Shown: positions 1-64,000 of the stretch, in pieces | Numbering within the stretch: position 1 is the first letter of the stretch | How the letters are laid out: every line of letters starts with the position of its first letter | Assembly (NCBI GenBank): GCA_037042915.1 | Contig: CM073194.1 | Location: 4,402,001-4,466,000, forward strand | Direction: 5' to 3' | Source: Auricularia sp. M13 | Lineage: Eukaryota; Basidiomycota; Agaricomycetes; Auriculariales; Auriculariaceae | Length of the DNA stretch: 64,000 nt | Notes under the pieces: model-generated | What the model was told of the DNA's origin: nothing | The model's database searches: none | The model's input: the letters and a program-made list of their open reading frames with translations, nothing else | Position numbers and translations under genes: made by a program

Positions 1-717
1 CGAGGAGGACGGCGCACTGGAAGGAGTGCCGAAGCCGTGGGGACCGTTGTTGGAGGGATTCGCGATGACGTGCGCGCCGACGCCGCTGCCGAGCGGTGTT
101 CCCTCCTGCGGGATGCTCGAGAACGAGTCCTGCGCGCTCGCGACGTTGCTGAGGAACATGTCCCACTTGTTCTCCGGGTCGAGGGCGTTGCCGTCCGTGG
201 TATTAATGGGCATGATCGCGCCGACCTCGCCTTCGTGGCAATGCTTCGCGCAGGCATACCAGATCTCTGCGGGTAATGAGTTGACCGAAGTCACGTCAAA
301 CACACGCGCTGACTGACCATTCAAGTGGTCCTCAAGAGCGATGCTGAACATGGCGCCCTTCTTGCTGTCAAGAGGGGAGGCAAAGCCGCCCGAGAGGGGT
401 GTGCACGGAGCATCCAGCGAGGTCTGCACGATGGAGTGGTGACTGTGGCTGGTGTAAGTGCCCAGTGTTTCAGAACACGTGAGAAGATCTCACTCGTCTG
501 TGAATACGAAATGAACATTGGCCTTGATCGTCAAGTCGTCGGATGGCTCGACATCGGCCGTGGTGTTCATGATCTTCGATGAGAGTAAAACCTACAGGGT
601 TCCTTGTCCGTGAGAGAAGGCAGCCCTTGGAGTGACGCTACATACAACCGATCCAGGCAGTCTGTTGGGCGCCGCATTGACGAGGCCGATGAGGAGCAAT
701 GCAGCGTAGGGGATCAT
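1..717 (-). CDS. Secreted cupredoxin-like protein, N-terminal part (runs off the left edge)
   Basis: Exons read as 717-646, 591-494, 448-318 and 266-1; the frame is continuous across all three GT-AG introns. The first exon encodes a signal peptide (starts MIPYAALLLIGLVNAAP). The body then reads through NVHFVFTDDHSHHSIVQ and later EIWYACAKHCHEGEVGAIMP. This is the pattern of fungal extracellular cupredoxin-fold proteins: a His in the H-S-I/V-x-Q segment, then Cys and His ligands in the W-Y/F-x-C ... HC segment. The reading becomes Ser/Pro/Gly-rich towards the edge, as in GPI-anchored or serine-rich members. Function in such proteins is usually undefined copper binding at the cell surface or wall. 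The C-terminus is outside the window, so anchoring cannot be judged. Confidence 0.8.
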
Positions 718-1231
718 GACGAAAGAGGGTTGGTTGAAGGTAAGATCGACAGCCCCACCAACACGCCCTCAGCGGCCTTTATGGCTGCAGCCTGCCAGGC
801 TACAGCCTAGGTTAGCCCGGGCTGCGCATGAGGGCTTCGTGTGTTCGCGTTTCTCGCGGTCTGCCGGGGTTACTCAAGTGGTCAACGTCCGCAGCAGACA
901 CTTCTGCTTTTGGACGTGACTTCGTTCTTTATCGATTGCAGGCTCGAGGATCGGCCGCAATAACCTAATATCCATAGATAAGATGCAGAGCTGGACTGGC
1001 CCGACGTTTGTGCACAGTCCTGCGGAATCCGGAATCCCGCGGTTGACAATCCAAACGAACCTTGTGCCCGTGCCCGCAGTTTGTTCGCAATTCCCGAAAT
1101 ACAGGTGACAGAAGGCGAATATCCCCTCTGAAAGGAAGACCGAATTTTCCACGATGAGACTCCTCTGGGTCTGCCCGTTTCAGTCAATTGGTTTTATACT
1201 TAGAAAACATTTTCCGCCTATGATCACGGCG
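718..1231. other. Intergenic, no gene seen
   Basis: This holds the upstream region of the cupredoxin gene and the 3' flank of the HAD gene. Short open frames here have no coding character. No regulatory site could be assigned. Confidence 0.5.
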
Positions 1232-2035
1232 TCATGGAGTCGTTTTGAGCTCCTGCTCGACGGCCTTGGCCATCTCACCAAGTGTGTTGAATCGGTAGGT
1301 GTAGTTGGCGCTCTCCTCGTGGCCCATCGCAGCGCCCTCGCGGTCGATCCAAGCCGAATGCAGGCCGAGTGCGTTGGCGGGGATGTGGTCGTGCATCCTA
1401 CTCTGCGCCACGACAAGCACCTCGTCCTTAGCCACGCCAAACTCGTCGCGCACCGCATTGAGCATGTACTCGAAGTTGGCTAGCGCGGGCTTGTAGGAAC
1501 CAACGTCCTGAGCCGTGATGATCTTGTCAAACGTGAACCCACCGGGACCCTCGACGATGCGGCGAGTGCGTTCGAAGAGCGAGCGGTCGACGTTCGACAG
1601 GACGACAAGTTTGAAGTGCTTCTTGAGCACAGCGAGCGCGGCGGCTGAGTCGCTGAACGGCGTCCAGTCACCCACAGACTCGCCAAATGCAACGGCACTC
1701 GTGTGGTTTGCCGTGAGCGACTCGGCCTTTCCACCAAGTCGTTGACCGAGAGCAGCGTAGACATGTGCGAGCAGTTCGGTGTAAGGCATCGACGGGTGCT
1801 TCGCCTGCAAGTCTGCCTCGACGCTGACGAACGCCTGCAGCGCCTCGGCGCGCGTGAACCGTGTCCCGCTGGCTGCGAGAAGCGGCTGCAGCCTGTCGTA
1901 AATGTTGCTTTCCCAGTCCTGCATAGAACTGTGTATAAGCGGCGCGCTCATGAACTGGCGCGATCTGCTGCGTACGATGATGGTGCCGTAGCAGTCGAAG
2001 CAGAGTGCCTTGTGGCTCGTCAGCGCAGGAATCAT
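1232..2035 (-). CDS. HAD-superfamily haloacid dehalogenase-like hydrolase, about 248 aa
   Basis: The start ALCFDCYGTII has the HAD motif I, with the nucleophile Asp in DCYGT. A 57-nt in-frame intron (1975-1919, GT-AG) separates it from DWESNIYDRLQPLL, which restores the D-x-x-G-T-(L/I)-DWE-x-G-(I/L)-Y arrangement typical of type II haloacid dehalogenases. Motif II is seen as LVVLSNVDRS and the Lys of motif III as SYKPALANFEYML. The acidic motif IV region is VLVVAQSRMHDHIPANALG, where a DxxHD-like signature is expected. Length fits the family (about 230-260 aa). It probably acts as a soluble C-halogen or phosphoester hydrolase, but substrate cannot be predicted. The intron is called because the sequence between the two motif halves is unlike any HAD protein. 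Confidence 0.85.
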   Translation of the reverse strand: MIPALTSHKALCFDCYGTIIVRSRSRQFMSAPLIHSSMQDWESNIYDRLQPLLAASGTRFTRAEALQAFVSVEADLQAKHPSMPYTELLAHVYAALGQRLGGKAESLTANHTSAVAFGESVGDWTPFSDSAAALAVLKKHFKLVVLSNVDRSLFERTRRIVEGPGGFTFDKIITAQDVGSYKPALANFEYMLNAVRDEFGVAKDEVLVVAQSRMHDHIPANALGLHSAWIDREGAAMGHEESANYTYRFNTLGEMAKAVEQELKTTP

Positions 2036-2444
2036 GCTTGAAACTGAGGATACTGGGTGCTGCGGGGCTCGCGACCGTCCTTATAATAAGGCAGCAGGCC
2101 GGAGCCGGTGACGTCGGACTCTGCTCATTTGTGCATCGCTACCCGATGTGGAAGTTGAGATAAGACAAGACCCGTCAATCAGGAGGGAAAATCAACTTGC
2201 AGTGTTCGACCCTGCCTAGGACCGTGGGTCAGTAGTGTACGCGTGAGACTACTTGCGAACAAGATAATGATCGAATGAACTCCTTTGAGTCTCAGGGGAA
2301 AACGACATATCAAGGCGTCTTTACGACTGAAACCTCCTTGGACTCCGAACTGCGCAACAATTGAACATGTGCTGTTCAGCAATTCCACCTCCAAGAACCA
2401 TAGCTCGTATATATCGCACCATCGCGAACGATCCAACGAATTAT
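2036..2444. other. Intergenic, no gene seen
   Basis: Upstream region of the HAD gene and 3' flank of the FAD oxidoreductase. No open frame with coding character was recognised. Confidence 0.5.
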
Positions 2445-4256
2445 TTAGTTCGGAGGTAGCTTGAACCCCCCGCGCCAGAGCTTCCTCAACACGCCCTGCG
2501 GATCATACGCATCTCTGGCCTTCAGCAACCTCCCACGGTCCGCCAAGGCTCCAAAGACTCCAGGCACCTGGTCTCCCGACGCATAGTTGCTGTAGACGAA
2601 ATCCGCCAGCAGCCCGCGCGCGCTCGCCGTATCGCGCGTCCATGCGTACAGCGCCGCGGCAGCCTTCGACATCGGCGCGTCGTACGACGGGTCCTTCCAT
2701 ATGTTGAAGAATGCGAGGACTACAGACGGTATGGAGATTAGCATGAGGCTCGAAATTGAAGAAGTGGTGGGGGTTAAGGTACTGACGGAAGAAATCCTCG
2801 TCGCCGTCCGGATCGATCATCCTGAGCGGATGGTCGCCGCTCTTGCGCTGCATGCCACGCGTGATGGGCTGCGTCATGAACGCCCACGCCGCCTCCTCGT
2901 TCCCCTCCTTCCCGGGCACGAGATGTCCGAACAACTCGCAGCCCTTGCGAAACACCTCCTCGACGAACTTGGGGTCCATCCGCACGGTGAGCGAGTACCA
3001 CACGTTGCGGCTGGGGCTCAGCGCGGGCGAGGTGCTCCATTCCGCGAGGAAGTTGCTGATATCGTCTTCCCGGAGCGTGTCGAGCAGCGGCTGGCCGAGG
3101 ATCTTCTGCTGCTCTGCGGAGAAGGGTGAAGATGGCGCGAGGGAGCCGTAGTGCATGTAGGGTATCCAGACCACGTAGGACGCGGTGGGTGGGTTCCATA
3201 TCTGCATAATCCTCCGCGTCAATAAGGGAAAGCGAAAAAACAACCGGTGGGGGACAGGTGAGCGAATGAGAATGAGTGAGACTTACGACGACAGGCGCGA
3301 ACAACCTCCTCGGCTCGTCCTCGATCCCCCGCGTGAAATCCTTCAACGCCTCAAACGTCGTCACAGGCTGAGCATTGCTCTCGCTGACAGAGTACATCAA
3401 CGAGCCACCCCGCGCGCGATGGCCCGCGTGTGCGGCGAAGGTGCGTATCTGGAACCGCGTGACGACACCGAAATTCGTGCTCCCGAATTTGAGCGCCCAG
3501 AAGAGCTCGGGGTGCGACGTCGCGGTGGCAGTGACCAGCGCGCCGGACGCCAGGACGACGTCGTAGGCGGTGATTTGGGAGGAGGCAAGCCCGCGTTCGG
3601 GTGTCAGGAGGGAGATGCCGCCTTTCCGATAGAATGGTGGTCAGAGAATGCGCCAGAGGCGGAGGAGTATAAGGGGAAGGTGGAAGTGGGGAAAGAGACT
3701 CACTGCCCAAGAGGAACCCGCCGACGCCGACGGCCGTGACGCGCGCGCCCATGGTGATGCGGCCCTTAGACCCAAGATACGCATATACCTCGCCCCACCG
3801 CAGACCGGGACCGAGCGAGACCGTGTCGTCGTCATGCAGCTCCAGCGTCTTCAGGCCGCCCATGTCAATTGTGATACCTACAGCAAACACGTTACCGCTC
3901 TGAGACCTGTCGTAACGGGGGCTCGAGACCGCAACAGACCTTCGGGGCCAATGTTAGACGCGCCCTTCCAGGTCATGTACCCGCCGCTCTTGACCGCGAA
4001 CGGCACGGCGTGCTTCACTGCGAGCTGCACGGCCGCTTGGACGTCGGAGGAGGAGCGCGGACGGACGACGCAGGCGGGCTGCATCTCCGCCTGCGGATGG
4101 CTGAAGTAGAGCGAGGTGTAGGTCTCGTCGCCGGGCAACACGAAGTCGACGGCGGGCTGGAGGTGTCTGAGATCATCGATCTACGCGAATTATAATAGTG
4201 AGTGCAGGGTCGGTATGTCGCAGATGAAGGGGACGTACGAAGGTCGCGGTGCCCAT
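2445..4256 (-). CDS. FAD-linked (berberine-bridge-type) oxidoreductase, about 485 aa
   Basis: Six exons: 4256-4239, 4180-3940, 3877-3704, 3621-3287, 3201-2787, 2719-2445; the lengths sum to 1458 nt. The protein has a PCMH-type FAD-binding domain (PACVVRPRSSSDVQAAV, AVPFAVKSGGYMTWKGAS, VGVGGFLLGSGISLLTPERG) and ends with the BBE domain signature (YDPQGVLRKLWRGGFKLP). The family oxidises alcohols, sugars or secondary-metabolite scaffolds, using FAD often tethered to a His in SGGH. Here that position is Tyr (SGGY), so the usual histidyl-FAD bond cannot form. No signal peptide is seen with the chosen start MGTATFIDDLRHLQPAV, whereas many relatives are secreted; an upstream exon cannot be excluded. 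No secondary-metabolite cluster surrounds it. Confidence 0.88.
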
Positions 4257-5361
4257 AGCTGAGTCCGTTCCACTGAGCAGAGTGGATCGATGGCAGGGAG
4301 CACTGGCAACGGAGTGGGAGGCAGCTGGGGCATTATGTACTCTGGCGTTAAGCGAGAGAAGCAGAAGGCAAGCATGAAGTGTTTGTTGACTTATTGAGCA
4401 TCCTCCGAAGGCGTGTCGATTGCGATGGGCGTGCAGTATCCCGCGCGGGATCAGATCTCCTACTGCGAGGAGCGTCAAAAGCTCTCAGTAGGGCTCATGA
4501 GGCAAGGCAGACGTTGGGAGCAACGAAGAGCTCACCGGCGTTCCGCGGTCAGCTGTGCAAGGCATTTGAAGCTCTAACGAGCACGTCGACCTGTGGCGCA
4601 CCAATGCATTGACAAAGAAGGTCTGCAACCCAGCGACGAGATTGGGCCTAAATTTACCTTGATGCTCCAGGGTGACTCTAAAGTTCACGCGCACAACTAA
4701 AATTACGGCGCAAGATTTTGTCCTTCACTGTGTCCCACACATAAATTGACGGCAGGCGTTGACTTGATATTTGCTGACTTGCGACCATGTGAACAGAAAA
4801 GCAAATGAACATGTAAGATTCTGCATTGCAAGACATATGGACATGGTGACAAGCAACTGGACTATGCGCAGCCTGAAAAACCTCGTCAGCTACTGTCCAA
4901 ACGCGACGAAGGCACAAGCGATGCGGAAGAGGGTGGGTAAAGGATCAGACAGTCATCAATGTCATTAAGGCGCGCGGTGCGTCGTCGTATACACGACAGA
5001 CAGCGATACACGCCGCAAATCGACTAAGAGGTGCCAATGGGTCAACTGACACTCATCACAGAGTAGCAAGAAGGAACGATGGTCGTGCGCGGGGACGGAC
5101 GCTTACCTGGAGATTAGAAGGAAAGAAAGAGCGTGAAAAGTCCGACACGCGTGCGCGCGAAAATATAGCATTGCGGAGGCGGAGTCTGAATAATACTGCC
5201 GGAGGTGTACGGCCCGCGAGCAAACCTTAGTTTCGTGTACTTCCACAACCCGTCACCCGCGTCCAAGAGCGGCCTCCCCTCCTCCCTCCACTGTGAGTGT
5301 CTACAGTGGGTACTGGCGAATGTAATGCTGACGCTGCGTAGAAACAAAAAAGACTAGGAAA
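4257..5361. other. Intergenic region between divergent genes
   Basis: It separates the FAD oxidoreductase (minus) and RPS3 (plus), so it should hold both promoters and 5' leaders. No convincing coding frame and no RNA gene was recognised. Confidence 0.5.
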
Positions 5362-6271
5362 ATGTCTGGCCAAATTAGCAAGAAGCGCAAGGTGCCTTGC
5401 TCGTATTATCTGTGACTGGCGGGCGGTCGCTGACGGTCCCGTTTGCAGTTCGTGGCGGACGGTGTGTTCCGCGCTGAGCTCAACGAATTCTTCACGCGCG
5501 AGCTGGCCGAGGAGGGTTACTCTGGCTGCGACGTCCGTGTGACGCACGCACGCACTGAGGTGAGCACCATTATTATATTATATTTCATATGATAAATTAT
5601 AACTAAATAATTGCCAGATCATTATCCGCGCGACGCACACGCGCGAGGTGCTCGGCGACAAGGGCCGCCGCATCCGCGAGCTCACCGCGCTCATCCAGAA
5701 GCGGTTCAAGTTCCCGGAGAACTCGCTCGAGCTGTACGCGGAGAAGGTGATGCACCGCGGGCTGTCGGCCGTCGCCCAGTGCGAGTCGCTGCGCTACAAG
5801 CTGCTCGGCGGCCTCGCCGTCCGCCGCGCCTGCTACGGTGTCCTGCGCTTCGTCATGGAGAGCGGCGCGAAGGGCTGCGAGGTCGTCGTGTCCGGCAAGC
5901 TGCGCGCGGCGCGCGCCAAGTCGATGAAGTTCACGGACGGCTTCATGATCCACTCCGGCCAGCCGTCGCGCGACTTTGTCGACTCGGCCGTGCGCCACGT
6001 CATGCTCAAGCAGGGTGTCCTCGGCATCAAGGTCAAGATCATGAAGGGCTGGGACCCCACGGGCGAGACGGGCCCCAAGAAGCCGCTGCCTGACATGGTC
6101 ACCATCATCGAGCCCCCCATCGACAAGGTCATCGGCGAGCCGACGTCCGAGCAGCGCGGCGTGCCCGAGATCGTGCCGCAGGCCGCGCCCGTCGCCGCCC
6201 AGGACGAGTACGCGCAGCCGCCGCCGGACCAGTACGCCGTCGGCTACCAGCCCGAGCAACCCGAGTTCTGA
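5362..6271 (+). CDS. RPS3: 40S ribosomal protein S3 (uS3), 264 aa
   Basis: Exons 5362-5391, 5449-5559 and 5618-6271 sum to 795 nt. The protein starts [10 protein letters not shown], continues with [19 protein letters not shown] and [19 protein letters not shown] (KH domain), and contains [18 protein letters not shown] and [19 protein letters not shown], all diagnostic of eukaryotic uS3. It is a component of the small ribosomal subunit at the mRNA entry channel. The first intron follows the tenth codon, as often seen in fungal ribosomal protein genes. The C-terminal tail is rich in Pro, Ala and Gln and is the only variable part. Confidence 0.98.
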
Positions 6272-6571
6272 GCCGTGTTTCTCCCATGGTCATGTGTGTT
6301 GTGTGACAAAATTCTATATTGGCTTATGGCGTCCATGCCTTTGCACATTTCCTGGCTGTGTGAATTGCTTTGTGAGCCGCCCCCTGGCATCCAGTGCAAC
6401 CCGATCGCGGAGTCGGGTGCGAATTCGTCATCCTCGCGCGTATAAGACCCGCGCTGGCGCAAGATTGGCGATGGCTGCATGCTTTCCCGTCTGTCCCGCC
6501 TCGCATTCACGCTCCCAGTCTTCCGCTCGTCTGTCAACAGCACGCACGGCATATCGTCTGCACAGTATCCA

Positions 6572-7281
6572 ATGTCCGCCAACAGTCAGTTTCGAACCCC
6601 CGTCCTCAAAATTCGGTTCGCGAGCTAAACGATGACCAGCTGAAGTCGCGACGTTCGCCTCGGGCTGCTTCTGGGGCACTGAGCACATCTTCCTGAAGCA
6701 CTACCGCAACAAGGGCGTGCTCAAGACCGCCGTGGGCTACACCGGCGGGCGCGCGGACGCGCCAAACCCGAGCTACCGCCAGGTGTGCACGGGCGCGACG
6801 GGCCACGCGGAGGCCGTGCGCCTCGAGTTCGACCCCCAGCAGGTCTCGTACGCCGAGCTCGTCGAGTTCTTCTACCGCACCCACGACCCCACCACGCTCA
6901 ACTCCCAGGGCCCCGATACCGGCACCCGTGCGTCCGATCCCAGCGCTCGCGCGCAGACTCAGAGCTGACGCCGAGTTGCTCTTTGGATAGAGTACCGCTC
7001 GGCGATCTTCACGCACAGCGACGAGCAGGCCGAGATCGCGCGGCGCGTCACGGACGAGGTCCAGAAGGCGCATTTCGACCCGATTGGCAAGAAGATCGTC
7101 ACCACCATCGAGCCTGCCAGGGATTGGTACAATGCGGAGGACTACCACCAGGAGTACCTCTTCAAGGTGTGTTTTCAGCCTCTACCTTCCTCGCGATCTT
7201 GTCGGTGCTAATGCTGTAATCTTCTCCTTCGCGCAGAATCCGACCGGCTACCAGTGCCCGACGCACAGGCTTCACTGGTGA
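6572..7281 (+). CDS. msrA: Peptide methionine-S-sulfoxide reductase, 171 aa
   Basis: Exons 6572-6584, 6646-6927, 6991-7166 and 7237-7281 sum to 516 nt. The mini-exon MSANI joins directly to [15 protein letters not shown], which carries the catalytic GCFWG motif. Further MsrA hallmarks are [58 protein letters not shown] and EDYHQEYL. The enzyme reduces methionine-S-sulfoxide in proteins with thioredoxin. No targeting peptide is seen, so it is probably cytosolic. The first exon has only 13 nt and would be missed by simple gene finders, but it gives the only in-frame ATG next to the catalytic motif. Confidence 0.95.
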
Positions 7282-8278
7282 ACCGCGAAGCTGTAATCTT
7301 CTGAATCCCGAGTTGGAGCAATATGTGCTCTTTTGTACGAAGTATGCTGCGTGTGCTTGTAAGTGAAATGCAATTTTTCTGTTTAAGATGCGCCGTGATT
7401 GCACGCGCCCCTTCATACTAGACGACGCTCACGAAGAAGCATGGCTGCTATGGTCCTTACCTTGCCTCCATCCCGCCGTCCTGATCCCGTGGAGCTGGCT
7501 CTCGTCTCTTCTGGCTTGCGGTCGCTCAACAGCTTATAGTGCGCGTTGGAGTCCACATGCTGTTGCGAGCGAGGGGCGCGGTATCTACTGCACGATGCTG
7601 CCCTCGGCTGTGGCTATATCTACCGGCTAGCCTTGGGCACACGTCTCGCTTCGAGCTGGGCTGCGATTTTTCGAATGGTTGTCAGGATTGACCATCTCCA
7701 GTGGTCTCGTCAGTCAACAGCGATACAAGAGCAACAGCCTTTGCTATTTGGTTCTTCGAGGTGCCCTTGCTCTTGCGTCTCCCTGCGTTGCTGGTGATAT
7801 CACACTGTTCCCGTTGGGCACCGTGCTGTGCTCTCAGCATGCAGATGCATGCCATTTGGGTAATTACGGGACGACTCGAGTCTGCACGGTCAGACAATGC
7901 CGCGTGTTCTTTGGCGTTGCTCGCAAGCTGCTTCTGCGAAGAACGAATCTGCAATACTGGGGGACTTCCTTTTCCCGAGTAGCTTGTCGGCGATCGTGGC
8001 AGCTTGTCGACGTTGGTCGATCTTATGGAAATTTTAATCTCACGTCGAAGAGCAATTGGCAGGCTAACGATTGAAAGGTCGGCGAGCGGCCGCCTTTCGC
8101 GGACACTTCACTCGCGCTCGCGGTGCTCCCAGATTCGGCCAAACTGTACTCCGAGTCTCAGAGACTTTCTAACCGCCTCCAAGTCCACCCGGCTCCTGCA
8201 GCAACGTAGTCGCTAGTCTGCGTGGCAACAAGATCCAATTCTCCGCGCACGACTCGAGCACTCAATCCCCAAGATGAG
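7282..8278. other. Intergenic, about 1 kb, nothing recognised
   Basis: Open frames here are short, without spliceable continuation or familiar motifs. The distal end adjoins the left limit of the inverted duplication. No RNA gene or mobile element was recognised. Confidence 0.45.
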
Positions 8279-9298
8279 ACGGTTTCTCGATCACCTCTCA
8301 CGATCCCGCCCTCGGACCTGCGCGGATGCCTCTCCTCCGCCCACCGCCACCCCCTAAGCCCTATATCAGCTCTGCGGGACATTCCGAATCAACAACCAGG
8401 TTGACTTCCCCCAGTCCCCTCTGGTCCCCCTCCACACATACTCACACTTTTACCCCTATCCTCCCCATACCTCCCACAACCCCCTCCTCCCTCCCCATCC
8501 ATCCCCTCCATTATCATCATGATGTCTGCGTCCGTGTCTGCCTCCTCCCTTCGTAGCTTTGCTAGCTCGAAGAGTCTCGCGTCGTTCACGACCGAGCTCG
8601 CGAGCGCGCAGCTGTTCGCCGAAGTGGCGAACAGCGGCGCGACGGCGCGTGTTAAGCGCCGTCCCCGTGTCCGCCCCGAGAGCATCCTTCCCGGTCTGAT
8701 GTTTGCTAAACCATCCCAGCGTGCCGTAGATGAAAACATCGAGCTCGAGTCCACCTTGATTGAGTCGAACGTCGAGTCGTCGACCTCCATCGCGAGCATG
8801 AGCAGCAGCAAGAGTCTCAACTCGTTCAAACGCGACCTCTTCGAAACTGGCAGACTCGGGGAGCTGAACTCGTGCGGCTTCGAGGCTCGCGCCTACCGTC
8901 GTCGTGTCCGTTCGACGAGCGTCGTCCAGCCTGAACCGACCCCTAAGCCGACGATTGGAGTCAATAAGGCAGCCGGCGTGTCGACTGCGAGCATGCGTCT
9001 GCCACTGGCAGAACGGTCGCCATTCGTTCAGTACACGCCGTCCGGCTCCCTGAGCCTGACGAGCGTGCGCGACCGCAGCGGCAAATGGGTTGGCGCGACG
9101 CCTTCGTTCTTTGCTGACCTCGAGCCCGAGCAAGAGTTTCGTCTGGGAAGTGCGCTTCTTCTTCCGGCTATGCAGTTCACGTCGGGCACCGTCGGTGCCG
9201 AGAAAGGCGATGTTCTGCGCTCTATCATGGGCGAACCCGCCGACGAGAAGACGTCGCGGGTTGGGAAGCTTCTACAAGCTTTCAAGCGCACTGCATAA
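8279..9298 (+). repeat. Left arm of a roughly 1-kb inverted duplication
   Basis: The segment from the upstream tract (beginning near GGTTTCTCGATCACCTCTCA at about 8280) through the stop codon is repeated in inverted orientation at 18306-19320. Similarity covers about 240 nt of promoter and leader plus the whole coding region, and stops at the stop codon. On the far side it fades near 8280/19315. The C/T-rich leader (8400-8510) is also shared. Confidence 0.92.
8519..9298 (+). CDS. Unknown serine-rich protein, paralogue 1 (259 aa, single exon)
   Basis: No known domain was recognised. Two similar Ser-rich stretches stand out near residues 8-28 (SLRSFASSKSLASFTTEL) and 91-106 (SIASMSSSKSLNSFKR). 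A basic patch (ARVKRRPRVRPES) lies near residue 43, another (AYRRRVRSTSV) near 126, and the C-terminal third is more ordered (SFFADLEPEQEFRLGSALLL ... GEPADEKTSRVGKLLQAFKR). No signal peptide or membrane segment is evident. A paralogue of about 96% identity lies inverted at 18306-19082, and a decayed fragment of a third copy at 15985-16160. The ten or so substitutions, one single-residue indel and intact frames suggest recent duplication with the protein still under constraint. Two adjacent ATGs open the frame; the first is used here. Confidence 0.75.
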   Translation: MMSASVSASSLRSFASSKSLASFTTELASAQLFAEVANSGATARVKRRPRVRPESILPGLMFAKPSQRAVDENIELESTLIESNVESSTSIASMSSSKSLNSFKRDLFETGRLGELNSCGFEARAYRRRVRSTSVVQPEPTPKPTIGVNKAAGVSTASMRLPLAERSPFVQYTPSGSLSLTSVRDRSGKWVGATPSFFADLEPEQEFRLGSALLLPAMQFTSGTVGAEKGDVLRSIMGEPADEKTSRVGKLLQAFKRTA

Positions 9299-10698
9299 TT
9301 TCTTCCTTTGCCCCGTTAATACTCTCTCGTTCATTTATCAATAATACACTCACTGACTGCACTCTTTCGCTTCATCCGCCCTGTTTAATGCGATGATTTG
9401 CTCACATTAATACCCCTCATAATCCAAGTCCATGCTCGTGCTTCCCATCTCCCTTTGAACCCCTTCTCATAGTATCGTTTCGACCAGCCACGTTGGCACG
9501 GTGTCGAAATGATGCTATGACTAGGTCGTTAAACCATCTTTGCCAATGGGAGTTGCGTGGTTGACGGCGCAGACCAAGGGCACGGCATTCCATCGTTTGA
9601 AGCAGTTTGGATACAAAAATCCAGCCTCCAGGTTGTTATCCATAAATTATCAGCGCTCACATGAGCGCGAAACAAACTCAGAGAGAAAGCACGTTTGAAG
9701 GAGAGAATAGCATCCCGTCGGGTTATCGATCAGCCCAGTGGCGCCAAAAAAGAACTGACGCTGTTGTCCACGAACGGCGCACTGTGCCCGCGCCGCGGGC
9801 AGGCGGCACCGGGGCTTGACAGAGATCAACGGAGCAGGACAGAAAACAGTCGGCGCATGCAGGTCCCGATAGAACCGCGGGGAGACGAGGCCAGGCGGTA
9901 GTAACCTCTGCTTCGGCGCTGTACAAAGCACGTGGCTGCATGAAACCCAAGAGCCTGAGTCTGGAATTGCACAGAGCGAGGTGACCTGGGTCAATAGGTT
10001 GTCGGATGCAAGTCGAGACGGACTCGGAGTAAGAGATTGTAAACCCGGGCTGCGGCACAGTCAGTACTGTATTCATTATCGGTGCTTCTCATCAACCCGA
10101 GCAATTGAGTGTTCAAAAGCTTCGTCGTCTGCCAAGTCAGGACGTCCGCAAACGCTGGGCAGGAAGGACTCAGCGCTTATCCAGGCACGAAGAGCGGCAA
10201 GGCTGCGGAGAACTTCGAGCTGCCAAAATGAATCAGCTTCCTCAAACGAAGTCGACGGCAGCGAGATTGACGGAGATGGGCAGGGAGAAGTGGCAGCAAA
10301 GCAAGGACAAGTCGAGTCCATGTCGCAGTGACATGGGCGCGAGCGAGGATTGGCAGCAAAGCAAAAACGAGTCGAGTCCATTTTTCGCCGGGGATGCGAT
10401 AAGCCACAGATAAAATAACAAGGGGATGTGCGAGACCGGACGGGACGTGGTCAAAACGAGCGAGGAGTGGGATAGAATTAGCTGGCGCCGGGCAGTGGAG
10501 TAGGGTAGGGTAGGATGCGGGAAGGGGTGTGCGGGATAAGACAGCAAGCAGAATGTGGGGAGTCCGTGCGTGCGTTGCGTGAATATGCGTTTCTCAATGT
10601 TCCGGAGGAACGTCTATAGGGATGGGGGGAATGGGGGATAGTGATGCATGGGGAGGCAAGAAAGGGCACAGCGAGGAGTCCGGAGAGAGATATCGTCG
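9299..10698. other. Intergenic, 1.4 kb, with a short tandem repeat
   Basis: It lies between the convergent paralogue 1 (plus) and the long unknown gene (minus). It contains the 60-bp-period repeat at 10291-10380. No gene or RNA was recognised. Confidence 0.45.
10291..10380. repeat. 30-nt unit repeated with exact 60-bp spacing
   Basis: TGGCAGCAAAGCAAGGACAA... at 10291-10320 recurs at 10351-10380 with two differences, both units ending GTCGAGTCCA. Between them is a small perfect hairpin, CCATGTC-GCAGT-GACATGG, at 10318-10336. Function unknown. Confidence 0.8.
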
Positions 10699-12531
10699 TC
10701 AAGCTTTCGTCGCGCGGAACGGCCACCACCACCGCTTCTTGCGGCCGGGGGCCTTCTCCGCGTCGTGCGGTAGGTGGCTCTCGCTGCGGCTCGCGCGCCG
10801 CGACGTCCCGAGGCACCCGCGGTTCGCGCTGCCCGAGTTGTCGCTGCTGATGCTCCGGCGCCGCCGCCCCGCGGGCTTCTCGTCCGGCGGCGTCAGCGTC
10901 AGCGGCGTGTGGCTTGATGTGGACGCTGCGACGCTTGTCTGTGCGAACGTGCTCGGCGGCGCCTCAGCGGCGTCGCCTGCGGGCGGCGTCAGCGTGAGCG
11001 TCACCGCGGGCATCTGCGGCGGGCTCGGTGGTGGGCTCGGCAGCGCCGCCTCCGCGCTGCGCTTGCCCTTCGTCGTCTGCGGCGTCACCGCGCCCGGCTG
11101 GCGCAGCTCGACGTCCTCGGCGCCCGCCAGCCACGCCCGCCGCTCGAGCAGCTTGCTCCCGCCGCGGTCGAAGCCCGCGGCTAGCATGCCCTCCACGAGC
11201 GTCCAGCGGTGCTCGCTCGGCACCTGCAACACATCACCGAGCCGCGCGTCGTCCACGATGAACGGTCGTGCGCGCTCTTCGCCGTCCGCGAGGCCCGCGT
11301 CCGAGAAGTTCAGGATGAACGCTTCGAGTGCGCGCACTAGCGCCGCGTGCCCGTGCCGGTCATTGTCCGGGAACGGCGGCACGACGTGCACTATGTGGCT
11401 CGCCCGCCGCGCGTCCTTGGCGTTGACAGGCGGGAAATAAGACGATCGTGGCCGCCCCGGCGTTTGGGTGCCGGAAGCTAAAGACGGCGAGGACGCGGCC
11501 GACGACGACGCAGGGTTCAGGGTGCTCCAGCGCCGATGGTCGCCCGCTGGCGTGCCCGGTGTAGAACCTGAGCGGCGGCGAGACACAGGCAGCGTTCGGT
11601 CGTCGAATTTCGGGCTGTTGCGCTGTCCGCGGTTCATTTGTGGGAGACAGAGGAACGGTCTGGACAGCGTGGTGACCATGATGGCCTGCTTGAGCATGCC
11701 TTTCGGGCCAGCATCCAACGGTTGTGGCAAAAAGTTGATAAGAGCGTCAAACGGGCGCTTCGTTGGGTCCGAGTGTGGCAGTATACGCGATGAGGGCCGA
11801 CGCTGTTTCGTTCGTGGGCTGAAGAACGAATTTGGGGGGACCGGCAGCGACGACGAAGAGCCGTTAGGCGAATCGTTGTAGACAAACGAGTTCCTGGGAG
11901 AATTGCCAGGAGAGGCATGACCGTTCAGACTAGGCGGGGTGAGCCAAGCGCTCCTCAAGGAGCTGGCGCTGGTCTTTTCTGCTAGCCCCGACACAACAAG
12001 CGACTGGAGTAGTTGATCATTGTCCTCGCTGCGTTCCTCGATAGTTCGCTTGTCGCTGGGGCCCCCAGCACGCCAGATGCGGCCGACACGCTCCGCCCAT
12101 TCCAAGACATGTATGAAGCGCGAGCCGCCGCCGTCGTGAACGTGCAAGGGCGCTTCCAAGCGCAGCACGCGCACTGAGGGTCGAGTCCATTCAGTTGGAG
12201 CCAGCGTTTGCAAGTCATGAGCGTTCGATGTCACAATAATTATGAGTGAATCGGCCAGCCGCTGCGAGGTCAACAATGGCCGCAAAGACTCGGGCGATGG
12301 TTCTACGTGGCAGTTAGGCATTTGCTTCAAAGATTAATGCTTGGGCTCGTTGCTGAACCCACCGCCAATGACCAAAATGACGTCCCTGGCCGCGTTCGAA
12401 CTGGAGGATGCCCTGCTGGGCGGCGAGAAACGATCCAGCTGCTCTTGGTCGAGCAGCCAGGCTGGGCGACCAAAATGAGGCTCCATTTGCTCAAATGGAT
12501 CAAGCGGCAGGTTGGGGCGGAAGCCATCCAT
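10699..12531 (-). CDS. Unknown conserved-looking protein, about 590 aa
   Basis: The main open frame (12330-10699) encodes LIIIVTSNAHDLQTLAPTEW near its start, then long Ser/Pro-rich low-complexity parts, and ends in a basic tail (APGRKKRWWWPFRATKA). In the middle, HIVHVVPPFPDNDRHGHAAL and RALEAFILNFSDAGLADGEE look like folded sequence. An upstream frame begins at 12531 in a good start context (CCACCATGG) and contains ARDVILVIGGGFSNEP, which resembles the first strand and loop of a Rossmann-like fold. The join between the two frames (12316-12360) is unclear: no strong GT-AG pair keeps frame, and a third frame there reads QALIFEA. It may be a weak intron or a real frame disruption. No function can be named. 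Confidence 0.6.
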
Positions 12532-15193
12532 GGTGGCAGGAGGAGAAGGCGGTCGAAACTCCGCCCTGGTCTGCGAGACCGGGCGCGCAGTCCGCCGTGT
12601 GAGAACGGGTCTGACATCATTCAAAACTCTCGGCATCTCACCATCAAAATCTGTTATCCGGTGCAATACGGGCCTTTAACAAAACTGTATAGCTGCTCTC
12701 ATTGCCTGAGACTTAGAATTTACCACTGTAATCACGGGGGACGCGTGCACTGGGCCCACGTCAACGGACCCCCGACGGGCTTCTCGCGCTTTTGCATGCA
12801 ACCGACGCAACACGGATGAGCAATCTCTTTCAATTCCGACGTCATCGATTTGGCCCACACACAGCATCCAGAGCCAGAGCCCTGCTCCGGCCATGCTGTC
12901 CTCGCCAACAAACCGCTACTCTTGTGGCCCGTCTCACGCCCTCCCTGGATGGCCAAAGCTCGATTCGATTGGCCTGGCTCGTGAGACGATCTGAGACCGC
13001 GGTCAAAAACACTGCAACGCCGAACAAACGTGCGTTCCCCTTGGCAGACGACTTCATTGGCTCCGACATGTAGACGAAGAGCACTGCACTGCGCGCTTCG
13101 CGGCGATGAGCAAACAAAGACATGGACGGTCCTCAAAAATCTTGGGCACTTGACTCTCTAGTTCCACCTCGTCGTCCTGCCTATGATGTCCATTCTCTCC
13201 AGTAGAAAGCCATCCTCGTCGAACCCGAAGCAAGCTCATCTCTTGGTATCTCTCAATCCCGTATGCCCGTGTGGTGTTTGCCAATGCGCTCAGCTTTTTA
13301 ATCACTTGGCCCTCCTCGGCCTATACTCTACGCCGATCCATCCCCCCGTGATCATGTAATACGGGCCCGATGGGCACTGCAGCGGTCAGCGCGACTACTG
13401 TCATCCATCCCCGGCCCATTTTACAATCCCCCGTTCCAACGACTTCTGCTCACAAATCGAACACCTGTCATCAAAGCACCCCACCCAGCTGCGCCTCGTT
13501 CAGCTTCCCAAAGCTCTTGCGCGGACGCCGTGCCATTTTTTTTTTTTTTTTTTTCAATGCCGCACTGCGGCGCGCCACACGTGGCAACTGCGGCCACCGG
13601 TCCCAAAAAGGGAAGATTTCCGATCCACGGGTACCTGCAGTAATATGTTCCTGAATCGCCTGCAAAGTGGCTCATCCGCTCATCCGCGAGTCTTTTTGTG
13701 TTTTCGTCTGAACAAAGTGGAGCGGCTCCATACCATCTCTTTTCTCTCGCGGAATGGACTGAGCACAATCTCCGGGGACTCTTGGCGCTGTTCAGTGCGA
13801 AAACCTACTTGGGCTCCCTGCAAACTCTCTGGTCCGCAGCACCAACGCAGCACTCGACTCTATGGATATCAGCCTTTCTAGCCACGTAGCCGGGTTGGAA
13901 TTCGCCGTCGAGCATTACGGGAGTCTGTGTCGACTAACTGTCTATCTTTTGTCGATCCTGGCTTAACGGCTCTACACCCACGCGGACGGACGCCTGCGGA
14001 CGCTGCGCCGGGCCTACAGCAATGGGTTTGAGATACTAGGCTCAAGTTTCCATGGGATCGTAGCTCGCATTTGTGCGATCTACCTGGCCGACGCAGAACT
14101 GGCAGCGTAGCGCAGATCGCAGGGTCGTGCTGCGGCTACGCCGTCGCCCTAGATCTCAGATTATGGTGCAGGGAAACGACTCGGGGGTCGGTTTCAGTGC
14201 CTGTATGACGGCTGTGCGAAGTTCTAGCCAGCCACGTCGTGCCCGCCGTTGCCACTCCAGCTCCTGAGTCGAGCCGCAACTTCAGAATTGAATCTCGGAT
14301 TCTTCTGCAGGGAAGACCGACTCCACCTCCGGTTGCTGTGCCTACGCTTCGTCGTGCTGCATGCGCACTCTTGCCTCCGTTTACCGTCGAGCTCTTGTTA
14401 GCCGCAGGCCGCCTACAAGGCAGCTCAGGGGGCTGTCCAGCGTGCGCACCGGGCCTTGGCCCTGCGCAACAAACCCGGTGTGCCTGTCAGAAGGTTGAAA
14501 TACTGTTCCCCTCACGCTGCGCCGTCGCGAAGCACCCCTTGGGCACGGTGCACATCGAGTCTGTAACCGGTACGCCCACTTCCCTCATTTGTTTTTCCTC
14601 TTAATGGGACCTTAGCTCTCATACCTCTTGCAGTAGGAATTGCAAGAGATGACACGCGCTTAAAGCACGCACGCTGCGACTGCTGGTCTTTCAGCGGTTT
14701 TTGTGCCGCATGAATGTCTCTTTCATACAGATCAATATCTATATCGAAGGAGCGAGAGTCCAATGCATCTCAAGCGCCAATCGTGCAATTGGTACCCATC
14801 CTCCATCGTCGTGTGTTCCGCACGTTAATAAACGCCTAATACCGTTACTCAGCATCTCCCTCGTACCGACCGATCATTCGGAGGGTAATGGCAGGGCTTA
14901 CCGCAAGTCAGCAGACACAGCCAGACGTCCGTGCAACAGTCGCAGCAGTCCTACACGGTAGATCATCAGGTTCGCTTTCATCCTCGCCCCGTTTCACAGC
15001 ACGGCGAATTGTGCGCACCCGACAGCATTCTAGCCACAGCAAGGCTCGTCAACCCAATCGCTGTAGAAACAGAGACAGCACGCACCACAGCACAAGATCG
15101 GCGCGAGGATCCGTGTCAAGGGCTGAGACAGGATGGTTCGCATTCAGTGGGTATGTAAGTGACAGGCGGGGCATGAGACTTTGCTTGCCTTAC
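12532..15193. other. Long intergenic stretch, 2.6 kb, nothing recognised
   Basis: It holds the upstream region of the minus-strand gene, a poly-T tract of about 18 (near 13537-13554), and scattered short frames without splice support. A non-coding RNA is possible but cannot be argued from sequence alone. Confidence 0.4.
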
Positions 15194-15487
15194 GCTCTTC
15201 CAGCGGCATCACGCGCTCGTTAATGGCAGGCTGCGTCCAAGTTTGACGATCCCGTTGCTCTGCCTCGGCCCTGGCGCCCAAGCTGCTTCCAGTGCCACTG
15301 CGGCTTAAACTCACAGGAGACTCATGGATAGACCGCTCAGATATCTGCCTGTCTGCTCGGTGTGTCTCAGATCCGACGCGCATCGCGGCACGTGACGTAG
15401 ACGCTCACCAATTGACATGTTGGGTGTAGGCGGGGGTTGACTGTGGACGGGAGGTAGGCCGCGAGTAGGAGGCGTTGGACCAGACAT
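15194..15487 (-). CDS. Possible small spliced gene, 5' part only (low confidence)
   Basis: ATG at 15487 opens MSGPTPPTRGLPPVHSQPP. A strong GTGAGC donor at 15408 and a CAG acceptor at 15353 join in frame to a second exon (15352-15194) encoding RQISERSIHESPVSLSRS and TWTQPAINERVMPLEE, followed by a GTAAGG donor. The consistent phase and two good donors are the evidence. The downstream exons could not be settled, because several possible acceptors lead to early stops. It could also be chance or a decayed gene. Confidence 0.3.
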
Positions 15488-15984
15488 AGTAGGTGTGCGG
15501 TGAGGAGGAGGGAAATGCTGCGCCAGTGCCCGCGGGGTTGTACAAAATGGACCGGTGATAACAATGCCACAATGGCGATGGAATGCACCACGCCCGCGGA
15601 GCGCCGTCAATGCCTCCCGAGTAGATCAAGAGCAAACTTATTTCTTTTGCATTCCCTTACATGCCTGTGAAAGCGTGTTTGAGCCTGTTGAAATATCACG
15701 TGATATAGCAGCGTGTCAACTCCGCATCTCGCGAAGGATTACGAGTTCGAGCTACCTGGCCTATGATCATGTAGTCTAACTTCATGCGATAAATTAGACA
15801 TTCTTCATATGACACCGTTGCACATGTTGCCCACGCAGCTGGTCCTGACGGACACAAGGGTGGTCATTGGCCAAACGGTGGTGAAAGGCAGGCTTATGAG
15901 AGTGAAAGGAAATGGCAGGTAGTAACTAAGTAAGCAAACAAACTAGGCGACAGGATATATATAACGCGTGAATCAGGTAGTGTG

Positions 15985-16160
15985 CCACTTCCGACGTCTT
16001 CTCGTCGGCGAACTCACCCGTGATGGATTATAACAGGTCGCCCTTGTCAGTCCCAGAGCTGCTCGAGTCGACGGGACTGAAGCGGGAAGGAGAAGGGCGC
16101 TGCGCCCCAGGCGATATTCCTTGGGTTCGAGGTCAGCAAAGAAGGAAGATAATCCGGGGC
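15985..16160 (-). pseudogene. Decayed fragment of a third copy of the unknown Ser-rich gene
   Basis: The minus strand reads SFFADLEPKEYRLGRSALLL and, after a change of frame, KGDLL-stop-SITGEFADEKTSE. These match SFFADLEPEQEFRLGSALLL and KGDVLRSIMGEPADEKTSR in the two intact paralogues. Similarity covers only the C-terminal quarter. At least one frameshift and one stop codon are visible, and the rest of the gene is not recognisable, so this copy is older than the inverted pair. Confidence 0.75.
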
Positions 16161-16371
16161 TCAGTACGGCAGAAGGGATCGTTTTGTTGTTGGAAGAAAT
16201 ATTTCAAGAGAGAGGTACTAGTAACTCATGGTTAGGAAGAGGGGCCATTGCTGAGGTAGAGCGGCGCGTGGATGCGTGGAGCAAATTGAGGCTGCAAAGA
16301 GAGCTAGGCAAGGCCGGGCCGTAATATTCTGGAATCAAGATTAATTCAATAATTACGCAGAGGCGCACGTC

Positions 16372-17992
16372 ATGTTGCCAATGCTCATGTCGGAATTACT
16401 TACAGCACGAAGTCCGTCAGAGGTGAAGGACGCGACGCCAACACGATTTATACTCCGCCCGAATCTCTTTTCAACTTTTGACGGCGCTCGTTCATCTCTT
16501 GTCATGAGCCGGTCCAACGCTGGACGGGCAGCTCATATTCGAGCCGAGTCTTCGGCCATACAACATACTGAAAAGCTGCTGGAAGCCGTCCGCCACGAGC
16601 GCGCAGAAGCGGATCGCCATTTGCGAGTTGCGCAGCAGCGAGCAGACGACCTAGCAACACAGCAGATTCAGCTGGAGGCTCGCCTACTGTACATGCACAA
16701 AACCGTGCTATCTTTGCGCGCAGATTACATGCAGGAATCACTCAATTCCTGTCCGGACGACGTATTTTCGACGTCGCGGTTGACTCGCCCAGCCAAGATT
16801 GGAAAACATTCGGTTTCGGATGTTACGATCACAATCATGCCGCAATACCGTTTGCTTTGGCGTCTGTGTGTTCCCGATGGCGTAGGGTTGCACTGCGCTG
16901 CCCGAGGCTCTGGACGAATATCGCCATTCCCCAACCCCCCTTAACCATTGCGGATGTGAAGCGCGTCGATATCCTGCTGGAGCGATCATCCCCGTGCGCA
17001 ATAGACATCCTCTTTGATAGAGATTGGCAGGACTACGAACCATCCGGCCTGGACGACCCGTTACATCGATGCATAGCTTCCTTGTCACAGCATTCTGCGC
17101 GCTGGCGACGTGTGCAAGTGTGGCTCCTGCAGAAGGCCAGTATCGATGTTCTCGACGTTTTGCGAGGCCCGCTTCCACTTCTAGCCGAATTGTCTCTGAC
17201 AATATCGATGGACGACCTTGAGACCGACACGCGCACCCAGAAAACCTTCCTTCCCTTTGCCCCGTGCTTGCAAAAGCTTGATATAGCATTTGCAGGTTTT
17301 GACATAGCCAACCCGGATCATCCTGGCTTCCGTTCATTGCTCAATCTCAGATGCTGGGGTGATCTCTCGGCAGACCAAGTCGCGCGCTTAATATCGTTGA
17401 GCAAAACGACACTCCAACATCTCGATGTGGAACCTTCCGGAAACGTTCCACCTTTTTCATTGACCATGCCTGGTCTGCAATCCCTTTGCATGCGTGGTCG
17501 ACCCTTCTTCGCTCAATGGCCGCCGTCTGGACTCCTGCTTCCCCGGCTGACTACACTCGCGTTATGTTCATCTATGGTCTCTCCTGAACTCGAGCCTTTT
17601 CTTAAACACATATCACCCACGGTCACACACCTGGATCTCTTCGGCCACGTCTGGAGCGCAACACTGGACGTAGTTAAACACCTCACGAATGTCGCGCATT
17701 TCGCAATCGTGCGCCTGGTCCCGGATGTCTGGAGTACTGTAATGTCGAAGCCGATTTCTTCCTCAAGCTTGCCGATGCTGTACCATGCATATGGCCGAAG
17801 CTGATGTCCGTGCGGATCGACGCTTCCGTGATTTTGAGGCCGTCAAACGAGGAGGGCATCCTGCGTCTCGTCAATAGCCGCACCAAGGGGAGGTCGAAGG
17901 ATGCGCAGCTTCGACAGGTCGTTATCAGCTACGAAGACAAGCCGCAGTGGCTCATCGCAGAGGTCGCGCGGTTGCTCGCAGCTTCTCAATGA
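16372..17992 (+). pseudogene. F-box-type gene with two apparent frame disruptions
   Basis: The first frame encodes an N-terminal coiled coil (SSAIQHTEKLLEAVRHERAE ... QQRADDLATQQIQLEARL) and then LNSCPDDVF, the usual start of an Agaricomycete F-box. The continuation FDVAVDSPSQDWKTFGFG and ALASVCSRWRRVALRCPRLW lies in another frame, the change falling near 16765. It runs through a leucine-rich body to about 17735, after which the tail (EADFFLKLADAVPCIWPKLM ... VISYEDKPQWLIAEVARLL) is in a third frame. No plausible introns bridge these points. The parts are in order and well conserved, so the damage looks recent, or the joins use unusual splicing. An intact version would be an SCF ubiquitin-ligase substrate adaptor. 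Confidence 0.7.
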
Positions 17993-18305
17993 TAGCGCAC
18001 TCCGACAACAAAACCGAGCGGTCCTGACGGGACGAGGCAACCGGCAGGTTTACTACGGTAACATCACACTATACACCCTTCTCACAGCGCTGGTTGACAC
18101 GTTGCCAGGATGGCCGGTCGCAACAGAACCGCGAGAAGGGTGGTAAAACGGGAGCGAGCGGGGGAGAGATTAATGTAAAATAACGAGAATGATGGATTAA
18201 AATGGGCGGGGGACATCAAAAGTAATATAGAGGCAAGAGATGCAGCCGCGTCGGAAATATTATAGGTGCAGATAAAGAGTGTCCGAATGAAAAGAACAGA
18301 TAAAA

Positions 18306-19082
18306 TTAAGCGCGCTTGAAAGCTTGTAACAGCTTTCCAACTCGCGACGTCTTCTCGTCGGCAGGTTCGCCCATGATAGAGCGCAGAACATCGCCTTTCT
18401 CAGCACCGACCGTGCCCGACGTGAACTGCATAGCCGGAAGAAGAAGCGCACTTCCCAGACGGAACTCTTGCTCGGGCTCGAGGTCAGCAAAGAACGAAGG
18501 CGTCGCGCCGACCCATTTGCCGCTGCGGTCGCGCACGCTCGTCAGGCTCAGGGAGCCAGACGGCGTGTACTGAACGAACGGCGACCGTTCTGCCAGTGGC
18601 AGACGCATGCTCGCAGTCGACACGCCGGCTGCCTTATTGGCTCCAATAGTCGGCTTAGGGGTCGGTTCAAGCTGAACAACGCTCGTCGAACGGACGCGAC
18701 GACGGTAGGCACGGGCCTCGAAGCCGCACGAGTTCAGCTCTCCGAGTCTGCCAGTTTCGAAGAGCTCGCGCTTGAACGAGTTCAGACTCTTGCTGCTGCT
18801 CATGCTCGCGATGGATGTCGACGACTCGACGTTCGACTCAGTCATGGTGGACTCGGGCTCGATACTTTCATCTACAGCACGCTGGGATGGTTTAGCAAAC
18901 ATCAGACCGGGAAGGATGCTCTCGGGGCGGACACGGGGACGGCGCTTAACACGCGCCGTCGCGCCGCTGTTCGCCACTTCGACGAACAGCTGCGCGCTCG
19001 CGAGCTCGGTCGTGAACGACGCGAGACTCTTCGAGCTAGCAAGGCTGCGAAGGGAGCAGGCAGACACAGACGCAGACATCAT
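18306..19082 (-). CDS. Unknown serine-rich protein, paralogue 2 (258 aa, single exon)
   Basis: Nearly identical to the protein at 8519-9298. Differences are about ten substitutions (for example S9C, F13L, A34V, N73S, P137L) and loss of one Thr near the C-terminus. The C-terminal half, from SFFADLEPEQEFRLGSALLL onward, is unchanged except for that residue. Orientation is opposite to paralogue 1. The shared upstream sequence (19085 to about 19318) suggests both copies keep the same promoter. No function is known. Confidence 0.75.
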   Translation of the reverse strand: MMSASVSACSLRSLASSKSLASFTTELASAQLFVEVANSGATARVKRRPRVRPESILPGLMFAKPSQRAVDESIEPESTMTESNVESSTSIASMSSSKSLNSFKRELFETGRLGELNSCGFEARAYRRRVRSTSVVQLEPTPKPTIGANKAAGVSTASMRLPLAERSPFVQYTPSGSLSLTSVRDRSGKWVGATPSFFADLEPEQEFRLGSALLLPAMQFTSGTVGAEKGDVLRSIMGEPADEKTSRVGKLLQAFKRA

Positions 19083-19318
19083 GATGATAATGGAGGGGAT
19101 GGATGGGGAGGGAGGAAGGGGTTGTGGGAGGTATGGGGAGGATAGGGGTAAAAGTGCGCGTGTGTGTGGAGGGGGACCAGAGGGGACTGGGGGAAGTCAA
19201 CCTGGTTGTTGATTCGGAATGTCCCGCAGAGCTGATAAAGGGCTTAGGGGGTGGCGGTGGGCGGAGGAGAGGCATCCGCGCAGGTCCGAGGGCGGGATCG
19301 TGAGAGGTGATCGAGAAA
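18306..19318 (-). repeat. Right arm of the roughly 1-kb inverted duplication
   Basis: Inverted partner of 8279-9298. The two arms are separated by about 9 kb that carries the long unknown gene, the F-box pseudogene and the third-copy fragment. Similarity ends abruptly at the stop codon. Confidence 0.92.
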
Positions 19319-19532
19319 CCATCTTCCGAGGAAACTTCTCGCCTCCGAGTATGGTGCCCGTGACGCGAATCGTCTTGTACGAGTAGAAGGATGGTGAAAA
19401 GCACCATCGTGTTCACAATACTGTAATTTGCAAACACTTCTTTGATTCCCAGACCATTCCTTCTGTAACGAGCGCTATGAATTGAGATAATACAGATGAT
19501 CCAGCACTACGAACCACACACCCGACTACACA

Positions 19533-22500
19533 TTACGACGAACTCTGAAAGATGTCTTCCGCGCTGGGAATCGTACTAGCCCTCCGGCTCGAGCTCCCAT
19601 TCGCGTCTTCCGTAGGCTTTCGTCGCCGCCCAAGCGACACGCCCCAGCTACTCGCAAGGCTCGCGAGCGCGCTCCCCGCCGTGCCCACCGGACCGGGCCT
19701 GCTGATAGTCCGCGCCCTCAGAATAGAACCCAAACCTTCAGACGCGCTGACATCGGGAGACGGTGTGGGCGCAGACCCTGCTTGGGGCGCCTCCTCACGT
19801 GTTGAGTTCGGAATGGAGCCAGTCGTTGGCGGCGATGCCGGCGCCTCGGATAGGGCTGTAGTGGCGGCCGCTTTCGAGCTCGACGTGACATTACCTGGGA
19901 AGGGGCGCGCTCCATATAATATGCTCGACGGCCGCGATGCGGTCGATGAGCGGGACGCCGGCCGTAGCGGGGACGAAGGAGTGTGCATGTGCCCGAGCGG
20001 TCGTGGGGGTGCTCCTGATAAACCTGAAGGCCCAGGCGTAGAAGACGACGATGCTTCCACCAGTGGTTGCACAGGTGTCAAAGGCGGAGGGCTCTGCGCT
20101 AGCAATTTGGACAGTCCTGAGGGCCCTGCCAGCGAAGAAGACCCTCGGCGGTGAGGAGCAGGATATACGCGGCCAGGAGGGCTGGGCATGACGGACGTCG
20201 ACACCTCGTTGGCAAGCGGGCTGGACGGTCCGACGTGGTTATCCTCTGTTGCAGTATCTGGGTCGACGGAAACCCTGCGCGAGGTAGTTCGCCTTCTACT
20301 GGACGACGCAGGTGACAAAGACGAGGTCCAATCCTCGACCTCTAGCAAGTAATACTTGATACCGTCACCGAGTCCGTAGGGGTTAGTAGACGGGTCCTTA
20401 GCATTAACGATGCGCTCGGTGATAGAGGTGATACGGGCCACTATCCAATCGCGCGTCCTGATCTGCTCGGCAATATGACCCGATGGTTTCAAGAAGTAGT
20501 GCGGGAAAGAGACTGCAGTGGAACATCAGTAAACAATGCCTGCAAAGTACGACGGGGACCGCACCATTGAACGCCGCCCAGGGTCTGGCTTGGGAGTTCC
20601 GCGTCGGGAGAAATAGCGCCAGATCTCCCTTCGCGAAATTGCGGAAAGTGATCTTGCCTCGAGCGCGCTCGCGATATTCCTTGCACTGCTTCTGCCATTT
20701 GCGAATCGTCGAGCCCGTCTTCGAAATGGCGTCGGAGAACGCCTCCAGATCGAACTCGCGCAGGACGCGTAGCGCCGCCTGTGGGTTGTTGAGGTCGATG
20801 GCCGCCGACGGCAGGAGTTGCGTGGGACTGCTCCTGCTCAGAATTGCAGGCAGACCCATTAACGAATCTGCGGTGCCCAGGTCTGCAGATGCAGAAACGC
20901 CGAGTGCATTGTTCAACTGCGACTGCTTGCCGTGGCTGACGGACGCGCGCGCAGTCTGCAACGCACGCAGCAGCGACTCGCGGAACGACACAGCGACCTC
21001 GAGGACCTCCGTGACGGTCCGGCGCAGCGACGTGACCTGAGCTTGCAAGTCCACAACAGCGGCATTGCTCAGCTTGAGGTCGGAGCGCAGCAGCTCCTCG
21101 CTATGCCGCGACTCGCGTTGCTCATAGGCGGCATGCGCCAGCTCCTCCTTAAGGCCCGCCAGGTCCGCGCTGAGGACCTCCACCTCGGCGCGCGCCTCCT
21201 TGAGCTGGTGCGTCTCGCTCTCCAGGCGCGCCTGCATCTGGTGGTAATGCTGCTCGAGCACGGCGCGGTCGCCGTCCGCCTCGGCGATGTGGTCGCGCAG
21301 CAGGCGATCCGCCTCGCTCGCCTGCGCGCGCAGCAGCCGCTCCTTCTCGCGCCCACGCGCGTTCGCGTCGTCGTTTTCCTGCCGCGCGCGCTGGATCTGC
21401 GCCTCGAGGTCCTCGCCGCGCGCCCGCGCGCTCTCCAGGTTGCGCAGCGTCGTCTCGTGGTCCGCGCGGAGCGTCGCGTTCTCCTCGCGCGCCGCCTCCA
21501 GCTCGCGCCGCAGCATGTCCGCGAGCCGTGTCTGCTCTGCAGCCGTCGCCATCGCGTGCTTGACCTCTTCCGCGAGCTCCGTGCGCCGTGTCTCCATGGA
21601 GCGCCGCGCAGACTGCTCGTAGCCGTGCTGCGCGGCGAGATGGTTGACCTCGCTCTCCAGGCTCTCCACGCGCGACTGTGCAGCCTCCAGCTCGGACTTC
21701 AGGCGCGCCTTGTCCGCCTCGAGCGTTAATCTCGTCTCCAAGAGTAGCTGCTCCTGCTGGGCCCGCGCCGCCTGCAGGTCTTCCAGCTGTTGGAGAGTCT
21801 CCTGGTTAGCAGAAAGAGACTCATAACTGGCTGCAAAAAGACGACGTCAATCACAAGATGAAGCGGCAACTGAGCCGTTCAACTTACAAGACTGCCGCGA
21901 ATGCGCTATGCGCGAGGCAGAAAGGACTGAGCAAAATCATCATCATCAGTCCAGCCCAACACCATACTGTAAGCAAACGAAATCCACTCACTCGACCGCT
22001 CAGCCATCCTATCAAACCCAACCTCGAGCCCATCGATCTTCTGCAGGCTCTTCTCGAGCAGCTCGCGGGCCTGGGACACAGGGTTGCGGTCCGGCGGGTA
22101 CGCCGCCTCGAGCTCGCGCACGAACTGCATGTACTCCAGCACGTCCGCGCGCTCGAGTTGGTAGCCCGCGTCGTCGCCGCCGACGGCGTGCACCTCGAGC
22201 TCGGACACTGGCTCGTCGAGCCCGCGCGCGTCGAACGGCAGCTGGCCGTGCACCTCGCTGCGGTACACCTGCCGGCGCTTGCGCTCGGCGGACGAGAAGC
22301 GCGCCATCACGTTCGCGATCGTCTGTGCGCGCTGGGCGAACAGGCGGGCTGCGGGGAAACGATTGCAAATAAGGATGAGATGGTGCTCGACGCGAATTGC
22401 GATTGCAAGGAGGACGCACAGAACTCTTTGCGCCGCACGATCTCAATGAGCGTCGCGCCGTACGCGTAGAGCATATTGTGGCACCGCTGCAAGTGGTTCC

Positions 22501-24252
22501 ATGGCACCTTGCTCCGGAAGTCGGTCTGCAGGTTCGTCAGGAGCGTCGGAAGCTCCAGAAGATCGCTGTGCGCTTTCGAGATCTTGCGCAGGAGGTTGAC
22601 ACAGGCGGCTGTGTTCTGGTTCTGGATGTAAACGTCATCAGTAAAATTTGGGATAATGAAAGATGCGATAGCTGACCTTGAGCTCGGCAATGGCAACCAC
22701 TGCGTCTCGTAAGGCAGTGTCTAGCTGGGTCAGAGCTGGAGCAATGTTAGAAGCATGATGAATGTGTTTGAAAACACAACACACGTTGCAGTGAGTCGGG
22801 GTGTACATCTGTGCCGTGCAGCTGCGAGGCCAGCTCGCTCATCCTCTCGAAGGCGTCATTAGACCGCGCGCAGGTTACTTCGGCCTCATCGAGAATCCTG
22901 GTCTGCACGTAAGCATCTGATGAAAGCGCAAGAGGAATTCAGAGCGCATGGATTGTGCCTGTTTTGCGAGACGAATGGGCCCAGGCAACACTGGTCAAAG
23001 CTCCCCGGCTCGAAAGCGAAACGGTCGCGATAGGTCATAATCACTTGACCTATAGCAACCGTTGCGGTGAGCATAGCAGGCGGGAGTGACCTCTCAATGG
23101 TCAACGTTCGACAAGGGTGATAGCCCTCGAACGGTTGCGCTTGCCGTGAGCAAACTGGCAAGCATCGCGCGCAGGCATCGTAGAGATGGGCTTAGAAGAA
23201 GGCGCACGTACTGAGCAGCACTGAGGGCGATGCGAACTTCGTCCGCAATGGTCGAAACAGCAAGTACCGTCGACCGTGCACGCTCGAACCGCTGGCGTAA
23301 ATCCTCTACCATGCACAATGAGGATCATAGGCTGAGTTACGACCAATACAAGCGCGACTGACCGTGCGCTTCAGCAGCCTTGTCGCCAACCTGCCTCATC
23401 TTGGCGGGATCGACCCAGTCCCCCAGCACGCGCTCGCCCTTGCGCTGTGTAGGGCTCAGGAACTCAGGGTGCACCCTGATCTGGCGGATAATCTCGAGGT
23501 CCGCATTCCTATACGCAAGCAGCTCGCGCTGCCGGCGCAGCTCGCGCTCCGCCGGCTCGGCGAACGCGTCGAAGGTGTCCGACACCGCGAGCACGTTCAT
23601 GTCGAGGCCGGCGGCGGCGACCCGCGTAGCCTCGTGTTGCACTTGCATCGCTGCGAGCGTGTGCGCGAGAAAGTCGCGGTGCGCGGTCGCGGCGTTGAGG
23701 TAGCCGCTGAGGCGCGACGGGGCGGGAGCTGTCGCTGTTGTGGCAGATAGTATGTAAGTCGACACGTGCTTATCGTGCGAGAGGTGCAGACTTGCCGTCT
23801 ATGGCTGGCTGCAGCGCTGGGCTTGTTATGAGCCTGGATAAGACCGCATCGGTGTCCAAGTCGAGCAGATCCTTGTTGAATACGACGACTGACTGTCACC
23901 AGAGCGTCAGAGACATTTTCCAATGATATATCTAAAAACTTACAGTATCATAGGGTATGCCCAACTCCCTCAGATTATCTGAGCGGAGTCTGCGACCATC
24001 GGACAGGTATGCCAGGATAGCGGTCTGGTTGACGCCCGTGACATGCTGCAGGAAGGCCTCGAGGCTGCCATATCTTGCAGCACAGGATGATCATAAATTC
24101 ATATACATATACGCAGGGCCAGCTCACAGACCTCTCTATCTCGTTGAGCGAAACGTCGACCTGCAGCGCGCGTGCTTAGCAATGAGTACGGGCGAGACAG
24201 CCGATGGCCCTACCTGGAACCGCTCTCCATCCTCTGCCCGGCAAATCTGCAT
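19533..24252 (-). CDS. ATG11: Autophagy-related protein 11, selective-autophagy scaffold, 1248 aa
   Basis: Twelve exons were read (24252-24214, 24160-24132, 24073-23944, 23892-23796, 23734-23363, 23305-23208, 22902-22785, 22735-22677, 22621-22420, 22348-21992, 21830-20565, 20512-19533). They sum to 3747 nt, a multiple of three. The N-terminus (MQICRAEDGERFQVDV ... GVNQTAILAYLSDGRRLRSD) is ubiquitin-like, as in Atg11/FIP200. The middle is a long coiled coil (METRLTLEADKARLKSELEA onward). The C-terminal Atg11 domain reads KITFRNFAKGDLALFLPTRN ... RPWAAFN-VSFPHYFLKPSG. ATG11 links cargo receptors to the Atg1 kinase complex at the phagophore. The exon 4-5 intron appears to be GC-AG (GCAAGT donor at 23795). 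A long Ser/Pro-rich tail follows the C-terminal domain. Confidence 0.93.
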
Positions 24253-25600
24253 GTAATTCGCGCCTGGGGTATTGGGCCGAGACTTCAGCGGCGGAGGCCA
24301 AGGTCGCGCGGTGAACGTGGGCTAGGGCAAGGGCAGCAGGGAGACGCGCGAGCGGCTGTTTCCGCACTGCGCCATCCTGCCTTGTCTTTCGTCAGTCACT
24401 TGCCTTTTCGGCCAACGGTCTGCGCTGCCATTGCCCCCTAGAACCTATTCTCCAGCACCCGAAACCGATGGTAAACTCAGGTCCTATCAATTCGAGCTCC
24501 ACTTCCCAGAAAATTACACAATTTGAGCTGTTGAACAGTCCACAACTCGGACCATGGTTTGGTCCATGGCCAGCTCTTGGGCTCGTTATCTCAGTATCTG
24601 GAGTTCTACTACTAGCATCGCATATGACGATGCCCCAAACTTGGCCTGTTGAGTTATCCTCAGCATCCAAGACTCTTGAAGTTTCTTCCAGGCAGCAAAC
24701 TATTGGCTTCCCACAGAGCATGCTTTGCAGCACATACCCATAACTTTTCTCACTGACGCAGAGAACAGTGTGGCACCACCGTCCATCGCAGGTCAAGGTT
24801 TACCACATGTCGAAAGACAACACCAGCGACCGTCTTAAACTTCCGCCTTTAGCTATAATAGGAGTTTTACCCAGCATTGATTTGTTTTCCTGCTGAAATT
24901 TACAACGAAATTGGACTTACATTCAAAATTATCCACGTTGCGGGTCAGCGGGCAGCAGACGACGAGACTAGTGATCGGAGGACGGACGCGCCGCTGCAGC
25001 TGCCAAACCGCACCATCTCACGTGCGTGGGCGCTGACACTGTGACAGACTGCACAGATATTGCGCCCGCGAAGCAGAACAAGGCCGCGTCCGAACTAGAC
25101 CCGTGTTGGCAATTCAGACTTCGGACGATGACAGCAATGCCCCTGCCGCTCACCCCTCAAGCGCGAGTCGCCCGCTTTCCATCATCTCAGACTCTCGTTA
25201 GCATCACATCGCCAATCCTCCAGCGTTCAAACTGAAATGGCAACTGAGCAGAGAGCGCAATCCATTCAAACGGCAGTACTGTACATTACGGAACAGCCCC
25301 GTCCCCCGATTCAGAAGACTCTAGATCTGAGAGTGAGAAGCCGTTCTGCGGCCGCAGCACACACGGCACAGTGGCAAACAATGTCCAAACGGGTCAAGAG
25401 AACGAGGATCGAGGATCACGATATCCGGATTTAGGAGAACACCGTGACCGAGCAGAGCAGGGCTTCGGCAAGCGGGGAAAGACAAAAAACAGGCGAGGGT
25501 GTTGTTGGCTACTTGTTACTTTAGTAAATGGCGAGCATATGTGGGGTGGAGCGGGGCACGGGCATGGGCTTGTCGGTCACCGGTCAGGTCCGCAGCAAGT
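24253..25600. other. Intergenic, 1.35 kb, nothing firmly recognised
   Basis: It contains the ATG11 upstream region and the 3' flank of the MADS gene. A 65-codon frame at 25237 (starting MATEQRAQSIQTAVLYITEQ) has no supporting features. A small palindromic tract, ACCATGGTTTGGTCCATGG, lies near 24550. Confidence 0.4.
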
Positions 25601-26685
25601 TCAGCGTCGGTGATACGTATTCCAATCAGCCGCGCCGCCCGGGCCAGCGAGCGCGGTGAACGGCGGGAACTGCGAGTACGACCCGTTCCCGGGCTGCATG
25701 AGCGGCGAGGGCCCGGGCGGCGCGTACCCGCCGGGACCATTGTTGTGGTTGTGGTTGTGGTACGACGGGTGCGGCTGCTGCTGCTGCTGCGGAGGCGGCG
25801 GCGGCGGCGGGAGCGCATGTTGCATGGGCGGCGAGAGCTCCTGCGGCTGCTGCGGTGGCGACTCGCTTGCCTCGCGGTACGACTGTCTGTTAGCCGCCGC
25901 GCGGCGCTGCGGCCTGGCCGGCGCCCTCTCGCCGCCGCCGCCGAGCTGCGGGCTCAGCGAGCCGTGCTCGCTCTCGTCGTCGCGCGCGCCGATGGCCAGC
26001 GAGCCGGGCACGTTGCTCGCGCCGTTGCTGGCCCCGGACTGCTGGCCCGCCGAGGAGGCGTTGTGGCGCGCTCCGGACGCCGGCGCAGAGCGCCCGAGCG
26101 GCTGACCAACGGGGTACGACGACGGCAGCTGGCCCGGCGGCGCATTGAGGCAGGCCTGAATGAGGTTTTTGCCCTCCGGCTGGGTGACGAGCGGCTGCAG
26201 TTTCGCGGTGGTGAACGTGTAGACGAGGCCGGTCTCGCTCACGACGAGCAGCAGGACCTGGGTGCCGGTGAGCGTCGACAGCTCGTAGGCCTGATCGCCA
26301 ACACAAGTGTAAGTAACCAGGTAACAGCGCGAAAAGTCAATAAAAATTGGCACCTTCTTCATGATGCCCGCCTTGCGCTTCGAGAAAGTAATGTGCCGCC
26401 TAGACTTGTCCTGGATAAACTCAATCTTAATTTTGCGCCGCCCGGCCTTTTTGTCCTTGGGGCCCTCCTCGTCGTCCTCGTCGTCCTCGCCGTTCTCGAG
26501 CTGGAACCCGTCGTTGCCGCCGAGCGGCTCGTCGTGCGCGCTCGACGGCCCCGCGGTATGCAGGTCATCGGGGCGCGCACGCTTCCTGCTTCCACCGTCG
26601 CCGCCATCGACATCACCTGCAGCCCCGCCCCGAAGTCAGCGCCCGCACAAGAGGCGGCAGCGACGCGCGCACCTGGGTAGGACAT
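25601..26685 (-). CDS. MCM1: SRF-type MADS-box transcription factor, MCM1-like, 321 aa
   Basis: Exons 26685-26673, 26616-26354 and 26290-25601 sum to 966 nt. After an acidic leader (ENGEDDEDDEEGPKDKKAG) the MADS box reads RRKIKIEFIQDKSRRHITFS-KRKAGIMKK, continuing in the next exon as AYELSTLTGTQVLLLVVSET and GLVYTFTTAKLQPLVTQPEG-KNLIQACLNAP. This matches fungal Mcm1/Umc1 proteins, which bind P-box/CArG DNA and control mating, cell-cycle and metabolic genes together with cofactors. The C-terminal half is a low-complexity activation-type region with runs of Gln, Pro and His-Asn (HNHNHNNGPGGYAPPG). The first exon codes for four residues only. The MADS box is split by an intron right after IMKK. 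Confidence 0.93.
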
Positions 26686-27857
26686 GGCTAATCGGTTCAC
26701 CTTCAAGAAAAGCACGACAGCACAGCGGGAATCGAAGGGAAAGTGGCGGGGTTCAAAAAGGCAATGCAGGTTCCGTTTTCGTCATGTCCCAATTTGGCCT
26801 ACTCGGCCCTTCCATCTGCGAGCCTAAATCTTTCGCGCCCTCACGACTAATTTCTTTTCGCTTTCTGGAACGGCGCGCGGGAATCAAAGCAAACGGGTCT
26901 CTATTTTGTACAAGGAAAGGTGGCTCGGCGCCCAGCCAGGCCGAGGAACGGCGCCAGCCAGACGCTGGGCCTAGAGTTGGAACTACCGCCAGCACATCCG
27001 CGACCAGTGCAGATCGCGCATGAGCAGCAGTCCCTGCTGTCGTATGTGGAAATACGACAGCAGTGGCGACAAAGCATATCCTGCAAACAAGTCCATGTGG
27101 TGCATCGACTGCATGGGTGGCACTCCGATAAGCAAGGTGTCAGCATCGATGGAGGCCAGCGAACACGCACGGTGTATAAACAAGGGGTTGCCAGCGGCGG
27201 TAGGGCCCGGGTGGGCAGCGCAAAGAGTGCAGAGAGCAGCGAAACAAGAAAGATAATGAGCAAGAGAGCAAAATAAGAAACAAACCAATCTAGTATAGGT
27301 CGGGAGAGATATGCCGATGGCGAGTAAAGGTCCTGCCAGGTGCGGGTGCGGGGTGTACGAGGAATAAAGCGTCGACGATCTTGGTAGGTAGGGTAGAACG
27401 AGCAGGGCCTGCTTCCCCACACCGTCAGCGCCACCTTGTCACTAGGACGAGAATAGCAGGGGAAGGAGGTGCAAACCGTTTCGGGCACTCCCAGTCTGGA
27501 AAAGGATAATCAGCCCATAGCCATAACAAATCGGGCCTGAAACCCCATGCGGACGCACAACGCCAATCGAAAAGCTCGAACAGGGCAAAGACTTGCACGT
27601 GACGTCAGCTCTGGGGTGGCTGTCCATTGCCGCATTCGCAATGAACAACGCACCAAGGAAGGAGAAGAAAGAAAGAAAGAAAGAACCAGATGCCCCAGGA
27701 GAATCCCGAGCCCCCGCCTTCCAAAACCGGAGACAAGCCTGGAAGATCCCCAATCCGCTGTCCAAAATCGGGAAGAGAATCGCAATCGCAATCCGTCGTC
27801 CAAAACCGGGGCTCGAAGCTGGCGAATCCCATTCCCAAACCGGTATTTGTCAAGTCG
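26686..27857. other. Upstream region of the MADS gene, 1.2 kb
   Basis: No gene was recognised. It includes the perfect hairpin at 27034-27063 and, at about 27720-27840, loosely repeated GTCCAAAA(C/T)CGGG-like elements. Long frames on either strand here are by-products of biased composition. It probably holds the MCM1-like promoter and the 3' flank of the next minus-strand gene. Confidence 0.4.
27034..27063. repeat. Perfect 12-bp-stem hairpin
   Basis: CTGCTGTCGTAT, loop GTGGAA, ATACGACAGCAG. It lies about 350 bp upstream of the MADS-gene start codon, so it could be a symmetrical protein-binding site or a leader structure. Nothing else supports a role. Confidence 0.85.
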
Positions 27858-30800
27858 TCATGCAGGGGTCGCCGCGCCGCTACCGCTGGCCTGACCATGT
27901 CCGCCGTCAGCCCAGTAGCAGCCGGCCATCCTACTGACCTTGCTCTGCTTCGCAAGCTGCCGCTTCCGTTCGGCCGCCGCGATTCGCGCCTTGAGCTGTG
28001 CGATTTCGAGTTCCTGCGATGTGAGCGCGACCACCGGCTTCGACTGGGCAGCCGCGGTTCGAGACGGTCCCGCCTGTGCCGAACTGTGCAGGTCCTCCTC
28101 ATCGTCGCTGATGTCGATGACACACGAATGCACGACGAGGTCCAGCCGTGCGAAGCTCGTCGTCGCGCGCTTCAGTACAGGCGGCGCAGGCGGCGCCTCC
28201 TCGAAGTCGGCCGCTACGGGACGGAACCGCTTCGCAGGCCGTGGGCCCGGCAGGTCGGATGCGCTGAGCGGCGTGTGCGAGCGGGAGCGCGAGACGCCCT
28301 GGCTTGCGATTGTAGGAGCAGGAAGGGGGATGTTCTTCAGGAACGACGTGATTTCGTCCGGGTCGACGTCCATGGCGGTCGCGGGTGCGACTGACGACCC
28401 AGAAGCAGACCGCGGGGAAGCGTGCGGCTCTTGACTGCGTACGTCTGTCGCGAGCGGAGCAAGTGTCGCGCGGGGCAACACAACAGTCGTCGCCGGCTCA
28501 GCCTCAGGCATCGCAGCCGCGGATGTTGCCTCCGCCATGGCGACGTCCTCAGAGCCGGCAGGCGGGGCAGCGACGGCAGCAGCAGCAGCCTTCTGCTTCT
28601 TCTTGGCCTTCATACTCTCCAGCACAGCGATGCGCGCGCGCAGCTCCTCCATGCTCTGCTCGAGCTCGCGCGACTTGTCGGGGACGCGCGACGACCCGGC
28701 TTGTGGTTGAGCAACGGACGCCTGAGGTAGAGATGCTGCAGGGGCGGACTCGGCAATTGGAGCAGTCTGGGCGAGGAAGGCCTGGTGCACCATTCCGAAC
28801 TGCGCAACCTCCGGGACGGAAGTCGTCGAGAGGTCGGCAGGGCTCGATTGCACGAGTGGATGAGCAGGTGGAGGTGCATAGCCGTCGTTGCCGGCGATGT
28901 TCGTGTTGCGTGCCCGCAGCACCTTCTGCACCGCAAGCAGCGCCGCCTCGCCGTCGTCGACGCCTTTGAGGAAATCTGGCAACACCATATCCGGCCGCAG
29001 CTCGCGCAGCGCACGGACGGCCACCTCCGGCACAAGACCCAAGTCCGCGATGTGGTCTAGTTGGTATTCCCAGGCGAGGAGGTCAGACAGGACGTGCTTC
29101 GCTTCGTGCACGTCGAAGGTTTCGTCTACGCAAGTCAGCATGGATCGCAGATACCCGAGCGAAACCGGCTAGACGAACATTTACACGCATCCCTCTGGCT
29201 CTGCACATCCAGCGCGATGGCTTGCGGTCCTGGGCCTTGATTCGCTATCGGCCACCCATGCGCATAAGCGTGAAGGGTCGGATCCGGAGCAGCAGCGAGT
29301 AGTACTAATAATCATGCACAAGTCAGCCAGTGAGTAAGTACAACTCAGGAACGAAGCGAACGACAATGCGCACCATTCTGGTTCTGGAGTTTCTTCGCGT
29401 TCTTCTTCTGCTTCTTCGAAAGACCCTCGCTCGCAGCTTTCGCAGCCTTGGCGAGTTTCTTCTCTTTCTTGCTAAGCTTGCCAGGTCGAGGCGGATGGGA
29501 CGGCGGGGCGAGCATGCCGGCGTAATCGAAGTCGTCGACGGGCATGAAGGGCATAAATTCGGGATTGGGTAGGGAAGGTGGAGGGGGAGGTGCTGGAGGA
29601 GGGGCGTCAGGGGGTGGCGGAGGTTGGAAGGGCACGCTGCCCGGCGGCGGAGGAGGGTACCCGCTGGCGAATGGATATGCCGGCGTCGCAGGCGGATAGG
29701 GCGGATGGTCGAAAGAATACGCAGATGGCGGCCCAAGTGCAGGTGGTGGTTGGTCACTGGACGCTTGACCCCATTGTGGAGGAGGAGGAGGCGGAGGCGG
29801 GTAATCATAGCGCGGGGGAGGTGGAGGTGGATATGGTGCAGCCGGCGAGTAGGGATACCTGGACGGCGGGGACTGCGGGCGTGCAGCGTACGGCGACGAG
29901 GTCGGCGCGGACTGCTGATACTGAAACGCTGGGGCTCGCGTCCGAGCCTTCTTGCGGGGCGCAGGTGCAGGAACGGCCGCGGGCTGTGGCACGAAACTCC
30001 TGGGCGGCGACGGCTCGCGTTCATCGGCAATCTCGCCATCCTCCATCGAAATCTCGCCATCCTCGAGCGACGGTGACCGAGCGTCCGGCGGCATAGGCGG
30101 CGCGAGGGATGCGGCTGCAGGCGAATGGGCTGCAGTGTACTGCCTGGACGTCACTGGAGGAGACGAAGGAGGCAGGATAGCCACAGCGGGCTTGCCACCG
30201 GCTTTTGTAATCGGAGAGGATATTTAGCGAGCGCGGCAGTTGTGCGAGGAAGGATAGGTAACTTACCATTTAAATTTCTGTGTGCGGCTGGCGAGGCGAC
30301 GGGGGACTCTGGGTCGATATCCATGTCCTGCATGTCGTTGCCCATGTCGCTAGAGGGCGACCGTCGGCGGTTTGAATTTTGTACAGACGAGCCGAAAGCA
30401 GGAGAGCGAGCAGAGCGATTCGAGTGCACGAAAGTAGAGAACGAGTGCACGATAGCAGAATACGATGGTGTAGGCGTGTAGCTGGTCAAGGCGGAACCAG
30501 CATGAGTCTGCGCAAAGCCGGACAGGCCGGGCTTAGACAAATCAGCCTGTCCTCGGCGGAGCGACCCTCGAGATAGGTAAGCATTGTCATTAGGGACTGT
30601 TGTGTCCATTGTAACTTCCAGCGCTGCTCAAGGCGTCAGACATAGCCACTATACTCGCAGGCAGAAAGCTTACCTTTAGGCCGTTGCTGCGGCAAACTCT
30701 CATTGGGAAGCCCATTCGCCTGAGCACGACCACTGTCGTTCGCGCCGGAGTAGTCATCGTCGTCCGAGAGCGAAATAGCAAGCGCAGCCGACGAGCCGGG

Positions 30801-31216
30801 CTTTGAGCCATGGACGGCAGTAGCTACCGTTGTGCCACGGTTGGCAACAGGCGTTCCGGACGCAAGAGTCTTCTTCAACGTCGAGGTCGGCCTCTGAGCA
30901 GCAGGCATACCGCGCCTAGCAGGTATGGTGTCGGCGTCGAAGTCTGCAGCGCCAACTGGGTTGGCTGCAGCGTTTGCGGCTTGGTATGTGCGTCCGGCTC
31001 GGTGAGATGGCAATGGCAGCGTCGACGACGAGCCGTCATCCGCGTTGCTACGCTTGCGCTTTAGCTTGGCCTTCTGTGCCAGCGAGCTCATATGAGCCAA
31101 GGGTGTCGCGAAATGGGAGGGAAGAGGACAAGGTGTGCCTCGGCGAAGGCCGCAGTCAAAGTTGTCATTCGCGGTTGTGTCGTTTGACATGATCAGCTTC
31201 CTGTCCGTCGTCATTC
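27858..31216 (-). CDS. Long unknown low-complexity protein, probably nuclear
   Basis: Five exons are supported: 31216 (or 31091)-30674, 30614-30267, 30201-29374, 29304-29185, 29125-27858. Phases agree at every join. A 48-nt in-frame GT-AG intron is possible just before the stop (after ERKRQLAKQSK). Visible parts are a basic start (LAQKAKLKRKRSNADD), an acidic Ser patch (LAISLSDDDDYSG), EDGEISMEDGEIADER repeats, long Pro/Tyr-rich tracts, a Lys-rich helix (KLSKKEKKLAKAAKAA ... GLSKKQKKNAKKLQ), a folded-looking segment (DETFDVHEAKHVLSDLLAWE), a coiled coil (KSRELEQSMEELRARIAVLE) and a late SIM-like element (CVIDISDDEEDL). The composition suggests a nuclear regulatory or RNA-associated protein. 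No family was recognised and the start codon is uncertain. Confidence 0.65.
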
Positions 31217-31550
31217 TCGAGCTTTTGGGCACAACAGGCGCTCACCGTCTCCTCGAATCCGTCAAAATCCTAGCCTAGTGGAAAAAAAAAACAGCGACTG
31301 TAGCGTCTCGGAGCGAGCGTCGACTTGTGCTGTGCTGCTCATCTTAGACCAGCGCGACAAGGAATTCCTCAGCTGTACAGCTGTCCCTTGCGATTGCTGC
31401 GAGCATACTTTCGACCGCTGGTAGCCTCCTTCCTCCTTCAGACCCACTACCATGTCAGAGCCCTCGCCAATGAGGCCAGCGCCTGACTATACATCCAAAT
31501 CCATTGGTATGATTACATACAAAGCGCTGTCTGCATCGTGTGACCTAGCT
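31217..31550. other. Intergenic, nothing seen
   Basis: Upstream flank of the long unknown gene, up to the left target duplication of the CACTA-like element. Confidence 0.5.
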
Positions 31551-31553
31551 TAT

Positions 31554-31690
31554 CACTGTGGGGGGAGCACCGGCTGCTGACCAGCCGTCAAACGACTGGA
31601 AACGCACAAACAGCAGTTCACCTGCTGCTTTTGGCGCCGGCTGATTTCCGGCTGGTTTTGTAGGCTGCTGAAAACGAGTCGGACACCGCA
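31554..31690 (+). repeat. Left terminal inverted repeat and subterminal repeats of the CACTA-like element
   Basis: The terminal repeat begins CACTGTGGGGGGAGC. It is followed by several copies of short GCTG/CAGC-type units up to about 31690, including GCCGGCTGATTTCCGGCTGG. Such arrays are transposase-binding sites in CACTA elements. Confidence 0.85.
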
Positions 31691-33215
31691 TGATTTTCAA
31701 ACCACATACAAAACCTCCAGAAATATATAAGAGACGTGGCCTATGACTCGTTTTAAGCGAAATGATAGGCCTCTGAGTACCAACACATGCTGCTCGGTCT
31801 GCGAAACAGCGAAGACATGTTGACCCGGCTGAATGGCCGGCATCACATCACGGACTCTACTTTCGGAGTCCGACCCAACCGCTCCCTGCCCGGCACCCAG
31901 CCCACTCGTGCGTTGCCCGCAACGCTTACCTGGCGCTCTTCGCCTAGCCAATACAGCGCAGCATTGCAGTCGGTCTCACGGCTGGCCCCCGTGCGCTTGA
32001 CAGCAATGCTGCGCTGTCTCCGCGCTGTCGGCCCAGTCCAATGACCTCCCAGCTTTCAGCAGAGCTCTAGAGCTTGACGCGGCTCTCCAGCGCTCTCCGA
32101 CCCTTTCCCTGTATGGCCTCTGTCTACTGCCTGCATTTTGTACTTGCTGACTGTTTCTGCGCAGTCTTCTCGTCCGTTCGTCCCTTGCCGGCGTCGCAGC
32201 CCCAGTGAGCACTGGCCCTTCCGTCGAAGTGCAATTCATGACCCTGCTTCCAGCCCCACATGGTGCATTCGGTACAATGCCCATCATGATCGTGGGGCGA
32301 CCGCGTCTGCCCCTGAGAAGAACGCAGTATCGCCAGGTTCGCTATCCACCTTGTAAGGTCTGTGCTTCTATCTGAGTGTCCCACTTATGCTGACGTTGAG
32401 GCAGTCTTCTTCATCCTTCGTTACACTTGCACCGCGGCCGTGGACGCCGGTGAGCGCGCTGGACGCAGATCGCAGCCCGGGCGCGAGCGTGTGCTGCCCA
32501 CGGGTAGTACATCGGCATTGTACATACATAGTGTCCACCATGTCATGCAGTAATATACCACATTCACCACTATATCTGCTTCATATGCTTGTGCCCGTGA
32601 ATTGGCTGAAATGAGCTTTTCCAGCCGCCAAACTGCGGCAAATCAGCAGGACTCGAAAATGCAACACTGTCTGATTTGTTTCATTTTCCGTCTGATAATT
32701 CACCGGCAGAAACCAGCAGCCCACCTGCTACAATGCAGTAGATTTTGCTGAAAACAAGCCAGGTGCCGATTACACCGCCAATTGAAACCGGGAACATCCG
32801 CGGGTGGAGCTGCGAGCTGGGACCGCCGTGGTCGTCCAGGTGGTGGTAGTCTGTGCTTGGTCAGGACTTGTGCTGAAGCGTCGACCACCACGGGTCGGTA
32901 TCAAGCCGCTGTCCGGCATCCGCCCTTTGTGTACGGACCACATCAACGTTGTGGTGGATGCGAATAAACCTTGGAAGAAGTCCGAAGGCGATCCAGCTCC
33001 GTGGGCAGCGCTGTGGTGCCGGCTCCAGGATGATCCACTACCAATCCCAGGTCCCCTCCAGACCGCGGAAGCGTTGCTGCGTGCCGAGGCCGCTGCAACG
33101 GTCGCATTGCTAAGTGACCACTTTCGTCGTGTTACGCGCATACAATAATACCACGCGCTTCAGCTTTCCATCTCATATAAGGGTATCTGTTCTGAAGACT
33201 TGTGTGTGATTTAAC
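31691..33215. other. Left internal region of the CACTA-like element
   Basis: No firm gene. A 114-codon frame at 32804-33148 (including DHINVVVDANKPWKKSEGDP and TAEALLRAEAAATVALLSDH) may be a small gene or an exon. A second patch of subterminal-like repeats at 32610-32770 hints at an internal duplication of the element's end. Confidence 0.4.
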
Positions 33216-33727
33216 ATGGCTCTCTCGTTCACGATATCCTTCCGCGGCGAGCTGCTCGACTTGCAGTTTGATGGATTCGACCCTTCTTGCCTCACAATGA
33301 CATTTGATTCTGGAGTAACTGTAAGTGTAAATTCGATTAATAGAGGTCTGATTACTGAGATGCTGTCGTTTAGACCATCACTCTGTCCCTCGATGGCCGA
33401 TCCCACTCGCTGTCTCTCGCAGACTTGCTCGCTATGCAGGCCTCAATCCTGCAGGCTATTAAGAGCTCTCAGATGCACTCAAATGGCTTGATGCTCCGAA
33501 CAGTGCGAAAGTACTGTCGTGGAACTGAGGAAGATCGGCTGGGTTACTCTCTTACGGAATCCGAAGAAGATACACTCGTACCGCCCAGTCGGCCTCTCTC
33601 CCCCGATTCCTTAGAGTCACTGCTGAAGCTACCGACACGTAAACCGCTGGTCACATATAACAGCGTCCAAATGACACCGGAGGGCTTGGCTCAGGCTTCG
33701 CACCCATCTCAAAGTGACGCTCCGTGA
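33216..33727 (+). CDS. Accessory gene of the CACTA-like element, 152 aa, unknown
   Basis: Exons 33216-33320 and 33374-33727 sum to 459 nt. The protein reads MALSFTISFRGELLDLQFDG, then across the intron TITLSLDGRSHSLSLADLLA, and ends in an acidic Ser/Pro-rich tail (YSLTESEEDTLVPPSRPLSP). The beginning has a beta-strand pattern. No family was recognised. Its position between the left terminus and the transposase, on the same strand, suggests it travels with the element. Confidence 0.6.
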
Positions 33728-34111
33728 GCGTCAGAGCGTTCGCGGTTGAGCGAGCGTGTGGGAACGGACAGCATCGGAAAGGACAGACATGATTACGATT
33801 AATCACATACACTATGCTTGTATTCTATGAATCAGCTCTTTCCAAATGATCCATTATCTTGGTGTTATCTTGGACGATGCGGACTTCCGGAAGTATCCTG
33901 GCTTTGCTCCTCCCTCCCGGTCCATCAACGATGCGTCACAGCATACGGACGTTGTATAACGACCTGGCAGTCGCTTCATCTGCCATCCACAGTCTGCGGC
34001 ATGTCTGTGGCCAGTGCTTCGCCTCTTGTCGTCAAATATGAGACATGACCACCGCTCCGACCGTATAAGACCCCTTGTCCACGATGCTTCCCGGCAGACC
34101 GTCACGCTCCC

Positions 34112-37100
34112 ATGGCCCCTACTCCCACCGTCCTCCCAGATTTCTTCGAAGCTCATTCCGACGATGCACAGCGTGTTCGTTGCACTCTGTGCGGATCAGC
34201 CAACTGGATCCAGCGAAAGGGTTGGAAGGCGCACGTTGGCAATGCCACTCACACCGCTGCCGCACAGCGCCAGGCGGCCCTTCGTGATGTCCGTGCCTGC
34301 ATCAGGGATGCATATGAACTTTCCCAGGCTAATCCTGCACCACTTGCGCCTGCGAATATCCCGTCGGCCCCCACTTCGCCCCAAGACTTGTCCATGGCTC
34401 TGCCGCCTGACGATCTTGCGCACGATCTGCAGTCAGGAGCAATCGAGGTCGATATGGACTATGCCCGAGCCGCCGTTGCAGCTGCACGTGCACAGACGTC
34501 GGAGGAGTTCCGTGTTAAACTCACGCTGGCCCTGGTTGACCTCATCCACGGCTTTGGCCTTATGCAAATGGCACAGGACGTGAGTGGCGGCAAGGAACTC
34601 GATGCAACAGTCACAGGCGTATTTGTGGGCGAAGGTAGGCGTGTTTTGAGCCTGTTTTTTATGTGTTCTAACGCAAGTCCAGAACCCGAGCTTGATAACG
34701 AAGAAATCGAATCAGCTTTCTTCGAATCGGAAACTGCATCTGCGTTACGCGCTCGGGACTCGGAATGGTTCCCATACGAGAACAAGACGGTGTGTACCTC
34801 ACAATCCTGAACGACTAGTAGGTTCTGACGCGCTCACAGCTTTTCTTTCTGGACCTCCTCACGAATCTGCCGCGTCTTCGTCTGTCAGATGCCCAGATAC
34901 GAATGATCCTCTGGGTTATGGAGCAGACAGGGTCACATTCCGTCCCCAGCTTGTACAAGCTGCGCAAGTGCCAGAAGCAGCTGCAGGAGATGATTGGCGT
35001 GCCGACCGTGCAACATCGCTCCGAACTGGGAAATATTTTCTATTCCAACGATATCCGTGCAACTATTGCTATGGTCAGTATAAAATCTTCACGCCCGGCA
35101 TTTCTGAACATATACCAGGAGTTTGCGAACCCTCAAGTGGCCAAGCACTTCAGATTCTACCCGGTGCTAAATGCCCGGCGGGTGTCTGAGGTTTGGCATG
35201 CCACGCGGTGGTGGGAGGTCCCTCCCGAACTTCTTACTCCCATGGCCTGCGTCGGGAGCCTCAAGTTCTTCGTCAACGAAATCTGCATGCTCCACGACCG
35301 ATCCTTCGTGGTTCCGTTTATCTGGTTCCAATTGGACTCGTCCAATACCCCATCCGCTGCAGACGATGAAATTTATGCAATGTCATACCGCTGCGTATTT
35401 GACGAGGCACGTCGTCCATATTTTCTCTTGACTAAAAACTGAGCAGTTTTTGAAGGCCAATGGATATCTGACCGTCGATACGACGGCTCCAATCGAGGTG
35501 CCGCTGTCACAGATGGCGATTCCGCTGCCTGCATTATTGGCCGACGGGCAGCTTCCTGCATTGCATGGTGCGTAACGGCGTGCAGTAAGATTACGCCTAC
35601 TGAACACCCTGAAGAGGGCTGCAAATGCTACGCAAGCGAAAATACTCTTCGCACGGCGACCAAGGATGAGGAGATTTATACGATCTTCGTCAACCTGTGG
35701 GCTGACGACGTGTCGGGCAATGTCTCGAAACAGTACAACAAACACCTCAATATTTACGTTTCGAATATGAATCTTCCATCAGCCCTGCTGTCCCAAGAGT
35801 ACTTTGTGCGCTTCTTCTCCACCAGCCCACACGCTTCTGCGGCGGAACAGTTTGCCGCAATCAAAGACCAGATTCTGTGCGCCGTCTCGTTATTTTGCAC
35901 TGTCGATATTTTACTAATTGTGCCATGCAGGAAGACTCATGACGCACCACACCCCTGCTTTAATGCGAATACCGGTCGCGTTTGCCGATTCCGTATCGTT
36001 GCCCAGGCGCTGCCGGGCGATAATCCCCAGCAAGCAGAGAACTGCTCGTGTTTGCCGGGGCAGGCTAATCTCAACTGCCGTCGTTGCAAGAATGTTCGCC
36101 GCCCACCCAAGGATTCAGTGGGAATCGACTGGTACATCAACAATTATGCTGTACGCCTCACATTAATTCCTGGTGCTGCTGCTGCCGAGTCCTGATATTT
36201 GCGCAGCAATCTGAGCATCGCTCCATTGGCGCCACGCTGGCGAGTATACATGAGCAATTCAAGCTCGCAGCGACGGGTGTCGCTTCGAAGGTCTTGGACG
36301 AGCAGACCAAGAGCGGCGTCAAGGACCCCATCGCCGAGGTCTGGGTCAAGAGAATCGTTGCTATGGCGCGCGAGCGAATCAAGGAGGGCAAGTCAGACCC
36401 CGAAGAAATCGCGCAGGATTTGAAAGTGTGGCTTGAAGCTCAACCCGGTGATCATTACCATCCCTTGTTGACCTGGAGTGGTGCGTTACCGCGTCCCTCA
36501 GGACATGTTCGCACTATCTAATCGACAGCAGGGTTGGATCCGCATTCCGATACTCCAGTTGAAATCCTTCATACGATCTTGCTCGGACTGGTGAAGTACG
36601 TGTGGCATGGTCTCCATTCGTCATGGAAGACAGAGCACGAGGCTCTTTTCTCCGTCCGGTTGCAGTCGTCCGATGTCAGCGGTCTCTCGATCGACCCGCT
36701 GCGCGCTGCGTATATGATGCAGTACAAGAATGGTCTCATCGGGAAGCATTTCAAGTCATTGACCCAACTCATGGTCTTTCACATCCATGGCATCGCAACA
36801 CCCCAGCAATTTGAGCTTGTCAAGGCGACCGGTCTACTGGCCGCAATGCTCTGGTATCACGAAATTGAGAATATGGATGAGTACCTCGTGCGTGCGCCTC
36901 AACGCATCTGTTGTATTGACTGAGGATGACAACAGGAAGACCTACAGATCCTCATCGACAATGTTCTCGACGCTTATGCCGCCATTGACCCAACCAGGAT
37001 ACTCACAAAGTTCAAGCTGCACGTTCTGGTCCATCTTGTGGACGACATCAGGCGCTACGGCCCTGCGATTCGGTTTGCGACGGAGATATTTGAGTCGTTC

Positions 37101-38611
37101 AACGCCATCTTCCGCATGTGCTCCGTCCTGAGCAACCATCAAGCACCCAGCCGCGACATCGCTGTCGCTCTCGCTCGCATGGATCGCTTCAAACACATTG
37201 TTAGCGGCGGATTCTGGTATAACAAAGCAGAGAAAACCTGGCAGCAGGCGAGCGTGAACGTCAGGAGCATCCTCGAGCACAAGATTGTCCAGCAACACCT
37301 GGGATGGAGTCCACTGGAACCTACGCCTGCCGGTACGCAGCACGCGCCCGCGCCCGCAGTGTTTACAATCACGTCGAAGCTGACAGAATAACAGGAGTCG
37401 CGGTGCCTATTGCCGCCAAAAAAGCAGTTGCTCGCGGGCTTTCTCCTCATGAATGCGCAGCGCTACATTCGTCGCCATCACCAGCCCTGCGCAGTGCAGT
37501 TTCCGAGCAGTTCGAATGGATCGATGGCATCTCTGTCACTGCAAAAACCGGTGATGTCTGCCGACCGGACGGCTGGGTCGTCTTTGACACTGGCAACGTG
37601 CGTTTCTGAACTTTGCTCACTGCATCAACTGACACCGTCTTCCAGGACACAACACACATCGGGCGCATTGTGCGCATATCCATTCTGCGCAGTGGTAGCT
37701 CGACGTTACCGTTCACTACCCTGGTCACGATCAAGGAGTATAATCTTGCTCCACATCATCATCCCGAGTTCGATATGCCAGTTCTTGCATGCGGCGCCGA
37801 CACACGACTCCATGTTCTTGAACCAAAGGTGAGTCCCTCTGTCGTCACCTGCTTAAACGCTCATCATTGCCAGGCACTTCAATTCGATATCAATGTTCAA
37901 CATGACTGCCGCTCATGCGACTGCCAACCTGCTGCTACACGGCCGATACTTCAAGAGCGCCAGGAGACAACCCGCACTGCCCTCGAGATCAAGCACAAGC
38001 CTGATGAGCGCTACATCGTCAACCTGCACGCCTTCCACAATGCGGCGCTCATCCGTAAAGTCTTGCCGGTTCAGCTGCGTCGTCCCAAGCGGCTGATCGC
38101 TGAACGTGATGCTTGGCTTCAGAAGACCGGAGAAGCTGCGCAGCTTGCCCTGGATAAGAATGCTGCAGCTGCAAAGAAGAAACGCGCTCAGACGCGGGCC
38201 GATAAAGCGGCAAGGAAAGGTCCTGCAGGAGAGGGTAACGCTAAGAGGTCTCGCTCGACACGCAAGCATGCGGCCCCAGAACCTGACTCCGAGAACGAAG
38301 GCGACGATGATGGTGAGGGTGACCAAGGTGACCTTGCCAGTATTGGCGACGGATCGTCTACTTCAAGCTCTGCGCAAGCTGCTGGTCCCTCGACCCAAGC
38401 CCGAACGCGCGTTTCGGTGCACAGACTTGCGAAACGCAAACGGCCGCCCGTGGAATCGGAGTCCGAGGGCGCGCGAGAGGTTGGATTTGAGCAGGACGAG
38501 GAGGAAATTGTTCGCTCTGCAGATGAAGTGTCAGAGGCAGGCTCGGCAGTGCCCACTGGCAGCCGCTCGACCCGTTCACGAACACTCAGATCAAAACGGA
38601 AGCGTATCTAG
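34112..38611 (+). CDS. CACTA-like transposase, 13 exons, 1297 aa
   Basis: Exons: 34112-34634, 34683-34789, 34840-35073, 35119-35394, 35447-35567, 35615-35876, 35931-36150, 36207-36480, 36532-36887, 36936-37332, 37395-37597, 37646-37828, 37874-38611, summing to 3894 nt without a stop. The N-terminus has a C2H2-like zinc finger (RCTLCGSANWIQRKGWKAHV-GNATH). The core contains NLWADDVSGNVSKQYNKHLN, a Cys/His region (NLNCRRCKNV), DTPVEILHTILLGLVKYVWH (compare the conserved D-x-x-H segment of En/Spm-type transposases) and ATEIFESFNAIFRMCSVLSN-HQAPSRD. The C-terminus is basic, then acidic (SENEGDDDGEGDQGD). I know this architecture from many Agaricomycete genomes as an abundant transposase-like family; the CACTA label rests mainly on the termini and the target duplication. 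The protein should cut and join the element ends. Confidence 0.85.
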
Positions 38612-38847
38612 TATTCTCTCCAGTGTAGCACAAGTTCACTAATTACATCCCTGCATTTCGTTTCCGAATTTTTTGTCATGATAATTTTTGTGAAGCGTGA
38701 TACACCTTCGAGCGCGTGCGGCAAAGTCCGCAACTTGCCTTCCAACCACATCGCGAACCCGCACCACGCACCACCCCGCCCATATAATGGCGGCGGGGTT
38801 TCATGTGTTGCTTACCCGCAACCACTCTCCTGGCCGTCTCCACCGCG

Positions 38848-40192
38848 ATGAACAGCAACATTGATGACACCTTGCAGCCTCTGCAGGAGACACCTCGCAG
38901 CAGAATGAGACGTCAAATCAGCGAGCGCGTCGCTGCTTCTGCAGCTAGATCTTCTACACCCCCGACTGGCCCCTCAACCAACACCCTTGCTGGCTCCGTT
39001 CGTCAGCGCGAAGAATCCATCTCGCCGCCAAGCTCGCCACGCTCTCGCAGTGTAACTGTCGGCCCGAGTTCGTCATACGTCGTGGAAAACATCATCAACC
39101 AGAAGCGCCGCAAGGTCGAGCACGCTGTCGCACTCAGGGACTGGGCTAAGGTCCGTACAGCGCTTTTTTGACCGCCTGTGATTCACCAGTGACAGTGTGG
39201 CCCCACGGAGCGCGAGGCCTTGACGCAGGACCTCTTGCTGGAGCTCAAGTTTAAATTGGACAACACATTCACACCGGAAGCACCGTTCAGCATCCCAGAG
39301 ACCATCAAGGTATATATTCTGCCAATTTTGCCCATGATGTCTCATTATGCCACAGGCCGAGATTCACAAATATGTCGACGCCATTATCTGCAGCCCGTTT
39401 CTTACGTCGTATGCAAACATCAACATCGACAAGATCAAGGTGTGCTCTTTTGTGTTATGCAGGGCACAGGATTCTCATGTGCATCAGAAACTGCTGCTGG
39501 ACAAGGGCACCGTTCCAAAACAGCTGCTCGAGGCCAATGGCTCCGAGACGGTCTTCGCGTCATTCATCAAGGACAGCGCAACCGATAGGCGGCAGCCATG
39601 AAGAAAGCGGTACGTTTCTCTGTTCTCCTCCATGCCATTATTAATAAGTACCCCAGATTGTCTCGTCCATTGCCGAAAGGCTCTGCCTCGAAGAGCTCGT
39701 GGATGATGTCTGCCGTCCGGCAAAAATCAAGGCGACCAGCGGGCATTATGCCCGCATGTCATTCCTGGTTCGTTGGCTGCTTGTCGTGCTTCGTGTCACT
39801 TACCAGCGTCTTGTCAGCGCTTTCATTATAATACGGCACCTGTGGACCAGAAGGGGAAGCCGTTCTGGAAGTATATCGACACTCAGCTCTCGCAAGAGTA
39901 CAAGGACCACCCGACGCCTGCATCCTTTCAAGTGTACGCCTGTTCGATGACCTGCCTTAACCTGCTAACATTCCGGTACAGCGCCATGAACATGTACGCC
40001 GAGTCTGATCAGGCGGAGTACAAGCGCAAGAGCAACAAGAATAAGGACAAGACGTGGGTGCTGGCGACTGACGCAGAGCTGAGCGGCCCTCAGCGCGCCG
40101 CACACGACCACACCCTGGCAGTCACTGGGCAGGCAATCGCCGGCGGGCGTGCTGTGAGCACAGAGGATGGGAACCCCAGTGATGACGTCTAA
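38848..40192 (+). CDS. Second accessory gene of the CACTA-like element
   Basis: Several exons: 38848-39150, 39196-39309, 39356-39439 and 39470 onward. Recognisable pieces are VVENIINQKRRKVEHAVALR, AEIHKYVDAIICSPFLTSYA, IVSSIAERLCLEELVDDVCR, GKPFWKYIDTQLSQEYKDHP and NMYAESDQAEYKRKSNKNKD. Around 39551-39610 either a 38-nt intron (GTCTTC to GATAG) keeps the frame, or one base has been lost; the sequence there (VFASFIKDSATDRR) looks coding, so the second reading is plausible. No family function is known. Similar small genes beside this transposase family suggest a helper for transposition. Confidence 0.6.
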
Positions 40193-40429
40193 CGATAGTT
40201 CTATTCCATATGATATTCCATGCTCTACAATATATTGACTTTCCTGATCATTATCCGCGTGAAATTGACCAAGAATCTGGTAGCAATCACAGATCCAACA
40301 TCCGTTAATGTCTTGAGCTGAATCGAAGTAACGCTTATACCTGGATGTAGAGTCGGTATCGGCCTGGAATGGGATCTGGAGCCCAGGTCTGGGTCAACCC
40401 GCCACGGAATGATTTTCGATTTTGTCTGG

Positions 40430-40589
40430 AGGCCAGGTGTGGGCCGGACGTGGTGGGTGCCAGCGTGGCGCCGTGGCTCTCGGCCGGGTCCGATAAGGAT
40501 TCAACCCGGGCGTGAAACTGCGGTGTAGGAACCAGCAGGGCGACGGCTGGTTTGCCGTATGCTGACCAGCCGGTTCTGCCCCCACAGTG
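40430..40589 (-). repeat. Right terminal inverted repeat and subterminal repeats of the CACTA-like element
   Basis: The end reads CCAGCCGGTTCTGCCCCCAC followed by AGTG, complementary to the left terminus. AACCAGCAGGGCGACGGCTG and related short units precede it, mirroring the left array. Confidence 0.85.
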
Positions 40590-40592
40590 TAT

Positions 40593-41255
40593 TCCCTATG
40601 TCGGAGGCAACCGGCCGGATAGCTCCGTATGGGGCAAATTGTCCGATTCTTAGCCACACCGTCCCACAATACAGATTTCTGAGATAGACACATAGATTGC
40701 ATGTTTGGTGGCTTTAGTTACGATGGGTATAGGAAATTTTGCTCTCTCCGAGTTGTAAAGCCCGATAAACCAACCAACCAAACGGTGAAATTTAGCAAGG
40801 GTAAAACTGTCTATACCATTCGTTAACGGATAGTAAGGACATGCTGTGATTCGATTCTGGGGTTTTTTGGACGGGTGGTTGGAAGGATTTAACAGAAACG
40901 AGTTTTGATTCACTTCCAGTAGCTCCGAGGGTTGGGCCTTCACTAGAGATACATATGGGACGTGTACAGGACACAGTAAGCTATGTTTCGGTATAGTAAA
41001 CTTTGCGGATATTGAGCTGTAGCCCATGAGAAGAGTTGGTAGACAAAATCAAGTACCATAAATTTCACTCTTTTCACTGAGAATCTATACCATATTCAAG
41101 CCAACACCTTATTTAAATATTAAAGTTTGCTTGAATGGGTCTAGAAGCTGCTGTGGGACATGTAGTGAGCCGAGGTGCTCGAGAGCAGTTTGTGCACCTG
41201 ACTTGGCTTAGTCAGCAGCTTCGTTCCTTCTCCGACACGCCACCCGGCCGCTATA
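40593..41255. other. AT-rich spacer between two transposase genes
   Basis: Visibly richer in A/T than its surroundings. The minus strand carries a 125-codon frame (41027-40650; includes FHRLVGWFIGLYNSERAKFP) of unknown nature. No splice sites, known domain or terminal repeat were recognised. Confidence 0.4.
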
Positions 41256-44102
41256 ATGGCGCGCAGACGCAACGGCATCACGCCTGCCCAGCGCGAGGCC
41301 CGCCAGAAATCTGCACAGAAGGCCAGGGCTACCCTTTCCGCCATACAGGCTGGTCGTACACCGCCTGCTCGTTCCGTTGCGAAAAAAAAAGTGTCATCGC
41401 GGACACACCAGCGCGTCCAGCAGCGCTTGCACGATTCCGGCGCCCTAAATAGGCGTCTCCGACGTCAGATGGACAACATGCAGCGCCAGCGTGATAATCA
41501 CACGGTGGCTCTGCGCCGAGCACGCAGATCTGCCTCGGACGATCGCGCTTCCTGGATCACCGACGAACTGCTACCGGTGCAGGGGCTACTGGCCGACTTG
41601 CAGGCCCGCCTGGTTGTGGCTTTGTCTGAGTTAAGCATGGTCAAAAAGAAGCATGCAGCACTTCAGAAGAAGTTCTCCAGGCTTGTTTCTGACCATTCGG
41701 CTCAGATGGAGCATGCTATCACGCTCTCTGTCGCCGAGGCTACTACTCTCAACCTCATGGAGCCGAGAAACCGGAACTGGTATAACCCTAAGGCCCGCGC
41801 AATGATACGGGATCTGATGACGGTTGGTGTCCGGACCGATGCTGTGGCAGACGTTATCAACATTGTTGCCGCATGCGCGGGTGTCCGTGTTATCGGCCAT
41901 CCAAGTAAAGACCTCGTTCGGCGCTGTGTCATCGAGGGAGGTGTTGCATCTACAATGCAGATAGCTGAGGAAATGTCCACCTCATCCGGTATGTGCTCAG
42001 CACTGTGAGCAATCAATCTCATGCTCACTGATTCAATCTCAGGAATCGCGCTGAGCAGCGATGGCAGCACACACCGCAGCCTCAATTACACATCCCATCA
42101 TGCGCATCTCAGCTTCCCTGACCGCGCACCTGTTGCCCGTTTCATTGGACTTGTCCGCTCCCCGAACCATACAACCGAGACCCAGCTCAACGAGTGGATT
42201 CTCATGCTGGGGAACTTGGTTAGTGGCTTGGCAAAGAGCCCGAGGGGTTCCATCGTCAGCCTTACCAAGTACACAATTGCTCGGAAAGCCAAATGGTTCG
42301 TTTCCGATCATGCCAATGACCAGCGGCTACTTCAGAAGGAGCTTGCAAAGCACTTCAAGGAACTGCGCATTGAGGCCTTGGCTTTCGACATTTTGGACGC
42401 TACTGGAGCCATCGAGTACGCCGACATCATTGCGGAGGAACGATCGGCTGTCGTTGAGGAGGCTGGCGGTGCACTTGCGTACGAGCTCATTCCGGAGGCA
42501 GAGCACGAGCTGCGTGAGCAAGAGATCCGCCTGCGTGTTGCATCACGCATTGGACCTGCTATCTATGCATCTCTGTCCGAATCCCGCCGCTTTACCATCG
42601 AGTTCTTCGGAGGCTCCCGCTGCGGGATGCACAAGGCTTTGAACTTCGTCGTTGCTGGCAACAAAGCTATGAAGGCTGAATGGCTTCTCCTTGGGCTCAC
42701 ACCACCTCTCCAGCTCCCGAATAAGGACGTTGCGGGTAGAGCAGATGCCCGTGATGGCAAGATCCAAGCTGGCGGGGTCAAATCCTGCCAGCTATTCGGG
42801 TTGCTGTTCAAACCACGTGACAAAAAGCGTGGCTACCAGGCACGGTTCCTTGTCTACATGCGACAGGAAGCCAGCTGCACGGTCACAGTTCCCGATGTCA
42901 GCAACACTCGCTATGGCTGCTATTGCGACGCGTCCGCATTCATTCTGCTCCACATCGAGCGCATTCAGCGCTTTCTTGATCTCGTCCGCATGACGAAGGT
43001 CAAGCACAAGGTCTTCACAAACATTGAGAAGAACTTTTGGAATGCTCTCGACGACGATCCGACGCTCACGGAGCACGCTGTGCTGGCCATGTTTGGCATT
43101 GCCTTCTGCGAGCCCTATCTCGCCGCCGTACGGAAACCGGGAGTCAACGCGCTGGATCTAGGACCACTTCACGAGCAGCTTAGACAGCACTGCAAGGATA
43201 TACTTGCAGAGCCAGAGCGCCTGACTGGTGCTTTGGGTTCCGATTCACATCTTCGGGGCGCATTCCTTGGCACAGAATACTCGGACTACAACCGTGCGGT
43301 TCTGTACTGCATACAGGACTTCCACTCCGTCGGACGCATGCCGCACCTCAACAAGATGCTACAGGCCTTTCTGCGCGGAGTTCTCGACTGCTTCGATCGA
43401 TTCACGGACGAGTGGGCCGAGGATGGGCTGCTTGCTACTGCACCTTCTGAGCTCACCGAAGGACTGTTTGCTCCAGCCACCAACGACTTAAACGAGAGCC
43501 AGATCGCGCGTCTGCGTAACGGGATGCTCAAGCGAGCCAACCAGACCCTGCTCTACCATAATTCCCTCGTTTCATACGATTTCAACGGCACTCGGGCATA
43601 CGTTCGGAACCTGCCCGATGAGGACCAGCGGCACCTCCGCACAGCTGGTCTAGAGCTCAGCAGAGCTCGACTCGAGCGCGAGGACGACCGTAGGCTTCAG
43701 GAGTACGAAAAGGAGCAGCTTTTGGCTGCTGAGGCAGAGGTAGAGCGGCAAGACGAGGTGCGGGCAAAGGCAAGAGCGGAACTTGACCGCATCGAAAAGG
43801 AATCACTATTCCGCAGCATGGAGGCGCTTCAGGAGGCAGAAACCCGCATACGAATCACTGGCGCAATTCTCAAGGACAATTTGCGCTGGTATAAGGCCAG
43901 AGGTGACCCCAAGGCTTGGCCGAAGGGTGCTAAACTCAGTGCCAAGGTTGACCAGCTCCGCACATGGCTCGAAGCCATTTTAACATTCGGCGAGGCTGAA
44001 AAGCGTTCGCCTGTAGTTGACGACGATGGGGACAGCGATTGGGAAGATGAGGACCCCGGTAACATGGAGATAGAGGAGGAGGATGCTATGGACATTGACT
44101 AA
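41256..44102 (+). CDS. Transposase-like protein of an unplaced family, 930 aa
   Basis: Exons 41256-41988 and 42043-44102 sum to 2793 nt with no internal stop. The N-terminal 120 residues are basic and coiled coil (RRLRRQMDNMQRQRDNHTVA). The core has an RNase H-like (DDE) look: IALSSDGSTHRSLNYTSHHA with a candidate first Asp, EFFGGSRCGMHKALNFVVAG with a C-x-x-H-K motif, and LFAPATNDLNESQIARLRNG with a candidate last acidic residue. The C-terminus is a long charged coiled coil and an acidic tail (DWEDEDPGNMEIEEEDAMDI). I recall similar H-K-x-L-N proteins as repeated families in Agaricomycetes. No terminal repeats or target duplication were found, so it may be a degraded or captured element. The start follows GCGCGC in the block just before MARRRNGITPAQREARQK. 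Confidence 0.65.
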
Positions 44103-44233
44103 CTCGGCTTGCTTCGATTTTACTGTAGGCAATTCTTAATTTCCTGTATTTTAGCGTCGCATACTGTATCATTAGCTTCCTTACTCGCGATTAAAATTAA
44201 TCTCATGTAATTACATTGAGGTGGGGAGGAGAA

Positions 44234-45579
44234 ATGAAGACGGTTACACCGGAGGGTCGGAAATCGGACTTATCCGTCGGACATGGCTACAACCGGGAGT
44301 AAGCTAGGTCACATCGTGAGTCGTTCGAATACTTATTTATCTTGTCTCACCTAGTTACCTAATCTCTCCCCAGCGACTTCATTTGCGAGATCGGCGCCGT
44401 CATAATTCACCCCGCTACGATGCAGTTCTTACTGTTCGTCAACATGGAAGGGCGCTACTGCTTGCCTGATCACCCCATTGAGAACGGCTTTGTCTCTTCG
44501 ACAAAAGATCCTTTAGCATTTGCCGCACAGGAGGTCCGTCTGTGACCTAGCGTCCGACCACGACTCTGACTGACTGAACTCGACCAGACTGGATATACAA
44601 TATCACGTCTGCCTCTCCGAAAAGTCACTCGCGGCTTCGAATTTACAGTAAAGCTCCTCCAAGTCGGAATCCTTCCGCTGAACGCCCCGAGTCCATCGCC
44701 GTCTATCTGGATACGCTTACAACCGATGCGTTCCATGTCAGCATCGACAGGACATGGATTGCAGAAGAAGGATCCGCGTGGCCCCAGCCACGCCAGCTTA
44801 TCACATTCTGGTATGCTGGACGCATCTAAAGCTCCAACCGATTACATTACCATTACGCCCGAAGATAATATAATGGGAATAAGTAATGTAATAGGTTGTA
44901 ATACATTATAATTCATTATATTTCGCATGTGGCACCTGTGCCTAGAGTACAGGGAGAGGGGTAACTATCAACTACTTGCAAACTTACCAGATATTCACCA
45001 GTGTAATCATCAACACTATATGAGATGCATGGGGTGGCATATTGGCCAAAAATTGGTCTTGCAGAGGCTGAACACAGTCCGGAGGCAGTTGGCGCAGATC
45101 AATCAATAATCACTGAAGCAAAGGACCCTTGGTATATGCTCTCACCATGGTCTCAGGTGTCCAATCAGCATATATGAGAGTCCCACACCTGCCATCACTG
45201 AGAAATCCTCCCTCTCATCTCTCACCAGCCTGCTATCTCGCATTATAAGGCTTATAGGTGATATAATGCATTACAACCCGTTACAGGGAAATTACGGGGC
45301 CATGTAGAATAATCGTAATAGATAATGTAATATAATCACATTAAATGGGTAATTAATGTATTTAGTTGGAGCTTTAGACGCATCGACGACGAACACCCGC
45401 CTCGTGTGGCCCCTCGCGAGCCCGATGATTCGGCGACTCGCCAGGGTCACTTGCTATCCGCCGACGATGCCTTCCGTGAACTATTGGATGGAGGTGCTGC
45501 TACAGCGACGGATTTCGAAGCATTCGGGGCTTTTCTTGAATTATGGAACAAGACTAATCCCAACGACCCTATTAGATGA
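44234..45579 (+). pseudogene. Nudix-like gene 1, interrupted by a MITE and frameshifted
   Basis: Exons 44234-44298, 44374-44533 and 44588 onward follow the same three-exon plan as the other four family members. The protein reads DFICEIGAVIIHPATMQFLL, EGRYCLPDHPIENGFVSSTK, DPLAFAAQE-TGYTISRLPLRK. The frame changes near 44640 before SKAPPSRNPSAERPESIAVY and TWIAEEGSAWPQPRQLITFW-YAGRI. At 44827 a 550-bp hAT-type MITE is inserted. The remaining C-terminus (DDEHPPRVAPREPDDSATRQ ... FEAFGAFLELWNKTNPNDPI) resumes in frame immediately after the second target duplication and ends at 45579. The gene is therefore broken twice. The closest family member in the window is the one at 57151. Confidence 0.85.
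44827..45376. mobile_element. hAT-type MITE, 550 bp, inside Nudix-like gene 1
   Basis: The ends are TAAAGCTCCAACCGATTACA on the left and, on the complementary strand, TAAAGCTCCAACTAAATACA on the right. Both sides carry the perfect 8-bp direct repeat GACGCATC (44819-44826 and 45377-45384), the target-duplication length of hAT elements. The interior is AT-rich with many TAATGTAAT-type motifs and no open frame, so it is non-autonomous. The identical duplications suggest a recent insertion. Confidence 0.93.
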
Positions 45580-45882
45580 TGTGTGCACTCCGTTGGAGGT
45601 TATACATATTGTACGGGACTACGCGCGTTTATTGGCAGAACATTTGTCTACGAGGAAGTGCAGCCCTTCGTTTCAAGCTGCCGGTTGTAGTTTTCGTTGC
45701 TGTCACTTATCAGCCGCACTTCGAAAAAGCTCAGTATGAGATCATATGAAGGAAACCTATAGATCTATTTAGTACTAGAAATGAAAGCACTTATGCTCTT
45801 GTCAAACGATTGGTCCAGGAGTGGTTTCTTATACAGTAGTCGGTGTCAGCCGGCGACATTCTTCATCTCAACCATTGACACC

Positions 45883-46647
45883 ATGAGCGACGACACTTTC
45901 CAGCCGAAGCCAACCAGCTTTTCTTCTTCCCGTTTTGCAATGCGCTCCCACTGGTCTCCTGCGTGTGTGACGATCCACAGTCAGCTGCTTAGCTGCCATC
46001 GGTACATAACTTCGTTGTTTCGGCGACGTCGTTATGAGCGTCAGCGTCATCGTGCTCGATGAGCAGGGCGAAAGCGCAAAAGTGCTCGTCGTGCAAAACA
46101 GCGAAACAGGGCTGTATCAATTCCCGTGGTGCATAAACGACAAAGGGGATATCGGGGAGTTCGCGGAGTCGCCGTTCGAACAGATCACGAAAGAGGTTCG
46201 GTTTATACAGGCATTGGCGCTTTGGACTGTAACCACCCTTGCAACTGCGATGTTTAGACAGGATACGTTCTCGAAAAGAGGGCGCTTCCCAGGCTCTGGC
46301 GCGAATACAAGAATCCGCAGGCGACCGACTCGGACTGGCGCGACCTCGAGGTTGAGACGACCATGCTCGACTACAACACCTACGATCCCTTCTTCATGAC
46401 GGTCGACATAATGTACTTCAAACCGTACTGGACCTCCAAGGATATATCCTTGGAAACTATGCAGCGCATCTCGCTCTGGTTCGTGTGTCGCGCGCCGGCC
46501 AATGAGTTGGAGCACGTGATGTGGATGACCGTCGACGAGGCCAGAAAGAAGCTCATGGACCAGCAGTGTCCCGACACGGCGGGCCGTTCTGCCTTGGAGC
46601 AATTGGTGGCGGCGACACACCAGACTGCTGATACATTAGGGCCGTGA
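45883..46647 (+). CDS. Nudix-like gene 2, 221 aa
   Basis: Exons 45883-46001, 46039-46195 and 46258-46647 sum to 666 nt; the first intron (37 nt) is unusually short and is the least certain part. Reads VSVIVLDEQGESAKVLVVQN, GLYQFPWCINDKGDIGEFAE and FEQITKE-TGYVLEKRALPRL, then TYDPFFMTVDIMYFKPYWTS and ISLWFVCRAPANELEHVMWM. The Nudix fold predicted from G-x-Y-x-(L/F)-P ... (T)GY is kept. The box itself reads E-Q-I-T-K-E where R-E-x-x-E-E is expected, so metal binding is doubtful. The unusual C-terminal half may carry the real activity or a binding site. The 45580-45882 gap upstream shows nothing. Confidence 0.7.
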
Positions 46648-46977
46648 GTTCGACTCGTTATGCCACTGGTTACCGTGCCAGATTCCCAGTAGCTGAGCGC
46701 CCGCTACATACAATAGGTAGATATCAACCGCGGTGAGTCAGTCTGGACTCCAGACTGCGGCACTGCTCGCTCTGGTGTCGCGTCGTTTGGCTTCTAGCTA
46801 CAGTAGCGATGGTGTGACGTGCACCTTCGACGTAGACCAGCAGCATCCGCTACCAAGTAGCATGCATGTGTCTAAGCCGAGATAAGCCATTCTCCGTAGA
46901 CTGACGAAGGTAAGCTGAGTGAGGCGAGGGGGATGTACAGTATATTATGATGCACAGTACGATACTTGAGAGTGAAT
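46648..46977. other. Short intergenic stretch, 3' flank of two convergent genes
   Basis: It lies between the stop codons of Nudix-like gene 2 (plus) and SDHAF2 (minus). No feature was recognised. Confidence 0.5.
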
Positions 46978-47490
46978 TCATGCGGACGGCAGGTCGGGCA
47001 TGCGGCGTATGACCCTGGCGTCGTTGCGCGCATGGGTCTTGAGGCGGTCGAGGATGGGCGAGGCGGCCCAGCGCGCGGGCGGGTCGCGCTTCCCGATGGC
47101 CCAGTAGTAGATGTGCCACTCGGGCTCGTTCAGCAGCTGGCCGGCGTGAGACGACGACAACGAAGGAGGGAAGACAAAGAAGGACGGCACCTCGTCGTAC
47201 TCGCGCAGCTCGGCGTCGGACATGGCGCGGAGGTGCTCGGAGGCGAAGGTGCTGAGCAGCAGGTCGCACTCGAGCGTGCCGCGCTTGCGGCTCTGGTACA
47301 CCAGCCGCGCGCGCCGCGTCTCCGTCGGCTCGTCCGGCCGCGGCGCGGGGCGCGCGGGCATCCCGCCGTCGTCCTCGGGCGCGTCGACGATGGACAGTGG
47401 CAGCGGGAACGGGTCCTGGCTCGCGTGCGTGAAGCGCTGCTGCAGTAGACGGACTCTGACTCTGAGTCTGAGCGCCGAGCGGAGCATCAT
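46978..47490 (-). CDS. SDH5: Succinate dehydrogenase assembly factor 2, mitochondrial, 152 aa
   Basis: Exons 47490-47191 and 47136-46978; a 54-nt in-frame GT-AG intron (47190-47137) is removed. After a basic mitochondrial presequence ([20 protein letters not shown]) comes the SDHAF2/SdhE domain: [57 protein letters not shown]. The RG-x-x-E motif and the E-P-E-W-H/D segment are diagnostic. The protein binds the flavoprotein SDHA in the matrix and promotes covalent FAD attachment in complex II. Without removing the intron the conserved DE-LLNEP junction would be broken by 18 extra residues. Confidence 0.92.
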   Translation of the reverse strand: [170 protein letters not shown]

Positions 47491-47578
47491 GACGGTGATC
47501 GCGGGAGGAAAGGACAAGTTCGAAGGTTCGGTCGGGCTGCGGAGTTTGCTCGCCTTGCCTCTTGCCCTCGCCATCGCG
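47491..47578. promoter_or_regulatory. Compact bidirectional promoter, 88 bp
   Basis: The start codons of SDHAF2 (minus, 47490) and ALY (plus, 47579) are only 88 bp apart, so promoters and leaders must overlap or extend into the neighbouring gene. No TATA box is evident. Confidence 0.6.
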
Positions 47579-48852
47579 ATGACCGACTCCAGCAAGCGTC
47601 TTGGGAAGCCGTACGAGGTCCGTCGGGCCACCTTATATGCCCATCATCTGACGGCGCCCTGCAGCGCACGGAGCGCACGCGCGCGCCCGACGGCCAGTGG
47701 CTGCACGACCGCGCTCCCCGGGGCAGCGGCGCCAAGGGCCGCGAGTCGACTGGCGGCGGACGGGCAGACGACGAGGCGTCGCCCAAGCTCGTCGTGTCCG
47801 GCCTGCACTACGAGGTCACCGACCGCGATCTCAGCGTGCGCTCTCTCCCCGATCCCCGCTGCTCTATGGCGCACAGCTGATGAATATAATCCTTGGTATC
47901 AGTCGGCCTTCGGGGCCTACGGCACGTTCTCCAGGGACCCGTTCATCAGGGTGCGTTCGCTGCCGTGTCGTTCAAGACCATATGGTGGGCTGAACACGCA
48001 TTATGGCTCAGTACGACCGCAGCGGGCGCTCGACGGGCGTCGGCGTCGTCATCTACACCACCGCGGACGAGGCGGCGCGCGCAAAAGTCCAGATGCAGGG
48101 CGTCATCCTCAAAGGCCCGTCGCGCATTCCGTTTTAGCAGTTCCCGATGGCTGATGCTGAGACGCCCGGCCGCAGGCGTGTCGCTTCACTCTTGTCCTTG
48201 ACTGACTGCAGCGCTGACGCCTGCGTGTGCGGACCCGCTCATAGGTGCCTTTCGATATCTTTTGTTCAGTTTTTTTATATCGTTGTTGCTGATACAACCG
48301 CAGGCGAGCCGTCTTGCATTACATACTGTACACAGCGCTGACGACGGCCCGCGCTGACCACCCAAAAGGTCAGTGCGAATCGTGAATCGAGCCTGTTAGT
48401 GTTACCCGCTTGACATGACGTGACGCGCAGGCGAGCCCATCGACGTCAAGTACGAAAAATTCGTCCCGCGCGCCGAAAAGGCTGGCGGTGGCGGGCGGCC
48501 GTCGAGCAGCGACCCGTCGTCGCTGCTCAACCGCATCGGCAAGCCGCCGCTCAAGGACAGGATCACCGACGGCGACGCGCCCATGCAGACCGACACCAAT
48601 TCGTGAGTTGCCCACTCATCCCCCCTCCCCCCCTTTCTCGCATTCTAACGCGCCGGCGCGCACAGCGGTCCCGGGCCCATCCGCACGAAGAGCACGCGCG
48701 GCCGCGGGGGGCGCGGGGGCGGCGCTGCGAGGGAGAGGAAGTCTACTGGCGGAGGGGGAGGTGGCGCGCCGAAGACGGCTGAGCAGCTTGATAAGGAGCT
48801 CGAGAATTACGCGGGGAAGCCGGCGGCTGGGGACGTCGAGATGGCGACTTGA
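47579..48852 (+). CDS. ALY/REF-type mRNA export adaptor (RRM protein), 239 aa
   Basis: Exons 47579-47617, 47665-47835, 47903-47950, 48012-48114, 48431-48602 and 48666-48852 sum to 720 nt. The central RRM reads SPKLVVSGLHYEVTDRDL (RNP2 region), then YGTFSRDPFIR and YDRSGRSTGVGVVIYTTADE (RNP1 region), followed by GEPIDVKYEKFVPRAEKAGG. A Gly/Arg-rich tail (TKSTRGRGGRGGGAARER) and a short C-terminal acidic helix (AEQLDKELENYAGK) complete the REF plan. The protein couples splicing to nuclear export through TREX. The fourth intron (48115-48430, 316 nt) keeps frame only with a GC donor (AAAG|GCCCGT), which is unusual in both length and donor. Confidence 0.9.
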
Positions 48853-49145
48853 GTTGAGCTGGGCGGAAACCTCCAGTTCGCTGTGTGTGTTGTAATTCCT
48901 TCAGTTTGTGTTCTGCGTTTGTCTGTCTATGATCTCTTCTCTCTTGTGAGAATATATGTGTGCGCTCGCTCTGTGCTACTTACGTATTATCTTCGTGCTT
49001 GGTTCACTCAGAGTCGTAGGCGGGCTACTGGCAGCTACTTATACGAGAGTTTGAGATTCAAGTTGGCACGTCAGTCGGCCAGCTCCGATCATATACCGTT
49101 TCCCGATTCCTCACCAACCTCGACTCGCCAGCCGCTATCGTCGCA

Positions 49146-50262
49146 ATGGCCGTGAGCACCCTCCCTTCATCCATCCATCCATCACCCACCCTCTCTTCCG
49201 CTGACTTGACTGAACGCGCGCGCAGTCTGGCTACGGCTTTAACGGAGGTCTGCTTCAAAAGCCCCGCGTTGTATACCCACCGTGTTGACTTGCTGCGCGT
49301 GTAGGCCGCGGGCGGTGCTTCCCGTACTGGCAGGAGGTGCTCAAGTGCTACCAGAATACCGAGGAGCCCGCGCTGTGCCGTTTGCGCGCGGACGATTATT
49401 TGGAGTGTTTGCATCATCGGAAGGAGGTGCGTTCATCGTTCTCGTTCTCGTTCTGTTCGCTGCCCAGTCCGCCCGTGCTGTCCGTTCGAGCGTCGCTGTC
49501 ATCCCGCCTGGGCTCTGCGCTTGACGCGCGCGCCCTCTGAGTGTTGGTCTTCGTGTAAATGCACGGATGAGCCAGGGCCTCGGATGGCTTGCTCACCACA
49601 TTCGCAAGCCTTCCCGTCATGTCTTCTGCTGCTTCCTGCTTTTTATTCTCTGCAAGACGTGTCGTACACTGTCGCCATTCTACAATACCACCCGTCTTCA
49701 TTCTACCCGTCGCCATTTCCAATGTATCCTCTCGCCCACTCAGCCCGTCACCCTCGCCATTTCTGCGTGCTCTTTTGGCTGCCGTCTCGGGCTCCGCGTT
49801 CGAGCCTCGCTGCCATTTCGGCCGTCCTGCTTTGCGCGCGCGCTCGTCGTGTTGGCGTAAATGCACCGACGAGCCAGGGCCTCGGGTGGCTTGCTCACTA
49901 CATTGGCGTCAAGACCTCACGCAATACCCGCGCTGTGTTCGAGCTTCTAGGCGCTGTGTATTGACTGCACCGTCCATCGTACACTGTCGCCGTCCTTCTA
50001 TACCCGTCGCCATCCCACTCACCCTCTCGCCATCCCATCCCACCCTACCTTACCCGCCGCTCACACTCCATCCCACACCCACACACAGGTCCTGCGCGCC
50101 AAGATCGTGCGGAACGAGTTCATCAAGCAGGCCGCGCACCTGGACCGCGAGGCGCGCAAGTCGCACGACATCGCCGCGGGGGGCGCCATCGCCACCGTCG
50201 GCATCATCGACCGCGGCGCGTTAGGGGAGGGCGGTAAAGGCGGCAGTGGTGGTGGGCATTGA
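49146..50262 (+). CDS. NADH dehydrogenase (complex I) 15-kDa subunit, NDUFS5-like, 107 aa
   Basis: Exons 49146-49151, 49226-49247, 49305-49426 and 50089-50262 sum to 324 nt. The sequence MASGYGFNGGRGRCFPYWQE continues with VLKCYQNTEEPALCRLRADD-YLECLHHRKE. It has a twin CX9C motif: C-FPYWQEVLK-C and C-RLRADDYLE-C. These cysteines form the disulfides of the CHCH fold after MIA40 import into the intermembrane space, where NDUFS5 is part of complex I. The first exon has only two codons. The last intron (49427-50088, 662 nt) is an order of magnitude longer than its neighbours and contains an internal duplication. Confidence 0.9.
49456..50000. repeat. Degenerate tandem duplication, period about 300 bp, inside the NDUFS5-like intron
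   Basis: GAGCCAGGGCCTCGGATGGC at about 49569 recurs as GAGCCAGGGCCTCGGGTGGC at about 49871. The flanking C/T-rich stretches (TCGTACACTGTCGCC ... TACCCGTCGCCAT) also recur. The intron therefore grew by duplicating a segment of roughly 300 bp, which has since diverged. Confidence 0.8.
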
Positions 50263-51720
50263 CGTATGTGAGTGTCTGTGTCTGGGGGGGCTGGAGCGTG
50301 GACTTGGTGCTGATGTGCGGTGTGCAGGTAGAGCGTTCGAACTTCGAATAAACATTCTCGTGTCTCTTGCATTTGCATTTTGATTTTCTGTTCAACGTCA
50401 GCTCTGCCTGCCTGCCTCCGAGTTCTTGGCACTGAGTCTGACGGGATATGGCCTTGTGTTCTACTTTCTACTTACTTACTGGGCAACTTCGCTCTCATCG
50501 ACGCGCACACGAGTCTTGCATCCCAAAGACTCGACAACCTAGACGTCGTTTGCATATCCTAGCAATTCATATTGCCTCTAGCGGTCGTCTGCACGGGTCG
50601 GTTCCGCAGACGGCCTGGCCTTTCAATATCAATTCTGGTTGCTCTGCCAGTGGGACAGCCGCCATGTCCGGGCTGCGCGTCTTCTTCGCCACCCCAACCC
50701 GCATATTGATATTCGTGTGCTGCCTGCTGTTTTCCCGCTGATACGTGCATGGGGACTGGGCTGTGGGAACCGGAAAATGTCCAAGGTCGTGAAGAAGGGG
50801 CCGTTGCAGAGCCGACTTGCTTCGAACGTTTCGTCGTCCGCGCACAAACGGCAATTTGGGAGGAAGGGAGACGAGTTCGCCGTAACTGGGACTCGCCGCG
50901 TCGTCGTTACTCTTGGAGTTTAAGAGAAGGAGAGTTTAGCCTCGGACTCCTAGCCCGGACTTGACAACCACGATGACCGACGACATCGAACCAATGACAA
51001 GTTGCTTCTCCTCGTCCTTTATCGGGAGCGCGTACTGGACCCTGGTCCCAGGTGTGGGTGGTGATCTACAGCCCTGTTGACGGTACCGACGAGTGAGCGA
51101 CAACATTTCGCCGACGCTCTACTCCGAGTCAGCTCGTTCCGCCTCAGCCTGCAAGTGCTCCTCCCCTTCGCCGCCACGCCGCTACCTGCTCAGCGCCACC
51201 CCTCATCCCGCACGTCGAGAACTTCCTCGGGCTCATCGGCTACCCACTTCCTGGAGCTCGGTCGACGCTTCATCGTACACCTGGTGATGCCAAGTCCGGA
51301 GAGCGCTGTTTTCGAGATACGTTGTCCGGGGCGAGCGAGGAGACTGCCAGTGCCTCTTGGGATCGCTGTCAATGCACTTGGGAGCTTGCGGGTGCATGGA
51401 GGAGGCTGACCTTGGCGTATATCGGGACTGATACTGATGGCAGGAGATCGCGCCTCTGAGTCTTGGGAAAGTAAAGGGGCGGAACGTTTGCGACGTGGGT
51501 GCTCGAACAGTGACAGAACACGGACCCCTGAACGTCGACTTCAGGTCAGCCTGCTTCCTGTCGCGCGCAGTACCGCCCGAATTCTGCTGCATAGGAGAGG
51601 TATGCCAGCCGTTTAGGCTGTCACTGAGGGAGGTGGCACCGGGCGGCCGATGCCGAGAGTCAACTTGAACTACTACTTGTCCACTTGCATCCTCAATTTC
51701 CACTTGCATCTCCTCATCCC
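50263..51720. other. Intergenic, 1.46 kb, nothing recognised
   Basis: Short frames on both strands lack motifs and splice support. A frame at 51077-51409 is leucine-rich by composition but matches nothing recognised. It could be a decayed gene. Confidence 0.4.
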
Positions 51721-52467
51721 ATGGGTCAAGAGAGGCCTCCCGCAGTCATGTGGACAAGCTATACATCTGTTCACAAGGATGATGGTACCCTTTGCGCACC
51801 GTATGTCCGAGTCGACTGTTCCTCTTTTTCAAAAACATCCTTACTTCGAGTCGAGGGATGTTGCGTATCAGAATGGCGCGGTCGTCATCAACGAGAAAGA
51901 CCAAGTTCTCGTATTCGAACATATAGAATCCGGAATGTACAGTCTGCCTCGCCTGATCGAAGAGGAGTCGCTGGAGAAATTGATCAGGTCGCCTCTGCAA
52001 TTCATCCATGACAAGGTGTGCTTGTGTTTCATTTGTCGCCGAGTCGTGTTTTACTTTGGATATAGACTGGGCTCTTCGTTGAGCGTCTCCCTCTTGTCAA
52101 GCCGGTCAGAAAATATAAAAGGCCGGACGCCGAAGCGTGGCATGACGTGGAACCGCAACTATGCTTTGAAAACGCCACCACTACGAGTCCGTTCTTGGTC
52201 GCGCTTGACCTTGCTTGGTTTAGGATCCGCGAGCGCCCTGAGAACTTGGACGGACGACAGTCGTTTGTTAACTGGTATAGCGGCATCGTTCGAGGAAATC
52301 AGGAGGGCACACGCGAGTCGAAGGATTCAATTTTCCGTGTCCATTTTATGTCGATCGAGGACTCGCTTGCGACCATCGTGGACGATGACTACGTCGCCCG
52401 ACCCGCGCTACTCCTCTTCGACGTGCTGTGGAATGCCACCAAACGCCTTCACCCAACGACTAATTAG
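51721..52467 (+). CDS. Nudix-like gene 3, 213 aa
   Basis: Exons 51721-51800, 51856-52015 and 52066-52467 sum to 642 nt. Reads DVAYQNGAVVINEKDQVLVF, SGMYSLPRLIEEESLEKLIR, SPLQFIHDK-TGLFVERLPLVK, then TTTSPFLVALDLAWFRIRER and RQSFVNWYSGIVRGNQEGTR. Exon 2 has the same length (160 nt) as in genes 1 and 5, and intron 2 falls exactly before the TG(Y/L) codons in all five. Where a catalytic Nudix box would have R-E-x-x-E-E, this protein has L-Q-F-I-H-D-K. Probably soluble. A long hairpin lies 25 bp after the stop. Confidence 0.75.
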
Positions 52468-52491
52468 ATATTACTGACACAAATGTTCCCG

Positions 52492-52533
52492 TACCTGCGT
52501 CGCACTAATATTACTATTAATGCGACGCAGGTA
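52492..52533. repeat. Long near-perfect hairpin downstream of Nudix-like gene 3
   Basis: The arms TACCTGCGTCGCA (52492-52504) and TGCGACGCAGGTA (52521-52533) are exactly complementary, and the stem extends inward through TAATA/TATTA with one mismatch. It sits between the stop codon and a MITE. It may be a 3'-end structure or an element remnant. Confidence 0.85.
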
Positions 52534-52537
52534 AGTA

Positions 52538-52697
52538 CTGTACCGTATCGACCGTAGGTTCAGTAACGCGTAACGCCCACCTCTGAAAATTAAGGTTTGA
52601 TGTGCGGAATCGGCCGCGATCTCTTATCGAGGCTCATAAAGATTAGATAAATTCTATCGGACCCCGTGGGAATGAACCTACGGTCGATACGGTACAG
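52538..52697. mobile_element. Tc1/mariner-type MITE, 160 bp
   Basis: A perfect 24-bp terminal inverted repeat begins CTGTACCGTATCGACCGTAG at both ends. Each end is flanked by TA (52536-52537 and 52698-52699), the Tc1/mariner target duplication. There is no coding capacity. It lies about 100 bp upstream of Nudix-like gene 4, so it may contribute to that promoter. Confidence 0.85.
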
Positions 52698-52796
52698 TAT
52701 ACGGGACTCTCAAATATTATCCATTGCTAGCGCTGATCAATCGGAAAGCACCGGAGCTCATCGCCGTGCCGCCTGTGACTCTGTCTCACGCCGCCA

Positions 52797-53566
52797 ATGT
52801 CAGAGCCTCTCGCAGTGCCGACTGCCAATTCGTCTACGTTCCTAAATAATGTCTATTGGTGTCCTGCGTATGTATACGGCGTGTGATATTGCCCACAGCA
52901 TTGACTACGCCTTACAGCGACTTGCTGACCGAGACCGGGGCCGTCATCATCGATCGGAGCACTGGCAGCGAACGCGTTCTCCTTGTCCGCGACGATACGC
53001 TGGCTATGTATACCCTGCCTCGGAGTAGTCTGACCGGTATGGATGATTTGATGGAGTCGGCTTTGCGTGCTGCCGAAAGCAAGGTCTGCATCGTGGTTGT
53101 TCAATCATATATATGAAAGTTGATGATATTGTAGAGCGGGCTACAATGCGAGCGTCTCCTCCTTCCGCGAATGGGCAAATATACCGTTGTTCCACCTGAC
53201 GGAAACTGGGACAACGCCGAAGCCCGGGCGGTCTACGTCAGGAATGAAACGACTACTAATCCTTTCGTTGTACTCTTCGACACCGCATGGCGCCAGTCTT
53301 CGGAGGGCAGATGGGCTCATGGATTCCAACTCATTACTTTCTGGTTCACCGGTTTCATCAAGGCAGGCCTCACGGAGCAATCATCCCTGCCCGCACCACT
53401 GGTGGAATCGCAGGAACCTCCGTATCTCTTGTTGTCGATCCCGGATGCTCTCCGCCGCCTCGAGGACAAAGACAAGCCTGCATGGAAGGCTTTGTTACAG
53501 TTCGACAGGATATGGAAGGAGGTAAAAGATATGGATAAATCGATTCCCACGGCTCCGGTTCAGTGA
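52797..53566 (+). CDS. Nudix-like gene 4, 222 aa
   Basis: Exons 52797-52867, 52918-53083 and 53135-53566 sum to 669 nt. Reads DLLTETGAVIIDRSTGSERV, LLVRDDTLAMYTLPRSSLTG, MDDLMESALRAAESK-SGLQC and, after the core, TNPFVVLFDTAWRQSSEGRW and FQLITFWFTGFIKAGLTEQS. This member gives the clearest alignment to a Nudix box: M-E-S-A-L-R-A-A-E-S-K-S-G against E-E-A-A-x-R-E-x-x-E-E-T-G. The segment is kept but all three glutamates usually needed for metal are replaced. A pseudoenzyme or ligand-binding role is therefore inferred. Confidence 0.78.
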
Positions 53567-53678
53567 CAATGTAGCATGTGATAATTCAGGCCGTTAGGCT
53601 TGCTGCCTGTGTCAGTAATGAGAATTTCTGCCAGATATGTCGGTTATCATGGTGTCGGAGCCACGATTTCGAGGACCG

Positions 53679-55546
53679 ATGCTTCGACTCTTGCCGCGAC
53701 AATCATGCTTTGCCAGAAATGTGCGCGTTTCGTGCCGTCGCCTGGCCACCGCAGCGGACAGGGAAAGTCTGTTCAATACCACCATGTTCGGATATACCTT
53801 CAAAGAAAAGCAGCGTTCGTACATGCGCGCTATTTTTATTTGCGCGTCGCCTTGCTAAAAAGATGCCTCTCATTAGAACGCGCCATGCATAGACTTGAAT
53901 TCGATGTCGAGGCCCTAGGAAAGGCTGCTGCAAATGCAGTTCAGGCTGAAAAATGCGTTGAAGTACGCAAAATATGGGAAGGTGAGTGCCCGCCGTTGTC
54001 GAGTGCTGTATGCTCATTGATTTATTACCAGGGCCAATGAGCCGTACTTTCAACCTCACGATGGACACCGGAGAGCAACTTATCGCCCGTTTTCCCTTCG
54101 CTTGTGCCGGTCCGCGAAAGCTGTTGATCCAAAGCGAGGCTGCGACGCTCGATTTCCTCGGACAGCATTTCGACCTTCCCGTCCCACGCGTAGCCGCATA
54201 CTCAGCCAGCACTTCCAACCCCGTTGGCGCGCCCTACATCTTACTCAGCAAAATTGAGGGCGAAGAGCTCACGAGCGATGTGGTCGCAAAACCGGGCCAT
54301 TTCCTCGACAACCTGGTTCGCTTCCAGGCCGTCCTCGCCTCCATTCCCTTCGCGCAACACGGCAGCCTATACTATACGACTGATGTCGACGAGTCCTTGC
54401 GCGAGCGCCCTTTGTTTATCGACTTTGAGGGCTTCAAACCCGACGAGGACACGACGGCGCAGTTCCGGATTGGTCCGTCCGTCTCGCGCAATTTTTATCG
54501 GGGCGACAGAGCTCTCCTGGATATTGACCGCGGGCCTTGTGAGTTTTTTTTGGGAGGTTGCAGAGTTACCGAGTTATTTCTAAAGCTCTATGGTGACAGG
54601 GCCGAACGATGCCGCATACTTCAATGCCGTTGCAGACTGCGAAATCAAGTGGCTGCAGTACTGCGGATCGTTTGACGAGGCACGGCGCACGGCGTGGGAG
54701 CCCACGCGCTCACCGCAAGAGCATATCGACATTCTGCAGCAATGGCGCGAGGTGGCGCCGAAGCTCATGCTTGCGAAGGATGCGCCGCGGCTCTGGCACC
54801 CGCAGATGGGGTATACCGAGGTCCGCGTGAAGCGCGAGGGCAACGAGTACGCTCTTGCGGGCGTTGACAATTGGCAGGGCGCGTGCATCGCGCCGCTCGC
54901 ACTGCAGACGACATTCCCCAACGTCGTCGACCCGCGCATACTGGACAACGCCATCGAGGAGACCGCCCGGCTCAAGCGCGCCGCGGCGGGCGAGTCGGCC
55001 AAGCCCGCGGAAGACGACAATGAGGTGCCAAACGAGCTCAAGGAGTTTGTCGCCGGCTACCTGCAGAAGATGAACGATACGGCGCCCGTCGTGGCGCACA
55101 TGCAGCTGAGCGACATGCTCTTCGTGGTGCGCCAGGCGCACCTCGACTCCATGCGCAGCTGGGAGGTCGGCGCGTTCTGCCTGCACTACTGCCTCTACCG
55201 CCTCGCGCAGGAGTTTGCGTCGTACCCCGAAAAGGAGCTGCTCGGCACCGAACTGCCCGTCGCGCGCCCCGTGGAGACTCCGGACGAGAAGGCTGGCGCG
55301 CTGTGGCAGCTCCACCTCATGCTTCAGGCACGCTTGAACACTGCGTTTATGGAGAACGGTATCCTTGGGCTCAACGCGGACGGACACGTACCGCCTCATC
55401 AGGTGGAGAAGGCGAAGGAGGTTGCTCAGGCGGTGCTGGATGCCTGTTTGGGGGCGGCTGAAGACGAGGACGAGCGTGAGCGCATACGGCACGTATGGCC
55501 GCTCAGCGAGGCGCGTTACACTGCATGTACCGAGAGCTGCGAGTGA
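53679..55546 (+). CDS. AIM9-like mitochondrial protein of the aminoglycoside phosphotransferase/kinase fold, 559 aa
   Basis: Exons 53679-53785, 53863-53981, 54032-54538 and 54600-55546 sum to 1680 nt. An Arg-rich, acid-poor start (MLRLLPRQSCFARNVRVSCR) predicts mitochondrial import. The kinase-like fold is visible as EGPMSRTFNLTMDTGEQLIA-RFPF (nucleotide-loop and Lys/Arg region), LDFLGQHFDLPVPRVAAYSA, VGAPYILLSKIEGEEL and a later GVDNWQGACIAPLALQTTFP. The last part stands where active kinases have the metal-binding D-x-x, here with VDNWQ. This is typical of Aim9/Fmp29-type proteins of unknown substrate. The first intron join is the least certain. A 14-residue longer start at 53637 is possible. 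Confidence 0.82.
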
Positions 55547-55990
55547 TCCTCGTCGCTTACGGGAATAATCACGAACGGCCGTTCTTATTACATTGGAGTC
55601 AGCCATAGTAGTCCCTCGCCGGTATGACACTCGTAAGTATATTCAAGGACCTTGTAAGACCAGCAGCATATTCGTATAGGTGATAGTGCGCAACCGATTG
55701 CTCCTCATTTTGAGACGTCCATGCCTCCTGTGAGGAACAATGTGTTGTCAATGTGAGTGACGAGGCAGTATCCGGTGACCTCATGTTCGGCCAAGTCTGA
55801 AGCGCGTCCTTGCGTCTTCGGTGACACTAGCTACATGGAAATGAAGCGCAAATTCCATCCTGATCTTTGCCGTCTGGGAGAGCACGGTCTGGCGGATGCC
55901 GAACGCAGCGCGCTGGTCAGGATTACCAGCCAACCCGTGATGAAATTACAGCGGACCATAACGTACAACGACCTCGAGCTCAATCGAAGT
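55547..55990. other. 3' flank of two convergent genes
   Basis: Between the stop codons of the AIM9-like gene (plus) and FCF1 (minus). No gene or terminator structure was recognised. Confidence 0.5.
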
Positions 55991-56952
55991 CTAGGATGCG
56001 ATGCCCGAGTCCGGAAGCCGCTCGATAGCATACTTGCGTTTTACGATGTACATGAGCGGCACGCCGGGCACCTTGCGCACTCGCCGCCGGAGCTCGCGGT
56101 CGCACGTCGCGACGATGTAGCAGCGGTGAGCCGTGATGCGCTGGATGAGGCAGTCGTCGGCATACGTGCCTGGGTGCGAGCAGGGCAGGCGTTCGAAGCG
56201 CGGGTCTCGTGCGACTCTGTACGGCAATTTAGCATGCAGATTCAGGTTGATAGAATGCAGATACAGGGTCAGTAGGATGGGGAGAGGGAGAAGTGATTTG
56301 AATAGAGTGCCGCGAAGACGAGCGGGATGGTAGGGTAGATTATGTGCGGGGCGAAAGTTCGAGGACTCACCGCAACGCTATGCGAAATCTAGGTCCCAGC
56401 TTTTCCAGTTCGGCCATCACGCAGTCGGTAACGCATGGTATGCCTAGACGCTCGACAGTCAGCCTGTGCAGAGCGCAAATAGTACGGATTCCACACGAAC
56501 ATTTTGCGTACAAGCAGTCCATCATGCCGCTGACAAGCTCAATCTTGTTCTGCAGCGAGAAATTGATAAAGTTGGTATCAATGAGCACGCGGTACGGCGG
56601 GGCGAGCGCTTCATTGTGCTGAAGGAACAGCGACGAGGCCACTTGAGGTCTGAGAAACTGCTGTGAGCATCCGCTTTATAGCAGGATAAATAACCAACTC
56701 ACACTCGACGAACAGCCTGGGCCTTTTTCTCCTCCTCCTTCGCCTTTTGCTTTATCTTGTTCTCCTTTCTGGCCAGTGTCAGCATTCAGCCTTGCGAGCC
56801 AGCCAGGAGGAACAACGAGCGTACAATCTAGCATCGTTCGGGTTCAGCAGCCGCTTGACTTGGGCAAACTTGCGAGTTTTCTTAACGCGTCCCTGAGGGG
56901 TAAGCAGTGCTCAGCTACGTGCAGCGGTTCTGCGAGAAGGTAAACGTACCAT
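55991..56952 (-). CDS. FCF1: rRNA-processing protein FCF1 (PIN domain), 194 aa
   Basis: Six exons: 56952-56950, 56892-56825, 56768-56703, 56649-56501, 56443-56371, 56216-55991, summing to 585 nt. The first exon is the ATG alone. The protein reads [23 protein letters not shown], then [20 protein letters not shown] (PIN Asp), [33 protein letters not shown]... with [20 protein letters not shown] and [20 protein letters not shown]. These are FCF1/UTP24 signatures. The enzyme acts in the small-subunit processome and cuts pre-rRNA at sites around 18S. The acidic PIN residues (D in IDTNF, E in MAELE, DD in YADDC, D in TCDRE) are all present. The last residues usual in orthologues (GGAPR-type tail) are absent. 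Confidence 0.95.
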
Positions 56953-57150
56953 TGCGACTCCGAGTGGCGGGTGGCAGGAACTTGCAAAGAATCGGCAACC
57001 TGCGGACCTTTCCTTCGCACTTGAACGCCCTGCCAGTCATCCAGGAAAACCTCAGGCTGCCAGCTCAAACCCAATCTCAGGGTGTCTGAATACGATGCTG
57101 CTTTTTGGGAAATTGTCGCGGAAAAGATACCATTGCTCAGCCTCCGTCAG

Positions 57151-57969
57151 ATGGCCCCCGATACGCTGCATCCTGGGACGCAAGGCCCTTCGAACACTCC
57201 TATGTCTTTGAACCCAGTTAAATTCCAGGCATTATCGTCAGCGTCAGTCTCCTTTTCTCCAAACTCCTCTGTGACCGACTGTAGCTGTCTTCCGAAGCGA
57301 TTTCGTGTGTCAGATTGGCGCCGTCGTCTGGCACGCCAAGTCGCGCAAGTTTCTAGTTTACTTGCGGAAGGAAGGCCGCGATAGCCTTCCCATACGGTCT
57401 GCAAATGGCGACCTCTCATCGTTACTGTTCGATCCTCTAGCCTTCGTAACTCGCGAGGTACAGTACATACCGTACGCTCCTGCGTCTCGGCTTGAGGTTA
57501 TTTACTCATTATCATTTGCCCTTAGACAGGTTACAATATCGAGCGCCTGCCGCTCTGCAAGTACGACCGTCGCTTCCGCTCTCCAGAGTCGGGCAAGTTC
57601 CAACCGATAGCCGTGTTGTCGGAGCCGCGCGAGGTCTCCACCGACCCATTCATAGTGACGACCAAGATGCTCTGGACACCCGACACCCAGCCCGGGCAGC
57701 ATGCGCAGTCGTCTTCAACTTGGAACCAGCTGCGGCAATTCGTCACATTCTGGTTCGCCGGCGTTATCGTGGATGAAAATCCTCCTGCAATTGCGCCTCG
57801 TAAACCCGATCCTTCCACCGTCGCGACTCATACCTGCCACCTTATTCACGCCGACGATGCGTTTAGGGAATTTCGGGACCAGAAGATAGATGGTGAGGTG
57901 GACTATGAGGTTTTGGGAACCTTTTTCGATCTCTGGTATGACACGTATCCCCGGGACCGAGCTGTTTGA
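57151..57969 (+). CDS. Nudix-like gene 5, 229 aa
   Basis: Exons 57151-57236, 57298-57457 and 57526-57969 sum to 690 nt. Reads DFVCQIGAVVWHAKSRKFLV, YLRKEGRDSLPIRSANGDLS, DPLAFVTRE-TGYNIERLPLCK, DPFIVTTKMLWTPDTQPGQH, LRQFVTFWFAGVIVDENPPA and HADDAFREFRDQKIDGEVDY. It is the nearest relative of the broken gene 1: both share CxIGAV, DPLAF, TGY(N/T)I and the ADDAFRE C-terminus. The box shows A-F-V-T-R-E instead of R-E-x-x-E-E. The FCF1 start codon lies about 200 bp upstream on the other strand, so a promoter is shared. Confidence 0.78.
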
Positions 57970-58461
57970 TGTCGAATTGGTCGTCTCTCACTGCGAGATG
58001 CCACGCGCGATGTCTCCTCAGCTCTACGCCATGTCCTAGTTGACAACTCGTCCCAAAGTCTCTCGCCACCAGTTTCAACGTATATCACGACCATCCGTCT
58101 CTCAATGAGCAATGACATGGGATTCAACGGATAGGCGTCGGACACTGCTCGCACTAAAACATCTCCACCTCCGTCGATTATGGGCACACAAGCCGGATCG
58201 AATTCTCGCCTGGCGAGGTCCTCGGGAAGCAGGTGTCTCCCAGAGCAACTTGCCGGAGCGCAAGTGGCGTGGATGTTAATGCAGTAGGAATACCTCCTAA
58301 ACCCCGTCGATTCAGTCAAAAGGATGAGTTTGGAAGTTGGAACATGCACGCTGTGTTTACAGCTGTTCCCATACCGGATGGCGCCGGCCGGAACTACTAC
58401 TACTCCGCCGGCCGACGACGGGAACACGATTTTCTCGACAACCGCTTCAGCTTTAGATGCG
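57970..58461. other. Intergenic with a minus-strand open frame of unclear status
   Basis: A 174-codon minus frame (58427-57903; includes GGDVLVRAVSDAYPLNPMSL and ERRMVVIYVETGGERLWDEL) overlaps the 3' end of Nudix-like gene 5. It ends abruptly next to the hAT target site, so it may be the rest of a gene cut by the hAT insertion, or chance. Confidence 0.3.
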
Positions 58462-58469
58462 CGGTAGGC

Positions 58470-61400
58470 TAGGGTGCTGTTAAAAACTCGCCGTGAGTTT
58501 TTAACACGTTAATAACAAATGTGTTATTAACAAAGTGTTATTAACAGTGTTATTAACAAAATACTACCTGATGACTAAAGGAGTGTTGGAGGGCATTGGT
58601 TGTTTCCAGAAGCATTGAATGCACATTGTAATTGTACCTAAACAACAAATTTGAAGTCTTCCTTCTTGAGCAACGACGCAAAAGCCTTTTTGGCGGCACT
58701 GGACACCTTGGCCGGTGCCACAGACACACGGACGGGGTGATCGACCTCCAGCTGTGCATCGCTAAGAAGGTCACGCAAGAAACTGGAATCCAGTGTGACC
58801 TTATCCGCCACTGTAAACCCCAAAAAGGCGCTTGGATCAGTCGGCGGGGCGTCGTGCGACTCAACCTCGTCGAAGACATCTGCCCCGTCTATCGTGGCTG
58901 CTTCTCCGTTAGGCTCGAGGTTACTGGATGTGGTACCGGCTGTCGGGTTTTGAGAACGAGCTGCATTGGAATAGCGCAGAACGTCTGCTGATGTGGAGAG
59001 AACCTCTGCGCGGATGTGAGCTGCCAAGTCTCGGAACTTGATGACGGAAGGAGGATCGGCGGCGGTCTGGTCACAGTGAGTCGTAATTATGTGAGAGCAT
59101 AAGTCTTTGCGCACCTTCTGTGCATTGCGCTGGCGATCGTAGTGCTGCTTGACCTGCACCTCGGAGACCAGAGAAGAGATCTTCATCTGGGAGCGACCAC
59201 CGCTCTGAGCTTTCGTCATTGCCGACATGGTCCGTTCCTCAGGCATTGAATTCGGAAGAATTGAGAGCAGTTTGCGTGCTAGAAACTGACATAGGGATGA
59301 GTTTTCAAGCGGTGCAGAATGTTCTGAACACACCGAAACGATGTCCGCATCAAGGCTCTGGGCAAGTTGGTCCCAGTAATGTCGCCAGCCGCGCGAGCTA
59401 TCTCTGTTAAAGGGAGACTCCTGGCGTGCATACGCTCGAAATTGCGACTTGAACGTGTCGAATAGAGTCTTCGGGCTGTCGTACGATTGGAAAACGGTTG
59501 CCTCACCCGCCACGGCGTGTTTGTAGAGGTAATCCGAGAGAAACTCGCCGATCTCCTTGTAGTAAGGTATTGAGTCAGCGAGATCGCCATCTGGTCCACT
59601 GGTAGCGGCCCCGTCCTCGGTGCTCTTTCGCCAGAATGTGCATCGGACGTACACTACATCGAAACAAACATGAGCCATGGGCACCATAAAACAAAGATGA
59701 CGCACTCGGATCTAGGAACAAAGCAGCCTTGTACACTGCATTGGATGGGCCTTCGCACATGGCGGTGTAGCGGCTGTTGACGATGGACGTTATCGCTTCG
59801 AGAACATCGGTGGGTAACTCGAGCACCGTGGCATTGTCGACAAACAGGTCCTGCAGCGTGGCAATGACGGAAAGCCAGAATAAAAATACATGGCCCGGGT
59901 GGATATGCGACGACTCGAGGCATTTGAGTGCCTTCCCAAGTGGAGTGAGAACGGCGACAAGCTGGCGGACAATGGTGTCGTAGTTGTTGAACTGTGTGCG
60001 GCCTCGTAGAAAACTGAATGTCTCCCGCTCCTAGACGCAAAATCAAAATAATATCGTACAGTGTTGCTCTCACACACCTTCTTTGTAACAAAGAGAACTT
60101 CGGAGTCGACGAGAGTCTTGATCGAAGGCAGATTGCGGACAATCGAGTGGCAGGCGCGGTTGATAGAGGCAAAGCATGTCTTCCCAATCCCTTCCAAGTG
60201 TCGTGTTACACCATCAGCCTGCGCTTGACTTTTCATACGAGTTGTAGCAAAGGAGGACATCTTGAAAAAGCGCAGGAGAACTCGTGAATTTGCTATCATC
60301 TTATTGTATGATCAGCAGTAGCAACAGAATCGCATGAAAGTGACCTCGAGCGCACCTTGGCAAAGTATACAAGCGCTCCAATGTCCTTCATCGTAAGATT
60401 CAGATGATGAGCCGCGTCCGCCAGTGGAATAAGCGTTGGTACAGCTTCAGCCAGCTTTTCACGAGCTGCCTTTGTGACGCTGGTGCTGTCCGACACGGCG
60501 CAGATGAATTTCGAGAGACCGATCTTCTTCATCACCTTCAGATTGACCTCAACAACGTACTCCGTAGTATGCGAAAGCCCCGAGGATTCGTCCCCGGCCA
60601 TGAGATACGAGTGGCGTGTATCGGGTGCGGTGACATGAACGGTGTAGACGGATTGCACGAGCTTGCTCGTCCCTCCGTCGTACGAGATTGTGAGGTTATC
60701 CATGGTGTGGAGGAGCTCAGTCGCAAGCTTGGTCACACGGGCGGCCTCCATTGGCATCAGGGTCTCCGCCAGGTGTGTGCTTGAGAAGACATCGAGACGT
60801 GGATTCGCCGCATGGATAAGATCTTCCCACTCATCGTAATCGAGCGCACGAGCTGCGAGACTCCCGCGGGCCCAGAATTTCAGAACAGCAAAGTCTAGCC
60901 GCTTCTGCTGCGCGGCGAGCCCTCCATTACGTGCCAAGTCAACAATTGTCGTCTGCGTTAACTTGCCAGACGTTCCGGGACGCGATGCGGAGCTTGAAGC
61001 CGGACCGACACCCTTGCCTTCGGCGGACTGGGCAGAGTCCAATTTTTCGATTTCTGCTCCAAGTGCAGTGCTCGCCATTTCGTCCATAGCGTCCTTTCTG
61101 AGCGCGTCGGAGATATACTGGCACTCCGAGATGTGGTGTGGCAGAACACGCGTCTTTTGCCGACTCGTAAACGACTGCGGACAATCGCCCTGCGAGCAGC
61201 GGTACCACGTCTTCCCAGGCTTCGACCGCGAGTCGCACGGGATCGTCAAGGTGCGCACTATCTCGATGAATTTGCGCCCGGTGTTGCTGACTTCCTGCTC
61301 CTCGACGTCGGTCAGGTCATCCGGGTCCCATCGCCACTGCAGTAAATCGGTATGTTGCCCTCGGTTCAAACTAGTCACCTCGAGACTCACAGTTTTGGCC

Positions 61401-62819
61401 TTCCTTTTGTCACTCCGTGCAGCTTTCACCGCCTTTTTGCTTGGGACCGGCCTCTCGTTCTCGCTTGATGCTCCATCGGAGCAGTCAACGTCCATCGGCT
61501 CGTCGTCTTCGCCTGCCGGTGCCGCCTTTCCATCCTGGGATGTCAGACACGGTCAGTAAAGGATACATGCATCTCATTGGGCCCTGCTAACCTTTGGTGT
61601 TCGTGCAGGAGCGGCCTTCGGAGCGAGTGGCGCACGTTGGAAGACTGGCGCCAGCGTTGGCGCCTGCCCGATGGCAGTGGTCTGTTTCACCGCCGGATTG
61701 GGATCCATATGGGTACGTTCAGCCTCGTCCACCATGTCTGTGTCGCTTAGAACAATGGCTCAAGAGGTTCCAGCCCGGCCGCTCGGTCGGCGGATGAACG
61801 CGCCGTCGTCGTCGGAATCTGGCACGTTGATGGGCTCTGGCACGGCGCTGGAAGCAGCGGCTGGTGCCATTGGGGCTACAGGTGCGTTATGCTGCTTTGC
61901 TCTCTTTGGTGCGGCGCCAAGCTGAACAGACGAAGCTGCAGGCCGTTTCAAAGCGGTCGCAGGCTTCTGGATCTTCTTCGTCGACACCGACATGCCGGGG
62001 ACGCCGTTTCCAGCTTCGTCACTCGCGCCCAGTAATACAGGATCCCCAGCGCTGCCGTCAGGACGCTGGCGAGGCTTTGACTTGCGCTTCAGAGCCGGGA
62101 CCTGCAATTGTTAGCACGGCACTCGCAACCAACTGCTTCAGTCAACACACCTCGACGTTGTACTGTGCATATGCCGCAAGCGCAGACCTGATTAGATGGT
62201 CCACCCACCGCCGCAGCTTGCTCGTAGCATGGTCCTGTTCGTTGCTGATGTACTTGCGTAGCACCTCGACGACGGCATCCAAACCCTCGCTTCGTTCGAC
62301 GAACATAGCAATAGGACCCGAGTCCAGGTCACCGAAGAAGATCGAGAGGTGTTTATCAACAGCCCCCTGTGCTGACCCTGTCGATTCAATGTCCCATTCG
62401 GCCACTACAAAACGGTGGAACTTGTAGACACGTGTGTCAGTTGGAATAGCCTTTGGTAGATTTTGTAGAAGAAGCAGCAGATAATCGAGCTTCGCTTCTG
62501 TATCAGGCTCGGGCTGGCTCTTGTCACTGCTGAGCTCAGCGGCCATTGCACGGTCCGCAAGTCTGCGATAGCCAGCAGGATCTACCGTGGAGTCGAGACG
62601 AAGCAGCGGCAGCACTGCCGCTGATGACTCCGGTTGTTCTTGACTACTAATGATCAAGATTAGAGTTCAAAAGTTACGTGCTCAACGCGACACAGACCGG
62701 CTCTCCCAGAGAGCGATTTCTGTTTTTAACACGGCCCTCCCGGACCCGGCGTTAATAACATGTTATTAACACTTTGTTAATAACATTGTTATTAACAAAC
62801 ACTTTTCAACAGCACCCTA
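58470..62819 (-). mobile_element. hAT transposon, 4.35 kb, with transposase gene
   Basis: The ends read TAGGGTGCTGTTAAAAACTC on the left and TAGGGTGCTGTTGAAAAGTG on the right complement. Both are flanked by the perfect 8-bp duplication CGGTAGGC (58462-58469 and 62820-62827), as expected for hAT. Subterminal clusters of GTTAATAAC/GTTATTAAC occur at both ends (58505-58560 and 62750-62800), likely transposase-binding sites. One minus-strand multi-exon transposase gene fills the element. It looks whole and recent. Confidence 0.92.
58638..62657 (-). CDS. hAT transposase, multi-exon
   Basis: The gene runs from about 62600 to the stop at 58638 in several exons. The main parts are 62657-62151, 62107-61760, about 61690-60296, 60287-60080, 60050-59725 and 59705-58638. 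The middle carries a BED-like zinc finger (TWYRCSQGDCPQSFTSRQKT ... LPHHISEC). The DDE core reads DNLTISYDGGTSKLVQSVYT (first Asp), KFICAVSDSTSVTKAAREKL (second Asp) and LADAAHHLNLTMKDIG, where the usual Cys of the C-x-x-H motif is Ala. The C-terminal dimerisation region reads WRHYWDQLAQSLDADIV, LARKLLSILPNSMPEERTMS. The first exon has no clear ATG at its frame start; MAAELSSDK is a candidate. The join near 61760-61720 could not be settled. Confidence 0.82.
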
Positions 62820-62827
62820 CGGTAGGC

Positions 62828-64000
62828 TCGTGACCAGCCGCTTTAGAACTCCGCTGCGCTGCGATGTAAAGCGGCTGGGAACAACGGACGTCACAAACAT
62901 ATGTCACACTTTTTGATACTGAGCGTGACACGGGACTTAGCCAAATCGCGCGCCCGCACCTCATGCCACTACCGTCACAAACTTATTTTTTCGTCATAAT
63001 CCAAAAGTTACCATTTATCACTCCTGAATCGATTTATATAGGGTAATATTTATAAGTTTTGGAAGTATAAAATAGCAACTGGGCACCAAGGAAGTCCAGG
63101 AATGACCCTCATTCGGTAGGGATGGGTCGTAAAGTGATTATCCTATACTTTGGGGAGTCCAGAACGCTCACGGCCGTGCGCTATAGTGGTAGCGGTGCCA
63201 GGCAGGGAGCAGAGCAGACCCAGGCCAATTCACAGCGATAGAGCAATCACCTTGCTCAAATTATTGCACCATATGGCATATTAGTACCCAGAACTAGGAT
63301 ATATTGACTCAAATGGACGGGACAGAACACAAGGATGTTGGGTGCTCGGGGGGAAGAGGCGAAATCTGGCTAAGTCCCGCGTCACGTCAGTATCAGCGCC
63401 ATCACTCGGTTATGATGCTGTCCAATGTTCCCAGACGCTTCGCATCGGCCCGTCCCAATTTCAAAGTCCGATGCGTCGCGTCTGGTTACGAGACTAGATG
63501 CGCGGCCACCTGTGTCTTGACCGTGAGATAGAGGGCTTCTGCAAGGTGTGATTAGCTTAGCGGAATTCAGATGTCCAAAATTTGACTTTTCTGGCCCTCA
63601 GGAGGGTTTCTAGAGTCTACTGGTCTGTTCACACCGTGCAAGTAGTTAGAATTGGCCCCTTGCAGGAGGACAGGTATCCCTGCATCGCCCTGTGTGTTTG
63701 TATCGGCGCCTGCACATGTGCTTTGGCTGCTGCTGCCGTTCCCGACCGCCAGAAATGCTGTTTTTTAAAACGTCGAATTTCGATCATATAAGTACATGTT
63801 GCAGAAGCACTACATCCCCCCGTTAAGATGCAGTTCACCGCGCATCAATAGCTGCAGCGGATGGCGAGAAATAAGTGTTCCCGTCGCGGCTGGCCGAGTA
63901 CACCGGGGGCAGAGGCCGTAATAGCATACCGTATGCTATTACCTTGATAGCATACGCAAAACATACGGCTCTTTGTGCCACGCTCGGAAAACAAAATCTT
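62828..64000. other. Right-edge region, no gene seen
   Basis: Partly AT-rich (62980-63080). Short frames show no coding character. A perfect palindrome lies at 63919-63941. The sequence may belong to a feature that continues outside the window. Confidence 0.4.
63919..63941. repeat. Perfect 11-bp palindrome with one-base centre
   Basis: TAATAGCATAC, C, GTATGCTATTA. A partial copy (GATAGCATACGC) follows at 63947. It may be a terminal or internal inverted repeat of an element cut by the window edge. Confidence 0.8.

Follow-up and report, generated by a model that had tools for sequence, protein, structure and literature searches.

A local family of five strongly diverged Nudix-like genes in a genome segment of Auricularia sp. 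M13

The window, a stretch of 64,000 nucleotides from Auricularia sp. M13, is nuclear DNA of a eukaryote, with introns that are short and of the GT-AG type. Five homologous gene copies were identified in it, all on the plus strand and all inside positions 44234-57969. This follows concordantly from tblastn between the copies, from a family HMM and from the intron plan that they have in common, and the five plus-strand genes named in the preliminary description were thereby found at their places. The local expansion that had been ascribed to the family is likewise supported, as is its strong divergence. The copies, an insertion in the first of them and a transposon beyond the last one are listed here:

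44234-45579, plus strand: copy 1, a pseudogene (exons 44234-44298, 44374-44533 and 44588 onward)
44827-45376, no strand given: insertion in copy 1, 550 bp, MITE-like, with terminal inverted repeats TAAAGCTCCAAC..
46034-46195 and 46258-46647, plus strand: copy 2, an open frame of 183 amino acids
51721-51800, 51856-52015 and 52066-52467, plus strand: the exons of copy 3, 213 amino acids, open and stop-free over three exons
52797-52867, 52918-53083 and 53135-53566, plus strand: the exons of copy 4, 222 amino acids, open and stop-free over three exons
57151-57242, 57298-57457 and 57526-57969, plus strand: the exons of copy 5, 231 amino acids, open and stop-free over three exons
58470-62819, after copy 5: transposon of the hAT type, which matches DUF659 and has an 8-bp duplication

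The family HMM, which was built from the copies themselves, matched 11 ORFs with exon-2 or exon-3 pieces at E-values between 1e-57 and 1e-16, while the best ORF of the window outside the family reached an E-value of 1.9. In the tblastn searches of copy versus copy, E-values of about 1e-16 to 1e-3 were obtained. Besides the five copies, no further family member in the window was accepted from the family HMM and tblastn. A candidate for a sixth copy at 22097-21966 on the minus strand, which was hit by a piece of copy 1 (tblastn E-value 0.004), is absent from the HMM matches at E ≤ 5, appeared unrelated by eye and was rejected.

The gene models were rebuilt by exact anchors. The length of exon 2 is 160 nt in copies 1, 3 and 5 and 166 nt in copy 4, and in these four copies intron 1 is a phase 2 intron, interrupting a codon between its second and third base. 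Intron 2 is a phase 0 intron in five of five copies and is located directly before TGY, TGL or SGL, as had been noted before, which places it immediately before the T/S-G that follows the position of the Nudix box. All nine modelled introns are of the GT..AG type and 50-75 nt long. The three-exon plan, which had been described as common to all genes, holds for copies 1, 3, 4 and 5, but copy 2 has no AG acceptor for intron 1. Its exon-1-like sequence starts at 45883 and is followed by a GT donor at 45963, whereas the position homologous to the acceptor reads CGG before and CGACG after the junction. The open frame of copy 2 begins at the ATG at 46034, inside exon 2, and its intron 2 is the same as in the other copies.

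Copy 1 is damaged differently. Its exon 3 loses the frame near 44645 by a frameshift, and the MITE-like insertion further downstream is flanked by an 8-bp target duplication (GACGCATC) at 44819-44826 and 45377-45384. After the insertion the coding remnant resumes and covers about 45376-45579. The pieces of copy 1 share 39, 40 and 51% amino acid identity with copy 5. The earlier statement that frames are kept in four of the genes is correct only when the start of copy 2 is placed within exon 2, and copy 1 is broken both by the frameshift and by the insertion. Two of the five copies (1 and 2) look damaged and three (3, 4 and 5) intact.

Comparison of the window with itself by blastn at an E-value of 1e-10 did not match any copy to another at the DNA level, which marks the duplications as old. 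The closest pairs are copies 1 and 5 with 39-51% amino acid identity by piece and copies 3 and 4 with 29%, and the pair identities in general are low, mostly 17-51%. The comparison of dN and dS among the copies, which had been proposed as a check, yielded pN<pS in all 18 comparisons listed, although saturation was reached by 11 of the 18 synonymous distances. Between copies 3 and 4, codon position 2 differs at 97 of 203 codons compared to 124 for position 3 (p 0.01), and between copies 1 and 5 at 76 of 216 compared to 139 (p 2e-9); these counts were rebuilt from rounded proportions, and the two pairs share no gene. When neutral change was simulated with 20% of the sites redrawn, 204-251 of 5000 replicates per gene stayed stop-free, and fewer did so at 30-50%.

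The open frames of four copies and these signs of purifying selection were taken together as the mark of a functional gene family. For part of their history the copies were under selection, because pN is lower than pS, the second codon position varies less than the third in the two pairs and neutral frames seldom stay free of stops. A different reading takes the copies as relics that no longer have a function, pseudogenes which have decayed to different degrees, and the two breaks in copy 1, the missing acceptor in copy 2 and the low pair identities would fit it. It is considered rather unlikely in view of the frames of copies 2-5, which are open over 183-231 codons where so few neutral replicates were, and of the better conserved second codon position, though the constraint could have ended recently.

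The relationship of the family to Nudix hydrolases was analyzed by profile searches. The best Pfam family for copy 2 is PF00293, with a score of 14.2 bits (cut-off 21.1) and an E-value of 0.046, and residues 2-31 of the copy align to positions 5-34 of the model. None of the copies exceeded the curated cut-off in Pfam, and copies 3, 4, 5 and the copy-1 fragment were without any match there. The suggested search for PF00293 gave a single match, to copy 2, which lies below the cut-off. The trimmed copy 2 lists FlgD_ig (E-value 0.075) instead of Nudix, and no Nudix family was found in Pfam with the computed consensus (full or trimmed) or the five trimmed copies, in NCBIfam with copies 2-5, or in PHROGs with the consensus or trimmed copy 2. 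A search of 177,635 distinct PDB sequences with the family profile gave one match at E ≤ 10, the Nudix hydrolase 5wy6 (E-value 1.6), which was aligned at its EETG, and the consensus sequence matched nothing in the PDB.

Profile-profile comparisons with hhalign were performed with decoys. Against 15 random seven-member Nudix subsets the mean score was 18.4 (13.1-22.8), whereas five decoy families, cut and sampled alike, had means of 11.1-13.7 and ranges that overlap that of Nudix, with a value of 20.6 for one subset of response regulators. When all kept members entered the domain-cut profiles, Nudix (17.2) scored below glyoxalase (18.0). In a set of 49 narrow clusters from bacteria, scores were 13.5-17.0 for the four that are Nudix and up to 19.9 for the other 45. 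One hand-cut seven-member Nudix profile gave a score of 30.4, which was equalled by 0 of 200 column shuffles (largest 18.7). As decisive evidence this score was discarded, since profiles that were cut by match coordinates did not yield it again, and the fairer decoys reduced it to a tendency.

AlphaFold models were obtained for copies 4 and 5. The model of copy 4 (pLDDT 44.2), in which intron 2 was read through so that it contains 17 residues of non-protein, comprises strands followed by a helix at the box, then at least five strands and two helices. This predicted order of elements is compatible with a Nudix fold and proves nothing. Foldseek with the same model of low pLDDT found no Nudix fold among 27 PDB matches and the best 50 of 222 viral matches. 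The model of copy 5 (pLDDT 40.8) covers exon 3 only. Both models are of poor quality and, as a check on the proposed fold, speak neither for it nor against it.

These results also leave room for a family which is not Nudix at all and in which another small alpha/beta fold carries motifs that are alike by chance. Such an origin would agree with the observations that no database model reached its cut-off, that the profile scores overlap those of the decoys and that the structure models are uninformative. It is nevertheless judged unlikely, as the weak matches that do exist name Nudix and are in the right register, and as the random Nudix subsets have the highest mean score among the six families. 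On the whole, a Nudix ancestry is favoured and judged to be about twice as probable as its absence.

In the following, the residues of the Nudix box (Gx5Ex7REUxEExGU) are numbered G1, E7, R15, E16, E19 and E20. In the alignment, the place of RExxEE is taken by AFAAQE, EQITKE, QFIHDK, RAAESK and AFVTRE in copies 1-5. Of the metal-binding glutamates E16, E19 and E20, only E20 is left in copies 1, 2 and 5, and none in copies 3 and 4. Copy 3 contains E7 and D19, copy 4 contains D7 and R15, and both have a lysine at position 20. Each copy hence has at most one of the three glutamates, and only the final glycine and the hydrophobic residue fit the box throughout. The replacement noted before at the box is therefore evident, and for the three metal-binding glutamates it is complete in copies 3 and 4, but a loss of these glutamates in all copies was too strong a statement, as E20 is kept in copies 1, 2 and 5. 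The spacing from LP/FP to T/S-G amounts to 22, 23, 22, 21 and 22 residues in copies 1-5 and to 21 in six bacterial Nudix boxes. With Nudix hydrolases of the PF00293 type (AtNUDT1, PDB 5wy6) the copies share the order GAVVI, VLV, LP, helix and T/S-G with an LP-TG spacing of 21-23, but they differ from them in that G1, E7, R15, E16, E19 and E20 are mostly replaced.

Since the box glutamates are mostly lost, ordinary Nudix catalysis by the copies seems unlikely. Box loss alone does not prove a pseudoenzyme, because 38 of 78 Nudix structures have no canonical box, with some hydrolases among them, and NudD and Gmm are enzymes with a box of the form RLxxAE, according to a clan survey (PMC5389931). 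Metal ligands may lie elsewhere in the proteins, because each of the four open copies has an acidic residue in columns 90 (E), 195 (D/E) and 202 (D) of the copy-5 numbering.

The intact copies might therefore still be enzymes, namely hydrolases or transferases of the Nudix fold whose metal site has changed and now relies on the box acid that remains and on acids elsewhere. The three shared acidic columns and the hydrolases among the structures without canonical box would agree with this, as would the GDP-mannose hydrolases NudD and Gmm, in which, as in copies 1, 2 and 5, E20 is the sole metal glutamate left (PMC5389931). However, NudD and Gmm keep G1, E7 and R15, which are absent in copies 1, 2 and 5. 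In addition, copies 3 and 4 have the lysine at position 20, no box acid is common to all copies and copy 1 has a serine in place of E90, so that continued enzymatic activity appears improbable. The earlier proposal of a non-hydrolase (pseudoenzyme) family is accordingly probable from the loss of the box, but it is weakened by the retained E20 and the shared acids.

Non-catalytic relatives of Nudix enzymes have been described. SDOS/TIRR (NUDT16L1) is a non-catalytic paralogue of NUDT16 whose box glutamates are replaced (PMC6294507). The family resembles it as duplicates with replaced box glutamates, and differs in that there are five local copies here, two of them damaged; the likeness is one of description and not of sequence kinship. 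DBC1 and NUDT21 (CFIm25), which belong to the Nudix clan, have altered boxes that lost glutamates, and their roles are non-enzymatic (PMC5389931). They represent different Pfam families, none of which matched the copies in Pfam. If they are Nudix at all, the copies belong to a known kind, that of the duplicated, box-less Nudix-like protein.

The best explanation, to which we give roughly an even chance, is that the five copies form an old, local birth-and-death family of single-domain proteins, which most likely arose from a Nudix hydrolase and whose intact members are perhaps non-catalytic binders. Single-domain proteins of about 210-230 amino acids would multiply locally by birth and death. 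Their fold would consist of the strand GAVVI, the strand VLV, L-P, a helix at the former Nudix box, the T/S-G turn, more strands and a C-terminal helix. The intact copies would presumably no longer hold the metal ions of ordinary Nudix hydrolases and, if active, might use the former substrate cleft to bind either another protein or a ligand similar to a nucleotide, by analogy with the non-catalytic proteins above.

A bolder version, which must be regarded as a long shot, would be a fast-evolving pseudo-Nudix family that kept the scaffold, lost metal catalysis and serves the fungus as sensors of nucleotide metabolites or proteins, with turnover by duplication and decay. If the family is a constrained pseudo-Nudix family, its five copies with different box remnants offer a natural series for studying how the fold of a metal-dependent enzyme turns into a protein that binds; paralogues that do no more than decay would represent ordinary gene turnover. 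In the open-access literature, no basidiomycete family of this kind was found described, which is a weak absence.

Relatives were also sought outside the fungus. With copies 4 and 5 as queries, no relative was found in viral contigs, and phage records gave only 14 matches to copy 4, with E-values of 2-6. A degenerate DNA pattern derived from a basidiomycete Nudix motif had no match in the window. It matched four viral contigs, which were dismissed, as their translations show PKGRKD in an apparent primase-type protein and not a Nudix protein.

Finally, the locus had been put forward as a candidate for an undescribed system, which is not supported. No partner gene that accompanies each copy was found in the window, and a system of several genes therefore has no evidence in its favour. 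The copies, two of the five being damaged, lie among ordinary genes, with an SDH5 gene between copies 2 and 3 and an APH-like gene between copies 4 and 5, and are followed by the hAT-type transposon.

Other genes of the window encode ribosomal protein S3, an ATG11-type protein and an SRF/MADS-type protein.

Beyond copy 5 of the Nudix-like genes, which are five diverged plus-strand paralogues, the following element was identified in the window:

58470-62819, minus-strand DUF659 match: hAT-type transposon with TIR and 8-bp duplication

The TIR has the sequence TAGGGTGCTGTT..AACAGCACCCTA, and the duplication reads CGGTAGGC.

A perfect 27-nt inverted repeat (52536-52562 and 52673-52699, with a spacing of 110 nt) is located in the intergenic stretch leading from copy 3 to copy 4, and this pair is MITE-like. 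Furthermore, an open frame of 697 aa was found at 42009-44099, for which a Pfam search gave no match and which presumably looks like a KDZ transposase. A direct repeat pair (49483-49605 and 49797-49907) shows about 75% identity.

Finally, an inverted duplicate roughly 1,025 bp long is present at 8277-9301 (+) and 18303-19324 (-), the first copy of which gave nothing in a Pfam search at E<=0.001. Its copies are 95.6% identical, each contains an open frame of 296-297 aa, and the duplicate is far younger than the Nudix-like copies.
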